Source: Bdellovibrio bacteriovorus W (GTDB taxonomy: Bacteria; Bdellovibrionota; Bdellovibrionia; Bdellovibrionales; Bdellovibrionaceae). Taken from it: DNA of 64,000 nt. Of the stretch, positions 1-64,000 are shown in pieces. The stretch covers positions 496,001 to 560,000 of the forward strand of contig CP002190.1 of the NCBI GenBank assembly GCA_000525675.1. Direction: 5' to 3'. The notes under the pieces are model-generated. The model saw only the letters and a list, made by a program, of their open reading frames with translations, was not told the DNA's origin and made no database searches. Position numbers and translations under genes: made by a program. Positions within the stretch are counted from its first letter, which is position 1; each line of letters starts with the position of its first letter.

Positions 1-1184
1 CGCATATCTGCAATCGGAGCAACAATCTCGCCATTTTCTACCCAGAAACAAGCATAGCGAGTCATTCCCGTGATTCGAGCATTCGCTCTATCTGACCAGT
101 TTAGGTAATGTAAGTTTGAAAGATAAAGGCCCGTGTCTAATTCCTTAAGAACGTCTTTTTCTTTTAAAGATCCTGGTAAGATTTCTAAAGAGCGAGGCGA
201 TTCGCCAGGACTTGCCTGATTGCTTTGCACTCCATACTCTTTGGCTGAGCGAGAGCTAATAAGATAAGTCTTTAATTCGCCATCTTTAATCAACTCTTGG
301 TATTCAGGTGCAAGTTCACCCAGGGAGTTGAAGCGATGAGTAAGTCCCATTTTGAAATTTTCAACAAGAGTGAATAACGGAGAAAGAGACTTCTCTTTGT
401 CTGCTAGTTTTTGCAAAGAGCTAGTACCTTGTTTATAGCCATTGAAGCTAAATGAACCCCAATAAAACATCGAAGCCAATTCCGCTACAGCTCCCGGAGC
501 TAAGTAAGTTCTATAGGCACCAGGCTCTAAAACTTTTTTAGGTCTTGCCATAAGGCTTAGAAGATTTTTGCTTTCAGAAAGTTTAGCTTTGAAAGAGTCA
601 ACGTTCCATTCAGAACCGGCATAGACTCCTTTAACTGCTTTCTCTCCCATATAGATCGAATAATCCATAAAGAAGTTTTCAGCCGCAAACCAATGGCTTT
701 GGCCCGCAGAGTTTTTATTAGCAGAAATTTGTGGCCCACCCGAGTAGAGGCCGGCAAAGTCTGTTCCTTCTGCGGCTTGAGTGATGGCTTCGATGATTGC
801 TGATGGATCTAAAAGCTTCCCTAACAAAGTTGAATCGCTGGTGCCATTGTTAGTGATAGCGACTTGATAAGGATCTTCCGGTAAGAGGTCACATTCAAGG
901 CGAGCACTTTCAAGCCAAGTCGTTGCACTTTTTAAATCTAATTCGTTATTGCCAGTCAGCGAGAACGAAAGGTTGGCAGTGCGCCCATTCTTTTGCAAAG
1001 TCAGACTTAATACACGTTGTTCAACAAAGGTATTCTGTCTGACGTGATTGTCGTTAAAGCGTACAAAGAGAGACTCTTCCGCCTGAAGATTAATGTTGGC
1101 CGCTTCGTTAGAAGCTAAGCTTTTAAGAATGTGGTCAGCGACTGTATTGAAGTTATTTTTCGTTTGTTCGATAAAGTTAGGCAC
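1..1184 (-). CDS. pmbA: TldE/PmbA-like protein, 3' end cut by window edge
   Basis: Probable partner subunit of the TldD/TldE (PmbA) protease, which trims unfolded or modified peptides in the cytoplasm of other bacteria. The open frame runs from a GTG at 1184 to the window edge without a stop (about 394 codons visible). It has the family's features as I know them: an N-terminal alpha/beta domain (FVRFNDNHVRQ), a middle domain (YSGGPQISANKNSAG) and a C-terminal beta region (APGAVAELASMFYWG). No HExxxH motif is visible, as expected for the TldE-type subunit. The start overlaps the end of the upstream tldD gene by 8 bp, so the two are probably translationally coupled. The product could equally be called a TldD/PmbA-family protein. 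Confidence 0.82.
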   Translation of the reverse strand, partial: MPNFIEQTKNNFNTVADHILKSLASNEAANINLQAEESLFVRFNDNHVRQNTFVEQRVLSLTLQKNGRTANLSFSLTGNNELDLKSATTWLESARLECDLLPEDPYQVAITNNGTSDSTLLGKLLDPSAIIEAITQAAEGTDFAGLYSGGPQISANKNSAGQSHWFAAENFFMDYSIYMGEKAVKGVYAGSEWNVDSFKAKLSESKNLLSLMARPKKVLEPGAYRTYLAPGAVAELASMFYWGSFSFNGYKQGTSSLQKLADKEKSLSPLFTLVENFKMGLTHRFNSLGELAPEYQELIKDGELKTYLISSRSAKEYGVQSNQASPGESPRSLEILPGSLKEKDVLKELDTGLYLSNLHYLNWSDRANARITGMTRYACFWVENGEIVAPIADM

Positions 1185-2601
1185 CGAAGACCTCCACGTT
1201 TTCAAATAGGCAGAATGGATTTGTATGGCCGACGCGAATAATTTGGTTTGGTTCACCCTTACCACAGTATGGAGAACCATAGGTTTCGCGAGCAGCGCTG
1301 ACAGCTTTGAGGCTTGACCAGAACGGCACAGTGATTCCGCGGTAGTTCGGATTTTTTAGTGTTTTAGTCAGTTTTCCATTTTCAATGAGTTTTGCGTACT
1401 CACAGCCAAATTGGAATTTATTGCGGTAGTCATCAATCGACCAAGATTTATTGGCCATCATAAAGACTCCGCGCTCTGTTTGCGCAATCATTTCTTCTAA
1501 AGAAGAAGTGCCAGGCTCTAGGTTGATATTGGCCATACGATCAATCGGTGCACGATTCCAAGAAGAAGATCTTGAGTTCGCAACCCCTGGAAGACCAAGG
1601 CGGGACTGAGACTCTAAGCCGCCTAAGCCGCGCAAAAGTTTTCCGTCCTTAATAAGATATTCTTTTTCAGCTTTAAGGCCAGAGTCATCAAAGGCATAAG
1701 AGGCCATCGCATCGCTGATGGAAGGATCGAATGTCACGTTCATCAGCTTAGAGCCGTACTGAAGAGAACCAAAGTCTTCAGGCTTAACAAAGCTCCAGCC
1801 GGCGTAATTTCTTTCGTCGCCAAGAATGCGATCGTACTCGAGTGGGTGACCGATGGACTCGTGCACCTGGAGGGTCATTTGATCTGGAGCCAGGATTAAA
1901 TCCATAGATGTATTCGGGCAGTTTTCTGCATCAAGGAGCTCAAGGGCTTCTTCGGCCACGCGTGTACATCTTGCTAAAATAGATTCACGGTTAAAAACTT
2001 CGGCTCCGATTTGTAAGCAGCGAGCAAGTCCACCACTATCTGTGCGAGTTTGAGTCTCTCCATTTTTAAGAGCAGTGGCTGAATAGTCCGTGCTCACGAT
2101 AGAGAAGTTCTGCGCAATATCGGCTCCTGATGAACTCATGGAGTGGACTTGAGTTTCAACGATCATAGCTGTGGCAGAGCGGCTGACGATATGATCACTG
2201 AGTTTCATTGCAGACGTTGCTGCTGTGAAAATGTCCATAATTTCTTTGGCAGAGAAACTATCCAGCGGTTTTACCACGGGTGAGCGGTAAGACCCTTGAG
2301 ATGCAGGTCTTTGCGCTAAAGAGAAGTCATGAACTTTGTGTTTAGAGCCTGCTTTGGCAACGGCCACCGCTTTTTGTAAAGCTCTTTTGATTCCAGAATC
2401 AGAGAGGTCGCTGGTGCCAGAAAAACCGAAATGACCATTGACGATAACTTCGATCATGATTCCTTGGTCAAAATTAATGTTATTGGTGTCAGGCTTGTCA
2501 TCACGAACGGAACGATAAGTGGTCTTTTCTGTAACGAAGCGGAGATTGAGCCAATCAACCTCAGACTTAAGATTTTTCATCGTGCGATTTAAATCCAGCA
2601 T
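1177..2601 (-). CDS. tldD: TldD-family metalloprotease
   Basis: Metalloprotease subunit of the TldD/TldE system, cytoplasmic, 474 aa, close to the usual family length. The zinc-binding HExxxH is visible as HESIGHPLE at residues 247-252 (H247, E248, H252), followed by EYDRILGDE. The C-terminal barrel segment contains GITVPFWSSLKAV and a GEPNQIIRVGHTNPFCLF end, typical of the family. It is the first gene of a two-gene minus-strand operon with the TldE-like gene that starts inside its last codons. The start at 2601 is followed by MLDLNRTMKNL; an internal Met at residue 8 is an alternative. Nothing suggests inactivation. Confidence 0.9.
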   Translation of the reverse strand: MLDLNRTMKNLKSEVDWLNLRFVTEKTTYRSVRDDKPDTNNINFDQGIMIEVIVNGHFGFSGTSDLSDSGIKRALQKAVAVAKAGSKHKVHDFSLAQRPASQGSYRSPVVKPLDSFSAKEIMDIFTAATSAMKLSDHIVSRSATAMIVETQVHSMSSSGADIAQNFSIVSTDYSATALKNGETQTRTDSGGLARCLQIGAEVFNRESILARCTRVAEEALELLDAENCPNTSMDLILAPDQMTLQVHESIGHPLEYDRILGDERNYAGWSFVKPEDFGSLQYGSKLMNVTFDPSISDAMASYAFDDSGLKAEKEYLIKDGKLLRGLGGLESQSRLGLPGVANSRSSSWNRAPIDRMANINLEPGTSSLEEMIAQTERGVFMMANKSWSIDDYRNKFQFGCEYAKLIENGKLTKTLKNPNYRGITVPFWSSLKAVSAARETYGSPYCGKGEPNQIIRVGHTNPFCLFENVEVFGA

Positions 2602-2797
2602 AGGGACCTCTTTTCGATAGGATTAATCAACTGAAAGTACATGAAATCCATAAAGGATGCGGGGCTAAAAGACAACCAACTAGACGGCAAAAAGGTATTT
2701 CGTCGAGAAGTGGTGGCAAAATATTTTGGCAAGGCTCTTGCTTTATATATTTATCAGAATGGCATTGGAGCCATATCGCTACTAGATGGGGGTTTTT

Positions 2798-3037
2798 ATG
2801 AGAGCACTTTTACTATCTGCAATGATGACACTTTCTACTTTGGGTCTTGTTGTGAAGGTAGCAAAGGCCGCTGATATCAATGCACCCCAATGCTCGATGG
2901 CGAGTGAGGGAATCTATCAAGGTTATTGGGTAAAACACCGAATCGTTGTTGGTGATAGCGTTGTTGCAGGGGCAAATGACATGGGAGCTATCTTGCAGCA
3001 CCTTGAAAGCTTGCGTGATCAAGGTTTTTGCCGCTAA
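2798..3037 (+). CDS. Small secreted protein, unknown function
   Basis: A 79-aa protein with a clear signal peptide (MRALLLSAMMTLSTLGLV then AKA-AD, predicted cleavage after AKA) and a mature part of about 55 residues with two Cys, one near the start (APQCSM) and one near the end (GFCR), which could form a disulfide. I prefer the ATG at 2798 over an in-frame ATG at 2786 because GGGGG lies just upstream of it. It is divergent from tldD and ends 12 bp before the EpmA-like gene, so the two may share a transcript. I do not recognise the family; the mature part (IYQGYWVKHRIVVGDSVVAG) gives no functional hint. Confidence 0.6.
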   Translation: MRALLLSAMMTLSTLGLVVKVAKAADINAPQCSMASEGIYQGYWVKHRIVVGDSVVAGANDMGAILQHLESLRDQGFCR

Positions 3038-3049
3038 AGTGGCAGAACT

Positions 3050-4270
3050 TTGGATAGAGCAGAATTTCTTAGAACAAAATGGCTAGCATATCCTGAAATT
3101 CCTTCGAATTCTCAGGTCTACGGGCGGATTTACCGCCTCGATCTTCAGCGTTCTCCGGCCTTGGTGGAAATTCATCAGGGCTCCGAAATACACAAACTTG
3201 AATTCACAGAGATTCCAGAAATCCTTTCAGTTTTAACTGAAGGAGATCTTGTGGCGTCAGATGCTAAAAAAGAGCTCGTATTATTGGCTCCGGCACTTCG
3301 TTCTTTGCCACAGAACAAAGTAGATCTTGAAATTTTAAAGCAGTGGAATCTTTTTGAAAAAGCCTTGCTGAACTTTTTCTGGGAAAGAGATTTTCTCCAA
3401 TTACGAACTCCATCGCTGGTCACTTGCCCGGGGACAGAGCCTAGTTTGGATGTTTTTTCTACGAAACTTAAAGTGGGTTCACTCACTAAAACACTTTTCT
3501 TACCCACGAGCCCTGAAATCCACCTCAAAAAAGCTTTGGCTCTAGGGGCTGATAAGATTTTTGAAGTAGCAAGAGTTTATAGAAATGGAGAAATCACAGA
3601 GCGCCATCAGCCCGAGTTTTTGATGCTTGAGTGGTACAGATCTTTTTCTAATTTACGCAACATTCAGAATGACGTGGTTGAGTTGGTGTACTTTTTGGCG
3701 GACCAACTGAGTTTGCCGAGGCCAGAAAGTGTTCAAACCTTTAGCGTGGCTGAGCTTTTTAAAATCCACTGCAACTTTGATCTTAAGCCCGATACGCAGA
3801 TACCCGAGTTGAAAGAATTAGCAGAGCAAATCGGTGTGGATGTTCGCAGTGCTGAGACCATCGACGACTATTTCTTTTTGATCTTCATGGAAAAAATTGA
3901 GTCGCAATTGCCACACAATAACCTAGTTTTTGTGACGGAATACCCACCTTATCAGGCGGCTTTAGCTCGCTTAACTCCATCTGGTTGGGGAGATCGATTT
4001 GAAGTTTATTGGAAAGGCCTCGAGTTAGGAAATGCCTTTCATGAGTTAAATGATCCGAAAATTCAGCGTCTGCGCTCTGCAGAGGACTTAGCGAAAAAAG
4101 CTCAAATGAACAAAGAGATGATCGATCTTGATGAAGAGTTTTTCCAGTGCCTAGAAGCAGGAATGCCACCTTCCGGTGGCATCGCTATGGGTGTTGAGAG
4201 ATTGTTCATGGCCTTATTTGATATCGAGGATATAAGTAAGGTTCAGACCTTTTCCCACTCTCGTTATTGA
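3050..4270 (+). CDS. epmA: EpmA-like lysyl-tRNA synthetase paralogue (EF-P lysine ligase type)
   Basis: Class II aminoacyl-tRNA-synthetase-like enzyme of the EpmA/GenX/PoxA family, which in E. coli attaches beta-lysine to elongation factor P. Motif 2 is seen as RVYRNGEITERHQPEFLMLE with WYR after it, and motif 3 as GGIAMGVERLFM. PTSPEIHLKKAL and ERFEVYWKGLELGNAFHEL-like segments match E. coli EpmA closely (here DRFEVYWKGLELGNAFHEL). At 406 aa it is about 80 residues longer than E. coli EpmA; the extra N-terminal part looks like a small beta-rich domain. The start is a TTG at 3050 with a weak SD, so the start is uncertain. No efp or epmB gene is in view. The 3' end overlaps the convergent HU/IHF gene by 7 bp. 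Confidence 0.85.
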   Translation: MDRAEFLRTKWLAYPEIPSNSQVYGRIYRLDLQRSPALVEIHQGSEIHKLEFTEIPEILSVLTEGDLVASDAKKELVLLAPALRSLPQNKVDLEILKQWNLFEKALLNFFWERDFLQLRTPSLVTCPGTEPSLDVFSTKLKVGSLTKTLFLPTSPEIHLKKALALGADKIFEVARVYRNGEITERHQPEFLMLEWYRSFSNLRNIQNDVVELVYFLADQLSLPRPESVQTFSVAELFKIHCNFDLKPDTQIPELKELAEQIGVDVRSAETIDDYFFLIFMEKIESQLPHNNLVFVTEYPPYQAALARLTPSGWGDRFEVYWKGLELGNAFHELNDPKIQRLRSAEDLAKKAQMNKEMIDLDEEFFQCLEAGMPPSGGIAMGVERLFMALFDIEDISKVQTFSHSRY

Positions 4271-4560
4271 GAGTCTTCTTCAGCCCCTTTATTGATGTCT
4301 TCTTTGAGTTCTTTTCCAACTTTGAAGAATGGAAGTTTCTTTTCTTCCACATTGATGATTTCGCCAGTGCGAGGGTTACGTCCTTTGTAAGCGCCATATT
4401 GACGGTTTACGAATGAACCAAAACCACGGATCTCAATACGATCATCACGCATGAGAGCTTCCACCATAGAATCAAAAATCGTGTTCACTACGGTTTCAGC
4501 TTTTACGCGAGTGATCCCGGCTTTTTCAGAAATGAGATTTATTAAGTCCGCTTTAGTCAT
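4264..4560 (-). CDS. HU/IHF-family DNA-binding protein (IHF-beta-like)
   Basis: Small nucleoid-associated protein that bends DNA, 98 aa. TKADLINLISEKAGI at the N-terminus, RIEIRGFGSF in the core, GRNPRTGE in the DNA-binding arm and PFFKVGKELKE near the end are all standard HU/IHF signatures. The RIEIRGFGSF and FKVGKEL pieces resemble IHF-beta more than HU. The start at 4560 is chosen because GAGGAT lies upstream at suitable spacing; a TTG 21 nt further upstream gives a non-conserved extension. The acidic C-terminal tail (GAEEDSQ) is unusual. It converges with and overlaps the EpmA-like gene by 7 bp. Confidence 0.93.
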   Translation of the reverse strand: MTKADLINLISEKAGITRVKAETVVNTIFDSMVEALMRDDRIEIRGFGSFVNRQYGAYKGRNPRTGEIINVEEKKLPFFKVGKELKEDINKGAEEDSQ

Positions 4561-4660
4561 CTTTTTGCTTATCCTCAGCAAAGTGTAGCTTAAAGTATTG
4601 ATAACACTCCCGATTATACCGATCTACGGGGCCCTGACCACCACTTTTCGCCTATTTAAC

Positions 4661-5923
4661 TCAATGCTTCTTATACAATCCGGTGTTGAGTAGTATTTTC
4701 TTATAGGCTTCGACGGTAGATTGCACCATTTTTCCGGTATCAAAGAGATCTACGACCTTTTGACGAGCTCTTTCGCCTATTTCTTCAGCTGGCATGGTAC
4801 CTGAGAAGATTTCCACCAAAAGATTGCTCATCGAGTCCACATCGGCTGGGCGTAGTAAAAAACCATCCCTGCCATCTTCTATAATATTAGCAATCGGAGA
4901 GACTTCAGAGCCCATCACGATCTTTTTTTGCGCCATCGCCTCTAAAGTCGAAGGTTCAAATCCCGTTGTACGGGAACCCATATTCACGAAAACATCACCA
5001 AGAACAATATAATCTTCGATTTCAGTGGCAGGAACGGCGCCGACCATCAGCACTCGGTTACCCAGAGCACGATTTAAAACCTGAAATTCAATCTCTCGAA
5101 ACTGAGGGCCATTTCCGACTAAAAGGAGATAACTGTTTGGCTTTTTAATGGCGACTTTTTCAAAGGCATTTAAAAGAGGAATAAGCTCCTGCGTCTCTGT
5201 CATATCTGAAATAGTGACGGCCACATGGGCATTTTCAGGGATATGGAGTTTTCTGCGCAGTTCGAGAGACTTCTCTTTCGGAGTTAAATCACCCAGTTCG
5301 ATTCCGTAGGGAACCGTATAAGTGTGAAAATCGGGGTACAAATAATATCGTTCAAGAATGATTCTTTGCTGAGGATTGGTAACAAAAACTCCATCAGCAG
5401 TGGCGAGCAATCGGCTATCGCCTCCATAGAAAGTTGTTAAAAACTTATAAGCCGTAGCGACAGCCGTAGTTAGCATACTGCCCAGAGTGTCTTGCCTCAT
5501 TCCCAAAATTGCAAAAAGTTGCGACATTTGCGTGGCTTCGACGTCATAGGCAACGGCCACTTCAAGCTCAGCTTTCCGACTGCTAATTCTGTATGCGGAT
5601 CTGTCGATACTGTGGATAAGATGAAATGGTTCTTCTTTATGGAGTTGCAGAAACTTCTGTCTAACAGCCATTTGAAAACTTGCAGGAGAAGTATTTTTGG
5701 CTCCTTCTTGCAAGAAAAGCACGCGAACACCGTCACGAATAACTTCTGATTTTTTAAGCGGAGAGTTGGCTGCTAAAACTGTGACCTTGTGGCCCTCTTT
5801 AGCAAGTCCCTTCGCAATGGGCCACAAAAACCCATGATCAGTGGCTCGACTGAGAATAGGAAATCTCTGCGATGTGAGGCAGATATTAAGTGATTCCGGC
5901 AGGGATTTCTTGCGCTTAAACAT
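4661..5923 (-). CDS. Family 4-like glycosyltransferase (GT-B fold)
   Basis: Glycosyltransferase of 420 aa acting in the cytoplasm, probably on envelope glycan. The N-terminal half has the acceptor-side pattern DHGFLWPIAKGLAKEGHKVTV. The C-terminal half has the nucleotide-sugar site: LLVGNGPQFREIE, then FVNMGSRTTGFEPSTLEAMA with the E-x7-E-type motif (FEPSTLEAM), then DGRDGFLLRPADVDSM. It begins with MFKRKKSLPE and has no signal peptide or TM. The upstream glycosyltransferase-like gene ends 3 bp before its start, so the two form an operon. The sugar and acceptor cannot be deduced. Confidence 0.85.
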   Translation of the reverse strand: MFKRKKSLPESLNICLTSQRFPILSRATDHGFLWPIAKGLAKEGHKVTVLAANSPLKKSEVIRDGVRVLFLQEGAKNTSPASFQMAVRQKFLQLHKEEPFHLIHSIDRSAYRISSRKAELEVAVAYDVEATQMSQLFAILGMRQDTLGSMLTTAVATAYKFLTTFYGGDSRLLATADGVFVTNPQQRIILERYYLYPDFHTYTVPYGIELGDLTPKEKSLELRRKLHIPENAHVAVTISDMTETQELIPLLNAFEKVAIKKPNSYLLLVGNGPQFREIEFQVLNRALGNRVLMVGAVPATEIEDYIVLGDVFVNMGSRTTGFEPSTLEAMAQKKIVMGSEVSPIANIIEDGRDGFLLRPADVDSMSNLLVEIFSGTMPAEEIGERARQKVVDLFDTGKMVQSTVEAYKKILLNTGLYKKH

Positions 5924-5926
5924 AGC

Positions 5927-7036
5927 TTATCTTAAATGAGCCAAAGCCTTGTTGTACAGGCGATTGAGTTCATTCAAGGAAGAGTCGATGAGATGTCGAT
6001 CTTCGGCGAGTTGATCGGCGACGTTCTCGGGAACTTTTAAGTTGGCTTTAAGGAGGACCTTTTCCAAGTCTTCACTCATAGCATCCCAACGTAGAATCCA
6101 GCAATTTTGTGCGTTCTTCCAAAGATCACCATGCACTTTGGTTTGTCGTGAATCTAAAATCATCACGGCATGGGCTGAGATCGCTTTCATATAATAGTCT
6201 GTCACTTCGACCGGACTTAGGGCCTGCCCTGCAAGATATAGAGCTTCGGCTTTCCCCAGAAGATATTGAGTCTGTGCCAGTGTCAGTTGAGAAGTGATCA
6301 ACCAACCTTTTCCCTGATGCTCATCCATCCATTGCGCAAACCTTTTGCGTTGTCGCAAACTCCAACCATCGAATGAACCCCATAGGATCACACGATACTT
6401 CTGATTGATCTTTAAGAGGCGATGAAAGTGATTGGCAAAAGGAGTGAATTTCTCTTCGCGAAAGGGGACAACTATATAAGGACGAGAGGTGAAGTCTTCA
6501 ATCTCTTCCAGCTCATCTAAATAAGTTTCTTCTCTTAAAGCAGAAGAGGATAAATCCAAAACGGGTGGTAAGATGCCGCGACCTTGTTGATGTTCACGAA
6601 CATTGAGGCCACGAATATATCCAAGAGCCTCAACAGTGGGGCAAGTGATGATATCACTTTCTTCAATGAGATAGCGCACGGGATTCAAGCGTGAAAGTCT
6701 TTTACGAATAAATAATAATGAAGTCGTAAGCACACACGTCGGATGGGAACGGGCAAATCCAGAGAGAATAATTTGTGCCGGAGACATTTTATCTTCATCC
6801 AAAAGAAGATGTAAGATCTGTGGCTGTAGTCCAAAAAGACCAGGGATGATTTTAAGCCCTTCAGCAAAGCTCCACTTTTTAAAGTAGGCCATAAATTGAA
6901 TTCCATGACTGCTACCCATGGGTTCTTCTTTATAACTCGTTAGGACCACCACATCATGTTGCTGGGCTTTTAATGCTAAAGCCAGTTGCCATGAAGTTGC
7001 AGTGATCGTTTTAGTAACGAGGATTATTTTCGCCAT
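5927..7036 (-). CDS. Glycosyltransferase-like protein (GT-B-like), function unknown
   Basis: A 369-aa protein that starts like a GT-B enzyme (MAKIILVTKTITATSWQLAL, then a Rossmann-like strand pattern) and has a second Rossmann-like half (YRVILWGSFDGWSLRQRKRF). The usual E-x7-E motif of GT4 enzymes is not obvious, so it may be a divergent or regulatory partner of the adjacent glycosyltransferase. It sits between a Nudix gene (overlap 13 bp with its 3' end) and the GT4-like gene (3-bp gap) in a tight minus-strand operon. I infer the glycosyltransferase role from fold pattern and context only. Confidence 0.6.
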   Translation of the reverse strand: MAKIILVTKTITATSWQLALALKAQQHDVVVLTSYKEEPMGSSHGIQFMAYFKKWSFAEGLKIIPGLFGLQPQILHLLLDEDKMSPAQIILSGFARSHPTCVLTTSLLFIRKRLSRLNPVRYLIEESDIITCPTVEALGYIRGLNVREHQQGRGILPPVLDLSSSALREETYLDELEEIEDFTSRPYIVVPFREEKFTPFANHFHRLLKINQKYRVILWGSFDGWSLRQRKRFAQWMDEHQGKGWLITSQLTLAQTQYLLGKAEALYLAGQALSPVEVTDYYMKAISAHAVMILDSRQTKVHGDLWKNAQNCWILRWDAMSEDLEKVLLKANLKVPENVADQLAEDRHLIDSSLNELNRLYNKALAHLR

Positions 7037-7488
7037 TCGACTCCAAGAGCTTTATAGATCTTTGGTAAGAGTTTGCGATTGGCCTCAGGAATATTGCGAT
7101 GCTTGAGCTCTTCTGGATGAATCCATTCAAGCATCATGTGGTGTTTCGCACGAGGCTCGCCCTTCCAGTAGAGTATTTCATAAAAGAGAATAAGAATCCC
7201 AACATCTCCGTAGGAGTGTGAACAAGCAAGTTTGAGTTCGCCCACCTCAGCTTCAATACCGAGTTCTTCTTGAAGTTCGCGTGCTAGAGCTTCTTCGGGC
7301 GATTCTCCGTTTTCAATTTTTCCACCTGGGAATTCCCATTGACCCGGAAGAGAGTTGTTTTCAGGGCGTTGACCGACAAGAATTTTACCGTCTTTGCGCA
7401 AAAAACCAGCAACAACTGGAATCCAGTGTCCTTTACGAATCTTTGATTTTTTTGGCTTTACTTCAACTTCACTACTGTCCGCCATCAT
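7024..7488 (-). CDS. Nudix (MutT-type) hydrolase
   Basis: Hydrolase of nucleoside diphosphate derivatives; MutT-like members remove oxidised dGTP. The Nudix box is complete: GGKIENGESPEEALARELQE followed by ELGIE, matching G-x5-E-x7-REUxEExGU. Upstream VAGFLRKDGKILVGQRP and PGQWEFPGGK are typical of MutT. The frame is open further upstream to 7524, but the double ATG at 7488/7485 has GAAGG just before it, and the upstream extension is not family-like. It overlaps the end of pyrD by about 17 bp and the start of the GT-like gene by 13 bp. The exact substrate is unknown. Confidence 0.88.
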   Translation of the reverse strand: MMADSSEVEVKPKKSKIRKGHWIPVVAGFLRKDGKILVGQRPENNSLPGQWEFPGGKIENGESPEEALARELQEELGIEAEVGELKLACSHSYGDVGILILFYEILYWKGEPRAKHHMMLEWIHPEELKHRNIPEANRKLLPKIYKALGVEWRK

Positions 7489-8473
7489 ACCTTCTAGCAA
7501 CGTCATGGAAAAACTGCGGTCCATAAAAAATTAGGGCTGAATAAATTTGAACAAGATCCGCCCCCATTTGCAATCTTTCAAAGACATCTTCAGGTGTCAT
7601 TATGCCACCCACGCTTACAATAAGCATATCTTTGCGTTTATCCCCTAGGCTTTTGACCGCAAGTTGAAGGGCTTTTTTAGAGAGATCTTTAAGGGGCTTC
7701 CCCGACAATCCGCCCTCGTTGGGAAAATGGCAATCCGTTGGGCGAGACAGCGATGTATTTGTTAGCACTAAACCATCGACCCCTAAGAGTTGGCATGTTT
7801 GCACGCTCTCGACAAACTGCTCTTCTGGCATGTCAGGAGATAGCTTTACTAAAAGAGGCTTTTGAATTTCTTGGGCTTTCTTAAGCAAAGGTAAAAGTAA
7901 TTGCGTCAGTTGTTCTTTGCCTTGAAGGTTGCGCAGTCCCTGAGTGTTGGGGCTTGAGATATTAACGACGAAGGCGTCTGCATGGGCTTTAAATTTTTCA
8001 ATCAAAAACAAATAGTCATCGGAGGCATTTTCGTTTGCTGTCTGGCGATTTTTACCAATATTGACAAAGATCGGAGTTTTTAGATCTTCAGAGTGTAAAC
8101 GCAGATTGTAGAAAACTTCATCCGCACCAGCACTGGGAAAGCCCATTTTATTCCACATGGCTTCAAGATTTAGATCGCGATCAACAATTTTTCCAGGATT
8201 GGGGTCTTGAGGCAGGGGAGTGACAGTGCCCACTTCAATAAACCCACAACCAAGATGCCACCAAGAGTTTAAGTGCTCGGCGTTTTTATCAACGCCCCCG
8301 GCGATACCAAGGGGGTTTTGAAAGTGCAGACCTTTCCAAGAAAGAGGCTGCCATTGAGGAGTGCCTCCGCGATGAAACAAGGTGACAAGAGGGAGTCCCC
8401 AGCTAGAAAGGTCATGGGCAAGTTTGGGTGGTAGTAGAAGCCATGGTTTTTTGAGTGCTTTCAGAACGTACAT
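7472..8473 (-). CDS. pyrD: Dihydroorotate dehydrogenase (quinone), class 2
   Basis: Fourth step of UMP synthesis: oxidises dihydroorotate to orotate, passing electrons through FMN to quinone at the inner membrane. 333 aa, family length. Visible class 2 signatures: N-terminal helices PPKLAHDLSSWGLP, NPLGIAGGVDKNAEH, FIEVGTVTPLPQDPNPGK, the catalytic loop FVVNISSPNTQGLRNLQ with Ser as base, KLSPDMPEEQ and GGLSGKPLKDLS. IVSVGGIMTPEDVFERLQMG forms the FMN phosphate site. It lies between gdh-like and Nudix genes, overlapping the latter; the start follows the Glu dehydrogenase stop by 12 bp, suggesting one operon. Confidence 0.95.
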   Translation of the reverse strand: MYVLKALKKPWLLLPPKLAHDLSSWGLPLVTLFHRGGTPQWQPLSWKGLHFQNPLGIAGGVDKNAEHLNSWWHLGCGFIEVGTVTPLPQDPNPGKIVDRDLNLEAMWNKMGFPSAGADEVFYNLRLHSEDLKTPIFVNIGKNRQTANENASDDYLFLIEKFKAHADAFVVNISSPNTQGLRNLQGKEQLTQLLLPLLKKAQEIQKPLLVKLSPDMPEEQFVESVQTCQLLGVDGLVLTNTSLSRPTDCHFPNEGGLSGKPLKDLSKKALQLAVKSLGDKRKDMLIVSVGGIMTPEDVFERLQMGADLVQIYSALIFYGPQFFHDVARRYDGGQ

Positions 8474-8485
8474 CCTTGTTGAAAA

Positions 8486-9754
8486 TCATGGGCACATTCC
8501 CCTTAGCAACATTGCTTTTTCCAAGCGTTGGATGGCAACGGCCATGGCGGCGTCCCTCATGTCGGTCTTTTTGTCGATGCTAAAAGCATAACTGGTTTCG
8601 AAGGCTTTGAGAATAATAGATTTCAATCTTTCATGAACTTCGGGCTCTTCCCAAAAGTAGGACATCGTGTCTTGAACCCATTCAAAGTACGAAACGATAA
8701 CGCCTCCACCATTAGCGATAAGATCGGGAACGATGAAAACACCTTTTTCAGACAAAATTTTGGTAGCTTCGTGGCTTAAGGGGCCATTGGCTCCTTCGAC
8801 AATCATTTTGGCCTGAATACTATGAGCATTGTGTTCTGTGATTTGATTTTCAAGTGCGCAGGGGATGAGAGCCTCGCAAGGGAGCTCAAAGAGTTCGGGA
8901 TGAGAAATGAGTTCTGCTCCTTGGAATCCCTCAAGATATTTATAAGTTTTAATATGGCGAATAGCTGAGGGGATGTCGATGCCATCGCCATTAAAATAAG
9001 CGCCCGAAACATCTGAGATGGCGATGACTTTGGCGCCGCGAAGGTGAGCAAAGTGTGCGGCTGAAGCACCAACATTGCCAAAGCCTTGAATGGCAATGCG
9101 GGCTCCTTGAAAGTCTAAACCTTTTTTATGAAAGGCGTGTTCGGTGACGTAAATAACTCCAAGGCCCGTGGCGTGATTGCGACCCACAGAACCACCAATT
9201 TCTACTGGTTTTCCGGTGACCACGCCTGTTTGTGTAAACCCGCCATTTTCTTGGGAGTACGTATCCATCATCCACGCCATAGTTTGTGCGTCAGTACCCA
9301 CGTCAGGTGCTGGGATATCTTTTTGTGGACCCATGAAGGGACCTATTTCTGAGGTATAGCGTCGGGTAAGAATTTGTTTTTCGGTGGCCGAGAGTTTACT
9401 CGGGTCCACGGTCACTCCACCCTTGGCTCCGCCAAGAGGCAGTCCCAAAAGAGAGTTCTTAAAAGTCATCAAAGCCGCAAGGCCAGCCACCTCTGCTAAA
9501 CCGACATCGGGGTGAAAGCGAATGCCTCCCTTATAGGGACCGAGAGTTGCACAATATTGCACTCGATAACCCGTAAAAACCTTCACGCTGAAATCATCCA
9601 TTCGCACAGGGATAGAGACTGTGATGGATCGGCGTGGGCGTCTCAGTTTTTCCATGACGTTGGGGTTGCAGTTAATTATTTTGCCAGCATGCTCAAGAGC
9701 TTTTAAAGCATTGTTAAAAAGAGGACCTTCATAAAGATCGTGGCCATTTGCCAT
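8486..9754 (-). CDS. gdhA: Glu/Leu/Phe/Val-type dehydrogenase (glutamate dehydrogenase)
   Basis: Interconverts glutamate and 2-oxoglutarate plus ammonia with NAD(P). 422 aa. The substrate lysines lie in GPYKGGIRFHPDV and LPLGGAKGGVTVDP; the catalytic Asp region is DIPAPDVGTDAQTMAWMMD; the Rossmann motif is IAIQGFGNVGASAA. The 422-aa length fits the hexameric NAD-GDH group rather than the large 115/180 kDa types. The start at 9754 (MANGHDL) is chosen because AGGGAG lies 9 nt upstream; the longer frame start at 9775 covers that SD. First gene of the minus-strand run that continues with pyrD. In a predator this enzyme fits feeding on prey amino acids (inference). Confidence 0.92.
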   Translation of the reverse strand: MANGHDLYEGPLFNNALKALEHAGKIINCNPNVMEKLRRPRRSITVSIPVRMDDFSVKVFTGYRVQYCATLGPYKGGIRFHPDVGLAEVAGLAALMTFKNSLLGLPLGGAKGGVTVDPSKLSATEKQILTRRYTSEIGPFMGPQKDIPAPDVGTDAQTMAWMMDTYSQENGGFTQTGVVTGKPVEIGGSVGRNHATGLGVIYVTEHAFHKKGLDFQGARIAIQGFGNVGASAAHFAHLRGAKVIAISDVSGAYFNGDGIDIPSAIRHIKTYKYLEGFQGAELISHPELFELPCEALIPCALENQITEHNAHSIQAKMIVEGANGPLSHEATKILSEKGVFIVPDLIANGGGVIVSYFEWVQDTMSYFWEEPEVHERLKSIILKAFETSYAFSIDKKTDMRDAAMAVAIQRLEKAMLLRGMCP

Positions 9755-9779
9755 ATAGATAAACTCCCTGCGCATTTTT

Positions 9780-9804
9780 AAACAAGCTAGGATCTTGTTT
9801 TTTT
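9780..9804 (+). other. Terminator-like hairpin between divergent genes
   Basis: AAACAAG (9780-9786) and CTTGTTT (9794-9800) form a 7-bp stem with a 7-nt loop, followed by a T run to 9804 on the plus strand. It stands directly in front of the SD (AGAAGG) of the plus-strand hydrolase and 26 bp upstream of the gdhA start. No gene upstream on the plus strand needs it, so it may attenuate the hydrolase leader or insulate the two divergent genes. Confidence 0.35.
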
Positions 9805-9818
9805 AGAAGGAATATCAA

Positions 9819-11564
9819 GTGACTCTGGTAGAGAATATTCGGACAATCTTAAGAATGTTGCGTTACTATTTTGTTATTCTAAAAACTGTGATTCTACTTC
9901 CGACTTTGACGCTTGCTCAAACAAGTCCTCAGCAAGAATTTATTAAGCATTTTGAAACCACTCGACTGGCAATGCCCAATGAGGCTCAACTCGAAAAGCT
10001 CACGAGTGTTGTTAAGTATCCAGAGCCTTTGAATTTCATTCTAGAAACCGTTTTAAGTTGGACGCCCCAAGGCAAAGTTCAGTTGATGTCAACGCCTTGT
10101 GATCCTGACGTTTGGCAAAGTCGAATGCAGGACAGTCGTATTTCTGCATCGATTCAACTGCAAGGCGCTCTTGTTCAAAAATATTTTCAAGAGTGTCGCA
10201 CAGAACTTGAGACCGGGAAAAACAGCTTTCTTCGCAACGCTACAGAAATGATGACAATGAAACTGCAAAGTCATCAACATCCTTTCATGCGCAGAGTTGT
10301 TTTGGGACTGCCAGGCGGCGTGAAGTTAAAAGGTCTCTTGGCTTTAAAAGGTGATAATAAAAGACGCCCTTTAGTTGTGATTCGACTCGGTATTTTTTCA
10401 AATGTCGAAGACTTTAAACCCGAGCGTGCTTGGTTGATGATGCTTTTTGAACAGGCTCCTTTTAATGTTCTCTTAGTGGAGAACATGACAAGTTCTGATT
10501 TCATCATGAATAACGCCGGCTTTGCATTTGGTGGTTATGATGAGGGGATACAAAACATTCATATCGCAAAAATCTTAACGGACCCACTTCAGCCCATCTC
10601 TCAGTTAGTCGAGAGTGTGCATCTTTTTGGTGTGAGCTTAGGGGGACATGGGGTTCTTTATGCTTCCTTATTGAATAAATTTAACTCCCCGAAGACTCGT
10701 CCATTGATTCAAAGTTTCACGGCACTTTGCCCCGTTGTGGATTTGCAAAAGTCCATGGAAGGTTTGGTCGCTGGAGGAGCAAAGTCTGCCTTTGTGGACT
10801 ATTGGGGAAGACAGAGACTTAAGGGGTTGGATAAAAAAATACCAACACTTGTCACGTATGATAATTTTTCATTTCTTTCCAAGGCGATTTCTGAAGTTGC
10901 AAAAATCTATCAAGGGGGGCTTTCATACAATAGCTCGATCCAGCTACCTCCCGGGATTAAAGATGGAACTAATTTCTGGGAATTGAATAATTTTTGGAAG
11001 AACTATAAAGACGTTCAACAACCGGTGATGATCTATGCAACTTCTCAAGATCCAGCCGTGCCCTTTTCATACAACTCTCAGCGCCTGCGCGATAAGACTT
11101 TGGATTACTCAAGTAAAAACATCCGCGTAATTGAATTGCCTCAAGGTATTCATTGCACTCTGCCTGTGGCTTACGACTGGCATAGCATCAGCAGTTTATT
11201 GCAATCCTATGTGCTGTCTCATTCTCCGAAGTTTAAAATGGTTGAGCGCAAAATGACTGTCGATCTTTTGGAAGAGGATTCAGGGGAGTTCTTTAAAAAC
11301 GGCGCCCACGCTGCTTTTCAAGCCTTAGAGCCTAGTAAAAAGGCGGGATTTGTATCGTTAAAGGTGAAACTTGAAAACCAAGCAGGTAAAACCAAAAAGA
11401 TGCGCTTGATGCTCCCGACGGCAGAGTTCGATTTTAGGTTCTTAAATTCAGAAATGACAGCTTCGGAGCAGGAAATGCTTGTTCGCTGGATGAACCAAAA
11501 TATTCGTATGGACGTTTTAGCAGAGGCTAAGCAGTTAGAGGTGCGCTGGAGCGTAGCAAAATAG
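9819..11564 (+). CDS. Secreted alpha/beta hydrolase
   Basis: A 581-aa exported protein: the N-terminal hydrophobic segment YYFVILKTVILLPTLTLAQ is a signal peptide. The hydrolase core has a nucleophile elbow GVSLGGHG (Ser273), a candidate acid D411 in TSQDPAVPF and a candidate His445 in GIHCTLP, so the triad looks intact. About 125 residues after the His form an extra C-terminal region with no recognised domain. The start is GTG at 9819 with AGAAGG 8 nt upstream. It stands alone, divergent from gdhA. Substrate unknown; a periplasmic or secreted esterase/lipase acting on prey material is an inference. Confidence 0.72.
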   Translation: MTLVENIRTILRMLRYYFVILKTVILLPTLTLAQTSPQQEFIKHFETTRLAMPNEAQLEKLTSVVKYPEPLNFILETVLSWTPQGKVQLMSTPCDPDVWQSRMQDSRISASIQLQGALVQKYFQECRTELETGKNSFLRNATEMMTMKLQSHQHPFMRRVVLGLPGGVKLKGLLALKGDNKRRPLVVIRLGIFSNVEDFKPERAWLMMLFEQAPFNVLLVENMTSSDFIMNNAGFAFGGYDEGIQNIHIAKILTDPLQPISQLVESVHLFGVSLGGHGVLYASLLNKFNSPKTRPLIQSFTALCPVVDLQKSMEGLVAGGAKSAFVDYWGRQRLKGLDKKIPTLVTYDNFSFLSKAISEVAKIYQGGLSYNSSIQLPPGIKDGTNFWELNNFWKNYKDVQQPVMIYATSQDPAVPFSYNSQRLRDKTLDYSSKNIRVIELPQGIHCTLPVAYDWHSISSLLQSYVLSHSPKFKMVERKMTVDLLEEDSGEFFKNGAHAAFQALEPSKKAGFVSLKVKLENQAGKTKKMRLMLPTAEFDFRFLNSEMTASEQEMLVRWMNQNIRMDVLAEAKQLEVRWSVAK

Positions 11565-11634
11565 GTCCTATCGGGCTCCAAATGATGACATTGTTTGGAA
11601 TACTGGGTAGAACCTCATCTTTGGAGGACTTGAA

Positions 11635-12663
11635 ATGACGACGCCAAGACAAGCTCAGATTAGAGCTGAAGACAAAACTCAACTCATTAACCAAATTCCT
11701 GCCCTTAAAGGCAAACGCATACTTATCGTTGGTGACGTGGGTCTTGATGAATACGTTATGGGACAAGTACGTCGTATAAGTCCTGAGGCGCCGGTTCCAG
11801 TTCTTGAAGTTGAAGAAGAAGACATGCGTTTAGGTCTTGCGGCAAACGTTGCTCAAAACGTGGCAAGTCTTGGTGGGGAAGCTATTTTAATCTCTGTTGT
11901 GGGTGAAGACACGGGCGCTCGACTTTTAAAGGAGCTCTTTGAAAGAAATGGTGTTTCTTGGGAGCACATGATCGTTGATAAAGCTCGCCCAACGACTCGT
12001 AAAACTCGTGTGATGGCTAAACATCATCACTTGGTTCGTGTCGATTACGAATTGAGAAAATACTTATCACAAGAAGCTGAAACAGCTTTGATTGAATCCG
12101 TAAAAAAGAACATCACAAAGGCAGACTGCGTGGTGATTGAGGATTATGCTAAGGGTGTTGTTTCTAAAAAAGTTATTCAAAGTGTTGTAGAGATTTGTCG
12201 TCAGCACGATAAAAAACTTTTAGTAGACCCACACCGTAGCAATCCGGGCGACTTCTATCACGGAGTTGATCTTATTAAGCCGAACTATGACGAGGCTGTG
12301 AGTCTGGCGGGAATGGATTTCGATGATCTTCGCAGTAATCCAAATAAAGTTGTAGAAGTCGGTCGCGCTTTGCAAAGAATCACAGGTGCGAAGAAAGTTG
12401 TTCTCACTCGCGGAAAAGATGGAATGACGATTTTTTCTGGAGACGAAATCACAGAAGTACCGACTTACGCTCGTAAAGTTTTTGACGTTACAGGTGCTGG
12501 GGATACGGTCATTGCAGCTCTTTCGTTGAGCCTCAGCTCAGGCCTAGATTTGGTGCACTCTTGTATGTTTGCTAACTATGCAGCGGGTGTTGTTGTTGGA
12601 AAAGTAGGTTGTGTACCTTGCGAGATTCCAGAACTCATCGAGTATATTCAGTCAGCGCACTAA
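11635..12663 (+). CDS. hldA: D-glycero-beta-D-manno-heptose-7-phosphate kinase (HldE kinase domain only)
   Basis: Phosphorylates heptose-7-phosphate at C1 in ADP-heptose synthesis for LPS core. 342 aa, PfkB fold: ILIVGDVGLDEYVMGQVRRI with SPEAPVPVLEV at the N-terminus (a strong RfaE1 signature), ANVAQNVASLGG, LVDPHRSNPGDFY, and the catalytic FDVTGAGDTVIAALSL. The nucleotidyltransferase half found in fused HldE is absent, so this is a stand-alone kinase. SD GGAGG lies upstream of the ATG. The gene ends in a clear terminator. Confidence 0.9.
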   Translation: MTTPRQAQIRAEDKTQLINQIPALKGKRILIVGDVGLDEYVMGQVRRISPEAPVPVLEVEEEDMRLGLAANVAQNVASLGGEAILISVVGEDTGARLLKELFERNGVSWEHMIVDKARPTTRKTRVMAKHHHLVRVDYELRKYLSQEAETALIESVKKNITKADCVVIEDYAKGVVSKKVIQSVVEICRQHDKKLLVDPHRSNPGDFYHGVDLIKPNYDEAVSLAGMDFDDLRSNPNKVVEVGRALQRITGAKKVVLTRGKDGMTIFSGDEITEVPTYARKVFDVTGAGDTVIAALSLSLSSGLDLVHSCMFANYAAGVVVGKVGCVPCEIPELIEYIQSAH

Positions 12664-12678
12664 GTTTTTTGAATTTGC

Positions 12679-12712
12679 AGTGGGAGATGCTGAATAAGCC
12701 TCCCACTTTTTT
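12679..12712 (+). terminator. Rho-independent terminator after heptose kinase
   Basis: AGTGGGAG (12679-12686) pairs with CTCCCACT (12700-12707), followed by a T run. It ends the plus-strand heptose kinase transcript and lies 6 bp from the stop codon of the convergent MFS gene. Confidence 0.85.
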
Positions 12713-12718
12713 ATGTAT

Positions 12719-13933
12719 CTATCTTGAGGAAGAAGTTTTTGACCTAAAGACACGCGGATAAGCGGTCACCATCATAAGGCTGATTAGCATAAAGCCAATT
12801 CCAAGAAAAAATGCAGAACGAATATCAAAGAGATCCGTAAGCTTCCCGAAGCTTAAGTGCATGGTGATTAGCATCACTGAATCCACAGCCATCAAGTATG
12901 AAATTGCTGAATCAATGTCCTCTGGAAATTGCTCTGAAATCCAAGAAATGGTTAAGGGATAAAAGGGGGCAATCGTAAAGCCCATCAAGGACAGAAAAAG
13001 GGGATTCCACCAAAGGCCTAACCCTATGCACACTAAAGAACTTGCCAGTGAAAGTATTAAGAGATGTCGAGGCGTTGCTTTGAAATGAACGACAGCAAAT
13101 AGAAATCTTCCAATCATCATCGCAATAAAAAAATATGTCACATAAAGCGAAGAGTGCTCCATGCTAAAGTGCCACTCGCGTTGCATATAAAGTGCTAATC
13201 GCGAAGAGACCATGATCTCTGTAGCAACGGCAAGGCTCAGCATTAGAGCTAAAAACATTTGAGGTTTGAAGTTTTTCTTCTTGTTGGCTTGGTGACTTTC
13301 TAAAGAAAACTCAGCCTTCTTGTGCAGGTTTTTATGACTCTTGCTGAAGGTGTAAAGCAAGAGAAGTAAGGGCGCCAGTGAGGCTGCCACGAATGAAAAT
13401 CTCCAGTTGCCAGTGAGGCGTTCCATGCTTGCCGCCAAGAGGGGGGCCATTAAACTCGCTAGTCCATACATCGTGTGTAGCCCCGAAAGGAGTCTTTGTT
13501 TGTAGATACTCGGAGAGCCCACGGATACCAAGATATTAGGAACAAGGCCGATGATCCCCATGCTGAGGCCGAAGCAAAAACTAAAACCTAAGAACGGGAA
13601 GAAACTCCACGCACTAGCCATTCCCCACATGGAGAGGGTCAACCCGAGGGCTCCGATGCGAAGGACGCTGAGTCTATCGTAGCGGCGAAGCAGTTGACGG
13701 CTTCCATAGCTTGCAATCAGAGTTGAGAAAGCGCTCAAGGCAAACATCAGAGACCCTACAGAGTCGCTAACCTCAAATTGCTTGAGTATTTCAGGAAAAA
13801 GGGGACCACGGACGTTGTCAGAAATCCCAAAGACGAACAAGCTTGCGTAAGATAGAAGTATAAATGGCCAGATCACCGGCGCCATCTTAAAGAAGCTTTT
13901 GAAGAACGGCAATAGGTTCAAAAAAGAATACAA
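12719..13933 (-). CDS. Major facilitator superfamily transporter
   Basis: Inner-membrane transporter of 404 aa with about 12 hydrophobic segments, e.g. WPFILLSYASLFVFGISD at the N-terminus and AFFLGIGFMLISLMMVTAYP at the C-terminus. SYGSRQLLRRYDRLSVLR fits the MFS loop 2-3 motif, and RGPLFPEILKQFEVSDS resembles FucP-like sugar transporters. The frame opens with a TTG at 13933 without a good SD; an internal ATG at 13885 (MAPVIWPF) is an equally good start. Substrate unknown. It is convergent with the heptose kinase and divergent from rlmN. Confidence 0.82.
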   Translation of the reverse strand: MYSFLNLLPFFKSFFKMAPVIWPFILLSYASLFVFGISDNVRGPLFPEILKQFEVSDSVGSLMFALSAFSTLIASYGSRQLLRRYDRLSVLRIGALGLTLSMWGMASAWSFFPFLGFSFCFGLSMGIIGLVPNILVSVGSPSIYKQRLLSGLHTMYGLASLMAPLLAASMERLTGNWRFSFVAASLAPLLLLLYTFSKSHKNLHKKAEFSLESHQANKKKNFKPQMFLALMLSLAVATEIMVSSRLALYMQREWHFSMEHSSLYVTYFFIAMMIGRFLFAVVHFKATPRHLLILSLASSLVCIGLGLWWNPLFLSLMGFTIAPFYPLTISWISEQFPEDIDSAISYLMAVDSVMLITMHLSFGKLTDLFDIRSAFFLGIGFMLISLMMVTAYPRVFRSKTSSSR

Positions 13934-14168
13934 TGTGAGTGAATTTTTGAAGTTTTTACCACTCTCTCGAAGAGGATATTGGTTAGATCTTTGGACGGAG
14001 CTTGTATTTACTTTAAAATAAAAGAGCCCTTCGCTTTTTTCTAAAACAAACTGTTCATTTAAAACGGCCTATGCTAAATAAGGCGCTTAAATCCTTAAGA
14101 AAAACCGGATCAGATTAAAGATCCAAGCTGTAAAAAGCCAGGCTGTGATAAGCCGAAGGAGCCCTTAG

Positions 14169-15368
14169 ATGGACGAAAAAGTAACCGTGAACCCTGCAGC
14201 CCCTGAGAACTACCGTGACGACAATGTGGCGAAGCCCATTGAAGACAAGCCTGCAAACTTCTATTCCCTGACATTAGAGGATCTAAAAGCTTACCTAAAA
14301 GGTAAGGGCAAAGAGCAATATCGCGCTCAGCAGATTTTTAAATGGGTTTACGAACAAAGGGTTACTGATCCTGAAATGATGACAAATCTTTCGAAGGACT
14401 TCAGAGCGGATATGCCTAAGCTTTTGAGCTTCGAAATGCCTCCGGTGTTAACGCATTTAAAGTCTGTCGATGGCACACAAAAACTTCTTTTTGATATGGG
14501 TGATGGCCAAAGTGTGGAAGCGGTAGTTATTCCTTCTGAGGGACGCCTTACACTTTGTATTTCTTCTGAAGTCGGTTGCAATATCGGCTGTAAGTTCTGC
14601 TTCACAGGTAAGCAAAAATTAAAGCGTCGCCTACGCACAGAAGAAATTGTTGGTCAGTTTATGCAGGTGCATGATCGCTTAGGTGACGGTCAACGTATTA
14701 CTAATATCGTATTTATGGGAATGGGCGAGCCTCTAGATAATCCAGAAGCGGTCTTTAAAACGATTGACGTTGTTCACTCTCCTTGGGGCATCAATCTTTC
14801 TCGTAAAAAAATCACTGTTTCTACTTCAGGAATTGTTCCTGAAATGTGGAGAGTGGCTGACGCAAAAGTGCGCCTTGCTGTGAGTTTGAATGCGCCTTCG
14901 GATGAAGTGCGTTCTCAGGTTATGCCGATCAATAAGAAATGGAACACCGAAATGCTTTTGAAAGCTTGTAAGGACTATACTCTTGCAACAAAAGACAAGG
15001 TGACATTCGAGTACGTTCTTTTAAAGGGCGTGACTGATCAAGTTGAACACGCTCGTCAGTTAGTGAAACTTGTGAAAGACGTTCCATGCAAAATCAACAT
15101 TATCCCTTTTAACGAACATCCAGGATCTGGTTATGAAAGACCTTCGGATGAAGCTGTTGAGATTTTCCATAAAGAGCTAATGCGCTTAGGTGCTCATGTT
15201 CTTTTAAGACGCTCAATGGGTAGAGACATTTTTGCAGCTTGCGGACAGCTAACAAGTCAGATTCCGAATAAGCCAGTCTCTATGGATATTTCAAATTCAA
15301 AATTAGCTGGGTTGCCGAAGCATCGTCGTGAAGAATTAGCGCAACAGGCAACACAAACACAGGAGTAG
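14169..15368 (+). CDS. rlmN: Dual-specificity 23S rRNA/tRNA adenine C2-methyltransferase RlmN
   Basis: Radical SAM enzyme that methylates A2503 of 23S rRNA and A37 of some tRNAs. 399 aa. The 4Fe-4S cluster Cys are C137, C141 and C144 in GCNIGCKFCFTG; C358 in AACGQL matches the methyl-carrying Cys (C355 in E. coli) and C130 the second catalytic Cys. GMGEPLDNPEAVFK is the SAM-binding GGE-type motif. GAAGGAG lies 7 nt before the ATG. The PfkB gene follows after 3 bp, so both are co-transcribed. The 5' leader contains two short hairpins (see findings). Confidence 0.96.
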   Translation: MDEKVTVNPAAPENYRDDNVAKPIEDKPANFYSLTLEDLKAYLKGKGKEQYRAQQIFKWVYEQRVTDPEMMTNLSKDFRADMPKLLSFEMPPVLTHLKSVDGTQKLLFDMGDGQSVEAVVIPSEGRLTLCISSEVGCNIGCKFCFTGKQKLKRRLRTEEIVGQFMQVHDRLGDGQRITNIVFMGMGEPLDNPEAVFKTIDVVHSPWGINLSRKKITVSTSGIVPEMWRVADAKVRLAVSLNAPSDEVRSQVMPINKKWNTEMLLKACKDYTLATKDKVTFEYVLLKGVTDQVEHARQLVKLVKDVPCKINIIPFNEHPGSGYERPSDEAVEIFHKELMRLGAHVLLRRSMGRDIFAACGQLTSQIPNKPVSMDISNSKLAGLPKHRREELAQQATQTQE

Positions 15369-15371
15369 ACC

Positions 15372-16280
15372 ATGTCTGAAATTTTAGTTGTTGGAAGTTT
15401 AGCTTATGACTCTGTAGAAACGCCATCAGGTAAAGTTGATCGCGCTCTAGGCGGATCTGCGAATTACTTCTCTTTGGCGGCCTCTTTATTTTCCAAAGTT
15501 AGAGTCGTTGGTGTTGTTGGTGAAGACTATGATCAGAAAGATTACGATCTTCTGAACTCTCGTGGTGTGGATCTGTCGGGCCTTTCAAAAGTTCCTGGAA
15601 AAACATTCCATTGGGCTGGCTCTTACATGGGTGATATTAACGAAGCGACAACTCTACAAACAGAGTTGAATGTTTTTGAACACTTCAATCCTCAATTGCC
15701 AACTCACTTCACAGATTCGTCTTTTGTTTTCTTGGCAAACATTGCTCCTGAATTGCAAATGCAAGTTCTAGAACAAGTGAAAGCGCCAAAATTTGTGGGC
15801 ATGGACACAATGAACTTCTGGATCTCGATCAAAAAAGAAAAGCTGATCGAGGTGATCAAAAAAGTGAATCTAGTTTTGATCAATGAAGGTGAAGCTAAAA
15901 TGTTAACAGGCGCATCGAATGCCATTGCAGCAGCTCCAATGATTGCGGCGATGGGACCAGATGCAGTTGTGATCAAGCGTGGTGAGTACGGTTTTGCGAT
16001 GTATACGAAGGCGGAAGGTTACTTCATTCTTCCAGCAATGCCGATTCAAACAGTTGTGGATCCTACGGGAGCAGGAGATACATTTGCTGGTGGCTTCTTC
16101 GGCTATTTGGCTTCTAAAAATGAAGTGCCAACCGTTGCAAACATGAAGCAAGCTTGCATCATGGGCTCAATGATGGCGAGTCATACTATTCAAGATTTCT
16201 CAGTAAGAGCTCTTGAAAAAGTAACTCCAGGAACTTTAGAAGAACGTTTGGCAGCGTATCACAAGGTTATCTCATGTTAA
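15372..16280 (+). CDS. PfkB-family carbohydrate/nucleoside kinase
   Basis: ATP-dependent kinase of the ribokinase/adenosine kinase superfamily, 302 aa. ILVVGSLAYDSVETPSGK and LGGSANYFSLAASLF form the substrate-binding N-terminus, NEGEAKMLTGA the middle motif, and VDPTGAGDTFAGGFFGYLAS the anion-hole and catalytic Asp. The sequence pattern resembles the adenosine kinase-like group, but the substrate cannot be told from sequence. It starts 3 bp after rlmN. A hairpin (16281-16303) follows the stop directly. Confidence 0.88.
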   Translation: MSEILVVGSLAYDSVETPSGKVDRALGGSANYFSLAASLFSKVRVVGVVGEDYDQKDYDLLNSRGVDLSGLSKVPGKTFHWAGSYMGDINEATTLQTELNVFEHFNPQLPTHFTDSSFVFLANIAPELQMQVLEQVKAPKFVGMDTMNFWISIKKEKLIEVIKKVNLVLINEGEAKMLTGASNAIAAAPMIAAMGPDAVVIKRGEYGFAMYTKAEGYFILPAMPIQTVVDPTGAGDTFAGGFFGYLASKNEVPTVANMKQACIMGSMMASHTIQDFSVRALEKVTPGTLEERLAAYHKVISC

Positions 16281-16303
16281 GCAAAGGCGATTTTTCGCTT
16301 TTG
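16281..16303 (+). terminator. Hairpin directly after the PfkB gene
   Basis: GCAAAGGCGA (16281-16290) pairs with TCGCTTTTGC (16294-16303) with one G-U pair and a 3-nt loop. There is no clean T run after it, so it may be a weak terminator or an mRNA 3'-end stabiliser. Confidence 0.4.
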
Positions 16304-16362
16304 CCTTGCGAACACTTTGTGTGCTCGTTAAAATAATAGTTACATAATTAAGTTTTTCAGGG

Positions 16363-16430
16363 TTCCTAAAATGAATAGCTCTTTTTAGGAAGTTTATGGT
16401 CGGTAGGGTCGCTGGCAATCGGAGACCCTA
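16363..16430 (+). promoter_or_regulatory. Two consecutive leader hairpins; second covers an SD
   Basis: First hairpin: TTCCTAAAA (16363-16371) with TTTTAGGAA (16383-16391). Second: TAGGGTC (16404-16410) with GACCCTA (16424-16430), 13-nt loop. The second stem covers the last G of the GGAG SD (16421-16424) and the first base of the ATG at 16430 of the microprotein gene. This looks like a structured leader able to block translation initiation; the ligand or trigger, if any, is unknown. Confidence 0.4.
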
Positions 16431-16549
16431 TGGACTTAAGTACTAAGTTGCAGCATCTGCTTGTGATCGCAATCCCTTTAGTTTTCTTTGTTGTTTCTTT
16501 TTTAGTGCTAGATCGCATTCAAAAAAATAAAAAAGATCGTCAAAAATAA
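16430..16549 (+). CDS. 39-aa single-span membrane microprotein
   Basis: Small ORF with GGAG 6 nt before the ATG. The product has a short N-terminal stretch (MDLSTKLQHL), one hydrophobic segment LVIAIPLVFFVVSFLVL, and a basic tail (DRIQKNKKDRQK), so it would sit as N-out or N-in single-span protein with the tail in the cytoplasm by the positive-inside rule. The hydrophobic-plus-basic composition is hard to get by chance in non-coding DNA. No family is recognised. It lies in the 370-bp gap between the PfkB kinase and the coiled-coil gene; the remaining gap sequence shows only the hairpins described. Confidence 0.5.
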   Translation: MDLSTKLQHLLVIAIPLVFFVVSFLVLDRIQKNKKDRQK

Positions 16550-16650
16550 GAATCTCATACTGAGACATACTGGACGAAGAGACTGTTATAAGCAGGATCA
16601 TCGAATAGACTTAAAGGGATTTCATCTTAATTCCGATATTTCCAGTAGAT

Positions 16651-17952
16651 ATGAGTAAGAAAAAGAAAAAATCCTTAGCTGCTGAGAACCTCATTGAGTC
16701 CTTGATGGATGATTTGAAGGATATTCAAGCCGAGTCTTCGTATAACGTGGGCGCGGATGAGGATGATTTCGACGGCTTACCTGTGATGGATGCAGATTTC
16801 TCGCTTGAGGGTGAAGAGAAAAATCAACTTTGGGACGAACTGGAAAAAGACATTGATGTGTCTGAATTCACCGGCGGTGCTAACGAAGATTTAGATCTCA
16901 ATGCGGTGGAAGAATCTGAGGATGATTTCCAAGTGCCTGAGGGATTTGGCGATCTGCCACCATCAGAGCAATTCTTTATGAACAACCCCAAGCACTCGGG
17001 TCCTACTTACGATGGGCCTTCTGCCGATGGTGGAGGGTATCAATCGTCTGATGAGTTGTTCTCTGTTGATGAAATTCCAGACAGTGCTGATGTTTTTTCT
17101 GCAAGCGAAGACGATGCTACGAAGCCAGTAGGTTTTGTCGGGACATCTGCAGGTGAAGATAAAACAGTATCTATTCAACAAGATCTTAATAATGCCTCTT
17201 CGATTGCGACCTCTGCGACAGACGCAGATAAGACAATCGCTGTTGAGGGATTTGCCAATGCTAAGATGGGTCCGCGTCGCTCAGATGTGGATGTTAAAGT
17301 TAGTGTGGGTAATTTCCGCGGTAGCAGCCGAGGTGCTGCAAACGTTCTAACGTCGGTCGATGCAAGTTTAGCTCAGGCTGAAAACCTTAAGTTTGCACAA
17401 CAACGTATTTTAGAACTTGAAAAAGAAGTTGAGCATCTGCGTGCCGAGAATGAAGATTTGGCATCTGCCGGAGAAACTATCCGCAATCGCACAGATGAAC
17501 TAACAGTAAGGGTGACTTCGCTTGAAAAAGAAAAAGAAGAAATCCGTGAGTCTGCGCAAAGCGAAATCCTGATTTTAAAAGGCAATTTACAGTATAAAGA
17601 AAATGAAGTTGCCAAAGCTCGCATTAAAGTGGAAGAACTGGATACCAGATTAAAGTCTGACTTTAAGAAGATCCGCGTTCGTGAAAGAGAGCTAGAAAAT
17701 CGTCTAGAGCTTTTAAGAGCTGAAAAGTCCGCTCTTATTCGGTCTAAAGATGAGTATATCCTAGAGCAGAAAAGAAAGATTGATCAGCTATCTCAAGAAC
17801 TCGATAATTATCGTCAGAAGTGTCTTGAGTTGAATAAGACGATTGAGGCGAATCAGGAACAAGTCAAACGAACTGAAAGAGCTCTCCGTCTTGCTTTAAC
17901 GAATCTCGAGGCCAAAGAGGAGAACGTCGTTCCGTTAAAGAAAGCTGAGTAA
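16651..17952 (+). CDS. Acidic, disordered N-terminus plus long coiled coil; unknown function
   Basis: A 433-aa cytoplasmic protein. After a basic start (MSKKKKKSLAAENLIESLM) residues about 20-160 are strongly acidic and look disordered. Residues about 165-200 hold two related motifs, EDKTVSIQQ (T172) and ADKTIAVEG (T195). Residues about 240-425 are a continuous heptad-rich coiled coil (QQRILELEKEVEHLRAENED onward). No catalytic domain is visible. The metallophosphoesterase gene starts 2 bp after it, so they are co-transcribed, with pgi and dgcB just downstream. The layout resembles scaffold or polarity proteins such as those of gliding systems, but this is only an analogy. The Thr motifs resemble the DgcB tail (see findings). 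Confidence 0.75.
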   Translation: MSKKKKKSLAAENLIESLMDDLKDIQAESSYNVGADEDDFDGLPVMDADFSLEGEEKNQLWDELEKDIDVSEFTGGANEDLDLNAVEESEDDFQVPEGFGDLPPSEQFFMNNPKHSGPTYDGPSADGGGYQSSDELFSVDEIPDSADVFSASEDDATKPVGFVGTSAGEDKTVSIQQDLNNASSIATSATDADKTIAVEGFANAKMGPRRSDVDVKVSVGNFRGSSRGAANVLTSVDASLAQAENLKFAQQRILELEKEVEHLRAENEDLASAGETIRNRTDELTVRVTSLEKEKEEIRESAQSEILILKGNLQYKENEVAKARIKVEELDTRLKSDFKKIRVRERELENRLELLRAEKSALIRSKDEYILEQKRKIDQLSQELDNYRQKCLELNKTIEANQEQVKRTERALRLALTNLEAKEENVVPLKKAE

Positions 17953-17954
17953 TA

Positions 17955-19091
17955 ATGGATGTCCTGACACCCGTTGATAAATCTGAAAATATTGCTCCGG
18001 CGAAGGCCCCCATCAAAAAAATCAAAGTGATTATTTCTGATCTCCATTTGGGGAAAGGGCGTCTTTTGGAACAAGGGGGCATTAACTCCCTTGAAGAGTT
18101 CTACTATGGTGAAAAACTGGTTGAGTTTATTCACTACTATTCCACGGGCATTTATAAAGATTACGATGTGGAGATCATCATCAATGGTGATTTCTTAAAT
18201 TTCTTGCAGTGTGATTACAAAGGCCATTTCTTAACGGTGATCACCGAGAGTGTCACTCTTGAGATTCTCAAAGAGATTGTTAAGGGTCATCAAAACGTTT
18301 TCAAAGCCTTGGCAGACTTTGCAGCAAAACCCGGAAATACCATCACCTATATTGTGGGAAATCACGATCAAGGGATGTTGTGGCCTGCGTGTCGAGCCTA
18401 TCTGAATCAAGTGGTGGGGAAGCCTATTCGCTATAAGAACATCGTCTACTTCTTCGATGGCGTGCATATTGAACACGGACATATGCACGAGGCAGCCAAT
18501 CGCATGGATCCTAAAAAGTTCTTTTTGAAGAAAGATCTGGTAGAGCCCATTTTGAATTTACCTTTTGGGTCACACTTCTTCCTAGAAGTCGTGCTGAAGA
18601 TCAAAGAGCACTATCCTCATGTGGATAAGATTCGTCCTTTCGGGCGCATGGTGCGTTGGGCGTTATTTAACGAAACGCTTGTTATTGTTAAAGCCTTCTT
18701 CATGGCTCTTGGTTACTTTATCAAGAGTTCGTTCGTAAAAGACCCTCGCAGAAATTGGCCTTTGAAAAGAATTATCCAAGTTATCGCTGAAAGTGCCATT
18801 TTTCCAGATTTGAGCGAGTCGGCGAGGAAGATTCTCTCTGATGAGCGCGTCCACACCGTTGTGTTTGGGCATACGCATGTATACCAATATCGTCAGTGGT
18901 CAGAAAATAAAGAGTATTTTAATACAGGAACATGGACGGAGATCACTTCTTTAGATATTGTCTCTTTGGGGAAAATTACGAAATTGACCTATGTGTTGAT
19001 TGAATATCCAGAAGACGGGGGCCGCCCTCGTGGTCGCTTGAAGGAATGGAAAGGATATCATCGCATAGAGGAAGATGTGGCTATTTCCTAG
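17955..19091 (+). CDS. Calcineurin-like metallophosphoesterase
   Basis: Binuclear-metal phosphoesterase of 378 aa. The motifs appear in order: VIISDLHLGKGR (D-x-H), IIINGDFLNF (GD), YIVGNHDQGM (GNHD), HIEHGHMHEAA (GH) and VVFGHTHVYQYRQW (GHTH). The pattern is close to the UDP-2,3-diacylglucosamine hydrolase (LpxH-like) branch, but the protein is longer than LpxH and has an inserted hydrophobic stretch (LVIVKAFFMALGYF) that could contact membrane. It is coupled to the upstream coiled-coil gene (2-bp gap) and 15 bp from pgi. The substrate is not deducible. Confidence 0.85.
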   Translation: MDVLTPVDKSENIAPAKAPIKKIKVIISDLHLGKGRLLEQGGINSLEEFYYGEKLVEFIHYYSTGIYKDYDVEIIINGDFLNFLQCDYKGHFLTVITESVTLEILKEIVKGHQNVFKALADFAAKPGNTITYIVGNHDQGMLWPACRAYLNQVVGKPIRYKNIVYFFDGVHIEHGHMHEAANRMDPKKFFLKKDLVEPILNLPFGSHFFLEVVLKIKEHYPHVDKIRPFGRMVRWALFNETLVIVKAFFMALGYFIKSSFVKDPRRNWPLKRIIQVIAESAIFPDLSESARKILSDERVHTVVFGHTHVYQYRQWSENKEYFNTGTWTEITSLDIVSLGKITKLTYVLIEYPEDGGRPRGRLKEWKGYHRIEEDVAIS

Positions 19092-19106
19092 AATGGATTT
19101 CACGAC

Positions 19107-20324
19107 ATGTTAAAGATTACTCAAGCTCACCATCAGCTTCAACCGGCCATTGTGGACAAGTCCCAAGAGGCTCTGAAGATCTTTTTGCAGCGTAAAGATA
19201 TCGGCTTTCCTTATTTGGTCGAGCGAATCAACTTATGGCAGCAATCTCATAAGCTTGGAAAGCAATTAGCTGAAAAATATAAAAAGATGGTGATCGTGGG
19301 ATCTGGTGGAAGTTCACTAGGAACTCGAGTTATTGGTGAAGTTTTCCATGCAAAGAATTTATTCTTTTTAGATAATGTTGATGCTCTTGAGTTTGAAACT
19401 TTGATCGAAGAGTTAGGGGACCTTAAAGAAGTCGTTTGGGCTTTTGTTTCAAAAAGTGGAACTACCATTGAAACACTTTGTGCACATGAGTTTTTAAACC
19501 AGATCTATCAAGATGAAATGTTAGAGTTATCAGACTACAGCATTGTGATCTCAGAAAATAAAGACAACACGCTGACAAAATGGGCAAAGGCCCACGATGT
19601 GCCGACGGCAGAGATCCCAGTAGATGTTGGGGGGCGTTTTTCAGTCCTTTCTCCTGTGGGCATGGTGCCTGCGGCATTCTTAGGGTTAGATTTAGAAAAG
19701 TTCCGTCTAGGAGCTGCTGAAGCCCTTCACGAGACAGCTCTTGTTACGCAGATGATCGCGCAAAGCATGCAAAGTTTTGAACGCAATGAGTGGATCACAC
19801 TCTTGTGGACTTATAATTCTCGTATGCGTACTTTTGGCGGTTGGTTCCAGCAGCTCTGGGCCGAGTCCCTTGGTAAATCCAAAGATCGAACAGCTAAAGT
19901 GGCTCCGCGTGCGAGCACCCCAGTTACTGCCATCGGAGCTTGTGATCAGCACTCTATTCTGCAGCAAGTGATGGAGGGCGCTAAAGATAAGTTCGTTATC
20001 TTTCAGCGCATTGAGGAGTCCGAAACTGGTTCTTTGCGTTTGCGCCACACTCATTTCACAGAGACGAGTTCCTTAGCAGAGCGAACCATGGGGGAGCTTT
20101 TAAAAGCTGAGGCTGTATCAACTCAAGAAGCTCTTTCTCAGAATGGGATCTCAACCATGACCTTACTGACAAAGGTCTTAGACGAAAAAAGTTTGGGTTT
20201 TTTGTTTATGTTTTGGCAACTTGTGGTTGCTGGATTGGGTGAGTCCCTGAATATCGATGCGTTTGACCAACCTGGTGTAGAGCTAGGCAAGAGACTAGCG
20301 AAAGAGAAATTGAAAAAAGCCTGA
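19107..20324 (+). CDS. pgi: Glucose-6-phosphate isomerase
   Basis: Interconverts glucose-6-phosphate and fructose-6-phosphate. 405 aa, the shorter bacterial form. Signatures: VIVGSGGSSLGTRVIGE, the sugar-phosphate site AFVSKSGTTIETL, VGGRFSVLSPVGMVP, the catalytic region CDQHSILQQVMEG (His), and INAFDQPGVELGK-like end (IDAFDQPGVELGKRLA). It lies between the metallophosphoesterase gene and dgcB; its stop codon falls in a 10-bp stem hairpin shared with the dgcB upstream region. Confidence 0.94.
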   Translation: MLKITQAHHQLQPAIVDKSQEALKIFLQRKDIGFPYLVERINLWQQSHKLGKQLAEKYKKMVIVGSGGSSLGTRVIGEVFHAKNLFFLDNVDALEFETLIEELGDLKEVVWAFVSKSGTTIETLCAHEFLNQIYQDEMLELSDYSIVISENKDNTLTKWAKAHDVPTAEIPVDVGGRFSVLSPVGMVPAAFLGLDLEKFRLGAAEALHETALVTQMIAQSMQSFERNEWITLLWTYNSRMRTFGGWFQQLWAESLGKSKDRTAKVAPRASTPVTAIGACDQHSILQQVMEGAKDKFVIFQRIEESETGSLRLRHTHFTETSSLAERTMGELLKAEAVSTQEALSQNGISTMTLLTKVLDEKSLGFLFMFWQLVVAGLGESLNIDAFDQPGVELGKRLAKEKLKKA

Positions 20325-20361
20325 TTGTCATTTTTCGCAATCGGGCTCATACTATTTAGCA
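20318..20361 (+). promoter_or_regulatory. Hairpin and possible promoter in front of dgcB
   Basis: AGCCTGATTG around the pgi stop codon pairs with CAATCGGGCT (one G-U), forming a 10-bp stem. Within it lies TTGTCA (20325) with TACTAT about 19 bp later (20350-20355), 5 nt before the dgcB ATG. No SD is visible before that ATG. If this promoter works, the dgcB transcript would be leaderless or nearly so. Confidence 0.3.
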
Positions 20362-21296
20362 TGGTCACGAGCGATGATAATTCCAATGATATTTTAGAAA
20401 AAACGAGCATTGTTGCGAGCGATACCTTTAAAGGTCGCCTTAAAGAAGCTGATGAAGCTCCTCCCGCAATTGTTGTTCTGATCGGTCCTCCGGGATACGT
20501 GGGGAAACAATACCCAATTACAGCCAGTGATATCGTTATTGGTCGCTCTGTTGAGAGCCAAGTTTATATTGATGATAAAAGCTTGAGTCGTTCTCATGCG
20601 AAGTTTGCAGTAATAGGCAGTGAAGTGTCTGTGATAGATCTTGGTTCAACCAATAAAACGGTTGTGAATGGTCAAGTGATCCCGCCATTGGCTTCGTGTT
20701 TATTAAAAAACAACGATCAAATTAAAACGGGCAATGTCATTTTCAAATTCCTTGAAAGAGGAAGCGTTGAGTTGATGATGAATGCGGCGATGTACGAAAG
20801 AGCGTCGAAAGATGCTTTGACGGGCGCGCACTCAAAAGGGGCGTTGATTGAAAAAGGCCCAGAGGCGATGAAACGCGCCGAAGTTCTTAACGAGCCATTG
20901 AGCCTTGTGACGTTTGATATCGATCATTTTAAAAAAATCAACGATACCCATGGGCATCCTGCGGGTGACTATGTTCTAAAAGAGCTTTGCCACGTTGTTA
21001 TTACTAAGCTGATTCGTTCAAATGACTTCTTCTCTCGTTATGGTGGAGAAGAGTTCGTCCTATTGCTTTCGGGTTCTCCTTTAAAAATTGCAGGAGATGT
21101 CGGTGAGCGGATTCGCCAAACGATTGAGTCCCATGAGTTTGTCTTTGATGGCAAAAAAATTCCTGTGACAATTTCTGTGGGTGTAGCTGGCAAGCTTGCG
21201 CAAGAAACAGAGTGGACACAAATTTATGAGAGAGCCGATCGAGCACTCTACCAATCCAAACAAGGTGGCCGTAATCGCGTCACGGTTGTAAGTTAA
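20361..21296 (+). CDS. dgcB: FHA-GGDEF diguanylate cyclase DgcB
   Basis: Makes cyclic di-GMP. Order: N-terminal tail (residues 1-35) with Thr15 in ILEKTSIVAS, FHA domain about 40-130 (IVIGRSVESQ, SLSRSHAKF, GSTNKTVVNG), GGDEF domain about 150-310 with active-site GGEEF at 228-232 and an RSND inhibitory site at 219-222. In B. bacteriovorus DgcB the FHA domain binds the phosphorylated tail and the enzyme is needed for prey invasion (established knowledge, recalled). The start at 20361 gives the known tail; a TTG at 20325 would add 12 residues overlapping the pgi stop region. A bidirectional terminator follows. Confidence 0.93.
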   Translation: MVTSDDNSNDILEKTSIVASDTFKGRLKEADEAPPAIVVLIGPPGYVGKQYPITASDIVIGRSVESQVYIDDKSLSRSHAKFAVIGSEVSVIDLGSTNKTVVNGQVIPPLASCLLKNNDQIKTGNVIFKFLERGSVELMMNAAMYERASKDALTGAHSKGALIEKGPEAMKRAEVLNEPLSLVTFDIDHFKKINDTHGHPAGDYVLKELCHVVITKLIRSNDFFSRYGGEEFVLLLSGSPLKIAGDVGERIRQTIESHEFVFDGKKIPVTISVGVAGKLAQETEWTQIYERADRALYQSKQGGRNRVTVVS

Positions 21297-21323
21297 AGTT
21301 TATAGACTTTTAGAAACGAATAC

Positions 21324-21350
21324 AAAAGGCTCTATTATCAGAGCCTTTTT
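21324..21350. terminator. Bidirectional terminator between dgcB and giant lipoprotein A
   Basis: AAAAGGCTCT (21324-21333) pairs with AGAGCCTTTT (21340-21349), loop of 6, with A and T runs on both sides. It serves the converging dgcB and giant lipoprotein genes. Confidence 0.88.
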
Positions 21351-24300
21351 CTATTCTAGTTTATACTCACCAATCCCCTGACATCCGTTGTAGATAACAG
21401 GAAATACAAGGCGATCTGGCAGAAGAGAGTCTGCGGGCTTAAAGAGCATTGCATATCCATTGCAGCGAAACCCAGCAGGCATGGGAAGACGTTCAGAGAC
21501 GCTTGGACCTATAGAATAAGTCCTCATCAATTCTCCGGTATTCGCGCAGCTATACACATAGTCTTTATAGACATAGAAGCTGTTCGACGGATGATCTAAG
21601 AAAGCCACTTTTTGAAAAGAGCCCCCGGCCTTAATTCTATAAAGAGTCGTCGGTGCATTCCCTACTTTGCCGAATGACGACGAGCCTGTGACAATCCATG
21701 AATCGGAGGTCGAATCAAACTGAGCCTTCGGTGAGCTTCCTAAGCCATATCCCCAAAGAGGAGTATTTATTCCAAGAGCGCCATCCACGAAATCTATATT
21801 AGTGTTTGGGCCTCCGTTACCAATAGTATGGCGAACATAACTTGATGCCCCAGGAAAATTAGTCATTTCTTTAGTTGAAACCTGCATATTGTTCCACTCA
21901 GAAACGAATGTCATACCGCTTATTAAGATTTTTTTTGTACTAGCAAATTTTCCAAATGCTCCGGGCATGGCTGCGTAGGCGAACTGGTAGGAGTTTAAAT
22001 AACCCGACGATGTATCCGAAAAGTTGGGATAAGATCCCGGAGCACTGGCGGGCAGAGCTGTCCATTGATGAGTCGAGTTGATGAGTCTACAAACGCGACT
22101 ATCATTTTCGCCGAGGCGACAGCCGAAATAGATGTCCCCATTATCTGAGTCAGAGGTAAAAATAGGAGTGCTTAGATTTCCCGCCATTGTGATGCCTTGG
22201 GACCTGGCATCGCCTCCTACCTGCATATAACCAGTATAAGAACCGTTACCAGCAAGGTGGCGTGATTGTTGAGAAAGATTGTTAGGAATAATTTCAGTGA
22301 ACTTATGATTGGCATCGTCGTAAGCAATGACTTTGGCTCCGGGGCCATGATCAATGGACGTAATATTATTGAACTTGATATTATCGAGTTTTGCATTGTC
22401 GGGACTGTTTTTATGTGAACCATAGAGACTGTAAATTCGATTGTTCTTAATGACTCGAAATATGCCTTCTTCCATTAGATAAATGCTTGAGAAGCGATTC
22501 ACAAAAACGGTATCTAAAAGGACGGCAGACGTTGAGGCTACAGAATTGTCGGGACTGGTCCCATGCACATCATTTCCTGCGACAGCGGACCATGTGTTGG
22601 AGGCTTTATTAAGTTTTAAAAGCCGATTGTGAGTGAAGCGATTATAAAAGTAAGTTTCGTTATCCATAGAGTTGGCAATGTTATAAACAAGCGAAATATT
22701 TCCATAAGGAGAGGGGAGAGCGCTCTGAGCGACACCTGTAGGAGAAAATTTAGCAGGGTATCCATGAGTATTACCCACGACAGGTCTTCCCAGAAGGACA
22801 ATCATGCTGGTGGCATTCCCAGTGATGGGATCAAATTGCACAGACCAATTATGAAAGGGCATGGAGGCTGTATTTGCACTATAGGTATCAGGCCAAGTTA
22901 GTCCTCCGCTAAGGCGAATGGTTTCAATGCGTGGCTTTGGCAAGCTTCCACGATAGACTTTAATACTGGTGGAGTCTGTAGCATCGCCACGGAAGTAAAG
23001 ATCGCCATTAGGTATGAAAACTAAAGAGTTATATGTATAAGGGCTACTTATTTGAATGTTCATTTTAAAATTGCGTGGATCTAATACAATATCCGCCGTG
23101 GACTCGCCGAGCTGTCCCTCATTGTTGGCACCGATAACAGAAGTAATTGTCCATGGAGAAGTGTGCGTATCAATCTTGCGAATACGATTGATATCCTGAA
23201 TCCAAATATTATCTAAAAAGTCGACGGTGAATTTGATAATACTTCCCGCGCGAGCCTCTTCAACGGGGCCACCGTCACCAGAGGGTGTCGAATTATCCGA
23301 TGCTTTGAGGATGACTTGGGTACTGAAGGTGAGGGGGTCAATTCTAACCAATCCTCGAGTGTCATTGATAAGAATCATTCCGTTCGTCAAGGTAACGACT
23401 TGTCCCACGCCTGCAGAGTTCGAATTGTACGAGGGGCTAAGGCGAGTCAGTCGAGGATCAGAGCCATCTCCAGAATCCAAGTTACCAGCCAACAAACGAA
23501 AATCGCCTGCATTAAAAAGAGCTGAGCGTAAGGAGCTTGCCTGTCCGTATTCATCGACAACACGGATTTGTAGAGCAAAACTTTTCGCAAGCGGCACGGT
23601 GCTTGACCAAACGGCACATCCCGTAAACTCACTGGTTAATACACAGTCGCCATTTGCATCGTTAATGAGGTCTTCTTGTACGACTTCGAATTTTCCATCT
23701 TCAACAGAAAGTAAAAGTTGAACCTTGGAAATACCTTTATTATCTGAAGCATTCCAAAATAGATGAATATCTGTCCCGAGATTGGCGGTGAGATCCACCC
23801 AAGATGGAGGAAGTTGAGGGTCCGGCTTATTAGCCGCGATGAAGCGATCTACATTTGGGGGAGCGTCGATAAAGTATTGAAGTGTGACTAAGTCTTTTCC
23901 GATAGCGATAGGTATCATGTGATCTGAAATATTTAGACCACGATCGCGAACCCATAGATACATTTGATGAGTATCAGGAATTATGAGGTCGAACTTAACT
24001 ATATCGGTTTGTATTTCTCTATCCGGGGTTATGCCAAAGGTTTCCAAAGCAACCCAGCAGTTATCTGAGTTTGTAGGCTTAGATGCACTATTGGATTTTA
24101 AACAGTAATGAGTAATATCGGTCTGTGTATCTTGCGCATGAAACTCAATGTTGATTACCTTGGAATAGCTTGGAAGCGGATTTGTTGAGCCATTAATTTT
24201 ATAACTTTCGAAAATCACCTCTGGTGGAGTTACATCCTTAAGTACTTCAAACTCAATTGATTCCACTGTGCTCGTCTGTCCAGAGTTATCGGTTAAAGTG

Positions 24301-26081
24301 ATTCGAAGTTTTTGTTGCGCACCGATGTGAGTCGGGGTCCAACTGTAAAAAATTTTTTCAGCGGCTAGGGGACTTATCTTATTGAGAGCTTGAGAACCGG
24401 CATTTACCCAAGCACTTCCGTTAAAAAGCTCAACATAAAAAAGAGTCGATGGTGAAATATCAGCCTCTGTAACTCTAAAAGTTAATAAGTAAGGAATAGA
24501 TTCTGGTAAATATTGGGGGACTGAAGAAATTGTAATGGTGGGAGGTTTCGTGTCATAAAGAACGAATGTTTCAATACTTGCATAATTACCGACTTCATCT
24601 ACAAAGAATGCGTAAATAGCTCTTGAGCCATTTTCACCGCCAGACAAGTCATAGATATAATCTCGATCTGTTGAACAATCTTGCCATTCGGGATCAGAAA
24701 TTGGAGGCATGAAGCCAGACTCGGAGACAAAAACGTTTGTGGCGTCATCACAAGTAGAAATATTGAATTTTGCAAAGTCTTCCTTATTTAATCTACTTTG
24801 CAGTGTCCATAGAGGTTTTATCAGGACAGTATCTTTGATAACTGAAAAATTAATTTCGGTAGAGTTTGTAGCTGCATCGGTAGATACAACTTTTAAATTC
24901 TTAGCTCCGTCATTTCCCGCCAGTGTCGCAGATAGTTCATAAATAGAATCTTTGCAAATCGTTGATTGGGGAGAGTTGACAATTGCGCCTTGTAGTTGGA
25001 CGGACGTTCCAGATTCACAAGTGCCTTTGACGGTGGCTTGGGAGGGTTGTTTCTGGCCTTCCGAGGGACTTGTAATTGTTAATGCGGGTGCGACCTGATC
25101 GAGAATGATATCGTTTGATTTACTAAGCTGACTCATGCTTTGAAAGTTTCCGTATTGATCTCCAGCAATAAGACATAAACTATAGATGCCGTCCCCAAGA
25201 TCTAGCTCTAAAGTATAGTTAGTGGAAGTTTGAGGAGAAAGAGCTGTCAGTTCGTCGAAGTGCGCATCGCAATTAGAATTAAAAATACGCAGAACTTTGT
25301 ATTGAGTCGCGTCACTTGGAAATACAAATGTGGCAGTCTTTTCGATATTGCTATTCGTAATATACGGTGTTGGTAAAGAAATTTGAATCTTGTTAGCTGG
25401 AGCGAGCGTGTCTTTAAGGATATTGATACGCTGTTCGCTTGTATTTCCTGCAAGATCTTTTTGTACGATGAGAATCTCTACGTTGCCCTCGGGGAAGAGC
25501 TCGAAATCAAAGAAGCCCGTGTATTGGCTACCTATACAAGGGAAGAATCCAATGAATACACCATTTACATAGACTTCAACGGGAAGATCGCCTTGTGAAC
25601 AGGTGCCCGAAACTGAAAAGGGATTGGGGCTATTTGAGGTTATTACCGATTCAACGGGATTTACAGATCCCAGGCTTGGGGGAGTGAGATCAATGATATG
25701 AATGGACTCAGTTTGTGATGTGATTCCGTGAATGGTCGTAGAAGTTGAAATGATGCTATAGGCACCTTCTTCCCAGCTTAGGGTATCTTTTTCAAATTGA
25801 TATTCTCCATCAATACATTCGACCTGAACTGTATCTATTGAAAGGCGATCTGAAGAAAATATCTGTGCAGTGAGTTTGCCACTATTTTGAAAACATAAAC
25901 CGCGGAATGAATAGTTGGCAGATATTGACGATTGGCCGATATAAAGTTTTTCATACTTTTCGTTTAGAGAATTTACAAGGTAAGGAGACGGATGAGAAAA
26001 GGGAGCCTTGCTATCGATTCTAATACAACCGACTATGCTTAGAGCAAAAAAGATGGAAATTCCAAAACGTAATATATCCAT
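21351..26081 (-). CDS. Giant lipoprotein A: Ig-like stalk plus propeller-like C-terminal half
   Basis: 1,576 aa. The lipoprotein signal is MDILRFGISIFFALSIVGC (lipobox IVGC, C19). Residues about 40-860 contain repeated bacterial Ig-like units, each opening with motifs such as DLTPPSLGS, KDTLAPANK, LDQVAPALTITSP, DTKPPTITISS and KDVTPPEVIFES. From R862 (RLLAGNLDSGDGSDPRLTRL) the protein changes to a propeller-like half with NHL-type wording (SGDGGPVEEARAG, then IWIQDINRIRKID). It ends in YNGCQGIGEYKLE. The likely place is the cell surface, with the stalk holding out a binding or enzymatic head. A paralogue with the same layout follows upstream on the same strand. No catalytic residues are evident. 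An adhesin-like role is an inference. Confidence 0.8.
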   Translation of the reverse strand: MDILRFGISIFFALSIVGCIRIDSKAPFSHPSPYLVNSLNEKYEKLYIGQSSISANYSFRGLCFQNSGKLTAQIFSSDRLSIDTVQVECIDGEYQFEKDTLSWEEGAYSIISTSTTIHGITSQTESIHIIDLTPPSLGSVNPVESVITSNSPNPFSVSGTCSQGDLPVEVYVNGVFIGFFPCIGSQYTGFFDFELFPEGNVEILIVQKDLAGNTSEQRINILKDTLAPANKIQISLPTPYITNSNIEKTATFVFPSDATQYKVLRIFNSNCDAHFDELTALSPQTSTNYTLELDLGDGIYSLCLIAGDQYGNFQSMSQLSKSNDIILDQVAPALTITSPSEGQKQPSQATVKGTCESGTSVQLQGAIVNSPQSTICKDSIYELSATLAGNDGAKNLKVVSTDAATNSTEINFSVIKDTVLIKPLWTLQSRLNKEDFAKFNISTCDDATNVFVSESGFMPPISDPEWQDCSTDRDYIYDLSGGENGSRAIYAFFVDEVGNYASIETFVLYDTKPPTITISSVPQYLPESIPYLLTFRVTEADISPSTLFYVELFNGSAWVNAGSQALNKISPLAAEKIFYSWTPTHIGAQQKLRITLTDNSGQTSTVESIEFEVLKDVTPPEVIFESYKINGSTNPLPSYSKVINIEFHAQDTQTDITHYCLKSNSASKPTNSDNCWVALETFGITPDREIQTDIVKFDLIIPDTHQMYLWVRDRGLNISDHMIPIAIGKDLVTLQYFIDAPPNVDRFIAANKPDPQLPPSWVDLTANLGTDIHLFWNASDNKGISKVQLLLSVEDGKFEVVQEDLINDANGDCVLTSEFTGCAVWSSTVPLAKSFALQIRVVDEYGQASSLRSALFNAGDFRLLAGNLDSGDGSDPRLTRLSPSYNSNSAGVGQVVTLTNGMILINDTRGLVRIDPLTFSTQVILKASDNSTPSGDGGPVEEARAGSIIKFTVDFLDNIWIQDINRIRKIDTHTSPWTITSVIGANNEGQLGESTADIVLDPRNFKMNIQISSPYTYNSLVFIPNGDLYFRGDATDSTSIKVYRGSLPKPRIETIRLSGGLTWPDTYSANTASMPFHNWSVQFDPITGNATSMIVLLGRPVVGNTHGYPAKFSPTGVAQSALPSPYGNISLVYNIANSMDNETYFYNRFTHNRLLKLNKASNTWSAVAGNDVHGTSPDNSVASTSAVLLDTVFVNRFSSIYLMEEGIFRVIKNNRIYSLYGSHKNSPDNAKLDNIKFNNITSIDHGPGAKVIAYDDANHKFTEIIPNNLSQQSRHLAGNGSYTGYMQVGGDARSQGITMAGNLSTPIFTSDSDNGDIYFGCRLGENDSRVCRLINSTHQWTALPASAPGSYPNFSDTSSGYLNSYQFAYAAMPGAFGKFASTKKILISGMTFVSEWNNMQVSTKEMTNFPGASSYVRHTIGNGGPNTNIDFVDGALGINTPLWGYGLGSSPKAQFDSTSDSWIVTGSSSFGKVGNAPTTLYRIKAGGSFQKVAFLDHPSNSFYVYKDYVYSCANTGELMRTYSIGPSVSERLPMPAGFRCNGYAMLFKPADSLLPDRLVFPVIYNGCQGIGEYKLE

Positions 26082-26193
26082 TCAATAAGCCTACCTATAC
26101 TTGTTTATCGAGTGCTAATCATAAAAACTTTATAAAAAATGAGCCTCCTAATAAATGAGACGGAAATATTTTAAAAAAATAACAAACAGAAAC

Positions 26194-28278
26194 CTATTCT
26201 AGTTTATATTCGCCAATTCCCTGACACCCGTTGTAGATAATCGGAAAAATAATGCGAGCTGGAAGCTGAGGGCCGGTATTTTTAAAGATCATCGCATTGC
26301 CTGAACAGCGGAAGCCCTCTGGTAAGTTTAGCTTTGTCGAAACAGCAGGCCCGGTCATTGGAGTCCTTCTGATTTCTCCCGTAAGGTCACAGCTATAGAC
26401 AAAACCTGCGTGAATATAGAAACTTCGAGCTGCATGATCTAAAGCTCTGACTTCCGTAATGGTGCCGCCCACTTTGGTTTTATGAATCAATGTCAGTGGT
26501 TGCAGAGCCATCGACAGAAAGGCTGAAGTGCTCGTGATATACCACTCGTCCGTCGCAGCAACGTACTGAGGTCTTGGCATGCTCCGAAGTCCGCCGCGAA
26601 GATGGGATGTTGCTGCGTTGGCACCATTGGTATAGTTGCCTCCGAGGAACTTACTTGCCTGACCAATGAGATGCTTCACAGCCCCTCCTGCTGGCAGGCC
26701 GCTGACCTCTTTGATAGATTCGACGTGATAGCCATCATCGGCGGTGTAAGTGAAATTCATAGCGCCGACGAGAAGCTTCTTGGTGCCTCCTGAAGTCTTG
26801 GCAAATCCACCTACTAGGCCCGTATAGGCAAAGATATAATCAACAAGATTTCCATCTCTGGGAACATCGAAGTAGGTCGCAATATCCTTGCCAGTGCCAA
26901 TGGGATGCCCGGAACTATTCATCGCACTCCACACTCTTGTTGTGTTATTGAGATAGCAGAGCTGGCTGACATTGCTGTTCGTATGACATCCAAAATAGAT
27001 ATCTCCTGTATCAGCGTCTGAAGCAAAAGGAGGAGTGGTGTAGTATGCCGACATAGTGAGACCTTGAGTGAGGCTGCTATCCCCTGGGGTCATCGGAAGA
27101 GTGTAGATACCGTTCCCAGCAAGGTGTCGAGAAGGATAGCTTTGGTTATTCGTTTGAATCTCTGTGAATTTATAATTTCCTTCATCGTAGATAATCACGT
27201 TATCATTTTTTCCATGATCGATGCTGCTGATGCTATTTAACTTCAAGCTCTCCAATGGAGACTGATCTGGACTGTTTTTAGAAGTCCCATAAACCGTGTA
27301 GAGCTGATTGTTTTTAACAACTCTAAAGATTCCTTTTTCCACAAAGTAAATATTAGAAAAGCGATTTACGAATGATGTATCTAGCAGGACAGAGCTTGAA
27401 GAAGCCGTAGAGCCATCCGGGCTAGACGCATGGACGTCATTACCCATTATGAGGTCCCAGGTGCCTGCTGCGTGATTTAGTTTTAAAAATCGATTTGCTG
27501 TAAAACGATTGTAGATATAGGTCTGTCCGTCCATTGCAGACACAAAGTAATAGACTGAAGACTGATTAGGATAAGGAGGTTGGGCAATGGCTCGAATGCT
27601 TTGACCATTTAAGCCAAATTCCGCAGGGTAAGAATAGATATCTCCGATAACAGTTCTTCTCAGCAAAAGAATAATACTTGTCGCAGCTCCACTGAGAGGA
27701 TCAAATCTCACCGACCAGTTAATAAAGCTCATGTTGGTGGCATTTTCACTATATGGAGATCCCATCCAATCCCAGGAAAGAGCCCCAGAAAATCGGATCG
27801 TTTCAATTCGAGGCTGAGGGAGGCTTCCTTTATAAACTCTTAAGGTCATAGAATCATAAAGAGTGGATCTAAAATAGAGATCTCCATTGGGTGTGAAAAT
27901 CATTTGATCATGGTGAAATGGAGCGTTTAATCCTGTTTCAAAGCGAAGATTGCGAGGGTCTAAAATAGTATCGGCAAAGGAAGTCCCTTTGTTGCCTGCA
28001 TCATCTGCCCCAATCACAGAACTAATGGTCCAAGGCGTGGTGTGTGTGTCGATTTTACGGATGCGATCTACATCCATAATCCAAATGTTATCAAGGTAAT
28101 CGACAGTAAATTTAAACACTCTTCCTGCCAAGGCATCTTTGACGTTCCCACCATCTCCGCGCGGTATCGAGTCGTCCGAGTTTCTTAGAACGACTTCAGT
28201 CATTGATTCTTGAGGTGAAATCTTTACGAGTCCTCTACTGTCGTTGATGAGAATGTCACCACTCGTCAAGGTGGCCAT
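26194..28278 (-). CDS. Giant lipoprotein B, C-terminal propeller-like part
   Basis: Frame from the first ATG after the TGA (MATLTSGDILINDSRGL) to the stop: 694 aa. It carries the propeller-like half (RGDGGNVKDALAG, IWIMDVDRIRKIDTHT, YGTSKNSPDQSPLESLKLNS) and the conserved end YNGCQGIGEYKLE shared with paralogue A. There is no signal peptide and no convincing SD at this ATG, so it is unlikely to be made and exported as an independent protein; about 32 codons of the domain lie between the TGA and this ATG. Best read as the 3' part of one split locus. Confidence 0.55.
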   Translation of the reverse strand: MATLTSGDILINDSRGLVKISPQESMTEVVLRNSDDSIPRGDGGNVKDALAGRVFKFTVDYLDNIWIMDVDRIRKIDTHTTPWTISSVIGADDAGNKGTSFADTILDPRNLRFETGLNAPFHHDQMIFTPNGDLYFRSTLYDSMTLRVYKGSLPQPRIETIRFSGALSWDWMGSPYSENATNMSFINWSVRFDPLSGAATSIILLLRRTVIGDIYSYPAEFGLNGQSIRAIAQPPYPNQSSVYYFVSAMDGQTYIYNRFTANRFLKLNHAAGTWDLIMGNDVHASSPDGSTASSSSVLLDTSFVNRFSNIYFVEKGIFRVVKNNQLYTVYGTSKNSPDQSPLESLKLNSISSIDHGKNDNVIIYDEGNYKFTEIQTNNQSYPSRHLAGNGIYTLPMTPGDSSLTQGLTMSAYYTTPPFASDADTGDIYFGCHTNSNVSQLCYLNNTTRVWSAMNSSGHPIGTGKDIATYFDVPRDGNLVDYIFAYTGLVGGFAKTSGGTKKLLVGAMNFTYTADDGYHVESIKEVSGLPAGGAVKHLIGQASKFLGGNYTNGANAATSHLRGGLRSMPRPQYVAATDEWYITSTSAFLSMALQPLTLIHKTKVGGTITEVRALDHAARSFYIHAGFVYSCDLTGEIRRTPMTGPAVSTKLNLPEGFRCSGNAMIFKNTGPQLPARIIFPIIYNGCQGIGEYKLE

Positions 28279-28374
28279 TTGATTGACCCCAGAGACGTTC
28301 GACTCGTAAGAGGGGCTAAAGCGCGCCAGGCGAGGATCTGCGCCGTCTCCAGAATCAAGATTTCCTGCTAGAAT

Positions 28375-30975
28375 TCAGAAAGGTCCTGAGTTGAAGACAG
28401 CAGAACGTAGACTTGCAGCTTGATTAAACTCATCAAAGACTTTGAGTTGTAGAATGAAGCTCTTGCCGATAGGAGCAGAATTACTCCAGCCAAAACATCC
28501 TGTATATCCTGAGGGCACGGCAGAGCACCCTGCATTCAGTCCGTTTGCAAGTCCATCACTGACAACAACAGCTTCCTCTCCATCGACGACCAATAAGAGT
28601 TGTACGTTTTGAATAAAGGTATTGTCGGAAGCGTGCCATGCAATATGAAGGATTTGACCAGGATTGGCGGTGAGGTCATTCCAAGAAGGCGGAGCTTGCG
28701 GAGTTAAGTTGTTGGCTGCTAAGAGTTTTGATACTTGTGGAGGAGCATCGATATTATATTGAATATCGACAAAGTCTTTTCCTCTTGCAGGAGATCCTTG
28801 TAGCTGAGAAATATTGAGTCCTCGATCGCGAACCCAAAGATAAAGGCGATGTGAACCCGGAATTACGAGATCGTGTTTGATCTGGGTAGGGTGAAGATTC
28901 TTGGCAGGTTCAATTCCAAAGGTCGAAAATGAAACCCAGCACATATCGCTGTTCAATGGCTGTGTTGCGGTTTCTTTAATGCAGTAGTGAGTAATATCGG
29001 TTTGTGTATCAATGGCCTCAAAGGCGACAGTCACGATTTTTGAATAAGTCGCTGCTGGTGTTGAAGATTCATTCAAGAGGTAAGAGGCAGAGGTAATTTC
29101 TGGTGGAGTTGTGTCTTGAACAATTTCAAAAGCATTGGATTCGACGGTCGTGGACTGGCCTGAGTTATCACTTATGCGAATGCGAATCTTTCGTCCTGTG
29201 CCAATTGAAGAGGGAACAGGCCAATTGTAGAAAAACTTTTCTCCAGAAAATGGGGAAATTTTATTCAAGGCTTGTGATCCCACGGCCGACCAAGTTGAAC
29301 CATTAAAGAACTCGACATAGAAATGCGTGCTTGCAGCAATGTCAGCCTCTGTGAGTCTAAAGGAGAGGCTTGTGGTGATGACCTCAGGAAGAGGTGAGGG
29401 GATTGTGTCTATCACGATAACTGGGGGTTTGGTGTCTAACAAAAGATTGTGCTCAATAATACTCGATAGATTTCCAGCTTCATCGCGGAAATAAGTGAAC
29501 AGAGTTCTGAGACCATCACTTCCTGCGGAGAGGTCATAGACATAGTCGTTCAGAGTTGAGCAGTCTTGCCAAAGCAAATGATTCAAGGCAGGTTTTGTAC
29601 TCGATTCAGAAATATAAACTTTAGTGACATCACTACAAGATGAAATGCTAAAGACTGCTGTCGTCTGATTATTTGGACGAGCTGCCAAAGTCCAAGTCGG
29701 CATCTCAAGAACAGTGTCTTTAGTAACGGACCAGTTTTTCGTCACGGAAGTGTTGCCCGCATGATCTGTGGAAGAAAGTTGCAGGGCTTTAGAGCCATCC
29801 GGCGTTAGTAGTTCTAAGGTAAAACTGAAATTAGAACTGCTACAGGTGGCTTCAGAAGGTGAGCCCACAAACGGGCCAGAGATATTGACCGAAGCTTGGT
29901 TCTCGCACAGCCCGTAAATAGTAACTTCGCTCTGATGTTTGGAATTTTGTGCAGCTCCAGAGATTGTAAAATCCGGTGCCAGCGTATCTAAAGTGATGCT
30001 ACCTGAAGAAACAATCAAGCTCGCATTTTGAAAGTTATCATGTTCATCGCCAGCTAGAGCGCAGGCTTTGTAAACTCCGTCTCCGCTATCTAGAGGGATC
30101 GAGATAGAAGCTGTGCTGACCGGAGATTGTGCAGAGATTTCGTCATAGTAAAGACTACAGTCATCATCTTTGACGATAAGATACTTATACTGCGTTCCTT
30201 CAGGAGGGAGAGTGACAGAGAGAGTTTGTGCCGTCGTACTTTTGGTCAGCGATTGAGTTGGTGCAGAAAACGCCAGGGGTAAAATGGGAGGAAGAGTGTC
30301 CTTAAAAAAAGAAAGACTTTGCTCGGTTTTATTTCCAGCACGATCTGTCTGAGAAAACAGAACGCTGTTATCGCCTTGAGGTAAAAGACTGGTATCAAAG
30401 ATAACGTTGTACAGATCATTCACACAGACAACGGGATGCAGCTCGATCTCATTGACCTGAAGATTGAGGTCTCCATCACCAGTAGTGCAGGCGCCAGAGA
30501 AAGAGTATGGATTTGGACCTGCTGAATTCACAAGGTTTGCAAAGCTAGCAGGCAATTTTAGATCGGGAGGAGTTATGTCCTTAATGATCTCAGCCGTGGA
30601 ATAAGAAGAAACTCCGTACTCTGTTGTCGAAGTCATTTTAATTTTGTAGCTATCCTCATTCCAACTTTGCACATCAGCTTCAAAAGAGAACTCATTATTC
30701 ACGCAAGTAACGGGATAGGTTCCCTTCAGTGAGCCATCATTATTGAGGACCTCGACTTTGAGCGTCCCTTTGGGATCGGTCTGGAAGCATTTACCTTTAA
30801 AGGTGTAATTTGCAGAATCAGTCTGTCTATTAATATACAGGGATGAAGTGAGTTCGCCTTCTGCAGAAATCAGGTAGGGGCTATCGTACGAGCTTAGGTG
30901 CTCGACGTTGAGAGCTAAACAGCCAATAAGTTGCATTAGAATAAATGCGGAAGTACCAAAACGTATCAAATCCAT
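28375..30975 (-). CDS. Giant lipoprotein B, N-terminal stalk part
   Basis: 866 aa up to the TGA. The start at 30975 gives MDLIRFGTSAFILMQLIGC, a lipoprotein signal that aligns with the start of paralogue A; AAGGA lies about 10 nt upstream. An ORF start at 31044 would add 23 non-conserved residues. The product has Ig-like units opening with IKDITPPDLKLP, KDTLPPILPL, DTKPPVIVIDT and QDTTPPEITSA, and ends in SAVFNSGPF, the last residues of the stalk. If the stop is real, this is a membrane-anchored stalk without its head. Confidence 0.7.
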   Translation of the reverse strand: MDLIRFGTSAFILMQLIGCLALNVEHLSSYDSPYLISAEGELTSSLYINRQTDSANYTFKGKCFQTDPKGTLKVEVLNNDGSLKGTYPVTCVNNEFSFEADVQSWNEDSYKIKMTSTTEYGVSSYSTAEIIKDITPPDLKLPASFANLVNSAGPNPYSFSGACTTGDGDLNLQVNEIELHPVVCVNDLYNVIFDTSLLPQGDNSVLFSQTDRAGNKTEQSLSFFKDTLPPILPLAFSAPTQSLTKSTTAQTLSVTLPPEGTQYKYLIVKDDDCSLYYDEISAQSPVSTASISIPLDSGDGVYKACALAGDEHDNFQNASLIVSSGSITLDTLAPDFTISGAAQNSKHQSEVTIYGLCENQASVNISGPFVGSPSEATCSSSNFSFTLELLTPDGSKALQLSSTDHAGNTSVTKNWSVTKDTVLEMPTWTLAARPNNQTTAVFSISSCSDVTKVYISESSTKPALNHLLWQDCSTLNDYVYDLSAGSDGLRTLFTYFRDEAGNLSSIIEHNLLLDTKPPVIVIDTIPSPLPEVITTSLSFRLTEADIAASTHFYVEFFNGSTWSAVGSQALNKISPFSGEKFFYNWPVPSSIGTGRKIRIRISDNSGQSTTVESNAFEIVQDTTPPEITSASYLLNESSTPAATYSKIVTVAFEAIDTQTDITHYCIKETATQPLNSDMCWVSFSTFGIEPAKNLHPTQIKHDLVIPGSHRLYLWVRDRGLNISQLQGSPARGKDFVDIQYNIDAPPQVSKLLAANNLTPQAPPSWNDLTANPGQILHIAWHASDNTFIQNVQLLLVVDGEEAVVVSDGLANGLNAGCSAVPSGYTGCFGWSNSAPIGKSFILQLKVFDEFNQAASLRSAVFNSGPF

Positions 30976-31320
30976 TCTGTTGAATTCCTTCAATCTGTAC
31001 TCAATTTGTCGGCAGAAACTCTTGTTTTCTTGAGAGTTTCTCAAAGTAAGATGAGCGGTCTTTCTGGCACTAGGCTAAGGTTTGAAGGCATAAGTCTTTC
31101 TTATGAGACGCATAACGTGTTGCGCAAAAACGAAGTGATTTCGTGAATTTAGGGCCATTATGACCACAAAAAAGTCGGCATCACTGTTGCAATTACTTCT
31201 TTGTAAGCGATCACCGGTTTGGTGGGGGAGAATTTACCGGGCGCTGGGGGGAGTTGTGAGGACTCTTTCAGGAAAAAAATTCACAAGATTAACCGAATTT
31301 AGACAGAAACGAGTCAGAGT
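30976..31320. other. 345-bp divergent intergenic region
   Basis: Lies between giant lipoprotein B (minus) and the ECF sigma gene (plus) and must hold both promoters. I see no confident -35/-10 pair, no terminator and no known RNA. A 58-codon plus-strand frame from 31160 overlaps the sigma start but lacks family support. Confidence 0.4.
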
Positions 31321-31941
31321 ATGCAGAGAGATCTAGAACTAACGGATCTTGAACTGGTTGAAAAAGTAAAATCTGGTGACAGAAGGTCTTTTTCAGAACT
31401 CGTGAGACGACATCAAAGAGGATTGCTACGGTTGAGTTTAAGGTTCATGAAGGACATGGATGCAGCGGAAGATGTTACGCAAGAAGCGTTCATCAAAGCT
31501 TACGAGAAACTTCACTCTTTTGAGGGAAGAGCTTCTTTCAAAAGCTGGTTGTTTCAAATTGCAGTGAATACTGCAAGGAACAAACTTCGTGAAACTAAAA
31601 GACATGTAGTTGATATTGATGATGTAAATTTAGCAGTGGATGCAGAAGCAGAGTCTAACTTGGTTCACTCAGCAGTTTCTGATGTTTTGCAGACTGAAGT
31701 TGAAAAACTTCCGTTCAAACAAAGAACTGCTCTCGTTCTAAGAGTTTACGAAGACTTAAGCTTTGCTGAGATCGCAGAGATCATGGAGTGTCCATACGAC
31801 ACTGCTAAAGCAAACTACAGACATGCCCTTTTAAAATTGCGTGCAATTTTTGAAGAGCAATCTGAGTTAAAAAACTGGTCTGAAGAAGTTGGTGGTTTCT
31901 TTATGGAAGTTCATCAACGCTACGCTGAAGTAGAGGGTTAA
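31321..31941 (+). CDS. rpoE: ECF (RpoE-type) RNA polymerase sigma factor
   Basis: Group 4 sigma factor, 206 aa. Region 2: FSELVRRHQRGLLRLSLRFM and DAAEDVTQEAFIKAYEKLHS, with FKSWLFQIAVNTARNKLRE. Region 4: LPFKQRTALVLRVYEDLSFA followed by EIAEIMECPYDTAKANYRHA, a helix-turn-helix for the -35 element. In B. bacteriovorus the gene numbered next to dgcB (Bd0743) is an RpoE-like sigma factor linked to heat-shock control (from memory); this gene is probably its orthologue. A membrane protein gene follows after 4 bp, in the usual place of an anti-sigma factor. Confidence 0.93.
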   Translation: MQRDLELTDLELVEKVKSGDRRSFSELVRRHQRGLLRLSLRFMKDMDAAEDVTQEAFIKAYEKLHSFEGRASFKSWLFQIAVNTARNKLRETKRHVVDIDDVNLAVDAEAESNLVHSAVSDVLQTEVEKLPFKQRTALVLRVYEDLSFAEIAEIMECPYDTAKANYRHALLKLRAIFEEQSELKNWSEEVGGFFMEVHQRYAEVEG

Positions 31942-31945
31942 TTTT

Positions 31946-32446
31946 ATGAACATGGATTCTAAAGTAAAAGAAATGCAAAAGGTCCGTCGTGGTCTCAAAG
32001 ATCAAGACATGTTGAAAGATCTTGATATGAACCTCGACGATGCCTTTTTCGATCGGCTTCATGATAAAGTCATGGCACAGATCGAAGAGACAGAGATGGC
32101 GCCGGCACCAACGCCGATGCTTTCATATTTAACGCGTCGTCGGGCCTATGAGTATTGGAAGAACTGGTCATATCCCGTTGGGGGACTTGCAGCCGTTTTT
32201 ATTTTGGCATTTGCCCTTGTGCCTCAAATGCAAAAAATTAATGAATCAATGACACGCGCGGGTCTAGTTACAGATGGTACAGAGCGCATTATTCAACAAG
32301 CACTTGGTGCTCCTGAAGAAATCTCCCAGACTTTTATCTCCACTCAGTCAGAAGCTGACTTTTTTATAGACGTAGCCAGAGAATCATTTGAAAATTTACC
32401 TAGTAATAAGATTGAAAAATTAATCTTGGGTGAAAGCACACGCTAA
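31946..32446 (+). CDS. Single-span membrane protein, candidate anti-sigma factor
   Basis: 166 aa. The N-terminal about 70 residues are cytoplasmic and charged (LDMNLDDAFFDRLHDKVMAQ), then one transmembrane segment (YPVGGLAAVFILAFALVP), then about 75 residues outside. The zinc anti-sigma signature HxxxCxxC is absent, and no known anti-sigma domain is recognised. The role is inferred from position: 4 bp after the ECF sigma gene and before a periplasmic protein gene, the normal layout of sigma/anti-sigma/sensor modules. Confidence 0.6.
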   Translation: MNMDSKVKEMQKVRRGLKDQDMLKDLDMNLDDAFFDRLHDKVMAQIEETEMAPAPTPMLSYLTRRRAYEYWKNWSYPVGGLAAVFILAFALVPQMQKINESMTRAGLVTDGTERIIQQALGAPEEISQTFISTQSEADFFIDVARESFENLPSNKIEKLILGESTR

Positions 32447-32474
32447 TCACCCTTTTAGCGGGTGAGTTTTGCGA

Positions 32475-32945
32475 GTGCGCCTATTCCTTCAAATATTTCT
32501 TTTAGTTTTCTTTGTTTCTTTCAGTGCGCAAGCCGCGAATCCAAAAAATAAATTGGAAGAACTGCTTATTTGGAAAATGAGCGATGAGCTCAAATTGAAT
32601 TCTGTACAAGAGCAAGATTTTGCTGGTGTCATTCGGACACTTAATTCCTCTAAAGCCACTTATACAAGAGATTTACAAAAGTCGCTCGAGGTCATGGCGA
32701 AGGCCAAAGACAGTAAACTAAAAGAAAAAGAACTAGAAAACTATTCACACATTCTAAGAAAACTGAATCAACTCACAGAGAATGAAGTTAAAGATATGAG
32801 GCGTATTCTTGGTGTTGAAAAACTTGTGGAATACTTGTTACTAAAGCAAGACATCGTCACGCGTATTAAAAGCTCTCTTACGAACTCTCCTGAGTCTTCA
32901 AAAGTAAAAGAGCTTCCCGCGCCAAAGATTATCGAACAGAAGTAG
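32475..32945 (+). CDS. Periplasmic helical protein, possible sensor of the sigma module
   Basis: About 156 aa. Signal peptide LFLQIFLLVFFVSFSAQA with cleavage after AQA; the mature part is almost all helix and rich in Lys/Glu (KEKELENYSHILRKLNQ). It is reminiscent in size and helix content of CpxP/ZraP-like periplasmic sensors, but the LTxxQ motif is not present. The start is GTG at 32475 because GGTGAG ends 9 nt upstream; a TTG at 32469 is too close to it. A 6-bp stem (32447-32452 with 32460-32465) covers that SD and could control translation. Confidence 0.6.
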   Translation: MRLFLQIFLLVFFVSFSAQAANPKNKLEELLIWKMSDELKLNSVQEQDFAGVIRTLNSSKATYTRDLQKSLEVMAKAKDSKLKEKELENYSHILRKLNQLTENEVKDMRRILGVEKLVEYLLLKQDIVTRIKSSLTNSPESSKVKELPAPKIIEQK

Positions 32946-33668
32946 TTACTTCAGACCCAATTTAGAAAGTCCAAGATGTGTAGCTTTGCGGGCAAGATCC
33001 TCAAATAGAGGTCTCATTGCCGAGGACAGATCGAAGTCCTTCATGCGAAAAGCTTTGTCACAGCTGAGTGATGTAGGAAGAGAGAGATCTTTAAAAGTGA
33101 GAACAGTCTTTCCTAACGTCTCTTGGGATTCAATATCCCAAACCTCAAGGCCTACAGAGAGATAGGCGATGAGTTGCTCTTGAGCGCTTGTGTTTTCGCA
33201 ATAGAGTCCATACCCAGCGTTGACACTTTCATTCTCTGGAGACGGCATGGGGTACATGAAGACAATATATGAAGCCCCTTGTTTTTTTGCCTCTTCATGA
33301 ATGTATCTCTGAACACCTTGATAGCGGTTTCCAAGATAGATGTTTTTAAGTTGGAGAGCATCTTTGCGTTTATCCTCAATGAGCTGATTGTCGACAGCTA
33401 TATTAATGACTTGTTTGCCCGCGAGCTTGAAAGAAGCTTGAAGCTCTTGGTTTACAATTGCATTTAGGCCCCAAGCAGAAGTGTCGTAGTTAATATCTTT
33501 GGCGATCTTGTTCTTTTGTTTAAAGCGAATATTCAAATTCTCATCAAGAGTCGAAAGAGTTCCCACGTTGTTGATTTTATCAATAAGAGTCTGTTCACGC
33601 ATGAGCGATGCGCAGCCTGTTAAGCTAAATGCTAGACACAAAGTAGAAACGAATTTGAAGTTTTTCAT
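32946..33668 (-). CDS. Lipoprotein, unknown function
   Basis: 240 aa. Signal and lipobox: VSTLCLAFSLTGCAS, with Cys after LTG. The mature part is predicted soluble alpha/beta (YIVFMYPMPSPENESVNAGY; WDIESQETLGKTVLTFKD). I recognise no domain. It is convergent with the sigma-module sensor gene, abutting its stop codon exactly. The 87 bp upstream separate it from the aminopeptidase-like gene's end; it has its own start context. Confidence 0.7.
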   Translation of the reverse strand: MKNFKFVSTLCLAFSLTGCASLMREQTLIDKINNVGTLSTLDENLNIRFKQKNKIAKDINYDTSAWGLNAIVNQELQASFKLAGKQVINIAVDNQLIEDKRKDALQLKNIYLGNRYQGVQRYIHEEAKKQGASYIVFMYPMPSPENESVNAGYGLYCENTSAQEQLIAYLSVGLEVWDIESQETLGKTVLTFKDLSLPTSLSCDKAFRMKDFDLSSAMRPLFEDLARKATHLGLSKLGLK

Positions 33669-33755
33669 GAGCTGATCTCCCAGATGAAATCATAGGAACA
33701 ATCAGTTTGACTGTCTACGGTACGGATGTCGCGAATATACTGTAAAATGAAAGTC

Positions 33756-34838
33756 TTAACGAGAGCTGATTCTCTTCTGCAAATCCGAGATTTTTAAGCG
33801 CAGGGCCTCTTCAGGGCTTTTAGAAGACTCAAGTTCTTTACATACGACGATGAACTTTTCAAAGTTACGATCTACGAGTTGATAGAGTTGTTCAAACTCA
33901 TCAAGATTTTGCATATAGGTCTTGTAGATCAGCAGTCGGGCATTATTTAGATTTAACGTAGAAAAACGCGAGTATTGTTGACCTTGAAGACGAGGCAGAA
34001 CTTCGTTTCTAAAGCGCGTTTGAATTTCTTGGAGTCGGGCTTTGCGGATGTCTTCAGTTCTTTCTAAGGCAGAGATGTTTTTATACCAATCTTTAAGGTT
34101 TTTTATCTCCTCTGAGATAAAAGCAGAGAAAACTTTACTGTCTTCATTGTCGATCTTAACTTGCTGAAGTGTTTCAGAGTCAGGACCTTCGCGTTCTAAA
34201 TAGAAGTACTCAGCTCCTTTATTCCCTAAAAAACTAGCTAAGCGTTCATTAAAGTCTGCGGCGTGTTTGATATACAAAGTGGCATGGACAGTTTCGTGAA
34301 TGATTGTATTGACGAGATCATAGTCCTTATAGCGCATCATTGAACTTAGGAGTGGATCATCAAACCAACCGAGGGTGCTATAGGCGGTGACTCCGCGCAT
34401 GTAGGTATCAAGATCGTCGCCTTTTAGCTTTTCTTCCTCACTCTTTGCATCCTCTTCATTGAAGTATCCCTTGTAGGGCATTTTTCCTAAGAAGGGATAG
34501 CTCCACTGATGGTGTTCTAAGCTCCACTTCGGAGCTGCACTCACCACATAGGTCACATAAGGACGATCCAATTCAACATAAGATTTATAATTTTTTGTGG
34601 GCTTAAGGTGCAAACGCTCTTCGGCAAACTTTCGCGCATCTTGGCTGATAGAAAGCTTATGGCGAGTATCCTTAGAAAGGTCTTCTCGCTTAAGGACTTC
34701 TTCCACGGGGACACGTGATGAAAGAAGTTTCATCTGCCCGTATCCTGATTTCATGATGTACGTTAGCTGACATCCCGAGAGCAAAAGGCTAAGGCCTCCG
34801 CTAGCTACTAAGATAGCTAAAGATTTTAGAGGGCCCAA
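33756..34838 (-). CDS. Putative aminopeptidase lipoprotein (COG4324 type)
   Basis: 360 aa. The N-terminus SLAILVASGGLSLLLSGCQ is a lipoprotein signal (LSGC). The zinc motif is HETVHATLYIKHAADFNERL (HExxH plus downstream Glu), preceded by AYSTLGWFDDPLLSSMMRY, and followed by ASFLGNKGAEYFYLEREGPD. This set matches the predicted aminopeptidase family I know as COG4324. It is probably periplasmic and anchored to a membrane. The start overlaps the end of the upstream outer-membrane protein gene by 13 bp, so they are an operon. Activity is predicted only. Confidence 0.8.
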   Translation of the reverse strand: MGPLKSLAILVASGGLSLLLSGCQLTYIMKSGYGQMKLLSSRVPVEEVLKREDLSKDTRHKLSISQDARKFAEERLHLKPTKNYKSYVELDRPYVTYVVSAAPKWSLEHHQWSYPFLGKMPYKGYFNEEDAKSEEEKLKGDDLDTYMRGVTAYSTLGWFDDPLLSSMMRYKDYDLVNTIIHETVHATLYIKHAADFNERLASFLGNKGAEYFYLEREGPDSETLQQVKIDNEDSKVFSAFISEEIKNLKDWYKNISALERTEDIRKARLQEIQTRFRNEVLPRLQGQQYSRFSTLNLNNARLLIYKTYMQNLDEFEQLYQLVDRNFEKFIVVCKELESSKSPEEALRLKISDLQKRISSR

Positions 34839-35407
34839 GTGATCCCTGCGCGCATAGAAGAGTCATCTGTTTGTGCGCCACCACCGATCGGAGTTTTCCA
34901 AACGTCGTAACTTAACTTGATACCGAGGGCTTCAGTGACTTGAATCTTTAAGCCCGCACCATAAGAGGGGACGGTCGCGTTTTCAGGTTCGATCGTGAAG
35001 GTGTTTTGCCCTTCGATTTTGACTTGTTGGTAGCGGCTGATCTGCGCTCCGCCAGCTTTTATGTAGGGCTGAAACAAAGCTTTTTTGTCAGCAAAAACTA
35101 AAATTAAATCAGCTCCGATGACTTGGGATTTTTGTGTCGTCACACGCTTAGCGTCTGCAGGGCTTGCTTTTTCATAGCGAATGCCTGTGGCGTCGGTGAA
35201 GCTCAGCTCCAGAGCCAGTCGTTCTAGAAAATACAATGAAAGTGATCCGGTGATGGATTCCGAATCAAAAGAGTTTTGTTCGTCAAAGGTTGTCGTCTTT
35301 CTTCCGTAGGACAGTCCCAGTTCAGTGTACATTGCAGAAGCTGTTGTTGAAGCGATCAGACTTCCTGCAAAAATAAAGGCGGCAATATATTTTTTCATAG
35401 ACTTCAT
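34826..35407 (-). CDS. Outer-membrane beta-barrel protein
   Basis: 193 aa. Signal peptide [20 protein letters not shown] ending ASA. The mature part alternates polar and hydrophobic residues in strands ([56 protein letters not shown]) and ends in the aromatic-poor but typical strand [10 protein letters not shown]. Fits an eight-stranded OmpA/OmpX-like barrel. Two starts are possible (35407 and 35398). First gene of the minus-strand pair with the aminopeptidase-like lipoprotein. Confidence 0.78.
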
Positions 35408-35434
35408 TCTACCAAAAGGCTCTTGGTGAGTGAC

Positions 35435-35914
35435 ATGAAATCTATTGCAAGCTGGACTAAAGCTGATGCTTCTTTTAGGATTTTAAATATGAATTCGAAA
35501 AAAACTTTAAAATGCGGTTTGCCTGAAGATAAAGACGAGCTTAAAAAAATCTTATCGGCTGAGCAATATCAGATCATGGTAGAGAATGGCACCGAGGCTC
35601 CTTTCCACAATGCTTATTGGGATCACTTTGAACCGGGAGTCTATGTGGATGCCATTTCAGGCGTTCCTCTTTTTTCCAGTGAGGATAAGTTCCACTCCAA
35701 GTCGGGATGGCCGAGCTTCCTTAAACCTATTCAGGCAGATGCCGTGACAGAGCATCAGGATCAAAGTCATGGTATGATTCGGGTCGAGGTTCGATCGGCA
35801 TCTTCAGATGCCCATCTGGGACACGTTTTTCCGGATGGGCCTGCGCCAACGGGCCTACGCTATTGCGTGAATTCGCTTTCATTGCGATTTGTGCCCAAGT
35901 CAGATTTGCCTTAG
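35435..35914 (+). CDS. msrB: Peptide-methionine (R)-S-oxide reductase MsrB
   Basis: Repairs R-methionine sulfoxide in proteins. About 159 aa, the family's size. [35 protein letters not shown] and SLSLRF are the core; the catalytic Cys is in LRYCVN. The two zinc-binding CxxC pairs of most MsrB proteins are missing: the first site reads [11 protein letters not shown], the second [11 protein letters not shown]. So this is a zinc-less MsrB. The start is uncertain (TTG 35423, GTG 35426 or ATG 35435). Convergent with the TonB-like gene, with a 4-bp overlap of the stop codons. Confidence 0.9.
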
Positions 35915-36810
35915 TAACGATTTACTAAAGCAGGTGGGTGATAATTCACCGTGAACGAAAACTTGATATGGATGAAGCCATCTTCTTGAATCATCTCTTG
36001 GGGAGGATTCGGGAAGATGCGTGCATCTTGGAACGCATTGATAGCCGAGGCATCAAAAGCTTTCACTCCGGATTCTTTCATGAGTAGAGCCTTTTTAAGT
36101 TCCCCTTTAGAGTCCAAAAGAAATTCTACATGGGTTGTCCAATTGCGATTGCTCAAAGCTGCAAGGGTAGGACGGTCAAAGTTATTGATTGCGTGCTGCA
36201 CGCGAGTTTCCCAGCGATAGCGAATGAGTTCTTCGATGCGCGCATAAAAAGTATAGTACAAATATCTGTCAGTATTTAAAGCCGTGAACGAGCCAATACG
36301 AATATCATTAGGTAAGTTTTCTCCAACAGTTGAAAAGCCTTCACCGAAGCGATTCATCTCTTGCAGGTCTTTACTTATATCTACATTTTTAAATCCATCA
36401 TCCCCAGGCTCGTTATTCTTTGCAGAATCTTTTCTGGCTTGAGGCGGAGCCGGGGGAGTCGGTGCAGCCGGAGCGGAGTTCGTGCGATTGGCCGTCGAAC
36501 CCGTGATGGCGGCTTTGACCTCTTGGCGAACACGTTGTTTTTCTTTGGAAAGAAAGCGCGCTAAGGTTTCGTCTTCAGGGGCTTTGAGCTTTTCAGGAGC
36601 TAATGCTTCTTTGACGATGGATTGTTTATTACGAGTGAGGGCTTCAAGAATTTGCCCTTCAGGATAGAGTGCAATCTCAATCGTCTCTTTTTTTTCTGGT
36701 AGAAGGCGTGGAGAGGCATAAAGAAAAATCAATATTCCAGCGTGCACCAAGAGGCTGGCGATAAGGGAACCCCAAAATAGTCGAGATTTAAAAACACGCA
36801 TCCGTCTCAT
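35911..36810 (-). CDS. TonB-like periplasm-spanning protein
   Basis: 299 aa. One N-terminal transmembrane anchor ([20 protein letters not shown]), a Pro/Ala/Lys-rich linker ([16 protein letters not shown]), and a C-terminal TonB-like domain ([51 protein letters not shown]). It would carry energy from an ExbB/ExbD motor to outer-membrane receptors; no exbBD genes are in the window. TonB-dependent receptors here include the FecA-like gene at 44425. The C-terminus also fits TolA/TonB-like proteins of unknown partners. Confidence 0.8.
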
Positions 36811-36894
36811 TTTAGAACGATTCTGGACCTTAGTGCAAGACGGCTAAAGTTGAAACACATTCCGCCGATAAGAAAAAATGCAATAGGGGGCTAA

Positions 36895-37404
36895 ATGGGG
36901 AAGATTTTAGATATCACGTCGCGGCTAAAGACTCAAAATGAGCTGATGAAAGACAGTATGCCTGAACCGGCGCCGGTTTTGGACATGACTGAAGCTCGTC
37001 AAGAGATCTTAAAGAAAGATCGACGTGATGTTAAAAGAACCATTTTAACAGAGTTCGTAGGAGCATTCGTGATTCTTCCAGAAAAGGGTTTGATGAAAGT
37101 CGCTCTTTACGACATTTCTGAAAACGGGATGGCTTTTGACCTTGAGATGGCAGATGGTCGTTTCGTTCAAGGTGAAGATGTTGCGATGAGAGTCTATCTA
37201 AATCATTCAACGTACTTTCCATTCACAGTGAGCATAAGTAACAGTCGTGTTATTGATGATGAGGGACTTGTTCGTCATGGTGCGAACTTTGTAAAAGGTA
37301 CGATGAATGATGTTGCACTTCATCATTTTGTTAAATTTATCGAGAACGTCAGTGCAAGTTTAAAGACTGATTCTGGCGATCGCATGGTCTCTAATATTTC
37401 TTAA
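36895..37404 (+). CDS. PilZ-domain protein, cyclic di-GMP binding
   Basis: 169 aa. The two c-di-GMP-binding motifs are visible: DRRDVKRT (RxxxR type) and YDISENGMAF (D/N-x-S-x-x-G). Between and after them lie the barrel strands (EDVAMRVYLN, VSISNSRVIDD). The N-terminal 40 residues are unlike PilZ and probably flexible. A strong SD (AGGGGG) lies before the ATG at 36895. It stands alone and ends in a terminator. It is a plausible reader of signals from diguanylate cyclases such as DgcB; no direct link is visible. Confidence 0.87.
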   Translation: MGKILDITSRLKTQNELMKDSMPEPAPVLDMTEARQEILKKDRRDVKRTILTEFVGAFVILPEKGLMKVALYDISENGMAFDLEMADGRFVQGEDVAMRVYLNHSTYFPFTVSISNSRVIDDEGLVRHGANFVKGTMNDVALHHFVKFIENVSASLKTDSGDRMVSNIS

Positions 37405-37428
37405 TCTTTTATTGATTTAAATCTATGT

Positions 37429-37458
37429 AAGCCCCTCTTTTTTAAGAGGGGCTTTTTT
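37429..37458 (+). terminator. Rho-independent terminator after the PilZ gene
   Basis: AAGCCCCTCTT (37429-37439) pairs with AAGAGGGGCTT (37444-37454), 4-nt loop, then a T run. Confidence 0.92.
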
Positions 37459-37612
37459 ATTCTACAATTCAAAAATAAAAGAGAATTTTCTGTGATTTAG
37501 CTCAGGCGCGCAGTTCTTTTTCCGTGGACTTTGGTCCGGCAATTTGTTGCAATTTAAGAAGAAGCTCAATGCAACTGGAAGCGGCGAGCGGAAAATCTAC
37601 GGAGGGTTTCCC

Positions 37613-38929
37613 TTGAGTAAAGTAAAACGCAGAAAAATTGTAGTAGATACGAACGTAATCCTTTTTGATTCCCAGGCGATTCTTCGCTTCGGAGAGGCAG
37701 ACGTACACATTCCAATTTCTGTTATCGAAGAAGTCGATAAATTTAAGAGAGACCAAGGTGAGAACGGCCGCAATGCTCGTCAATTCAGTCGTTTTATTGA
37801 CGTTTTGAGAGCAAAAGGTTCTTTGGCGAGCGGTGTGCAAATTGATAATTCTGAAAGTGTTGTTTTCATCAATACGGACCTAATGCTTGCTGGCATGCCA
37901 TCAGAGTTGGATCATCAAAAAGCTGATAACAGAATCTTAAACACAGCATTGGCTCTGCAGAAGCAGCATCCAAAATACCAAGTTGAGCTTATTACAAAAG
38001 ATATCAATCTACGTATTAAAGCCGATGTCTATGGGATTTACGCTGCGGATTATGATTCCAATGATATTGATAGAGATGATCTTTATGAAGGCTATCATGA
38101 GATCATGGTAAGCCCAGAGCAAATCGATTCATTTTACCGTGAAAAAAGATTTGTTCCAGATACAAAGCTTTATGCGAATCAGTATATCATCATGAAAGAT
38201 TCTTCAGACCCGAATCACTCAGCGATTGGCCGATTCAGCCAAGCCGAGCAAGCCATTGTTCCTCTCGTAGGGGCGGCGGATTCTATCTGGGGAATTCATG
38301 CACGCAACGTTGAGCAAGCTTTTGCGATGGATTGTTTGTTGAACGATGAGATTCTCTTTGTATCTTTGGTCGGCAAAGCGGGTACTGGAAAGACTCTTCT
38401 AGCTATTGCGGCTGGTCTGCACAAGAGCTTAGATCAAGGTCAATTCCAAAGATTACTGGTGTCTCGTCCAATCTTCCCGATGGGGCGCGATATTGGTTAT
38501 TTGCCAGGTGACATTGAGCAGAAGTTAAACCCATGGATGCAGCCGATCTTTGATAACGTAGAGTTCTTGATGGGGGCAGACAAAAAAGCTGCTGGACGCG
38601 CTCAAGAGTTGATCAATCAGGGAATGTTAAACATTGAGCCTCTGACATACATTCGTGGAAGAAGTATTCCTAAGCAGTATTTAATTGTGGATGAAGCTCA
38701 AAACTTGACTCCGCATGAAATCAAGACCATCGTTACGCGTGCTGGAAGAGGCACTAAAGTTGTCCTTACTGGTGACGTTTACCAGATCGACAATCCATAC
38801 GTGGATTCTGCAAACAGTGGTTTGACTTACGCCGTTGAGAGATTCAAAGGCCAAGCCATTGCTGCTCACGTCACTTTAACAAAAGGTGAGCGTTCAGAGC
38901 TGGCAGAACTTGCAGCGAATATTCTTTAG
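37613..38929 (+). CDS. PIN-PhoH fusion ATPase (PhoH2/YlaK type)
   Basis: 438 aa. The N-terminal PIN nuclease domain has its acidic residues in RRKIVVDTNVILF, ISVIEEVDKF, HQKADNRILN and ITKDINLRIK. The C-terminal PhoH ATPase has Walker A GKAGTGKTLLA and Walker B LIVDEAQNLTPHE, plus VVLTGDVYQIDNPY. PIN-PhoH proteins are known to unwind and cleave RNA. The open frame reaches 37544, but TTG at 37613 has GGAGGG 6 nt upstream and starts the conserved part (LSKVKRRKIVV), so I choose it. It is the first gene of a run with MaoC, BLUF and DoxX genes. Confidence 0.9.
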   Translation: MSKVKRRKIVVDTNVILFDSQAILRFGEADVHIPISVIEEVDKFKRDQGENGRNARQFSRFIDVLRAKGSLASGVQIDNSESVVFINTDLMLAGMPSELDHQKADNRILNTALALQKQHPKYQVELITKDINLRIKADVYGIYAADYDSNDIDRDDLYEGYHEIMVSPEQIDSFYREKRFVPDTKLYANQYIIMKDSSDPNHSAIGRFSQAEQAIVPLVGAADSIWGIHARNVEQAFAMDCLLNDEILFVSLVGKAGTGKTLLAIAAGLHKSLDQGQFQRLLVSRPIFPMGRDIGYLPGDIEQKLNPWMQPIFDNVEFLMGADKKAAGRAQELINQGMLNIEPLTYIRGRSIPKQYLIVDEAQNLTPHEIKTIVTRAGRGTKVVLTGDVYQIDNPYVDSANSGLTYAVERFKGQAIAAHVTLTKGERSELAELAANIL

Positions 38930-38938
38930 GAGATAAAA

Positions 38939-39349
38939 ATGGTTACAGATATCGACGTTGGTTATACAGCATCGATCACGGTTCAAGTGACGGATAAAAT
39001 GGTTCAACAATTTGCGGATCTCTCCGGAGACCGCAATCCTATGCATTTAGATGATGAGTTCGCAGCGAAAAGTCGTTTTGGTCGTCGTATCGCACACGGA
39101 ATGATCGTAGGAGCTCTTATCTCAAGAGCTCTTGTTGATGGTATCGGTGGCGGTGGGATTTATTTAGGCCAAAATCTTAAGTTCGTGAATCCAGTTTTCA
39201 TTGATGATGTCATTACAATTACAATCAAGATCACGGGTCTTCGTAAAGAAAAAGGTATTGCCACAGTTGAAACCAATGCCTTTAAAGAAAATGGTGATCA
39301 AGTTGTAAAGGGTGATGCTGTCATCATGATGAGCAATCCAGGGGCATAG
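38939..39349 (+). CDS. MaoC-like (R)-specific enoyl-CoA hydratase
   Basis: 136-aa hot-dog-fold dehydratase. The catalytic segment is DLSGDRNPMHLDDEFAAKSR then FGRRIAHGMIVGAL, giving the Asp and His of R-hydratases such as PhaJ. The remaining strands (GGIYLGQNLKFVNPVFIDD) complete the fold. It may serve fatty-acid oxidation or PHA precursor supply. AGGAG precedes the ATG. The BLUF-like gene starts at the base after its stop codon, so the two are translationally coupled. Confidence 0.9.
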   Translation: MVTDIDVGYTASITVQVTDKMVQQFADLSGDRNPMHLDDEFAAKSRFGRRIAHGMIVGALISRALVDGIGGGGIYLGQNLKFVNPVFIDDVITITIKITGLRKEKGIATVETNAFKENGDQVVKGDAVIMMSNPGA

Positions 39350-39778
39350 TTGGAAACGCTCTTTCATCTTCTTTATAGAAGCGAAGTTCCATCCGATCTG
39401 TCGTATTCAGATCTTCAGGAAATCGTTGAAAGAGCCAAAGACAACAATCCCAAGCAAGGAATTACTTCCCTACTTATTCAAAAAGACGATTTCTTTCTTC
39501 ACCTCCTTGAGGGTGAAGAAAGAAGAGTTAAGTTTCTCTTGAGTGATATCTTACTCGATCCACAAACGCAGGCTTTGAAGGTTCTTTACGAAGGCCCTAC
39601 GCTTGAACGTTATTTTAAGAATGAACCGATGCTATTTATCGACGGAGATCTCTCAGTAAATTCGAGTGATTCTCTGGATCAGCTATTTGCAATTTGTATG
39701 GGTCCAGATAAAATAAAAGGCCAAGCTTTGTCCTCTCTTTTAGAAAAAATCAGAGATACAATTTTAAAAAAAATCTAA
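39350..39778 (+). CDS. BLUF-domain-like protein with the key Gln replaced by His
   Basis: 142 aa. BLUF domains are flavin blue-light sensors. The domain spans residues about 3-97: LLYRSEVPSDLSYSDLQEIV, NNPKQGITSLLIQ, FFLHLLEGEERRV. Measured from Tyr9, Asn33 sits where AppA Asn45 does, and His51 sits where AppA Gln63 does (both 42 residues after the Tyr). The Trp of the WSM motif is Glu92, with Met94 kept (NEPMLF). The photocycle normally needs the Gln, so light sensing may be lost or changed. The start is TTG at 39350 with AGGGG 5 nt upstream, directly after the MaoC stop. Confidence 0.8.
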   Translation: METLFHLLYRSEVPSDLSYSDLQEIVERAKDNNPKQGITSLLIQKDDFFLHLLEGEERRVKFLLSDILLDPQTQALKVLYEGPTLERYFKNEPMLFIDGDLSVNSSDSLDQLFAICMGPDKIKGQALSSLLEKIRDTILKKI

Positions 39779-39793
39779 CGAAAGAAACACATC

Positions 39794-40213
39794 ATGGTTA
39801 AAAAACTTTTTTCAACAGTGAATGCTAACGACTCAATCAATGACTTTGCACTTTTGTTCCTAAGACTTTGTGCAGGTTTAACTATGGCTTTTGCTCATGG
39901 TCTTGGCAAAATGCCTCCTCCTGAAATGCTTGTTCAAGGCGTAGGGGCTATGGGATTCCCGATGCCAGAGCTGTTTGCTTGGCTTGCGGGTTTGTCTGAG
40001 TTTCTTGGTGGCGTATTCTTGGCGATTGGTTTCTTAACTCGTCCAGCAGCTTTCTTCATGGCGATCACAATGGGTGTAGCTGCATTCGTAGTTCATGCGG
40101 CAGATCCATTCGTTAAAAAGGAAATGGCACTCTTATATCTGTTCATTTCTGTGTTCTTCATGATTCGCGGAGCAGGTAAATTCTCTTTGGATCGTTTCAT
40201 CTACAAAAAATAG
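39794..40213 (+). CDS. DoxX-family membrane protein
   Basis: 139 aa with four hydrophobic segments (FLRLCAGLTMAFAHGLGK, LAGLSEFLGGVFLAIGFL, AAFFMAITMGVAAFVV, MALLYLFISVFFMI). The pattern LRL-GL-HG-GK, GLSEFLGG-LA-GFLTR and KEMALLYL is typical of DoxX/DoxD proteins. Function in this family is loosely defined; some members work with thiol or quinone redox systems. It follows the BLUF-like gene after 15 bp and ends before a strong terminator. Confidence 0.88.
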   Translation: MVKKLFSTVNANDSINDFALLFLRLCAGLTMAFAHGLGKMPPPEMLVQGVGAMGFPMPELFAWLAGLSEFLGGVFLAIGFLTRPAAFFMAITMGVAAFVVHAADPFVKKEMALLYLFISVFFMIRGAGKFSLDRFIYKK

Positions 40214-40235
40214 TTTTTTCTAAAAGCTAAAGACG

Positions 40236-40266
40236 AAAAAGGAAGGCTTGATGCCTTCCTTTTTTT
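40236..40266. terminator. Bidirectional terminator between DoxX and lytic transglycosylase genes
   Basis: AAAAAGGAAGGC (40236-40247) pairs with GCCTTCCTTTTT (40253-40264), with T runs in both directions. Confidence 0.9.
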
Positions 40267-40308
40267 ATTTCTAAATCATAGATGGATCCTACTAGTACTC
40301 TTGAGAAA

Positions 40309-41688
40309 TCAATTCTTTGTGATATCTGCGATGGATTCTTCAATCGGAGCCCGAGTCTCTTTGGTTAAAAGTGAAGCTAAGAGGGCGCGAGCAGGTGTGT
40401 CCACCATAACTGTAAAACCCTTGGGTATTTGTGAATTGTGCTTAAACGCATTTCTTAAGTCAGGATTGAAAAACAAAAAGTCCTCTTGGCTCAGTCCGCT
40501 CTGTTCATAGAGCTTCTTAGCTCCCGTGGCTTTAGCTAAGCGGACCGCATGAAGATCTAACGTCTCTTCATAGTTTAAGTTTTCAAAAAGTTGGTCGTGG
40601 TATTTTTCTACATAGAGAGCTGCCAAGAACTCGCTATAGAAATTCGTCGAAGCAAAGTCGAAGGTCTTTGCTGGATGATTCAAAATTTTTCCTAGATCTG
40701 TAGAGTTCGTTTTCTTAATAGCACGACGAACTCCTGGCGGACCGTGGTTCCACGCTGTGATGGCAAGAGGCCACGACTTTCTTAAGATCAGATGGTTTTC
40801 CTTTAAAAGTTTAGCCGCTGCTTGCGTGGCTTTGAACGGAGACTTTCTTTCATCAATATACTTATTCACCGTCATGAAACTCTTGCCGGTATAATCCATG
40901 AATTGCCAAATACCAGAGGCGCCGACTCTGCTGACGGCGTGCTTGTTAAAGCTGCTTTCAACAAAGGGAAGGCGCGTGAGTTCTTTGGGAAGGCGGTGTT
41001 GTTCAAAGATCTCTTCCATTCCACTTAAGTAAAGCGGACTGACTTCAAGAGCTGCTGAGAAGTAGTTCTTCTGTCCTGTTTGGGTGCGCACCGCTTTAAG
41101 GGCTTTGCGTGCATTCACTTTCAAGTTTCCTTTTAAAGGAGCGAGAGCCTGTACCACGAGGTTTTCGGCTTCGTTATTAGTATCGGCCTTGCCGGTGTTT
41201 GAGATCTTTTTAAGGGCTTTGCGAATAGCCTGAACTTCTTGTTTTACAAGGGCATCTGCTTTTTGATTTCGCATCCAGCGTGCTTTCGGCATGTCAGCGT
41301 TGATGATCTCACTGACATCGACAACCTTGTAAACGATCCAAGGGTAAAGTGTATGATGGATGACTCTTTGGTTGGAATCGTATTTAGCATAAATATCAAA
41401 CCAGAATCCTACGCGGTCTTTGAGTAGATCAGAGATTTGAAACTCTTCGCCGATACGTTCTTGAGCATCAGCAAGAGCATTGATCTTAGCATCATCATAG
41501 GAGGGTATTTGTTTCTTAAGGATTAACGGAGCTTCGATTTCAACGAAGTTCTGATTGCTCACTCCAGATCTATCAACATAGACCGTGCCCACTGCGATCG
41601 GCAGAGTGAGGCAGGCCAACGATAAAAGGAGGGGTCTTTTAAAGTTATAAGTATTCTTCGCTTTTTGGAGAAGGCTTACTTTAATCAT
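40309..41688 (-). CDS. Membrane-bound lytic murein transglycosylase (SLT/MltD type)
   Basis: About 459 aa. N-terminal hydrophobic anchor LLLSLACLTLPIAVGTVYV. The SLT domain has the catalytic Glu in LTRLPFVESSFNKHAVSRVG, then ASGIWQFMDYTGKSF, and AITAWNHGPPGVRRAI (the AYN-like motif as AWN). It cleaves peptidoglycan glycan strands with anhydro-muramic acid formation. The C-terminal part (LYEQSGLSQEDFLFFNPDLR, KGFTVMVDTPARAL) resembles a degenerate LysM region. In a Bdellovibrio, self-wall growth or prey-wall action is possible. The ATG at 41688 is preferred over GTG 41694. Confidence 0.87.
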   Translation of the reverse strand: MIKVSLLQKAKNTYNFKRPLLLSLACLTLPIAVGTVYVDRSGVSNQNFVEIEAPLILKKQIPSYDDAKINALADAQERIGEEFQISDLLKDRVGFWFDIYAKYDSNQRVIHHTLYPWIVYKVVDVSEIINADMPKARWMRNQKADALVKQEVQAIRKALKKISNTGKADTNNEAENLVVQALAPLKGNLKVNARKALKAVRTQTGQKNYFSAALEVSPLYLSGMEEIFEQHRLPKELTRLPFVESSFNKHAVSRVGASGIWQFMDYTGKSFMTVNKYIDERKSPFKATQAAAKLLKENHLILRKSWPLAITAWNHGPPGVRRAIKKTNSTDLGKILNHPAKTFDFASTNFYSEFLAALYVEKYHDQLFENLNYEETLDLHAVRLAKATGAKKLYEQSGLSQEDFLFFNPDLRNAFKHNSQIPKGFTVMVDTPARALLASLLTKETRAPIEESIADITKN

Positions 41689-41845
41689 ACTCACTCTTAG
41701 AGCAAGACTGATGCTTGTTATAAAATGCTTAAATTCCTTATGGCTTGGGAAACGTCTAAGAAAGAGACAGTTTAGGGCAAAAATGGTTCTTCGCGAGGCC
41801 TAAATTTGGCCAAGCCTTGATGGGCGGGGGCTGTGAGAGGAATAA

Positions 41846-41873
41846 AAAAAGGCACCCTTTTAGGTGCCTTTTT
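41846..41873. terminator. Terminator of the imelysin-like gene
   Basis: AAAAAGGCACC (41846-41856) pairs with GGTGCCTTTTT (41863-41873). It follows the minus-strand imelysin-like gene; the A and T runs make it usable in both directions. Confidence 0.9.
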
Positions 41874-41893
41874 CTCAGTTTAAAGAGAGCTGC

Positions 41894-43195
41894 TTAGTCG
41901 TTATCCCCTTGGTGAGTCGGAGGAGCTCTCAATGCAAGTGCCGCAAGGACTTCTGTTTTTAGTAAGAAGGCCACTTCGCGAACATCGGCGTGAACCGCAC
42001 AGATTTCAACTTTACGATCTGTCATTGTCGTTTGCTTACAAAGCTCTGGGTCCATAGCAAGAACTTGTTCTTCTAGAGTTCCGCGGTCTTGAGCAGCAAC
42101 AACAGAAGCAAGAGCTTGGTCGATAGCGCGAATTAATTTTTGTGCAACATCGGCTCTTCCAGATTTAGCTAATAAGTCTTTAAGGCCATAGGCTTCTTGT
42201 TGAGCGTAGCTACCAGTGAAAACAGCTTTGAAAGTTTTCAATTGAGCTTCAGCAGAAAGCAAAGACGCTCCAGAGTACCTGTGTTCAACGTCACTTGGGC
42301 ATTTATCGTTATAGCAATCTTTGTGGCGAGCTGTTGGCTTACCTAACTTCGCGTCTTTAAGAATTTCAATATCTGCAAGAGCATCCGTTAAAGCATTGAT
42401 AGCTTCTTTAGTGTTTGGGTAGCGAGTGTTGTTAACAAGAGTGTGAGTGAAGTTGCCTTGTTCTACAGCCCACTTGGTTTTTAAGCCCTGAGCTTTAGAA
42501 TCGATATCGTTCATCAGTTCTTGTGCCCATACACAGCGATCAAGCTTCTTTTGAGCAAGTGTTCTTGCGTTCCAATCAGCCATTGTTGGGTTTGCACGCA
42601 TATTACAAGTTGATACATAAGAGTTTTCAAAAAGAAGATACTCAATCGCACCGAGGCCACGCACATTAAATAACAAACGCTCTGAAGAAGTTGGTGCTTG
42701 TACGTTTTCAAAGACGTTCTTATCAATGTTGCAAGTGTTAAGGTATGGCCAAGAGTAGATATAGTCGTTTAGGAAACGGCCATCATCCATCAAAGGTCCC
42801 AATGGAATAGAGCGGACTGAATGGAAAGCCATCATTGTTCTTTCCCAGTCCATTTTAACTTGGTTCTCTTGGCGTTGCGCTGAGCTTCCAGCAGCGAGAG
42901 CCTCACAGTATTGACGTACAGATTGTTTTAGTACCGGAACTTGAGCGGCAAAATCGTCAGCAGAGCGAGAGATCACGTTCAAGCCGATATTGATCAACAT
43001 CTTTTGTTCGCTGAAAGGACCTTCATTGGGTTTTTGAAATTCACCAGGAAGTTGGCCCGCTGGAAGGTTATTACCAGAGTTAGTATTTTTTGTAGATGTC
43101 GCTTTATTATCTTGGAAGAAATCAGCACAAGATGCTGTCAGAAGAATTGTCGCCAATCCAAGAGTGGTTCTAGCTAATAAGCTCTTTACTTGCAT
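41894..43195 (-). CDS. Imelysin-family (iron-regulated) lipoprotein
   Basis: 433 aa. Lipoprotein signal TTLGLATILLTASCADFF (Cys after TAS). The four-helix imelysin domain is seen from YCEALAAGSSAQRQENQVK and RTMMAFHSVRSIPLGPLMDD onward. The family GxHxxE signature is present as GLGAIEYLLF, i.e. the His is replaced by Gly; the Glu remains. Imelysin proteins (ICMP, IrpA, EfeM-like) are periplasmic or outer-membrane proteins of iron uptake. The gene lies near the FecA-like receptor and ferric-binding protein, supporting that role. A motif shared with the latter's upstream region lies 73 bp before the start. Confidence 0.82.
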   Translation of the reverse strand: MQVKSLLARTTLGLATILLTASCADFFQDNKATSTKNTNSGNNLPAGQLPGEFQKPNEGPFSEQKMLINIGLNVISRSADDFAAQVPVLKQSVRQYCEALAAGSSAQRQENQVKMDWERTMMAFHSVRSIPLGPLMDDGRFLNDYIYSWPYLNTCNIDKNVFENVQAPTSSERLLFNVRGLGAIEYLLFENSYVSTCNMRANPTMADWNARTLAQKKLDRCVWAQELMNDIDSKAQGLKTKWAVEQGNFTHTLVNNTRYPNTKEAINALTDALADIEILKDAKLGKPTARHKDCYNDKCPSDVEHRYSGASLLSAEAQLKTFKAVFTGSYAQQEAYGLKDLLAKSGRADVAQKLIRAIDQALASVVAAQDRGTLEEQVLAMDPELCKQTTMTDRKVEICAVHADVREVAFLLKTEVLAALALRAPPTHQGDND

Positions 43196-43267
43196 AGGTC
43201 CTCACTTTCAGTCTGACTATCTGCCCCAAGAATCCCATAATGACAAGTTTTCATGGTGACCTCTGAA

Positions 43268-43277
43268 TAATTGAAAA
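43268..43277 (+). promoter_or_regulatory. TAATTGAAAA motif upstream of the imelysin-like gene
   Basis: A TAATTGAAAA copy, about 73 bp upstream of the minus-strand imelysin-like start. The same motif occurs twice upstream of the ferric-binding protein gene in the same orientation. It may be an operator for an iron-responsive regulator, but it is short and AT-rich. Confidence 0.3.
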
Positions 43278-43336
43278 CTGAATGAGGATTCTGGGCTTTC
43301 GAGTGTGAAAAAGCTTCCCGTGTGTTAAAAAGGGCT

Positions 43337-44338
43337 ATGTCAGAAAGCTTTGAATCTTGGACAAGATTGCAAAAATTACTATTTCAATTCGATGAGCCCA
43401 CATCGCGGCTCTATCACGTCAACATCTTGTCGAGTTTCATTTTAATCGTCTTAGTTCTGTGGATTCTTGCAAGACGGCAAAACATCTCTGTGGGAACCCT
43501 TCTGAAACGCTGGGTTTTTCGCAAAAAATACTGGTGGAATGCCTCTACTAAGCAAGACTATCTCATTTATTTTTTGAATGCTCTTTTTAAGAGTTTCCTG
43601 TTTGTACCTGTTTTTGAAGGTTCCTTTCATGTTTCGCAATGGGTGATTCGCTTTTTGGTGAAGTTTAGCGGTGGAGATGTCTTAGATCTGAAGGCCACTT
43701 CGGGGGCGATTTTAGTTTTCACTCTCGGTACTTTTGTTTGGGATGATTTCCTGCGCTTTATAAACCACTGGTTAATGCACAAGATTCCCTTCCTTTGGCA
43801 CTTCCACAAACTCCATCACAGTGCGAGGGTCTTAACTCCTGTGACTTTGTATCGGGCGCATCCAGTGGAGTCCATAATCGCTATACTTCGTAACAGTCTT
43901 AGTTTAGGGGCTTCGATTGGTGTGTTTATTTATATCTTCGGTTCTAGTTTTTCGATATGGACTCTTTTAGGAATCAACGGCTTTGGTTTCTTGTTCAATC
44001 TCGTAGGGGCGAATCTTCGACATAGCCATATCCCCTTGGGATTTGGTTGGGGAGAGTATTTACTTATCAGCCCTATTCAACACCAATTGCATCATTCTCG
44101 TGAAGAGCGACACTATGATAAAAACTTTGGAGTGAGTCTGGCTATTTGGGATGGGCTCTTTGGCACATTGGTGCGCTCAAAAGATATCGGAAGAATCAGG
44201 GTGGGTTTGAACGAACGCTTTCGAACCAATCTTTGGCATCACTACATCAATCCCTTTACGGATATTTGGGGCTCTGTGAGATCCAGATTTACTCGTAGTG
44301 AAGAACCAACGAAGATAAGCAGCAGTACAGAAAGATAG
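43337..44338 (+). CDS. Sterol desaturase/fatty acid hydroxylase family membrane protein
   Basis: About 333 aa di-iron membrane enzyme. The His clusters are visible: FINHWLMHKIPFLWHFHKLH (H-x3-H and HxxHH), and later ANLRHSHIPLGFGWGEYLL plus SPIQHQLHHSREERHYDKNF. Several transmembrane segments lie before (ILSSFILIVLVLWILARR) and between. Members hydroxylate or desaturate lipids. The frame opens at a GTG (43322); the ATG at 43337, with AGGG just upstream, is an alternative and I prefer it. It uses iron but is not otherwise linked to the neighbouring uptake genes. Confidence 0.88.
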   Translation: MSESFESWTRLQKLLFQFDEPTSRLYHVNILSSFILIVLVLWILARRQNISVGTLLKRWVFRKKYWWNASTKQDYLIYFLNALFKSFLFVPVFEGSFHVSQWVIRFLVKFSGGDVLDLKATSGAILVFTLGTFVWDDFLRFINHWLMHKIPFLWHFHKLHHSARVLTPVTLYRAHPVESIIAILRNSLSLGASIGVFIYIFGSSFSIWTLLGINGFGFLFNLVGANLRHSHIPLGFGWGEYLLISPIQHQLHHSREERHYDKNFGVSLAIWDGLFGTLVRSKDIGRIRVGLNERFRTNLWHHYINPFTDIWGSVRSRFTRSEEPTKISSSTER

Positions 44339-44387
44339 ATGACTGCACGATAGACTGAAGAGCGTGATAGAAACGAATTAAAAAATA

Positions 44388-44422
44388 AAAAAAGGCGCCT
44401 TGTTTAGCAAGACGCCTTTTTT
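44388..44422. terminator. Bidirectional terminator between the fatty acid hydroxylase and the TonB receptor
   Basis: GGCGCCTTG (44394-44402) pairs with CAAGACGCC (44408-44416) with one mismatch, flanked by A and T runs. It serves the two convergent genes. Confidence 0.87.
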
Positions 44423-44424
44423 CT

Positions 44425-46623
44425 TTAGAAGTGATGCTTAATTCCTAAGAGCACACTTTGTGGTTTCCCAGGACGAGCGCCGTAAGGCTTTAAAGAAACA
44501 ACATAGTTTCTATCAAGGACGTTATCAAAACGCGCAAAGACCGCCCCTGCATCGCTATAGTTATAGCGGAAGTTCATATCAACAACTCCGTACGATGGAA
44601 TTTCACGACGGTCTGTAGATACGGCCTCGTTGTACATTTTCCCAGTCCAAGTCAGTGTCGTTTCGTGCACAAATTTTTTGTATTGTGCGCCGATATTCAA
44701 ACTGTATTGCATCTCAGGAACGTAAGGCATTGGGTCCCCAGAGTGAACATTGCCTTTACCCCAAACTTCATTGTTCGATGTGAAGGAATTTTTAAATTCA
44801 GCTTTGGTATAAGTCGCGCTGACGCCAACAGGGAAGTAGACAGCTTGATACTGCAAACCCTTTTGCGCGCGAAACTCTAGGCCACGAATCTGCGCCTGAC
44901 CACCGTCGAAGCTTTGATCCACTGAAGAGGTTCCGCAACCTGAAGAGAAAGAACAAGTATCTTTAATGTTTTGATAGTCATTAAAGAACCCAATGGCTTC
45001 GGCAAAGAACTCATGCTCAGCATTTGAATATCTTGTGCCAAGCTCGTAGTTGATGCTCTCCTCGGGCTTCTGGCTCATGTTCTGTCCTGGGCCAATGATG
45101 GAGTAACCACGATTAATCCCGACAAAGACAGACCACTGATCGTCAATTTGTTGAAGTACGCCCACTCCAGGAACGATGAAACTCTCTGAGCCCTCTTTCG
45201 TGGCTCCTGTTTTTAAATCCTCTTCCACATAGGTCAGATTCTCAAAACGCACAGAGGTCGTTACTTTAAGGCTTTTCATTTTGCCGACAGAGTCTAAAAT
45301 CATGTCGTCAGAAAGAGTCACAGCCACAGACTTGGTATTGTCTCGGTTGTGAGTGAGCTCATCTGTTGGCTTAGAGGTGCGAACAAGATGCCCCGCCGTC
45401 ATTGCGTATTCATTGCTTAAGTGAGCGCGCTTGATCTGGTCTTCGTGAAAGCGTAGACCTGCACTCAGTTGATGAACCCAATCACCCACTGGGTGAACCG
45501 AGAAAGATCCTAGCTGCACGCCTTGGCTGAAGTAGTAACGATTGTTGTTCAAAACAATTACATCATTGCCTGTTGAGTCTGCATTTCCTCTTAAGATATC
45601 TCTTAAGCCGAGATTTGTAGGAGTGTCATTGAGAAGCACATCATTGATTGTTTGAGTGATTCCTGTCAGCCCATCAAACCTTCTCCAGTCACGGTGAAAC
45701 TTATGATGATAAAGTGTCGTCCACAGACCCCAGCTGTCAGAGATCTGATTTTTATAAGAGATCTGATACTGTTCATGTTGCCAGTCCATTTTATCTAACT
45801 CTGAAGCGGCATAGCGATGGAATGGATCTTTATCAAAATCTTCCATGGTCAGACCAAGATAAGTCTCATTGGAAACTTCGGTCGCGTATCCGATCTTAAC
45901 ATGAAGGCTCTGCTTACGAGCTTCGTCTAAAAAGTATTCTCCTTTTAAAAGAAAATCATTTTTAGAAAAACCAGTGTCAGCACCTGAAGTCAGTTTCTTG
46001 AACCCATCGTTTTGCATATGGGTGCCTTCGAACATGACTCCGCCAGATTCAAAAACGCGTGCAACGTTTGCACGGTACTTCTGAGTGTTGAAGCTTCCGT
46101 AGCCAAGTTCAATTTCGTTGTTATCAGAGCGTGGAATACTGCGAGTGATGTAGTTAATAGCTCCACCGATAGAGTTCGGACCGAAGGGGACAGAGGCCAC
46201 GCCTTTGAAAACCTCCAAAGACTCAATCTTGCTCATAAACGGAGTGTAATAGGCCGCCGGAGCTGAGTAAGGAGCGGGGCCGATTAAGATCCCATCTTCC
46301 AAGATCACAATTTTTTTACTGCGATCTGGATGAGTTCCGCGAAGTCCAATATTAGGTCGAAGGCCAAAGCCGTCTTCCTCGCGCACGTAGACACCTGGAA
46401 CTTGCTTCAAGACGCGGTTGACGTCACTTTGCTGTTGCAGCTCGAGTTTCTCTTTATCGATGAAGTGAGCAGAGCTTGGTTGAGTCAGTTCTTCTTCAGA
46501 ACTACCGATGATTTTTACGGCACCTAACTCAGACGTTTTTGAGGTTTCAGAAATGGCTTCGGCCTGAAAGTTCAGGCCGAAGATTGAAAGTAACACAATT
46601 GATTTAAAAACAGAGGAGCTCAT
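44425..46623 (-). CDS. FecA-like TonB-dependent outer-membrane receptor
   Basis: 732 aa. Signal peptide SIVLLSIFGLNFQAEA. The plug domain contains LGAVKIIGSSEEEL, VPGVYVREEDGFGLRPNIGL and RGTHPDRSKKIVILEDGILI, a pattern characteristic of the FecA (ferric dicitrate) group. FGPNSIGGAINYITR is the plug end; about 22 barrel strands follow, ending in LLGIKHHF. It imports a ferric chelate across the outer membrane using TonB energy. Its start codon shares one base with the stop codon of the ferric-binding protein gene, so they form one operon. The substrate could be citrate or another siderophore. Confidence 0.92.
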   Translation of the reverse strand: MSSSVFKSIVLLSIFGLNFQAEAISETSKTSELGAVKIIGSSEEELTQPSSAHFIDKEKLELQQQSDVNRVLKQVPGVYVREEDGFGLRPNIGLRGTHPDRSKKIVILEDGILIGPAPYSAPAAYYTPFMSKIESLEVFKGVASVPFGPNSIGGAINYITRSIPRSDNNEIELGYGSFNTQKYRANVARVFESGGVMFEGTHMQNDGFKKLTSGADTGFSKNDFLLKGEYFLDEARKQSLHVKIGYATEVSNETYLGLTMEDFDKDPFHRYAASELDKMDWQHEQYQISYKNQISDSWGLWTTLYHHKFHRDWRRFDGLTGITQTINDVLLNDTPTNLGLRDILRGNADSTGNDVIVLNNNRYYFSQGVQLGSFSVHPVGDWVHQLSAGLRFHEDQIKRAHLSNEYAMTAGHLVRTSKPTDELTHNRDNTKSVAVTLSDDMILDSVGKMKSLKVTTSVRFENLTYVEEDLKTGATKEGSESFIVPGVGVLQQIDDQWSVFVGINRGYSIIGPGQNMSQKPEESINYELGTRYSNAEHEFFAEAIGFFNDYQNIKDTCSFSSGCGTSSVDQSFDGGQAQIRGLEFRAQKGLQYQAVYFPVGVSATYTKAEFKNSFTSNNEVWGKGNVHSGDPMPYVPEMQYSLNIGAQYKKFVHETTLTWTGKMYNEAVSTDRREIPSYGVVDMNFRYNYSDAGAVFARFDNVLDRNYVVSLKPYGARPGKPQSVLLGIKHHF

Positions 46624-47609
46624 TATTTATAATCAAGTTCCTTAATGATTTGCTTAGCAGCTGGAACATTGTCGCCAATGATTGACCAGTTAGTAGCGTC
46701 AACTTTAAAAGTTCCCCAGTCAGCGATCAATGTATTTGGAGTAACACCTACAGCAGCAGGGTAGTCCATGTGACCTGAAGATAAATGAAGTTGAGCTTCT
46801 TTAGTTAATAGTAAAGCGATGAACTCTTGAGCTAGAGCAGCTTTCTTAGAGTGCTTTACGATACCAATACCAGAACCATTTACGTGCACACCTGTTGTGT
46901 TTTGGTTTGCAAAGAATGGCTTGATTGGGAAATTCGGGTTTTGTGCAAGAACTTGACCCAAGTAGTATGTGTTAGAAATACCCACGTCACACACACCGTT
47001 TGCAATCGCATTCATCATAGCAATGTCATTCGGGAATACATCAGCCGCCATATTATCAAGGATACCCGCCATGATGTTTTTAGCAGCAGTTTCACCTTTG
47101 TGGTGAATGAAACTAGCAATTAAAGCTACGTTGTAAGTACCGCGTGAACCACGTAGGCAAATACGGCCGGCCCATTTAGCATCCGCAAGATCTTCATAGT
47201 CAGAAAGTTCAGAAGCATCTACGCGAGATGGATCGTAAACCATTGTGCGGGCTCTGAAAGTTACAGCGACCCAGTTATTATTTGGATCACGCATAGCTGG
47301 GATAACACTGTTTTGAACTTTTACATCGCTCAATGGCTGAAGAAGACCACGCTTAGTCATGTCAGAAAGATAAACGATGTCTTTAGTGAAAAGAAGATCT
47401 GCAGGAGTTGCAGCTCCATCAGCTTCGATTTGATTAGCAAGATCGTCATAACCTTTTTCAACGATAACAACTTCAACGCCTTTTTCAGCTTTGAATTTGT
47501 CAGCAAGAGGTTGAAGACGCTCTGTTGGGCGATCTGTGTAGATTGTTAACGTTTCTGCTTTTGCAGAAAGACCGGCAAGAACAACCATTGAAGCTAATAA
47601 TAGTTTCAT
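46623..47609 (-). CDS. Ferric iron ABC transporter substrate-binding protein (FbpA/FutA type)
   Basis: 328 aa. Signal peptide MKLLLASMVVLAGLSAKA. Mature part TLTIYTDRPTERLQPLADKF, then ADLLFTKDIVYLSDMTKRGL. The iron-binding double Tyr is seen in VCDVGISNTYYLGQVL. Binds Fe(III) in the periplasm for delivery to an FbpBC-type permease, but no permease or ATPase gene lies in the window. First gene of an operon with the FecA-like receptor, which it overlaps by one base. Two copies of the TAATTGA-type motif lie 77 and 105 bp upstream. Confidence 0.9.
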   Translation of the reverse strand: MKLLLASMVVLAGLSAKAETLTIYTDRPTERLQPLADKFKAEKGVEVVIVEKGYDDLANQIEADGAATPADLLFTKDIVYLSDMTKRGLLQPLSDVKVQNSVIPAMRDPNNNWVAVTFRARTMVYDPSRVDASELSDYEDLADAKWAGRICLRGSRGTYNVALIASFIHHKGETAAKNIMAGILDNMAADVFPNDIAMMNAIANGVCDVGISNTYYLGQVLAQNPNFPIKPFFANQNTTGVHVNGSGIGIVKHSKKAALAQEFIALLLTKEAQLHLSSGHMDYPAAVGVTPNTLIADWGTFKVDATNWSIIGDNVPAAKQIIKELDYK

Positions 47610-47686
47610 TTTCTGAACTCCTTTAATGATGGCAAGGAAATAGCCGAAGCCGATGCCTACGACAACAGTTCAGGAGGAATTTTGTC

Positions 47687-47724
47687 TAATTGAGAAACCA
47701 TTGAAGATGAAACCTAATTGAAAA
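47687..47724 (+). promoter_or_regulatory. Two TAATTGA[A/G]AA motifs upstream of the ferric-binding protein gene
   Basis: TAATTGAGAA at 47687-47696 and TAATTGAAAA at 47715-47724, 28 bp apart. A third copy lies upstream of the imelysin-like gene. An AAACCT/AGGTTT inverted pair surrounds the second copy. Candidate iron-responsive operator; partly similar to Fur half-sites (TGAAAATGA). Confidence 0.35.
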
Positions 47725-47765
47725 TGAGGTTTTAAAGATATCTAAAATCTAAGTGTATGAATTTA

Positions 47766-48584
47766 CTAAGAGTTTGCCGTCAGATGAAGGCGTGTCGCCG
47801 GAGCTAAACGTTGCTCGTGGCAGGCTTGAATAAAGGCTTCAACCAGCGGTTGGGCCGATAAAACCCCTTCGATTTGTTGAAACTCAGGATGCCATTGAAC
47901 GCCTACGAAAAACGGGTGCACTTGGCTGCTAAAAGCTTCAATAAGGCCATCGTCAGAATGAGCTTCTGCCGTGAGTTGATAACCTAATTTTTTAACACCT
48001 TGATGGTGAATGGAAATGATCTTCCCCTCGTCTTTGCCGTAAAGCTTTTGCAACATTCCGTTTTCAACAAACTTCACATCGTGGGTTAGGCGATCATATA
48101 GATCTGAGCGGTAGTGCGCGACCTCTTGAGGGCGTTGAGTCGGTAAGTCCTGAAACAGAGTCCCCCCAGAGTAGACATTCATCAGTTGAAAGCCGCGACA
48201 GATTCCGAGGACAGGTTTCTTTCTCTGCACGAAGGCATGCAAGAGCTTCATTTCGTAGCGATCTCGAATAGGGTCTTGGCGATGTTGAGACATCACTTCT
48301 AAGGGCTCTTCACCATAAAGTGATGGAGAGATATCGACGCCACCTTGGAGGACAAGTCCATCAAGGGCTTCGGCATATTTATGCACATCAAGATCACTGC
48401 GCTCAAGGATGGAGTGGGACTCAAGTGATGGGATCATCACAACAAGGGCACCTTCTTGGCCCACGAGATGGGCAAGATTCTGCTCTAAGTACTGAATGGT
48501 TTTCCCTTTAACCTCAAAGTCCTCGGAAGTCTTATGGATAATCCGAGCTGAAAGGCCTATGAGAAGAGGCTTTACTGCGTCCAC
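47766..48584 (-). CDS. Class I glutamine amidotransferase-like protein (PuuD type)
   Basis: 272 aa, resembling gamma-glutamyl-gamma-aminobutyrate hydrolase (peptidase C26). DGLVLQGGVDISPSLYGEEP is the family start motif; the nucleophile Cys is in PVLGICRGFQLMNVYSGGTL; HHQGVKKLGYQL and GVQWHPEFQ give the remaining triad (His, Glu). Such enzymes cleave gamma-glutamyl bonds in polyamine breakdown or related pathways. It stands alone on minus strand, 156 bp from the ferric-binding protein start. The actual substrate is not certain. Confidence 0.88.
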   Translation of the reverse strand: MDAVKPLLIGLSARIIHKTSEDFEVKGKTIQYLEQNLAHLVGQEGALVVMIPSLESHSILERSDLDVHKYAEALDGLVLQGGVDISPSLYGEEPLEVMSQHRQDPIRDRYEMKLLHAFVQRKKPVLGICRGFQLMNVYSGGTLFQDLPTQRPQEVAHYRSDLYDRLTHDVKFVENGMLQKLYGKDEGKIISIHHQGVKKLGYQLTAEAHSDDGLIEAFSSQVHPFFVGVQWHPEFQQIEGVLSAQPLVEAFIQACHEQRLAPATRLHLTANS

Positions 48585-48714
48585 TCTTAAATTTTGACAA
48601 GGACAAATAGTATTGTCGATAGAAGAGCTTTAATTTTGTTAAAATCGCTACAGAGGGCTGGGATTTTCAAGAAATTTTGGTAGAGGACAAAGGTTTGCAA
48701 GGCGTTTGAAATAG

Positions 48715-48744
48715 AAAGAGCTCTTCTTTTGGAAGAGCTCTTTT
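48715..48744 (-). terminator. Terminator of the DUF3011 gene
   Basis: AAAGAGCTCTTC (48715-48726) pairs with GAAGAGCTCTTT (48732-48743). It follows the minus-strand DUF3011 gene, with a short T stretch on that strand. Confidence 0.8.
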
Positions 48745-48771
48745 GTCGAATTGAACAGATTCAAGTGGAAC

Positions 48772-49215
48772 TTAGTAGTGAGATACGATTTCAAAAGTCG
48801 CGCTGCAACCTCTGTCGACCCATACTTTATTGTTGTAAGCTCCTGCAGAGCGACCCCATACACAAGCGTCGTAAGAGTTTTGTCTAACGATGCGGATATT
48901 AGTCACACCGTAAACACTGAAGTAGCACTCGTTGTAACGGTAGTTGTACGAAGTACAAGTTACGTGTTGAACGCGATAGTTCGGTGGTGGTGGGTAACCT
49001 GGGTTCGGGCGTGGCGCTGGTACTGGCGTTGGGCGCGGAGTCGGGCGTGGACCCGGATTTGGGCGCGGTGGATTTCCCGGTCCAGGGTAAGGACCTGGGC
49101 GACCTGGGCCAGGGCGCACCTGAGCAGTTTCAGGATTTGAATTGTCAAAGTATGCAGATGCATTTGATGATGCAAGCATTGCAAATGCTGCAAGAGCGAT
49201 AAAGAAAGCTTTCAT
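48772..49215 (-). CDS. Secreted Pro-rich protein with DUF3011-like C-terminus
   Basis: 147 aa. Signal peptide MKAFFIALAAFAMLASSNASA. Residues about 35-82 are an almost pure Pro/Arg/Gly/Asn stretch (RPGPGRPGPYPGPGNPPRP). The C-terminal part has the DUF3011 pattern: VTCTSYNYRYNECYF, IRIVRQNSYDACVWGRS, KVWVDRGCSATFEIV, with four Cys for two disulfides. The open frame extends to 49338, but GGGGG before the ATG at 49215 and the signal peptide fix the start. Function of the domain is not known; a secreted or surface role is likely. Confidence 0.85.
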   Translation of the reverse strand: MKAFFIALAAFAMLASSNASAYFDNSNPETAQVRPGPGRPGPYPGPGNPPRPNPGPRPTPRPTPVPAPRPNPGYPPPPNYRVQHVTCTSYNYRYNECYFSVYGVTNIRIVRQNSYDACVWGRSAGAYNNKVWVDRGCSATFEIVSHY

Positions 49216-49398
49216 ATTTCCCCCAATAGAAACAGTGCCAAAATGGCTAAATAAAATCTTTTTTTTAAAACACTGCAGAAATGGTGCCGAAGTTTTTGGT
49301 GTCGAAGCGGCACTTTCCGTAACTGGATGGGGTTTCAAGGATGAATATCAGTGTCGAAAAGCAAAGCGGGAACTGTTTGAAGGTTCCCGCTTCTCTAA

Positions 49399-50823
49399 CT
49401 ACTTACGTAAAGGTCTTTGAATGATATGGATGGCGTGTCCTAGAGTCGCTTCAGCCGCTTCCATCATTGTCTCACCCAGAGTTGGATGAGGGTGGATAGA
49501 TAGAGACAAGTCCTCAAGGCGAGCACCCATTTCGATAGCTAGAACCGCTTCAGAAATTAAGTTTGAAGCCTCAGGTCCTACGATGTGAACGCCCAAAATG
49601 ATGTTCGTCTTTTTGTCAGCGATCATTTTCACAAAACCATCTGTTTCAGACATGCTCACGGCACGACCATTAGCTGCGAACGGGAATTTACCGATCAATA
49701 GATCTGTGAATCCTTTTTTCTTAGCTTCGTCTTCAGTCATACCCGCAGAAGCGATTTCTGGATCTGTAAACACAACTGCTGGAACTGTTTTAGCGTCATA
49801 TACGCGATTTTGTCCGGCAATAACGTCTGCAACTAAAACACCTTCGTGGGATGCTTTGTGCGCAAGCATTGGTTGGCCACAGATATCACCGATAGCAAAG
49901 ATGTTGCTAACGGTTGTGCGTCTTTGAGCATCTACTTTAACGAAACCACGCTCATCCACTTGGATGCCAGCTGCTTTTAGATTTGCTTGGTCACCATTTG
50001 GACGACGACCCACAGTTACGAGGATCTTATCGCAAGGGATAACTTCATCTTTACCGTTAATCTCAACAGTAACTTCGTAACCTGATTTTACTTTTTTCTG
50101 AGATTTTGCTTTAGCTCCGTAGATAACATTTACGCCATCTTTTTTAAGCTTGCGAGTCACTACTTGCGCGCAATCTGGATCAACAACGCCTGCAAGTAAT
50201 GAAGACTGAGCTTCAATCACAGTTACTTCAGTACCTAATTTACGTAGGTAAGAAGAGATCTCTAGACCGATATAGCCACCACCAATAACAGCAACGCGTT
50301 TTGGAATAGTATCGAATGCTAAAGCGCCTGTAGAAGAGCAGATATCTTTTTCGTCAAATTTGAAACCTGGGATTTCAATCGGGCGAGAACCTGTAGCTAC
50401 AACGAAGTGTTTCGCTTGGACAGACTCTGTGCCTTTAGAAGATTTCACAGTGATTTCTTTAGAGCTTTTGAATTCAGCTTCTCCAGAAATGATAGTTACG
50501 CCATTTCCTTTTAGAAGTTGATTCACGCCGCCAGCCATTTTATCAGAAACAGATTGTTTCCAAGTGACTAGCTTCTTCATATCTACATCAATTCCACCTT
50601 TAATGTTCAAACCCATTTCGGCGAAGCCGTGTTGAGCTTTATGAAGTAAATGAGTAGCAGTGATCATCGCTTTTGAAGGAATACATCCTACGTTTAAGCA
50701 CACGCCACCAAGAAATTCTCTTTCGATGATTGCTGTTTTAAAACCATGCTGAGCAGAGCGGATAGCTGCTACGTATCCGCCAGGTCCTGCACCAATTACT
50801 ACAACGTCAAAATTCTGAGCCAT
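49399..50823 (-). CDS. lpdA: Dihydrolipoamide dehydrogenase (E3)
   Basis: Reoxidises lipoyl groups of 2-oxoacid dehydrogenase complexes, producing NADH. 474 aa. FAD motif VVVIGAGPGGYVAAIRSAQH, redox disulfide GGVCLNVGCIPSKAM, NAD motif VAVIGGGYIGLEISSYLRKL, second FAD motif NIFAIGDICGQPMLAHKASH, and the active-site end SIHPHPTLGETMMEAA (His-Glu). Its start shares a base with the stop of the E2 gene, so both are in one operon. It may serve more than one complex. Confidence 0.96.
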   Translation of the reverse strand: MAQNFDVVVIGAGPGGYVAAIRSAQHGFKTAIIEREFLGGVCLNVGCIPSKAMITATHLLHKAQHGFAEMGLNIKGGIDVDMKKLVTWKQSVSDKMAGGVNQLLKGNGVTIISGEAEFKSSKEITVKSSKGTESVQAKHFVVATGSRPIEIPGFKFDEKDICSSTGALAFDTIPKRVAVIGGGYIGLEISSYLRKLGTEVTVIEAQSSLLAGVVDPDCAQVVTRKLKKDGVNVIYGAKAKSQKKVKSGYEVTVEINGKDEVIPCDKILVTVGRRPNGDQANLKAAGIQVDERGFVKVDAQRRTTVSNIFAIGDICGQPMLAHKASHEGVLVADVIAGQNRVYDAKTVPAVVFTDPEIASAGMTEDEAKKKGFTDLLIGKFPFAANGRAVSMSETDGFVKMIADKKTNIILGVHIVGPEASNLISEAVLAIEMGARLEDLSLSIHPHPTLGETMMEAAEATLGHAIHIIQRPLRK

Positions 50824-52436
50824 TAAATCATCTCCACTAAAAGTTTACCTGGATTCTCGATGCGACCGATGAATGAAGCTAGGAAGCGAGCTGCTACCGC
50901 ACCATCAATTAATCTGTGGTCTGCAGTCATTGTGAAGTTTTGAACTTTGATAGCTTTTAATTGGCCATCTTTAACAACTGCTTTTTCGTCGATTTTATAC
51001 ATTCCAAGAATTGCAACTTCAGGGTGATTGATCACAGGAGTTGCGTATGTTCCGCCGATAGAACCGATGTTTGTAACAGTGATAGTTGCACCCTTCATTT
51101 CGTCTGGTTTCAACTTACCATCACGCGCACGCTTAGAAAGATCTAGAATCTCTTTAGAAATTTCTAAGATGTTCTTTCTGTCAGCATCTTTGATCACAGG
51201 AACAACAAGTCCGTTTGGAGTGTCCGCTGCAAAGCCGATGTTGAAGTAGTTTTTGTAAACGATTTCACCCGCAGCATCGTCGATAGACGCGTTGAACATT
51301 GGGAACTCACGAATAGTTGCAACCATCGCTTTGATAACGATTGGAAGATAAGTGATTTTTGTTCCATGTTTTTCAGCGTGCTCTTTAAGTGATTCTCTCA
51401 TCGCAACTAAAGAGTCCACTTTTGCTTCATCCATAATTGTGAAGTGTGGAATCACGTGCTTAGAGCGCTGCATGTTTTCAGCAATACGCTTACGGATACC
51501 GATAAGTGGAACTCTGTTTTCAGCAGCACCAACTGGGCCTGTGTAAGCAGGTTTAGGAATAGTCATGCTAGCTGCCGCTGCTGGAGCTGCTGCTTTCGCC
51601 GGAGCTTTACCTTGAGCTGCAAGAACATCTTCACGAGTCACGCGACCCGCAAGGCCTGTGCCGCTAAGAGCATTGATATCAACACCGATCTCGCGAGCAA
51701 GTCTGCGAGTAGCTGGAGTTGCTAAAACTTTCGAATCAGCAACTGGTGGGAAAATACCAGATGTTGCAGTCGATGTCGAAGCCGCTACCGGAGCTATTGC
51801 CGCAGGAGTCGCTGCTACTGGCGCTGGGGCTGGGGCTGCAGGAGCTGTTGCTGCTGGAGCAGAACCACCACCGATCAAAGTGATCATCGTAGAGCCTACT
51901 TTAATAACATCACCTGATTTGAACATAAGGTCTTTAACAGTTCCAGCAACAGGAGTTGGAACCTCAACAGTTGCTTTATCCGTTAGAACTTCAGCAATGG
52001 GTTGATCTGCTTTTACAGAGTCACCTGGTTTTACTAACCAGTTTACAAGTTCACCTTCAGAAACACCCTCGCCCAATTCAGGAAGTTTGATGTCTTGAGC
52101 TTTTCCGTTTGCCGCTGCTGGTGCAGCAGGTGCTGGAGTAGAAGTCGTGGCTGCAGGAGCTGGAGCTGCGGCTGCGGCTGCGGCTGCTTTCGCAGGAGCG
52201 GCGCCATCAAGAGTAATCATCGTAGAGCCTACAGTGATCACATCACCAGCTTTAAATTTAACTTCTTTCACAACGCCAGCTACCGGAGTCGGAACTTCGA
52301 CAGTTGCTTTGTCAGTCAGAACTTCAGCAATCGGTTGATCTGCTTTTACAGAGTCACCCGGCTTTACTAACCATTGAACTAATTCACCTTCAGAGACGCC
52401 TTCGCCAAGTTCGGGCAGTTTTACATCTGTTGCCAT
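50823..52436 (-). CDS. Dihydrolipoyl acyltransferase (E2) with two lipoyl domains
   Basis: 537 aa. Two lipoyl domains (about 1-75 and 113-187), each with DKATVEVPTPVAG containing the lipoylated Lys; the two are nearly identical. Ala/Pro-rich linkers join them. The peripheral-subunit-binding domain is at about 240-280 (ATPATRRLAREIGVDINAL). The catalytic domain ends in TADHRLIDGAVAARFLASF (His and Asp). IGTYATPVI-type and NHPEVAILGMYKIDEK segments fit pyruvate or branched-chain E2. No E1 gene is in the window, so the complex type cannot be decided. E3 follows, with overlapping stop/start codons. Confidence 0.93.
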   Translation of the reverse strand: MATDVKLPELGEGVSEGELVQWLVKPGDSVKADQPIAEVLTDKATVEVPTPVAGVVKEVKFKAGDVITVGSTMITLDGAAPAKAAAAAAAAPAPAATTSTPAPAAPAAANGKAQDIKLPELGEGVSEGELVNWLVKPGDSVKADQPIAEVLTDKATVEVPTPVAGTVKDLMFKSGDVIKVGSTMITLIGGGSAPAATAPAAPAPAPVAATPAAIAPVAASTSTATSGIFPPVADSKVLATPATRRLAREIGVDINALSGTGLAGRVTREDVLAAQGKAPAKAAAPAAAASMTIPKPAYTGPVGAAENRVPLIGIRKRIAENMQRSKHVIPHFTIMDEAKVDSLVAMRESLKEHAEKHGTKITYLPIVIKAMVATIREFPMFNASIDDAAGEIVYKNYFNIGFAADTPNGLVVPVIKDADRKNILEISKEILDLSKRARDGKLKPDEMKGATITVTNIGSIGGTYATPVINHPEVAILGMYKIDEKAVVKDGQLKAIKVQNFTMTADHRLIDGAVAARFLASFIGRIENPGKLLVEMI

Positions 52437-52913
52437 TTGAGGAAGTTCCTTTCCTTGTTGAGTCTTATAAAACTATTCAAAAATTTTTGTGCTGGAACGA
52501 TCCGTAGAGATTAAAAATCAGTGCGGGGTTCAGCCAAAATAAGGTCCTAAAATTTTAGAAAATCCTTTAGCGCAGACTTTCGCAAAAAATCTAAAACTTT
52601 CAAGAGATTTAAAGCACTTGCGTAGTTTCTGCATTCCTAAAAAAAATGGACAGTTCCTTCTAGTCTTTGCGGCGCCCATTTGCACCGAATTATACGAGGC
52701 GTTAGGCGCTAGCCATGCGCATTTTGCCTTCAAAATGTGCAAAAACGACGTTCAAAAGCTCGATTCTGAGGGGGAGCATGTCATCGGATGTTAAAAACCT
52801 TGCTAAGCCCCCTAAGAATTGGAATGAACGGAGCATTGAAAAAATGTAAGGGCAAGAGGGCAGAGGTCAGCTCACTTCGCAGGCCTGCTGAATTACCAGC
52901 AAAAGGGGAGGGT
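52437..52913. other. 477-bp gap between E2 and sfsA
   Basis: Holds the promoters of the divergent E2 and sfsA genes. Inside it is a 23-codon frame at 52778-52849 (MSSDVKNLAKPPKNW start) with a strong SD (GAGGGGGAG) directly before its ATG; it ends 64 bp before the sfsA start. No hairpin terminator or recognised RNA family is visible in the rest. Confidence 0.4.
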
Positions 52914-53636
52914 ATGGAATATTCAACAAAGCTGTTAGCGGGAACTTTTCTGAAACGCTATAAAAGGTTCTTTGCAGACATTGAACTCAATGGAGAAGTT
53001 GTTGTCGCCCATGTTCCGAACACAGGCAGCATGAAGGGGCTTAATATAGCAGGACGCCCTTGTCTTATTTCTCCGAGTAATAATCCGGAAAGAAAATTGA
53101 AATTTACTCTAGAGATGGTTCAAGCTGAAACAGGAGCTTGGGTTGGCGTGAATACATCGACTCCCAACGCGCTTGTCAAAGAAGCGATCGAAGGGTCGAT
53201 TGCGCAGCAAGATTCAAAATTCCCTCGTTGGTCGACCTTTCATTCCGTGAAACCTGAATTTAAAATCAGTGCTGCCACTCGTTTGGATTTTGCCCTTCAG
53301 CAAGAGGGTAAAGACAACAAGCACTTTATCGAAGTCAAGAATGTGACTCTAGCAGAAGATGGTATTGCGAAGTTCCCAGATGCGGTCTCTGAGAGAGCGC
53401 AAAAGCACGTTCAAGAGCTGATGGATTTAGTGGATCAAGGGCACACGGCCGAACTTGTCTTTACGGTTCAGCGCAATGACTGTCAGTGGTTTGCACCGGC
53501 CGACGATATTGATCCCAAATATGGCGAACTTCTACGTCAAGCGCATCAAAAGGGAGTCGTTATTTCTCCGTTAGTTGTGCATTTGTCAGACGCTTCGGCG
53601 ATGCTCTCTAATGAGATACTTCCTTTGAAGCTTTAG
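52914..53636 (+). CDS. sfsA: SfsA family protein (DNA/RNA nuclease-like)
   Basis: 241 aa, the normal family length from this start. LAGTFLKRYKRFFADIELNG and VVAHVPNTGSMKGL are the conserved N-terminus; SATRLDFALQ-type (ISAATRLDFALQQEG), HFIEVKNVTLAEDGIAKFPD and RAQKHVQELMDLVDQGH are the nuclease-like core. Named for sugar fermentation stimulation in E. coli; the family has a restriction-nuclease-like fold. The frame is open to 52788, but the 42 extra residues are not family-like and GGGGAGGG precedes the ATG at 52914. Ends in a bidirectional terminator. Confidence 0.9.
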   Translation: MEYSTKLLAGTFLKRYKRFFADIELNGEVVVAHVPNTGSMKGLNIAGRPCLISPSNNPERKLKFTLEMVQAETGAWVGVNTSTPNALVKEAIEGSIAQQDSKFPRWSTFHSVKPEFKISAATRLDFALQQEGKDNKHFIEVKNVTLAEDGIAKFPDAVSERAQKHVQELMDLVDQGHTAELVFTVQRNDCQWFAPADDIDPKYGELLRQAHQKGVVISPLVVHLSDASAMLSNEILPLKL

Positions 53637-53662
53637 CTTTTGAAGTCGAAGTCAAATTTAGT

Positions 53663-53696
53663 AAAAAGGAGTGAGGATCTCACTCCTTTTTTATTT
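53663..53696. terminator. Bidirectional terminator between sfsA and the CBS gene
   Basis: AAAAAGGAGTGAG (53663-53675) pairs with CTCACTCCTTTTT (53679-53691), 3-nt loop, with T runs on both strands. Confidence 0.92.
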
Positions 53697-53700
53697 TCTA

Positions 53701-54114
53701 TTATTGAGACACGTGAGTCAGAATATCTCCGCTGACTTTCGCAGCTTGGTCCTTACGGGCAATGTCGCCCAGGCTCAACATGCCAACCAGGCGGCGTTCT
53801 TTGTTAATGACCGGAAGACGGCGGTGCTTTTTACCAGACATTTTAGTAGAGGCTTCGTCCAGACTGTCTTCTTCAAAACAATAATTGATCCCCTCACTCA
53901 TCACATCTTGCACTTTTGTTTTCTTGGGGTCTTTGCCTTTAGCAACAACGCGAATGGCGATGTCTCTATCGGTCAGCATTCCAATCATTCGATCGTCTTT
54001 TTCTACGGGGATTGAGCCGCAATCTTCGGAAACCATTAACTTTGCAGCAGCCTCCACAGAGTCTTGGAAGTTAATGACTTTGGCTTTTTTGTGCATGATA
54101 TCTCTGACTAACAT
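53701..54114 (-). CDS. CBS-domain pair protein
   Basis: 137 aa made of two CBS domains: DIMHKKAKVINFQDSVEAAA with DDRMIGMLTDRDIAIRVVAK, then DVMSEGINYCFEEDSLDEAS with RRLVGMLSLGDIA. Such pairs bind adenosine nucleotides and act as energy sensors. Stand-alone proteins of this type often have a stress role, but the partner is unknown. The ATG at 54114 (MLVRDIMHKK) has GGAGG 5 nt upstream, so the longer frame from 54141 is rejected. Convergent with sfsA. Confidence 0.9.
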   Translation of the reverse strand: MLVRDIMHKKAKVINFQDSVEAAAKLMVSEDCGSIPVEKDDRMIGMLTDRDIAIRVVAKGKDPKKTKVQDVMSEGINYCFEEDSLDEASTKMSGKKHRRLPVINKERRLVGMLSLGDIARKDQAAKVSGDILTHVSQ

Positions 54115-54287
54115 AGGGTCCTCCACAACGGGGTGAACCACAAAGTCAGGCCAAAAAGGAGGCTGACTCTGCGGTGTGTTTATTAAGGGTTTAAGGGCTT
54201 TTCTATTTTAAGAGATGCGCTCGAAGTATGAGAGGGAAAAGGATTGGAGATGTTAAAAGGCTCTGAGTTACAAAGACTCCATAGAAA

Positions 54288-54316
54288 AAGCCTGATGATT
54301 ATCAATCGTCAGGCTT
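54288..54316 (-). terminator. Terminator of the HEPN-like gene
   Basis: A 13-bp stem (54288-54300 with 54304-54316, one G-U) and a T run on the minus strand, 33 bp after the HEPN-like gene's stop. Confidence 0.85.
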
Positions 54317-54348
54317 CATTCTGATTCTTAAATTATGTTTGAGTTTGC

Positions 54349-54732
54349 TTAGAAAATTTTAACTTGTTCGCCGACAAGGTTCTTTAAGTTCTCGACATAA
54401 CCGACGTACTCATAGAGATCGAGGCGATCTTGAGGGCGGATGGAAGCGCTGGTTGAGTTATACGGCGTGAGCTCAATGATATCGGCATGAGAAGAGATGG
54501 CAGAAAAGTTATGCTCTTCAAGAATTTGCATCAGATTATCTAAGTCATGTCCGGCATCGTCACTTGGGTATTCCAGTTCACGCATTTCGCAAAGAGCTTT
54601 TAGAAAGTTCTCGCAGGCTTGAGCAAGATTATACCCTACAATGTCATGTTGGCTTTGGTTATCGATATGCGCTTTGGCTAAATTAAGATCGTCTTGGGCT
54701 TTAATGATAAGAGACTTTGCGTGGGCTTTCAT
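54349..54732 (-). CDS. HEPN-domain-like protein
   Basis: 127-aa all-helical protein. AQDDLNLAKAHIDNQSQHD, YNLAQACENFLKALCEM and GHDLDNLMQILEEH match the COG2250-type HEPN pattern. HEPN proteins are often toxins paired with a nucleotidyltransferase antitoxin, but no MNT gene is next to it, and the Rx4-6H RNase motif is not seen near the C-terminus. It may be a stand-alone nucleotide-binding or non-catalytic HEPN. It has its own terminator and lies alone on the minus strand. Confidence 0.72.
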   Translation of the reverse strand: MKAHAKSLIIKAQDDLNLAKAHIDNQSQHDIVGYNLAQACENFLKALCEMRELEYPSDDAGHDLDNLMQILEEHNFSAISSHADIIELTPYNSTSASIRPQDRLDLYEYVGYVENLKNLVGEQVKIF

Positions 54733-54830
54733 CGAGCCTCCTTTTTGAGCAGTCTGCTGTTTAGTGCTAATCCGCTTATTTTATGCAGAATAGGGACTTG
54801 CTCTCAAAGAAAATCGACAAAAAGGCAAAA

Positions 54831-54858
54831 AAAAACCCGCCGAGGTGGCGGGTTTTTT
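54831..54858. terminator. Terminator of the DsbA-like gene
   Basis: AAAAACCCGCC (54831-54841) pairs with GGCGGGTTTTT (54847-54857). It follows the minus-strand DsbA-like gene; A and T runs on both sides. Confidence 0.9.
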
Positions 54859-54872
54859 GAGAAGACTTCTAA

Positions 54873-55649
54873 TTACTTAGAAAGATGTCTGTCGATGATC
54901 TCTTTGAACTCAGAGAATGGGTATGCACCGCGAAGTGAAACACCATTGATCAAGAAGCCTGGGGTACCAGAGAAGTTGAACTTACGAGCTTCTTCCATGT
55001 CAGCTTCAATGCGCTTAGTGATTTCTTCGCTGTTAAGATCTTTTTCTAACTTCTTCATGTCCGCACCTGCGCGTTTAGCGAAGTCTTTCAAAGCGCCTTC
55101 TTTTTTAGTTCTAAGGTCACCTTGGTTTTCGAACACTAGGTCATAGAATTTCTTAGCTTTAGCTGAATCTTGCATAGCGATTGCTTCGAAGTATCTTGAA
55201 GCAGGCATTGCAAGTGGATGGAAATCAAGAGGTAAGTGTTTGAATACAACGCGTACATCTTTAGGGTAAGCTTTCATCACTTCTTCAACTGTAGCATGGC
55301 CACGAGCACAGTATGGGCACTCGAAGTCAGAGTATTCAATGATCGTGATTTTTGCGTCTTTTGGACCAAAGATAACACGGCCTTCTTCAACAGCAGGAAC
55401 TAGTGGGTTTGCGAATTCTTCGTCGCGTTTTTTACCTTCGTCTTCAACTGCTTTTTCTTGAGCTTTACGTTGAGCGTTCTGAGCTGCTTTGTTAACAACT
55501 TCAATGAACTGCTCTGGATCTTTTTCAATTGCCGCAAAAACGATGCTTGGATCTTTTTCAACAGCTTCTTTAAGTTGTTTTGCAGAAGGTGCGCAGTTAA
55601 CAAGAGTCAGGGCAATAGCGCTGATGCCAAATAATTTTAGTGCTTTCAA
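54873..55649 (-). CDS. DsbA-family thiol oxidoreductase lipoprotein
   Basis: 258 aa. Lipoprotein signal FGISAIALTLVNCAPS (Cys after LVN). A charged helical stretch (KEAVEKDPSIVFAAIEKDPE and on) separates the anchor from a DsbA-like domain with the active site DFECPYCARGHATVEEV (CPYC) and the cis-Pro loop FSGTPGFLINGVSLRGAYP. It probably makes or shuffles disulfides at the periplasmic face. A similar layout (helical lead plus DSBA) is known in BdbD-like and Myxococcota lipoproteins. Divergent from the 207-aa secreted protein gene. Confidence 0.9.
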   Translation of the reverse strand: MKALKLFGISAIALTLVNCAPSAKQLKEAVEKDPSIVFAAIEKDPEQFIEVVNKAAQNAQRKAQEKAVEDEGKKRDEEFANPLVPAVEEGRVIFGPKDAKITIIEYSDFECPYCARGHATVEEVMKAYPKDVRVVFKHLPLDFHPLAMPASRYFEAIAMQDSAKAKKFYDLVFENQGDLRTKKEGALKDFAKRAGADMKKLEKDLNSEEITKRIEADMEEARKFNFSGTPGFLINGVSLRGAYPFSEFKEIIDRHLSK

Positions 55650-55691
55650 TGTATCCTCCAGGATGGATTAGTTTTTTAAGCCCTTCTATTT

Positions 55692-55705
55692 GACAACAAG
55701 TTGTC
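55692..55705. promoter_or_regulatory. GACAACAAGTTGTC palindrome between divergent genes
   Basis: Perfect 6-2-6 inverted repeat with TTGACA (55690-55695) overlapping its left half as a possible -35. It lies 43 bp upstream of the DsbA-like start and 84 bp upstream of the secreted protein gene, so a regulator bound here could act on either. Confidence 0.35.
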
Positions 55706-55788
55706 GTGAGAGGGAAGGAAAAAATCCCCGACAAAGGTCCTAACGTTTCTGGCCTTGAAGCTGGGGGCTATGTCTTTAAACTAGAAAT

Positions 55789-56412
55789 ATGAAAAAACTA
55801 AACATTCTTTTAACACTTCTAGTATTTGTATTTTCAACAAACGCGATGGCAGGTTTGCTATTTACGTACTCGCAATTAACAGTCAAAGATCTTGATCAGA
55901 TGGCGAAAATTGTGAATGACAAAATTGCTGAGTCCAAAAAATCAGCGCATGGCAAAGAGGTTCCTCTGAAGGAAGCTTTGCAAGCAGTGTATGCTAGACC
56001 AAACGACGATGATATGATCAACAAAGTCGTCGCTCCATTGCGTACGAATCTAGATGATCTAGGGTCCTGGGAAAAAACGATCAGTCAATTAACTGACGAA
56101 GCGATCAATGCTCTAAAAAATCCCAAAGCTTTTCAGCCCGTAGTACAAGTAACATATGTCGTTTTTCTTGAAAATCTATTGTCAGAATTAAAACCCTATA
56201 TCGCCACGGAAGGCTTTGAGAGAAGCATGACGGAGCGAATTCAGAACGCTAAAATCACGGTGACCAAAGAAGCTATCAGTGAAAGAAAGTTGCGCATGAT
56301 GAAGGGCACAGCATCGCCTTCAGAAACTGCGGAAAAGATCCTAAAAGCAGCAGGTGAAGCAAAGCCTGAAAGCTCCCATGAGGACAAAGAAAGTCCTGAA
56401 GCGTCTGAATAA
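55789..56412 (+). CDS. Secreted protein, unknown function
   Basis: 207 aa. Signal peptide NILLTLLVFVFSTNAMAG. The mature part is mostly helical (VKDLDQMAKIVNDKIAESKK, DDLGSWEKTISQLTDEAINA) and ends in an acidic Glu/Ser-rich tail (KPESSHEDKESPEASE). I recognise no domain. It is the first gene of the plus-strand run leading to the CpaF-type ATPase; 174 bp separate it from the next gene, without an obvious terminator. Confidence 0.7.
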   Translation: MKKLNILLTLLVFVFSTNAMAGLLFTYSQLTVKDLDQMAKIVNDKIAESKKSAHGKEVPLKEALQAVYARPNDDDMINKVVAPLRTNLDDLGSWEKTISQLTDEAINALKNPKAFQPVVQVTYVVFLENLLSELKPYIATEGFERSMTERIQNAKITVTKEAISERKLRMMKGTASPSETAEKILKAAGEAKPESSHEDKESPEASE

Positions 56413-56586
56413 TCGGCAAAAAATTCCACATTCTGCTGGCCCACAGTCGAGAAAGACAAGAGGCCAGCGTCAAATGATACAACTCCTCAAATCATCAAAA
56501 ATCGCCTCAAATTGACTCAAGTTCTAAGAGACTTCCGCCGAAGAAAGTATGGCAGTGTGAAGTCGCAAAGCTCAGAGGGGGATTTG

Positions 56587-56865
56587 ATGTTTCTTCAAGG
56601 TGATTTACAGACAGTATTCGATGCTCTTTATGCAATCGGCGCTATCGATCCAGTTCTTAAAATGGATTGGAATGAAGTTACCAAAGAAATGATGTCTCAG
56701 CCTCAAATTTTGAGCGACGCTTTTCAAAAGATCAATGCGTGCAGAGGAGATATGAATCTTCTGGTGCAAAAGCTTCACACTATGGACTCTAGGTCTGTGA
56801 ACTTTATCGCCATGGAGGTTGCGCGTGAGTTTTGTGAATTCCAAGATCGTTCAGACTTGCATTAA
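56587..56865 (+). CDS. Small cytoplasmic protein in the CpaF neighbourhood
   Basis: 92 aa, helical, no signal peptide (MFLQGDLQTVFDALYAIGAI; CRGDMNLLVQKLHTMDSRSV). The ATG at 56587 has GAGGGGG 5 nt upstream and is preferred over a TTG at 56512. The start of the cupredoxin-like gene lies within its last codons (41-bp overlap), which points to translational coupling. I do not recognise the family; the context with a CpaF ATPase suggests an envelope or pilus function, as an inference. Confidence 0.6.
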   Translation: MFLQGDLQTVFDALYAIGAIDPVLKMDWNEVTKEMMSQPQILSDAFQKINACRGDMNLLVQKLHTMDSRSVNFIAMEVAREFCEFQDRSDLH

Positions 56866-57334
56866 TTGTGCACTTTTAGTTTTTATTGCAACTCCGGCAA
56901 TGGCTTGGGAAGTAGACTTCTCAAGACGACAAGTGCAGTTCAATAAAGTTAAAGATGACGATCGTCTTCCTGCAAGTATCAGGGAAGAAAACTCTTTAAA
57001 TATTTTAAACAAGGTCTTTGATAGTGCAGAGCCTGCACAAGACATTGTGATCATGAATACTGATAAAGGTTTCGTACCTGAAGTTGTGCGCTTAAGAAAT
57101 GGTGGCAACTATCGTATCCATGTTGTGAATGTGAATGGATCAGAGAAAAACGTCAGCTTTATCTTAGACGCATTTTCAGAGCATCATAATACAGTGTTTG
57201 GCGAACAAAAAACTTTTGTAGTAAGTCCAAAGACAGATGGAGTGTTCTCTTATCAGTGCCCTGAAACTGCGGTTCAAGGAAAGTTTATTATTTTCTCGGA
57301 CAATGGACAGAGAAAGCCCGCATCAACGAAATAA
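56825..57334 (+). CDS. Exported cupredoxin-fold-like protein
   Basis: 169 aa. Signal peptide SKIVQTCINCALLVFIATPA ending AMA. A Greek-key-like C-terminal domain (VPEVVRLRNGGNYRIHVVNV, FGEQKTFVVSPKTDGVFSYQ, then CPETAVQGKFIIF) resembles EfeO/quinol-oxidase-type cupredoxins. The copper ligands are mostly missing: after the conserved Cys the usual His and Met positions read CPETAVQGK. The start is GTG at 56825, 6 nt after GGAGG; a TTG at 56819 is too close to it. It overlaps the upstream small gene and lies 12 bp before cpaF, so it is probably co-expressed with the ATPase. Confidence 0.72.
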   Translation: MSFVNSKIVQTCINCALLVFIATPAMAWEVDFSRRQVQFNKVKDDDRLPASIREENSLNILNKVFDSAEPAQDIVIMNTDKGFVPEVVRLRNGGNYRIHVVNVNGSEKNVSFILDAFSEHHNTVFGEQKTFVVSPKTDGVFSYQCPETAVQGKFIIFSDNGQRKPASTK

Positions 57335-57346
57335 CCGGATAGGCCC

Positions 57347-58453
57347 ATGTCAGACGCATCAAGTGTTTTTAAACAAACCATCCAGCAGAATCTAGGTCCC
57401 GTTTTAAAATACCTAGACGATGGCGGTGTGTCTGAAATTCTCGTCAATGGCCCCAAAGAAATCTTCGTCGAAAGAAAAGGGAAACTCGAAAGAGTTCCCG
57501 AAACGTTTCCGTCTGAAGATGATCTTAGAGCGGCTGTGAATTCGATTGCTCAATCTGTTGGTCGTCGTATTGATGACGAGTCGCCAAGGCTCGATGCACG
57601 CTTGCCAGATGGTTCGCGTATTGCCGCCGTTATTCCTCCTATGTCACGCAAAGGCACAACTCTTTCGATTCGTAAGTTTACAAATAATCAGATTACATTT
57701 GCCGAATACATCAAGCTCGGCGCAATTACAGAAGATGGCGCCAGGTTCTTAGATATTTGTATGTTTCTCGGTAAAAACATGATCGTCAGTGGTGGTACAG
57801 GTTCTGGTAAGACCACTTTGTTGTCATTGCTTTGCACACGTATTCCTAAAGGTCAGCGTGTGATGGTGATTGAAGACTCTTCAGAGCTTCAAGTGGACTA
57901 CGAACATGTCGTGATGTTTGAAACTCGCCAAGCCGATCAAGGTGGTAAAGGCGAGGTCTCTATCAAGGACCTACTCAAGAGTGCTCTTCGTTTGCGTCCA
58001 GATCGTATTATTGTCGGGGAAGTGCGTTCTTCAGAGGCGTTAGAGTTGCTCAACGCCATGAACACAGGCCACAAAGGCTGTATGGGAACAGTCCACGCGA
58101 ACACTCCCGAAGATGCGATTGTCCGCTTGGAAGCCTTAGCACAAGGTGGAGATTCTAAAATCAGTGAGAAAGCTCTTCGTTCTCAGGTTGTCTCCGCGAT
58201 TGAGATAATTATTCAGGTTTCAAGGTTCTCAGATGGATCCAGACGTATCTCTCATATTAGTGAAGTGCGCGGATTCAATGAGGATGGCTCTTACAACGTG
58301 ATTCCTATCTTTGAAATGTCTCGTTTAACACGTCGTCCCGACGGGAAATTAGAAGGGCAGTTGCAGTCCACAGGCAACGTCCCATCCTTTATGGATGAGA
58401 TTATTGATAACAAACTTCCATTTCCGAAATCTAAGTTCGCTAAAGTCGCTTGA
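57347..58453 (+). CDS. cpaF: CpaF/TadA-type secretion ATPase
   Basis: 368 aa. Hexameric motor ATPase of Tad-pilus or type II/IV secretion-like systems, cytoplasmic. Walker A in [20 protein letters not shown], the Asp box [20 protein letters not shown], Walker [21 protein letters not shown], His box [19 protein letters not shown]. The N-terminal domain includes [20 protein letters not shown], the CpaF N-terminus. The gene is not accompanied by TadB/TadC, prepilin or secretin genes in view, so its partner machine is elsewhere. Confidence 0.92.
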
Positions 58454-58530
58454 TTATACAGCGAGTCAACTTCCTCTGAGGGAGCCTCTTAGATGTTTAT
58501 CCTAGCTCGAATATAAGCTAAGAATAATTC

Positions 58531-59544
58531 GTGCACTTTAGTTGTAAGATTTCAAACGCAGTCTTAAATATTTTGGAAGAGCAGGGCGAGGACCTGTCGG
58601 TCCTCTATGATCAAACTCATTTGCCCTTAGAGCTCATGCGTGATCCTTCCTATTGGATCAGCGCACCTGATATGGAAGAGTTTTTAAGATTGGTTTTGCG
58701 CCTTCCCTTAAAGAATAGCGAAAGCTTGCTTGAAAGAGCGGGACACGATGGTCCTCAGTTAAGATCATGGGGAGTGCTCGATAGCGTTTTGCGCATGATG
58801 CCTCGTCCTCAGGAAATTTTTAACAATCCAGAGCAGTTCCTTTCTTACTTTATTTCTCCGAAACCGCCTGTTGAAAATCTTCGTCGCGATGACGAAAAGA
58901 TTTCTTTCGATCTTCCATTGTCGGCGGAGCAATACCCTTTAGTGACAACTTATCTTAAGGCCGCTTTTGAGTCCTTGCCCGTTTATGTCGGTCAGCCGTT
59001 GGCGAAGTGTGAATGGACAGATATCACAATTCAAATGACTTGGGCGATTAAGCAAGATTCTTTTGTCGAAGAGGAAAGTCTTGGTCATCAAGTCAGTCCG
59101 GCACTTTTCCAAAGCCTCATTGATGATTTGCAAAATACTCAGCGTGAACGCGAAGATTTGCAAAAGTATGTGAACGACCTTGAAGCCAAGGTTCGGGATC
59201 TAGAAAAGCAAACTCGTGCCGAAGGGGGCAAAGCTCCTCAAGCGCCAGTCACTGAGGCCTTATTAATTTATGATGATGTTGTGATGAGGGATGCCGCCGG
59301 CGGTGTGCCTTCAAGTTATGTTTTGAACCAAAATCTAGCAAGAATGCATGACTATATGGTTCGAGCTCAGCAACTTATTACGATGCTTTTAGGGCAACAA
59401 AGTAAGATGCCAGCCGGAGTTAAAGAAGCAATGAGGCGCATGGATTGGGAGCACGTAAAGACTCAATATCCACGCACCGTTTTTGAGAGTATGGAAGTTG
59501 TCAAAAAAATGCATCTGAACAATAGCGAACAGGAAGGTAAATAA
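58531..59544 (+). CDS. Unknown protein with AraC-N-terminus-like region and coiled coil
   Basis: 337 aa, cytoplasmic. The first about 190 residues ([39 protein letters not shown]) resemble the ligand-binding N-terminal domain found in some AraC-type regulators, but no helix-turn-helix DNA-binding part follows. Instead there is a coiled-coil stretch ([20 protein letters not shown]) and a C-terminal helical region. The GTG start at 58531 has a weak SD. It is 77 bp after cpaF and 1 bp before eno. I cannot assign a function. Confidence 0.65.
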
Positions 59545-59545
59545 G

Positions 59546-60814
59546 ATGTCTGAAATTATGGGTGTTATCTCCAGAGAGATTTTAGATAGCCGCGGAAATC
59601 CAACAGTTGAGGTTGAAGTAACAACAGCAGCGGGAAATATGGGACGAGCAGCTGTGCCATCAGGTGCATCAACAGGTGCCCATGAAGCTTGTGAACTTCG
59701 TGACGATGATAAAAAGCGCTTCCTTGGAAAAGGTGTTTATAAAGCTGTTGATAACGTTCGTGAGAAAATCGCTCCAGAAATTTTAGGCCTACAAGTTACG
59801 GATCAAGTTTACATTGATAAAATTCTGCGCGAAATCGACGGCACTGATAATAAATCAAACCTTGGTGCTAACGCGATTCTCGGAGTTTCACTTGCGGTAG
59901 CAAAAGCGGCCGCTCTTGATTCTGGCCTTCCTCTTTATCGCTATGTTGGCGGTTCTCAAGCTTGCCGTCTTCCAGTTCCATTGATGAACGTTCTCAACGG
60001 TGGAATGCACGCTGACAACGGTTTGGACATTCAAGAGTTCATGATTGTGCCAACTGTTAACAACTCTTATGCAGAGTCATTAAGAGCCGGCACTGAAATC
60101 TTCCACACTCTTAAAAAGATTTTGAACAAAAAAGGTCTTTCTACTGGTGTGGGCGATGAAGGTGGCTTTGCTCCGAAACTTAGCTCTAACCAAGAAGCTC
60201 TTGATCTTTTGATGAATGCGATTGTTGATGCTGGTTATGATCCAGGTCAAAACGTATTCTTAGCTTTGGACGTTGCTGCTACTGAGATGTTTGCTGACGG
60301 TAAATACCAATGGCAAGGATCTAAAATTGCGCCTGAAGAATTGTTGGGCATCTACAAATCTTGGAGTGAGAAATATCCATTAATCTCTATTGAAGATGGT
60401 TTCTCTGAAGATGATTGGGATTCATGGGTAAAAGCAACTTCTGTTCTTGGTTCTACTGTTCAGCTAGTCGGTGACGATTTGTTTGTAACAAATCCAAAAC
60501 GCCTGCGCATGGGCTTAGAAAAAAGAGCAGCCAATGCACTTTTGGTTAAAGTAAATCAGATCGGAACTCTGACTGAAACTTTTGAAGCTGTGAATCTAGC
60601 TCAGCGTAATAAATATAAAACCGTAATGTCTCATCGTTCAGGTGAAACTGAAGACGTAACGATCGCAGATCTATCCGTTGCTCTTAACTGCCAACAAATC
60701 AAAACTGGAAGCTTATGCCGCGGCGAACGCACGGCGAAGTACAACCAGCTTCTTCGTATTGAAGAGGATTTGGGGGGGATGGGAGTATACTGGGACAAAG
60801 CAGCCTTCCGCTAA
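59546..60814 (+). CDS. eno: Enolase
   Basis: Converts 2-phosphoglycerate to phosphoenolpyruvate. 422 aa. [78 protein letters not shown], the Mg ligands in [26 protein letters not shown] and [27 protein letters not shown] and [15 protein letters not shown] (catalytic Lys/His). The start is 1 bp after the preceding stop. The eno-ftsB order (ftsB follows at 61586) is known from Pseudomonas. Its stop codon lies at the edge of a repeated element. Confidence 0.97.
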
Positions 60815-61123
60815 GATCAGTGAAAAAGGCCCGCCTGCCGCGTTGTCGGCAGGCTTTCTCGCTCCGACGTGCTTGAAGCACGCCTGCGCTGCGAGAGCCC
60901 ACCTCCGCCTTGCATTCGAACCTTTTTGACTGACCTTAAGTTGATGAATTGGTATGCGTTGTCAGGCCCCGTCCTCTCTTCGGCGTACATTTAGTACGCC
61001 TCCGTTGCGGGCGGAACCTTCCGCGTGGGCTGCGCCTCAAAAATGCTTTAGCATTTTTGTGCATACACCCACTTTTGAACAACCTTTGAAAGATCAGTGA
61101 AAAAGGCCCGCCTGCCGCGTTGT
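60813..61123. repeat. Multi-hairpin element bounded by a 34-bp direct repeat
   Basis: The same 34 bp occurs at 60813-60846 and 61090-61123, so the unit is 277 bp. Between lie hairpins: GCCTGCCG/CGGCAGGC (60833-60854), CGTGCTT/AAGCACG (60868-60882) inside a TCTCGC/GCGAGA outer stem, GGCGTAC/GTACGCC (60982-61000), and CAAAAATGCT/AGCATTTTTG (61038-61059). The GC content is higher than in the neighbours. No protein is encoded. Possibly a mobile or REP-like palindromic element, or a tandem duplication of the eno 3' end. Confidence 0.6.
60833..60857 (+). terminator. Eno terminator-like hairpin
   Basis: GCCTGCCG (60833-60840) pairs with CGGCAGGC (60847-60854) with a 6-nt loop, then TTT. It lies 19 bp after the eno stop. 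The second copy of the direct repeat lacks the right arm. Confidence 0.6.
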
Positions 61124-61174
61124 AGAAGGTGCCCCTGCTAGAAACGTCCTTGTGTTGCTGCTCTGTCGGGGTTG

Positions 61175-61216
61175 CAGTCCCTGTTTTCCAGTCACGGGTC
61201 CGTGGGACTGTTTTGT
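61175..61216 (+). terminator. Plus-strand hairpin followed by T run
   Basis: CAGTCCC (61175-61181) pairs with GGGACTG (61204-61210), followed by TTTTGTT. CACGG/CCGTG inside (61193-61204) can form an alternative stem. It may end transcripts reading out of eno or the repeat element. Confidence 0.45.
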
Positions 61217-61236
61217 TACTTGTCGGGAGATGGTGC

Positions 61237-61347
61237 TTAAAGGACTTTAAATTCTGCGACGATCGTCAAGATTAACAAAACGATGATCAAAAAAACTTTA
61301 GTAATCTCTAGAACACGTCGAATACGTAAATACTTGTGTTTACGCAT
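61237..61347 (-). CDS. 36-aa single-span membrane microprotein
   Basis: Short minus-strand ORF with a perfect AGGAGG 6 nt before its ATG (61347). The product has a basic N-terminus (MRKHKYLRIRRVLEITK), one hydrophobic segment VFLIIVLLILTIVA and a short end (EFKVL). The positive-inside rule puts the N-terminus in the cytoplasm. SD, composition and topology together make it a good candidate. No family is recognised. It lies alone between the repeat element and ftsB; its own promoter would be in 61348-61440. Confidence 0.6.
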   Translation of the reverse strand: MRKHKYLRIRRVLEITKVFLIIVLLILTIVAEFKVL

Positions 61348-61384
61348 CGGACACCTCCTGTTAGCAATGGACAGGAGATCCACC

Positions 61385-61427
61385 AAAAGCGAGTCTAGCA
61401 AAGGCTATACTCGCTTTTGCATTTTTT
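61385..61427 (+). terminator. Strong hairpin terminator upstream of ftsB
   Basis: AAAAGCGAGT (61385-61394) pairs with ACTCGCTTTT (61409-61418), then a T-rich stretch on the plus strand. No recognised plus-strand gene precedes it closely, so it may end long transcripts from eno or an unrecognised RNA. Confidence 0.75.
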
Positions 61428-61431
61428 GAGC

Positions 61432-61596
61432 TCAAAGAATTACGGCCACGTGTCTTTGAAAAGTCTTCTCAGCAATCTTACCTAGTGAATTTATTGGAAA
61501 TTCAAAATCTTTAATTGAACGATCTTTTTCGAATTGGACTTCGGTCTTGTAGTCTTGGACGCGACAGAGGATTACACTTTCTAGTATGTGGTTCAT
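61432..61596 (-). CDS. Possible 54-aa protein overlapping the ftsB start
   Basis: Minus-strand frame from ATG 61596 (MNHILESVILCRVQDYKTEV) to 61432, ending IAEKTFQRHVAVIL. The residue mix looks protein-like (KDRSIKDFEFPINSLGKI), but no SD is visible and it overlaps the ftsB start head to head. It could be coding or a chance frame. Confidence 0.3.
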   Translation of the reverse strand: MNHILESVILCRVQDYKTEVQFEKDRSIKDFEFPINSLGKIAEKTFQRHVAVIL

Positions 61597-61891
61597 GCAG
61601 CTTGCGAGTTTCATCCGTAATTTTCTAAATCAACCTTCTAAAGTAGCGCTCACTTGTTTGGCGCTCTTCACGGTTTCTATCGTGTTGAATGGGAATATTT
61701 TCCGTCTTTGGAATCTTCATCGCGATATGGACCGCATCACTGCCGAAATTGAGCAGACCCATGAAAATATTGCGTCCCTCAACTTGCAGCTCACTCAAGC
61801 TAAAGATCCAGCCTATATTGAGCGTCAGGCTCGCGACAGGTTGGATTTGGCAGGCGAGCACGACCTTGTTTTCGTATTCTCCGACGAATGA
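61586..61891 (+). CDS. ftsB: Septum formation initiator FtsB/DivIC family
   Basis: 101-aa bitopic membrane protein. One transmembrane segment VALTCLALFTVSIVLNG near residue 25, followed by a coiled coil (RDMDRITAEIEQTHENIASL) and the family ending AKDPAYIERQARDRLDLA, which is the FtsB/DivIC motif (YIExxAR-x-LG/D). In E. coli FtsB forms the FtsQBL complex of the divisome. Starts at 61586 or 61595; the first has AGAGGA upstream. Position after eno is a known synteny. Confidence 0.9.
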   Translation: MWFMQLASFIRNFLNQPSKVALTCLALFTVSIVLNGNIFRLWNLHRDMDRITAEIEQTHENIASLNLQLTQAKDPAYIERQARDRLDLAGEHDLVFVFSDE

Positions 61892-61993
61892 GACTTGGCG
61901 TCTTATTTGCCCTATTGCAAATCCTTAATCCCTAAGATATGACTAGTGTTTTAACTCTAAATAATCATTTTTAGAGTAAAAACAGGGTCTTAT

Positions 61994-62293
61994 ATGACAG
62001 AGAACAATACACTTGTTTGGGATCAAAAGGCTGTTCGCCTCCTTCGTCTGCGCCTTGGCTGGAGCCGCGCAGAGATGGCACATAAACTTGCCTGTTCAGC
62101 GGCTGATATCGAAAAATTCGAATCCGGCTTGTTGGATATCGACTTCAAATTGCGAAGTGAATTAGAGATTCTGAATAATCAAGCAGAGGCCAATTCTGAA
62201 GAGATCATGGCGCGTCCTGCAGCAGAGAACTCATTAGTTCAAAACGCTCTTTCGCAAATTGATTTTTCACGCATTAAGGCAGAGCTAGAATAA
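61994..62293 (+). CDS. Small helix-turn-helix protein (XRE-like)
   Basis: 99 aa. Residues about 10-55 form a Cro/CI-type helix-turn-helix (AVRLLRLRLGWSRAEMAHKL, ACSAADIEKFESGLLDI). The rest is helical and may dimerise (SEEIMARPAAENSLVQNALS). Likely a DNA-binding regulator, but targets are unknown. AGGG precedes the ATG. It lies between ftsB and polA, both plus strand, in gaps of 102 and 70 bp. Confidence 0.8.
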   Translation: MTENNTLVWDQKAVRLLRLRLGWSRAEMAHKLACSAADIEKFESGLLDIDFKLRSELEILNNQAEANSEEIMARPAAENSLVQNALSQIDFSRIKAELE

Positions 62294-62363
62294 CATCTAG
62301 AACCGTCGACAAATGTATCCCATCGGTGTATTGCTTTAGGGCTTATTCGAGGGAGACATTCAC

Positions 62364-64000
62364 ATGAAAAAAATCTATCTAATCGATGTGAGCGCGATGT
62401 TCTTTCGTGCTTTCTACGCGATCCGCACTCTCACATCTCCTTCTGGTTTACCAGTCAATGCGATCTACGGCTTTTTGTCGATGTTGATCAAACTTAAAAA
62501 AGAAGACAATCCTGAATACATCGTCTTTTGTTATGACCGTAAAGAGCCATCCTTCAGAAAAGAAGTTTATGACGCTTATAAAGCTCATCGCACGGAGATG
62601 CCTGAAGATCTCGGTGTGCAAATTCCCTATATTAAAAAACTAGCTGAATTTATGGGAATTCCTGCCTATGAAGCTGAAGGCTATGAGGCCGATGACATCA
62701 TTGGAACTTTGGCTCGTTGGGGGAAGAAAGAAAATTACGAAGTTTTTATCGTCAGTGGTGATAAAGACTTTGGGCAAATCGTTGAGGATGGAATTTGGCT
62801 CTACGATACGATGAAGGATATTCGCTACGACTCTGCTGCTGTAGAGAAGAAGTGGGGCGTTCCTCCGCATCAATTCATCGACTATCTTTCTATTGTAGGT
62901 GATGCCTCAGACAACGTGCCTGGTGTGAAGGGGGTTGGGGAAAAGGGCGCTGTTAAACTATTGCAGCAATTCCCGACTCTTGAAGCTATTTACGAAAATA
63001 TCGAGCAAGTTGAAAGTAAGAGCGTGCGTGAGAAGTTGATTGCTTCTAAGGACAACGCCTTTTTATCTAAAAAACTTGTCACTATCTGTACGGATATTCC
63101 TCTTGATGTGAGTGCCGAGGCCATTCACTTGAAACCGATGATGGAACAAGAACTGCGTGGCTTGCTCGCAGAGTTGAATTTCAAATCGTTTGAGAAAAGT
63201 ATCTTTGGTTCAGCTTCGGATCTAAATGAAGTGCCCGCGAAGACCTCTTCGCCATCGCAGAGTTCTTCGCAAGAAAGCTCTTCTCAAGAAATTACTCCCG
63301 TCATTAACATCTTAAAAGAAAATCGTGTTTTCCAAGAAAAGACGATGCTCACTCGAGAACTTGCTGAAGTTCTAGAAGAGAATCAATCTCTCTGGGGTGT
63401 TTTGCATAATGATCTTTGTTTTTTAGCGACCGAAAAAGACGTTATTCAGGTCTCTGATTATGAATATCTCGGCAAGCTTTCGGACACTTTTAAAGTACGC
63501 TGGAGTGGTTTTGATCTTAAGAATTTTTGGCATAAGATTGGCGCGAAAAGCCCGCTACCGCAGTGGGACTCTCAACTGGCGTCTTATGTTTTAAAGGCTG
63601 GCGATACGTCGGATTTTAATAAAGTCTATGCGAAGGCCATGCTGGAAGAGATCTCTGCTGAAATCACTCCGTCAGATCTTATCAATGCCCACATTAACTT
63701 CGCGGCCAATATGCAGGCCCAGTTAAAAGCTGTGGATAATGAAAAAGTTTATCAAGAGCTGGAGCTGCCTTTGGCGCCGGTTCTGCTTTCTATGGAAAAG
63801 CTGGGTGTGAAAATTGATAAGCCACTTTTAGAAAACTTCAGCGAAGAGCTAGCTCGTGAAATCGCTGAGCTTGAAAAGGCTATCCATAAAGAATCGGGTG
63901 AAGAGTTTAATATCGGAAGCCCTAAGCAATTAGGTGTGATTCTTTTTGAAAAATTGGGTTTGCCAGCAGGTAAAAAAACTAAAACGGGATACTCTACCGG
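62364..64000 (+). CDS. polA: DNA polymerase I, 3' end cut by window edge
   Basis: 545 codons of PolA are visible. The 5'-nuclease domain (1-about 290) has its acidic residues in IDVSAMFFRAFYAIRT, EAEGYEADDIIGTLA, IVSGDKDFGQIVEDG and SIVGDASDNVPGVKGVGEKG. A Ser-rich linker follows (KTSSPSQSSSQESSSQ). The next about 200 residues align with the proofreading domain, but the first motif (FDTET in E. coli) is missing; WDSQLASYVL keeps a later Asp. The polymerase domain begins near LPLAPVLLSMEKLGVKIDKP. Starts at ATG 62364 after GGGAGA. Loss of proofreading is inferred. Confidence 0.95.
   Translation, partial: MKKIYLIDVSAMFFRAFYAIRTLTSPSGLPVNAIYGFLSMLIKLKKEDNPEYIVFCYDRKEPSFRKEVYDAYKAHRTEMPEDLGVQIPYIKKLAEFMGIPAYEAEGYEADDIIGTLARWGKKENYEVFIVSGDKDFGQIVEDGIWLYDTMKDIRYDSAAVEKKWGVPPHQFIDYLSIVGDASDNVPGVKGVGEKGAVKLLQQFPTLEAIYENIEQVESKSVREKLIASKDNAFLSKKLVTICTDIPLDVSAEAIHLKPMMEQELRGLLAELNFKSFEKSIFGSASDLNEVPAKTSSPSQSSSQESSSQEITPVINILKENRVFQEKTMLTRELAEVLEENQSLWGVLHNDLCFLATEKDVIQVSDYEYLGKLSDTFKVRWSGFDLKNFWHKIGAKSPLPQWDSQLASYVLKAGDTSDFNKVYAKAMLEEISAEITPSDLINAHINFAANMQAQLKAVDNEKVYQELELPLAPVLLSMEKLGVKIDKPLLENFSEELAREIAELEKAIHKESGEEFNIGSPKQLGVILFEKLGLPAGKKTKTGYST

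What the first reader, a model, noticed from the sequence alone, without database searches (positions are those of the whole stretch)
21351..30975. Tandem giant lipoproteins with Ig-like stalk and propeller-like head between dgcB and the sigma factor
Two paralogues of about 1,580 codons share a lipobox, a stalk of Ig-like units and a C-terminal NHL-like half ending in the same YNGCQGIGEYKLE. In B. bacteriovorus HD100, dgcB and the RpoE-like gene carry consecutive numbers (Bd0742, Bd0743, from memory), so this pair looks like a lineage-specific insertion. Size, anchor and layout suit surface proteins that touch prey. I do not know a described family with this layout.
Basis: partly seen in the sequence, partly recalled or inferred. 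Interest (0 to 1): 0.62.

Follow-up and report, generated by a model that had tools for sequence, protein, structure and literature searches.

The report
Stalked double-propeller lipoproteins of predatory bacteria
Next to a key predation gene, a bacterial predator carries two copies (one broken by a stop codon) of a giant surface-type protein made of a lipid anchor, a stalk of immunoglobulin-like beads and a twin-propeller head distantly related to the propeller of animal teneurins; the head recurs across its phylum and is a plausible but untested way of gripping other cells.

Summary
Partly confirmed and extended. The window is from B. bacteriovorus W: its 3,006,992-bp genome length equals the published one. 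Copy A (21351-26081, minus) is an intact 1,576-aa lipoprotein. Copy B (26194-30975) is not intact: an in-frame TGA (28375-28377) sits exactly between stalk and head, so it encodes at most a headless stalk.

The layout is a lipobox, about 8 Ig-like units and a C-terminal head. The head is two consecutive NHL-type six-bladed beta-propellers by AlphaFold and fold search; its best solved relative is the bacterial teneurin-like protein (hmmsearch E=8e-33, Z=21.4), but there is no YD shell or toxin.

The pair is absent between dgcB and bd0743 in HD100 (450-bp gap, verified with published bd0743 primers). That interval holds different, mostly export-type genes in other species. The family itself is not lineage-specific: HD100 has a member near mreB, and the 717-column head occurs in 63 of 291 Bdellovibrionota genomes, at the extreme C-terminus wherever I read the whole protein, behind stalks of ~356 to ~3,420 aa.

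Best reading: an outer-membrane stalk presenting a recognition head. Fast divergence of the outer propeller supports this; surface display and prey contact are untested.

The parts
21351..26081 (-). Copy A: intact giant lipoprotein gene, 1,576 aa
26025..26081 (-). Copy A signal peptide with lipobox (SIVGC, Cys19)
   Evidence: sequence
23511..26024 (-). Copy A stalk, residues 20-857, about 8 Ig-like units; seven pairs of cysteines conserved with copy B
   Evidence: Pfam; AlphaFold; fold searches; cysteines and linkers
22440..23510 (-). Copy A propeller 1 (residues about 858-1214), closest to the NHL propeller of the bacterial teneurin-like protein
21354..22439 (-). Copy A propeller 2 (about 1215-1576), membrane-distal if the stalk is extended, fast-evolving in its middle (1353-1487), ends NGxxGxxEY
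26194..30975 (-). Copy B: paralogue of A, interrupted by one in-frame TGA
28378..30975 (-). Copy B open part: lipobox plus complete Ig stalk, 866 codons
28375..28377 (-). In-frame TGA at the stalk/head junction of copy B (Arg CGT in copy A)
26197..28374 (-). Copy B head-coding region downstream of the TGA; still open, no further stop or frameshift
21324..21349 (.). Inverted repeat with T tracts on both sides: likely two-way terminator between the convergent dgcB and copy A
   Evidence: 26-base inverted repeat, unique in the window
20325..21296 (+). dgcB (GGDEF/FHA), left border of the variable interval; real start probably ATG at 20361
31090..31320 (+). Upstream region of the sigma gene conserved across the genus: right border of the variable interval
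   Evidence: alignment
31321..31941 (+). RpoE-like sigma factor (Bd0743 orthologue), transcribed away from copy B

Best explanation
The intact gene makes an outer-membrane lipoprotein in which about eight Ig-like beads, most with a conserved cysteine pair (roughly 30 nm if extended, inferred), hold out a head of two six-bladed NHL-type propellers. The head is the functional part, a protein- or glycan-binding module used to recognise or grip another surface, most plausibly prey; the stalk is an exchangeable spacer. Shown here: anchor motif, Ig stalk, twin propellers by model and fold search, the head's fixed C-terminal position with swapped stalk types and lengths, and faster divergence of the outer propeller. 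Inferred: outer-membrane surface display, binding as the activity, prey as the partner. Copy B is a paralogue long kept under selection that a recent nonsense mutation (or a sequence error) has reduced to a headless stalk. The gene pair sits in a genus-wide variable interval between dgcB and the sigma factor that takes up different, mostly export-type genes.
For: Lipobox in both copies. Big_3_3 and Big_13 above Pfam cut-offs. Stalk model pLDDT 80 as beads, matching Ig/FnIII strings, among them GhpA of the bacterium Aureispira and the adhesin SiiE. Head profile against PDB: bacterial teneurin-like protein 9ifo E=8e-33, teneurins about 1e-7 to 4e-11. Model of residues 620-1576 (pLDDT 73): propeller 1 on 9ifo Z=21.4 over 295 residues, propeller 2 on teneurin NHL domains Z about 19. 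In 29 examined head matches on 28 loci (one protein counted twice), all but one a full-length model match, the head ends 0-5 residues from the C-terminus behind 356-3,423 residues; one stalk is 19 Big_9/cadherin-like repeats. Propeller 2 is less conserved than propeller 1 in two independent sets: 65 vs 80% among seven HD100-type orthologues and 46 vs 59% between A and B, lowest at residues 1353-1487. Variable cargo at the site: TraT-like lipoprotein, papain-type protease, another Ig-stalk lipoprotein, or nothing.
Against: No localisation, expression or binding data for any member. Lipoproteins can face the periplasm. Faster change of propeller 2 may be weak constraint, not recognition. Four genomes of the genus lack the head. 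Several members lack a lipobox; some of these start with a single membrane-type segment and others with a plain signal peptide, so the anchor is not uniform. The head model rests on six sequences and pLDDT falls below 50 in places.
Confidence: 0.58

Rival explanations
1. The protein acts on the predator itself: the propeller head binds the same or a sister protein on another Bdellovibrio cell, or the cell's own matrix or cyst wall (strain W forms bdellocysts), as teneurins do in homophilic cell-cell contacts.
For: Nearest structural relatives are teneurins, cell-cell adhesion proteins (PMC5851990, PMC9058538 abstracts). Strain W forms bdellocysts (PMC5941755).
Against: The head occurs throughout the phylum, so cyst formation cannot be its general role. 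Nothing shows self-binding; shared fold shows no function.
Confidence: 0.15
2. It is an inward-facing envelope scaffold: the propellers dock partners in the periplasm, as in BamB- or TolB-type proteins.
For: Lipoprotein anchor and propeller are both common in such proteins (general knowledge).
Against: Stalks of up to about 3,400 residues before the same head are far longer than a periplasm; the stalk is freely exchanged; the gene is dispensable in the genus.
Confidence: 0.14
3. It is a relic or part of a teneurin-like toxin system that lost the YD shell and toxin.
For: Sequence relation of propeller 1 to the bacterial teneurin-like protein.
Against: The head ends the protein in every examined member, with a second propeller where the shell would be; no Rhs/YD match; the form is conserved across the phylum, so it is not a fresh deletion.
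Confidence: 0.05
4. Copy B is a working, regulated pair of products: TGA is read through or the head is made separately, giving headed and headless stalks from one gene.
For: The stop falls exactly at the stalk/head border and the downstream frame is clean; the head half is no more diverged than the stalk half (dN 0.42 vs 0.53).
Against: One nonsense change is simpler; a clean frame has P about 0.44 after 1% neutral change; a separately started head would lack a signal peptide; position at a border is a post hoc observation.
Confidence: 0.06

Closest known systems
Bacterial teneurin-like proteins (e.g. Bacillus inaquosorum TLP, PDB 9ifo; PMC13018210)
   Same: Exported, predicted lipid-anchored in Gram-negatives, bacterial Ig units before an NHL propeller; propeller 1 is the best solved-structure match.
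   Different: Two NHL propellers instead of one, no YD shell, no C-terminal toxin; protein stops at the end of propeller 2.
Giant bacterial Ig-stalk adhesins (SiiE, Ca2+-stabilised adhesins, Aureispira GhpA)
   Same: Long string of Ig-like beads holding a tip away from the cell.
   Different: Lipid anchor at the N-terminus and a twin-propeller tip.
Bdellovibrio mosaic adhesive trimers (PMC10769870)
   Same: Multi-member fibre proteins of the same predator with a C-terminal tip.
   Different: MATs are trimeric beta-helical fibres with exchanged tips; here the tip is constant and the stalk is exchanged, with Ig beads and a lipobox.
Bdellovibrio MIDAS adhesin Bd0875 (PMC11003981)
   Same: Lipobox surface protein of the predator with the C-terminus outward.
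   Different: vWA/MIDAS head; no vWA match here.

Membership tests
Bacterial teneurin-like protein (TLP) | NHL beta-propeller of teneurin type | tested here: met
   hmmsearch E=8e-33 to 9ifo; fold Z=21.4
Bacterial teneurin-like protein (TLP) | YD-repeat shell after the propeller | tested here: not met
   protein ends 0-5 residues after the head in the examined members; no Rhs/YD match in Pfam
Bacterial teneurin-like protein (TLP) | FN-plug domain before the propeller | tested here: inconclusive
   an Ig-like unit precedes propeller 1 but was not compared with the FN-plug
Bacterial teneurin-like protein (TLP) | C-terminal toxin domain | tested here: not met
Pfam TEN_NHL (PF25021) | score over the curated cut-off of 27.1 bits | tested here: not met
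   copy B head 12.4 bits, no match in the genome at E<=0.01; other family members match to 4e-11
Bacterial Ig-stalk surface proteins | tandem bacterial Ig-like domains | tested here: met
   Big_3_3 30.5 bits, Big_13 34.1 bits, cut-off 27; model
Bacterial Ig-stalk surface proteins | display on the cell surface | not testable with these tools
   only the lipobox motif is seen
MIDAS adhesins | vWA domain with MIDAS motif | tested here: not met
   no vWA match up to E=1 in Pfam
Mosaic adhesive trimers | trimeric beta-helical shaft | tested here: not met
   shaft is Ig-like by Pfam and model; oligomeric state not tested

The most novel reading that the evidence does not exclude
A phylum-wide family of predator surface proteins with a constant double-NHL recognition head, sister to or source of the propeller that teneurins use for animal cell-cell recognition, presented on interchangeable stalks and, in strain W, parked in an exchangeable slot beside the c-di-GMP switch for prey invasion (dgcB).
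Probability: 0.12. Interest if true: 0.75.

Novelty: new variant of a known kind. Interest (0 to 1): 0.5.

Why it matters
How Bdellovibrio and its relatives recognise prey rests so far on redundant adhesin sets (trimeric fibres, MIDAS proteins). A family with one constant head across the phylum and variable stalks gives a single, expressible domain whose ligand can be sought directly. It also adds a shell-less, double-propeller branch to the bacterial relatives of the teneurin NHL domain.

Tried and rejected
Recent foreign origin by base composition rejected: GC 42.5 and 44.9% against 43.5% for the window. Plasmid-borne relatives: none. Readings as toxin, MIDAS adhesin or MAT rejected on domain grounds. 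HD100 locus tag of the member: Bd0207-Bd0210 searched, no Bdellovibrio paper names them. Experimental-evolution hits in NC01 (PMC9888234): no listed mutation falls in its member at about 2.83 Mb. Quantitative proteome main text (PMC12546842) gave nothing on it. dN/dS as a number is unusable because synonymous sites are saturated. Head distribution outside Bdellovibrionota could not be tested.

Full report
Source and observation. Copy A is open (1,576 aa). Copy B has one in-frame TGA at 28375-28377, where A has CGT (Arg). It cuts B at residue 867, the border of stalk and head.

State of copy B. A and B are 46% identical before and 53% after the stop. dN is 0.53 and 0.42 while synonymous sites are saturated, so both halves were kept under selection long after duplication. 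Neutral change of 5% of the downstream sites would leave the frame open with P about 0.02. The stop is therefore recent, or a sequence error; I cannot tell which. A product started after the stop would lack a signal peptide.

Anatomy. Pfam finds Big_3_3 and Big_13 in the stalk. D-x-x-P-P-type linkers and seven cysteine pairs conserved between A and B mark about eight units over residues 20-857 (the counting is mine). AlphaFold gives a string of beta domains (pLDDT 80, pTM 0.41); the nearest folds are Ig/FnIII strings, including GhpA of Aureispira and SiiE. Against PDB sequences the head profile matches the teneurin-like protein 9ifo (8e-33), teneurins, and NHL proteins. The model of residues 620-1576 (pLDDT 73, pTM 0.57) splits into two propellers: about 858-1214 (9ifo Z=21.4, 295 residues, 4.5 A) and 1223-1576 (teneurin NHL Z about 19, Pizza6 17.6).

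The family. In the family-level search 33 of 66 genomes match the protein, some only in the Ig part. With the head profile, 63 of 291 genomes of the phylum match at E<=1e-20 in at least nine taxonomic families. I read whole proteins on 28 loci: 29 head matches (one protein, the HD100 one, appears twice), all but one over the full model, each with a tail of 0-5 residues behind 356-3,423 residues. One stalk is 19 Big_9/cadherin-like repeats, others Big_13. Some members have a lipobox; others start with a hydrophobic segment or plain signal peptide. G006, G016, G024 and G025 of the genus show no head. Strain W has a third member at G000:C1:818581-823842.

The site. In HD100 (G003) dgcB ends 450 bp before the sigma gene, and all four bd0743 primer sequences of PMC3464611 (two of them with their cloning tails trimmed) match there. 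In the other genomes with both genes side by side on one contig the gap runs from 0.3 to 4.3 kb, against 10 kb in W; in G012, G015, G017 and G022 the order is changed. Fillers differ: a TraT-like lipoprotein (G023), a papain-type protease (G014), a 1,314-aa lipobox-type protein with Ig units and a Cys-rich end (G016), short exported proteins, or nothing. About 230 bp before the sigma gene are conserved and mark the right border; a two-way terminator-like repeat lies at the left. HD100's own member lies between glpD- and mreB-like genes; in W those two genes are adjacent, 149,557 to about 149,657, so that slot is empty. In the tree, A and B are sisters, then comes the second copy of strain kdesi (L004), then the HD100-type orthologues. 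So the family is old, its place is not; the W pair is a tandem duplication at a variable site.

Where selection acts. Among seven HD100-type orthologues propeller 1 is 80% and propeller 2 65% identical; between A and B 59 and 46%. The minimum in both is within residues 1353-1487, and the last 44 residues are again conserved (80%, 66%). This fits a distal recognition surface but also relaxed constraint.

How it most likely works. Sec export, lipidation at Cys19, outer-membrane sorting (no Asp at +2, by the E. coli rule, from general knowledge), an Ig stalk as spacer, and the propeller pair as binding head. The constant head on swapped stalks is the main argument that the head carries the function. 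Surface exposure, ligand and stage of the predatory cycle are inference. Nearness to dgcB may be chance: the genes are convergent with dgcB and separated from it by a terminator-like repeat.

Novelty. No Pfam or NCBIfam model covers the head, and eight literature searches found no description; subscription papers and supplements were not searched. It shares a domain with teneurin-like proteins but fails their defining YD shell. I rate it a new variant of a known kind.

Noticed in passing
L065 (G016:C29:11000-18000), 1393-5337: At the same dgcB-sigma site another genome carries a different 1,314-aa lipobox-type protein with Ig units and a cysteine-rich repeat end and no propeller head: same slot, other surface-type stalk protein.
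   Followed up: partly
L057 (G023:C1:715000-720000), 1681-2421: TraT-family lipoprotein (Pfam E=1e-69) inserted at the same site.
   Followed up: partly
window 20325-20360: The listed TTG start of dgcB is probably too early: homologues align from residue 8 and start near the ATG at 20361.
   Followed up: no
G000:C1:149557-149657: The slot that holds the giant gene and a small lipoprotein in HD100 (between glpD- and mreB-like genes) is empty in strain W.
   Followed up: yes
G009:C1:2551747-2553729: Strain kdesi has a head-only open frame (679 codons) without a stalk, the mirror image of copy B.
   Followed up: no
L103, L104, L116: Short members (about 1,060-1,080 aa) with a plain signal peptide and no lipobox: possibly secreted heads.
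   Followed up: no
window 33756-34838: Predicted lipoprotein with an HETVHATLY metalloprotease-like motif next to another lipoprotein gene (32946-33668).
   Followed up: no
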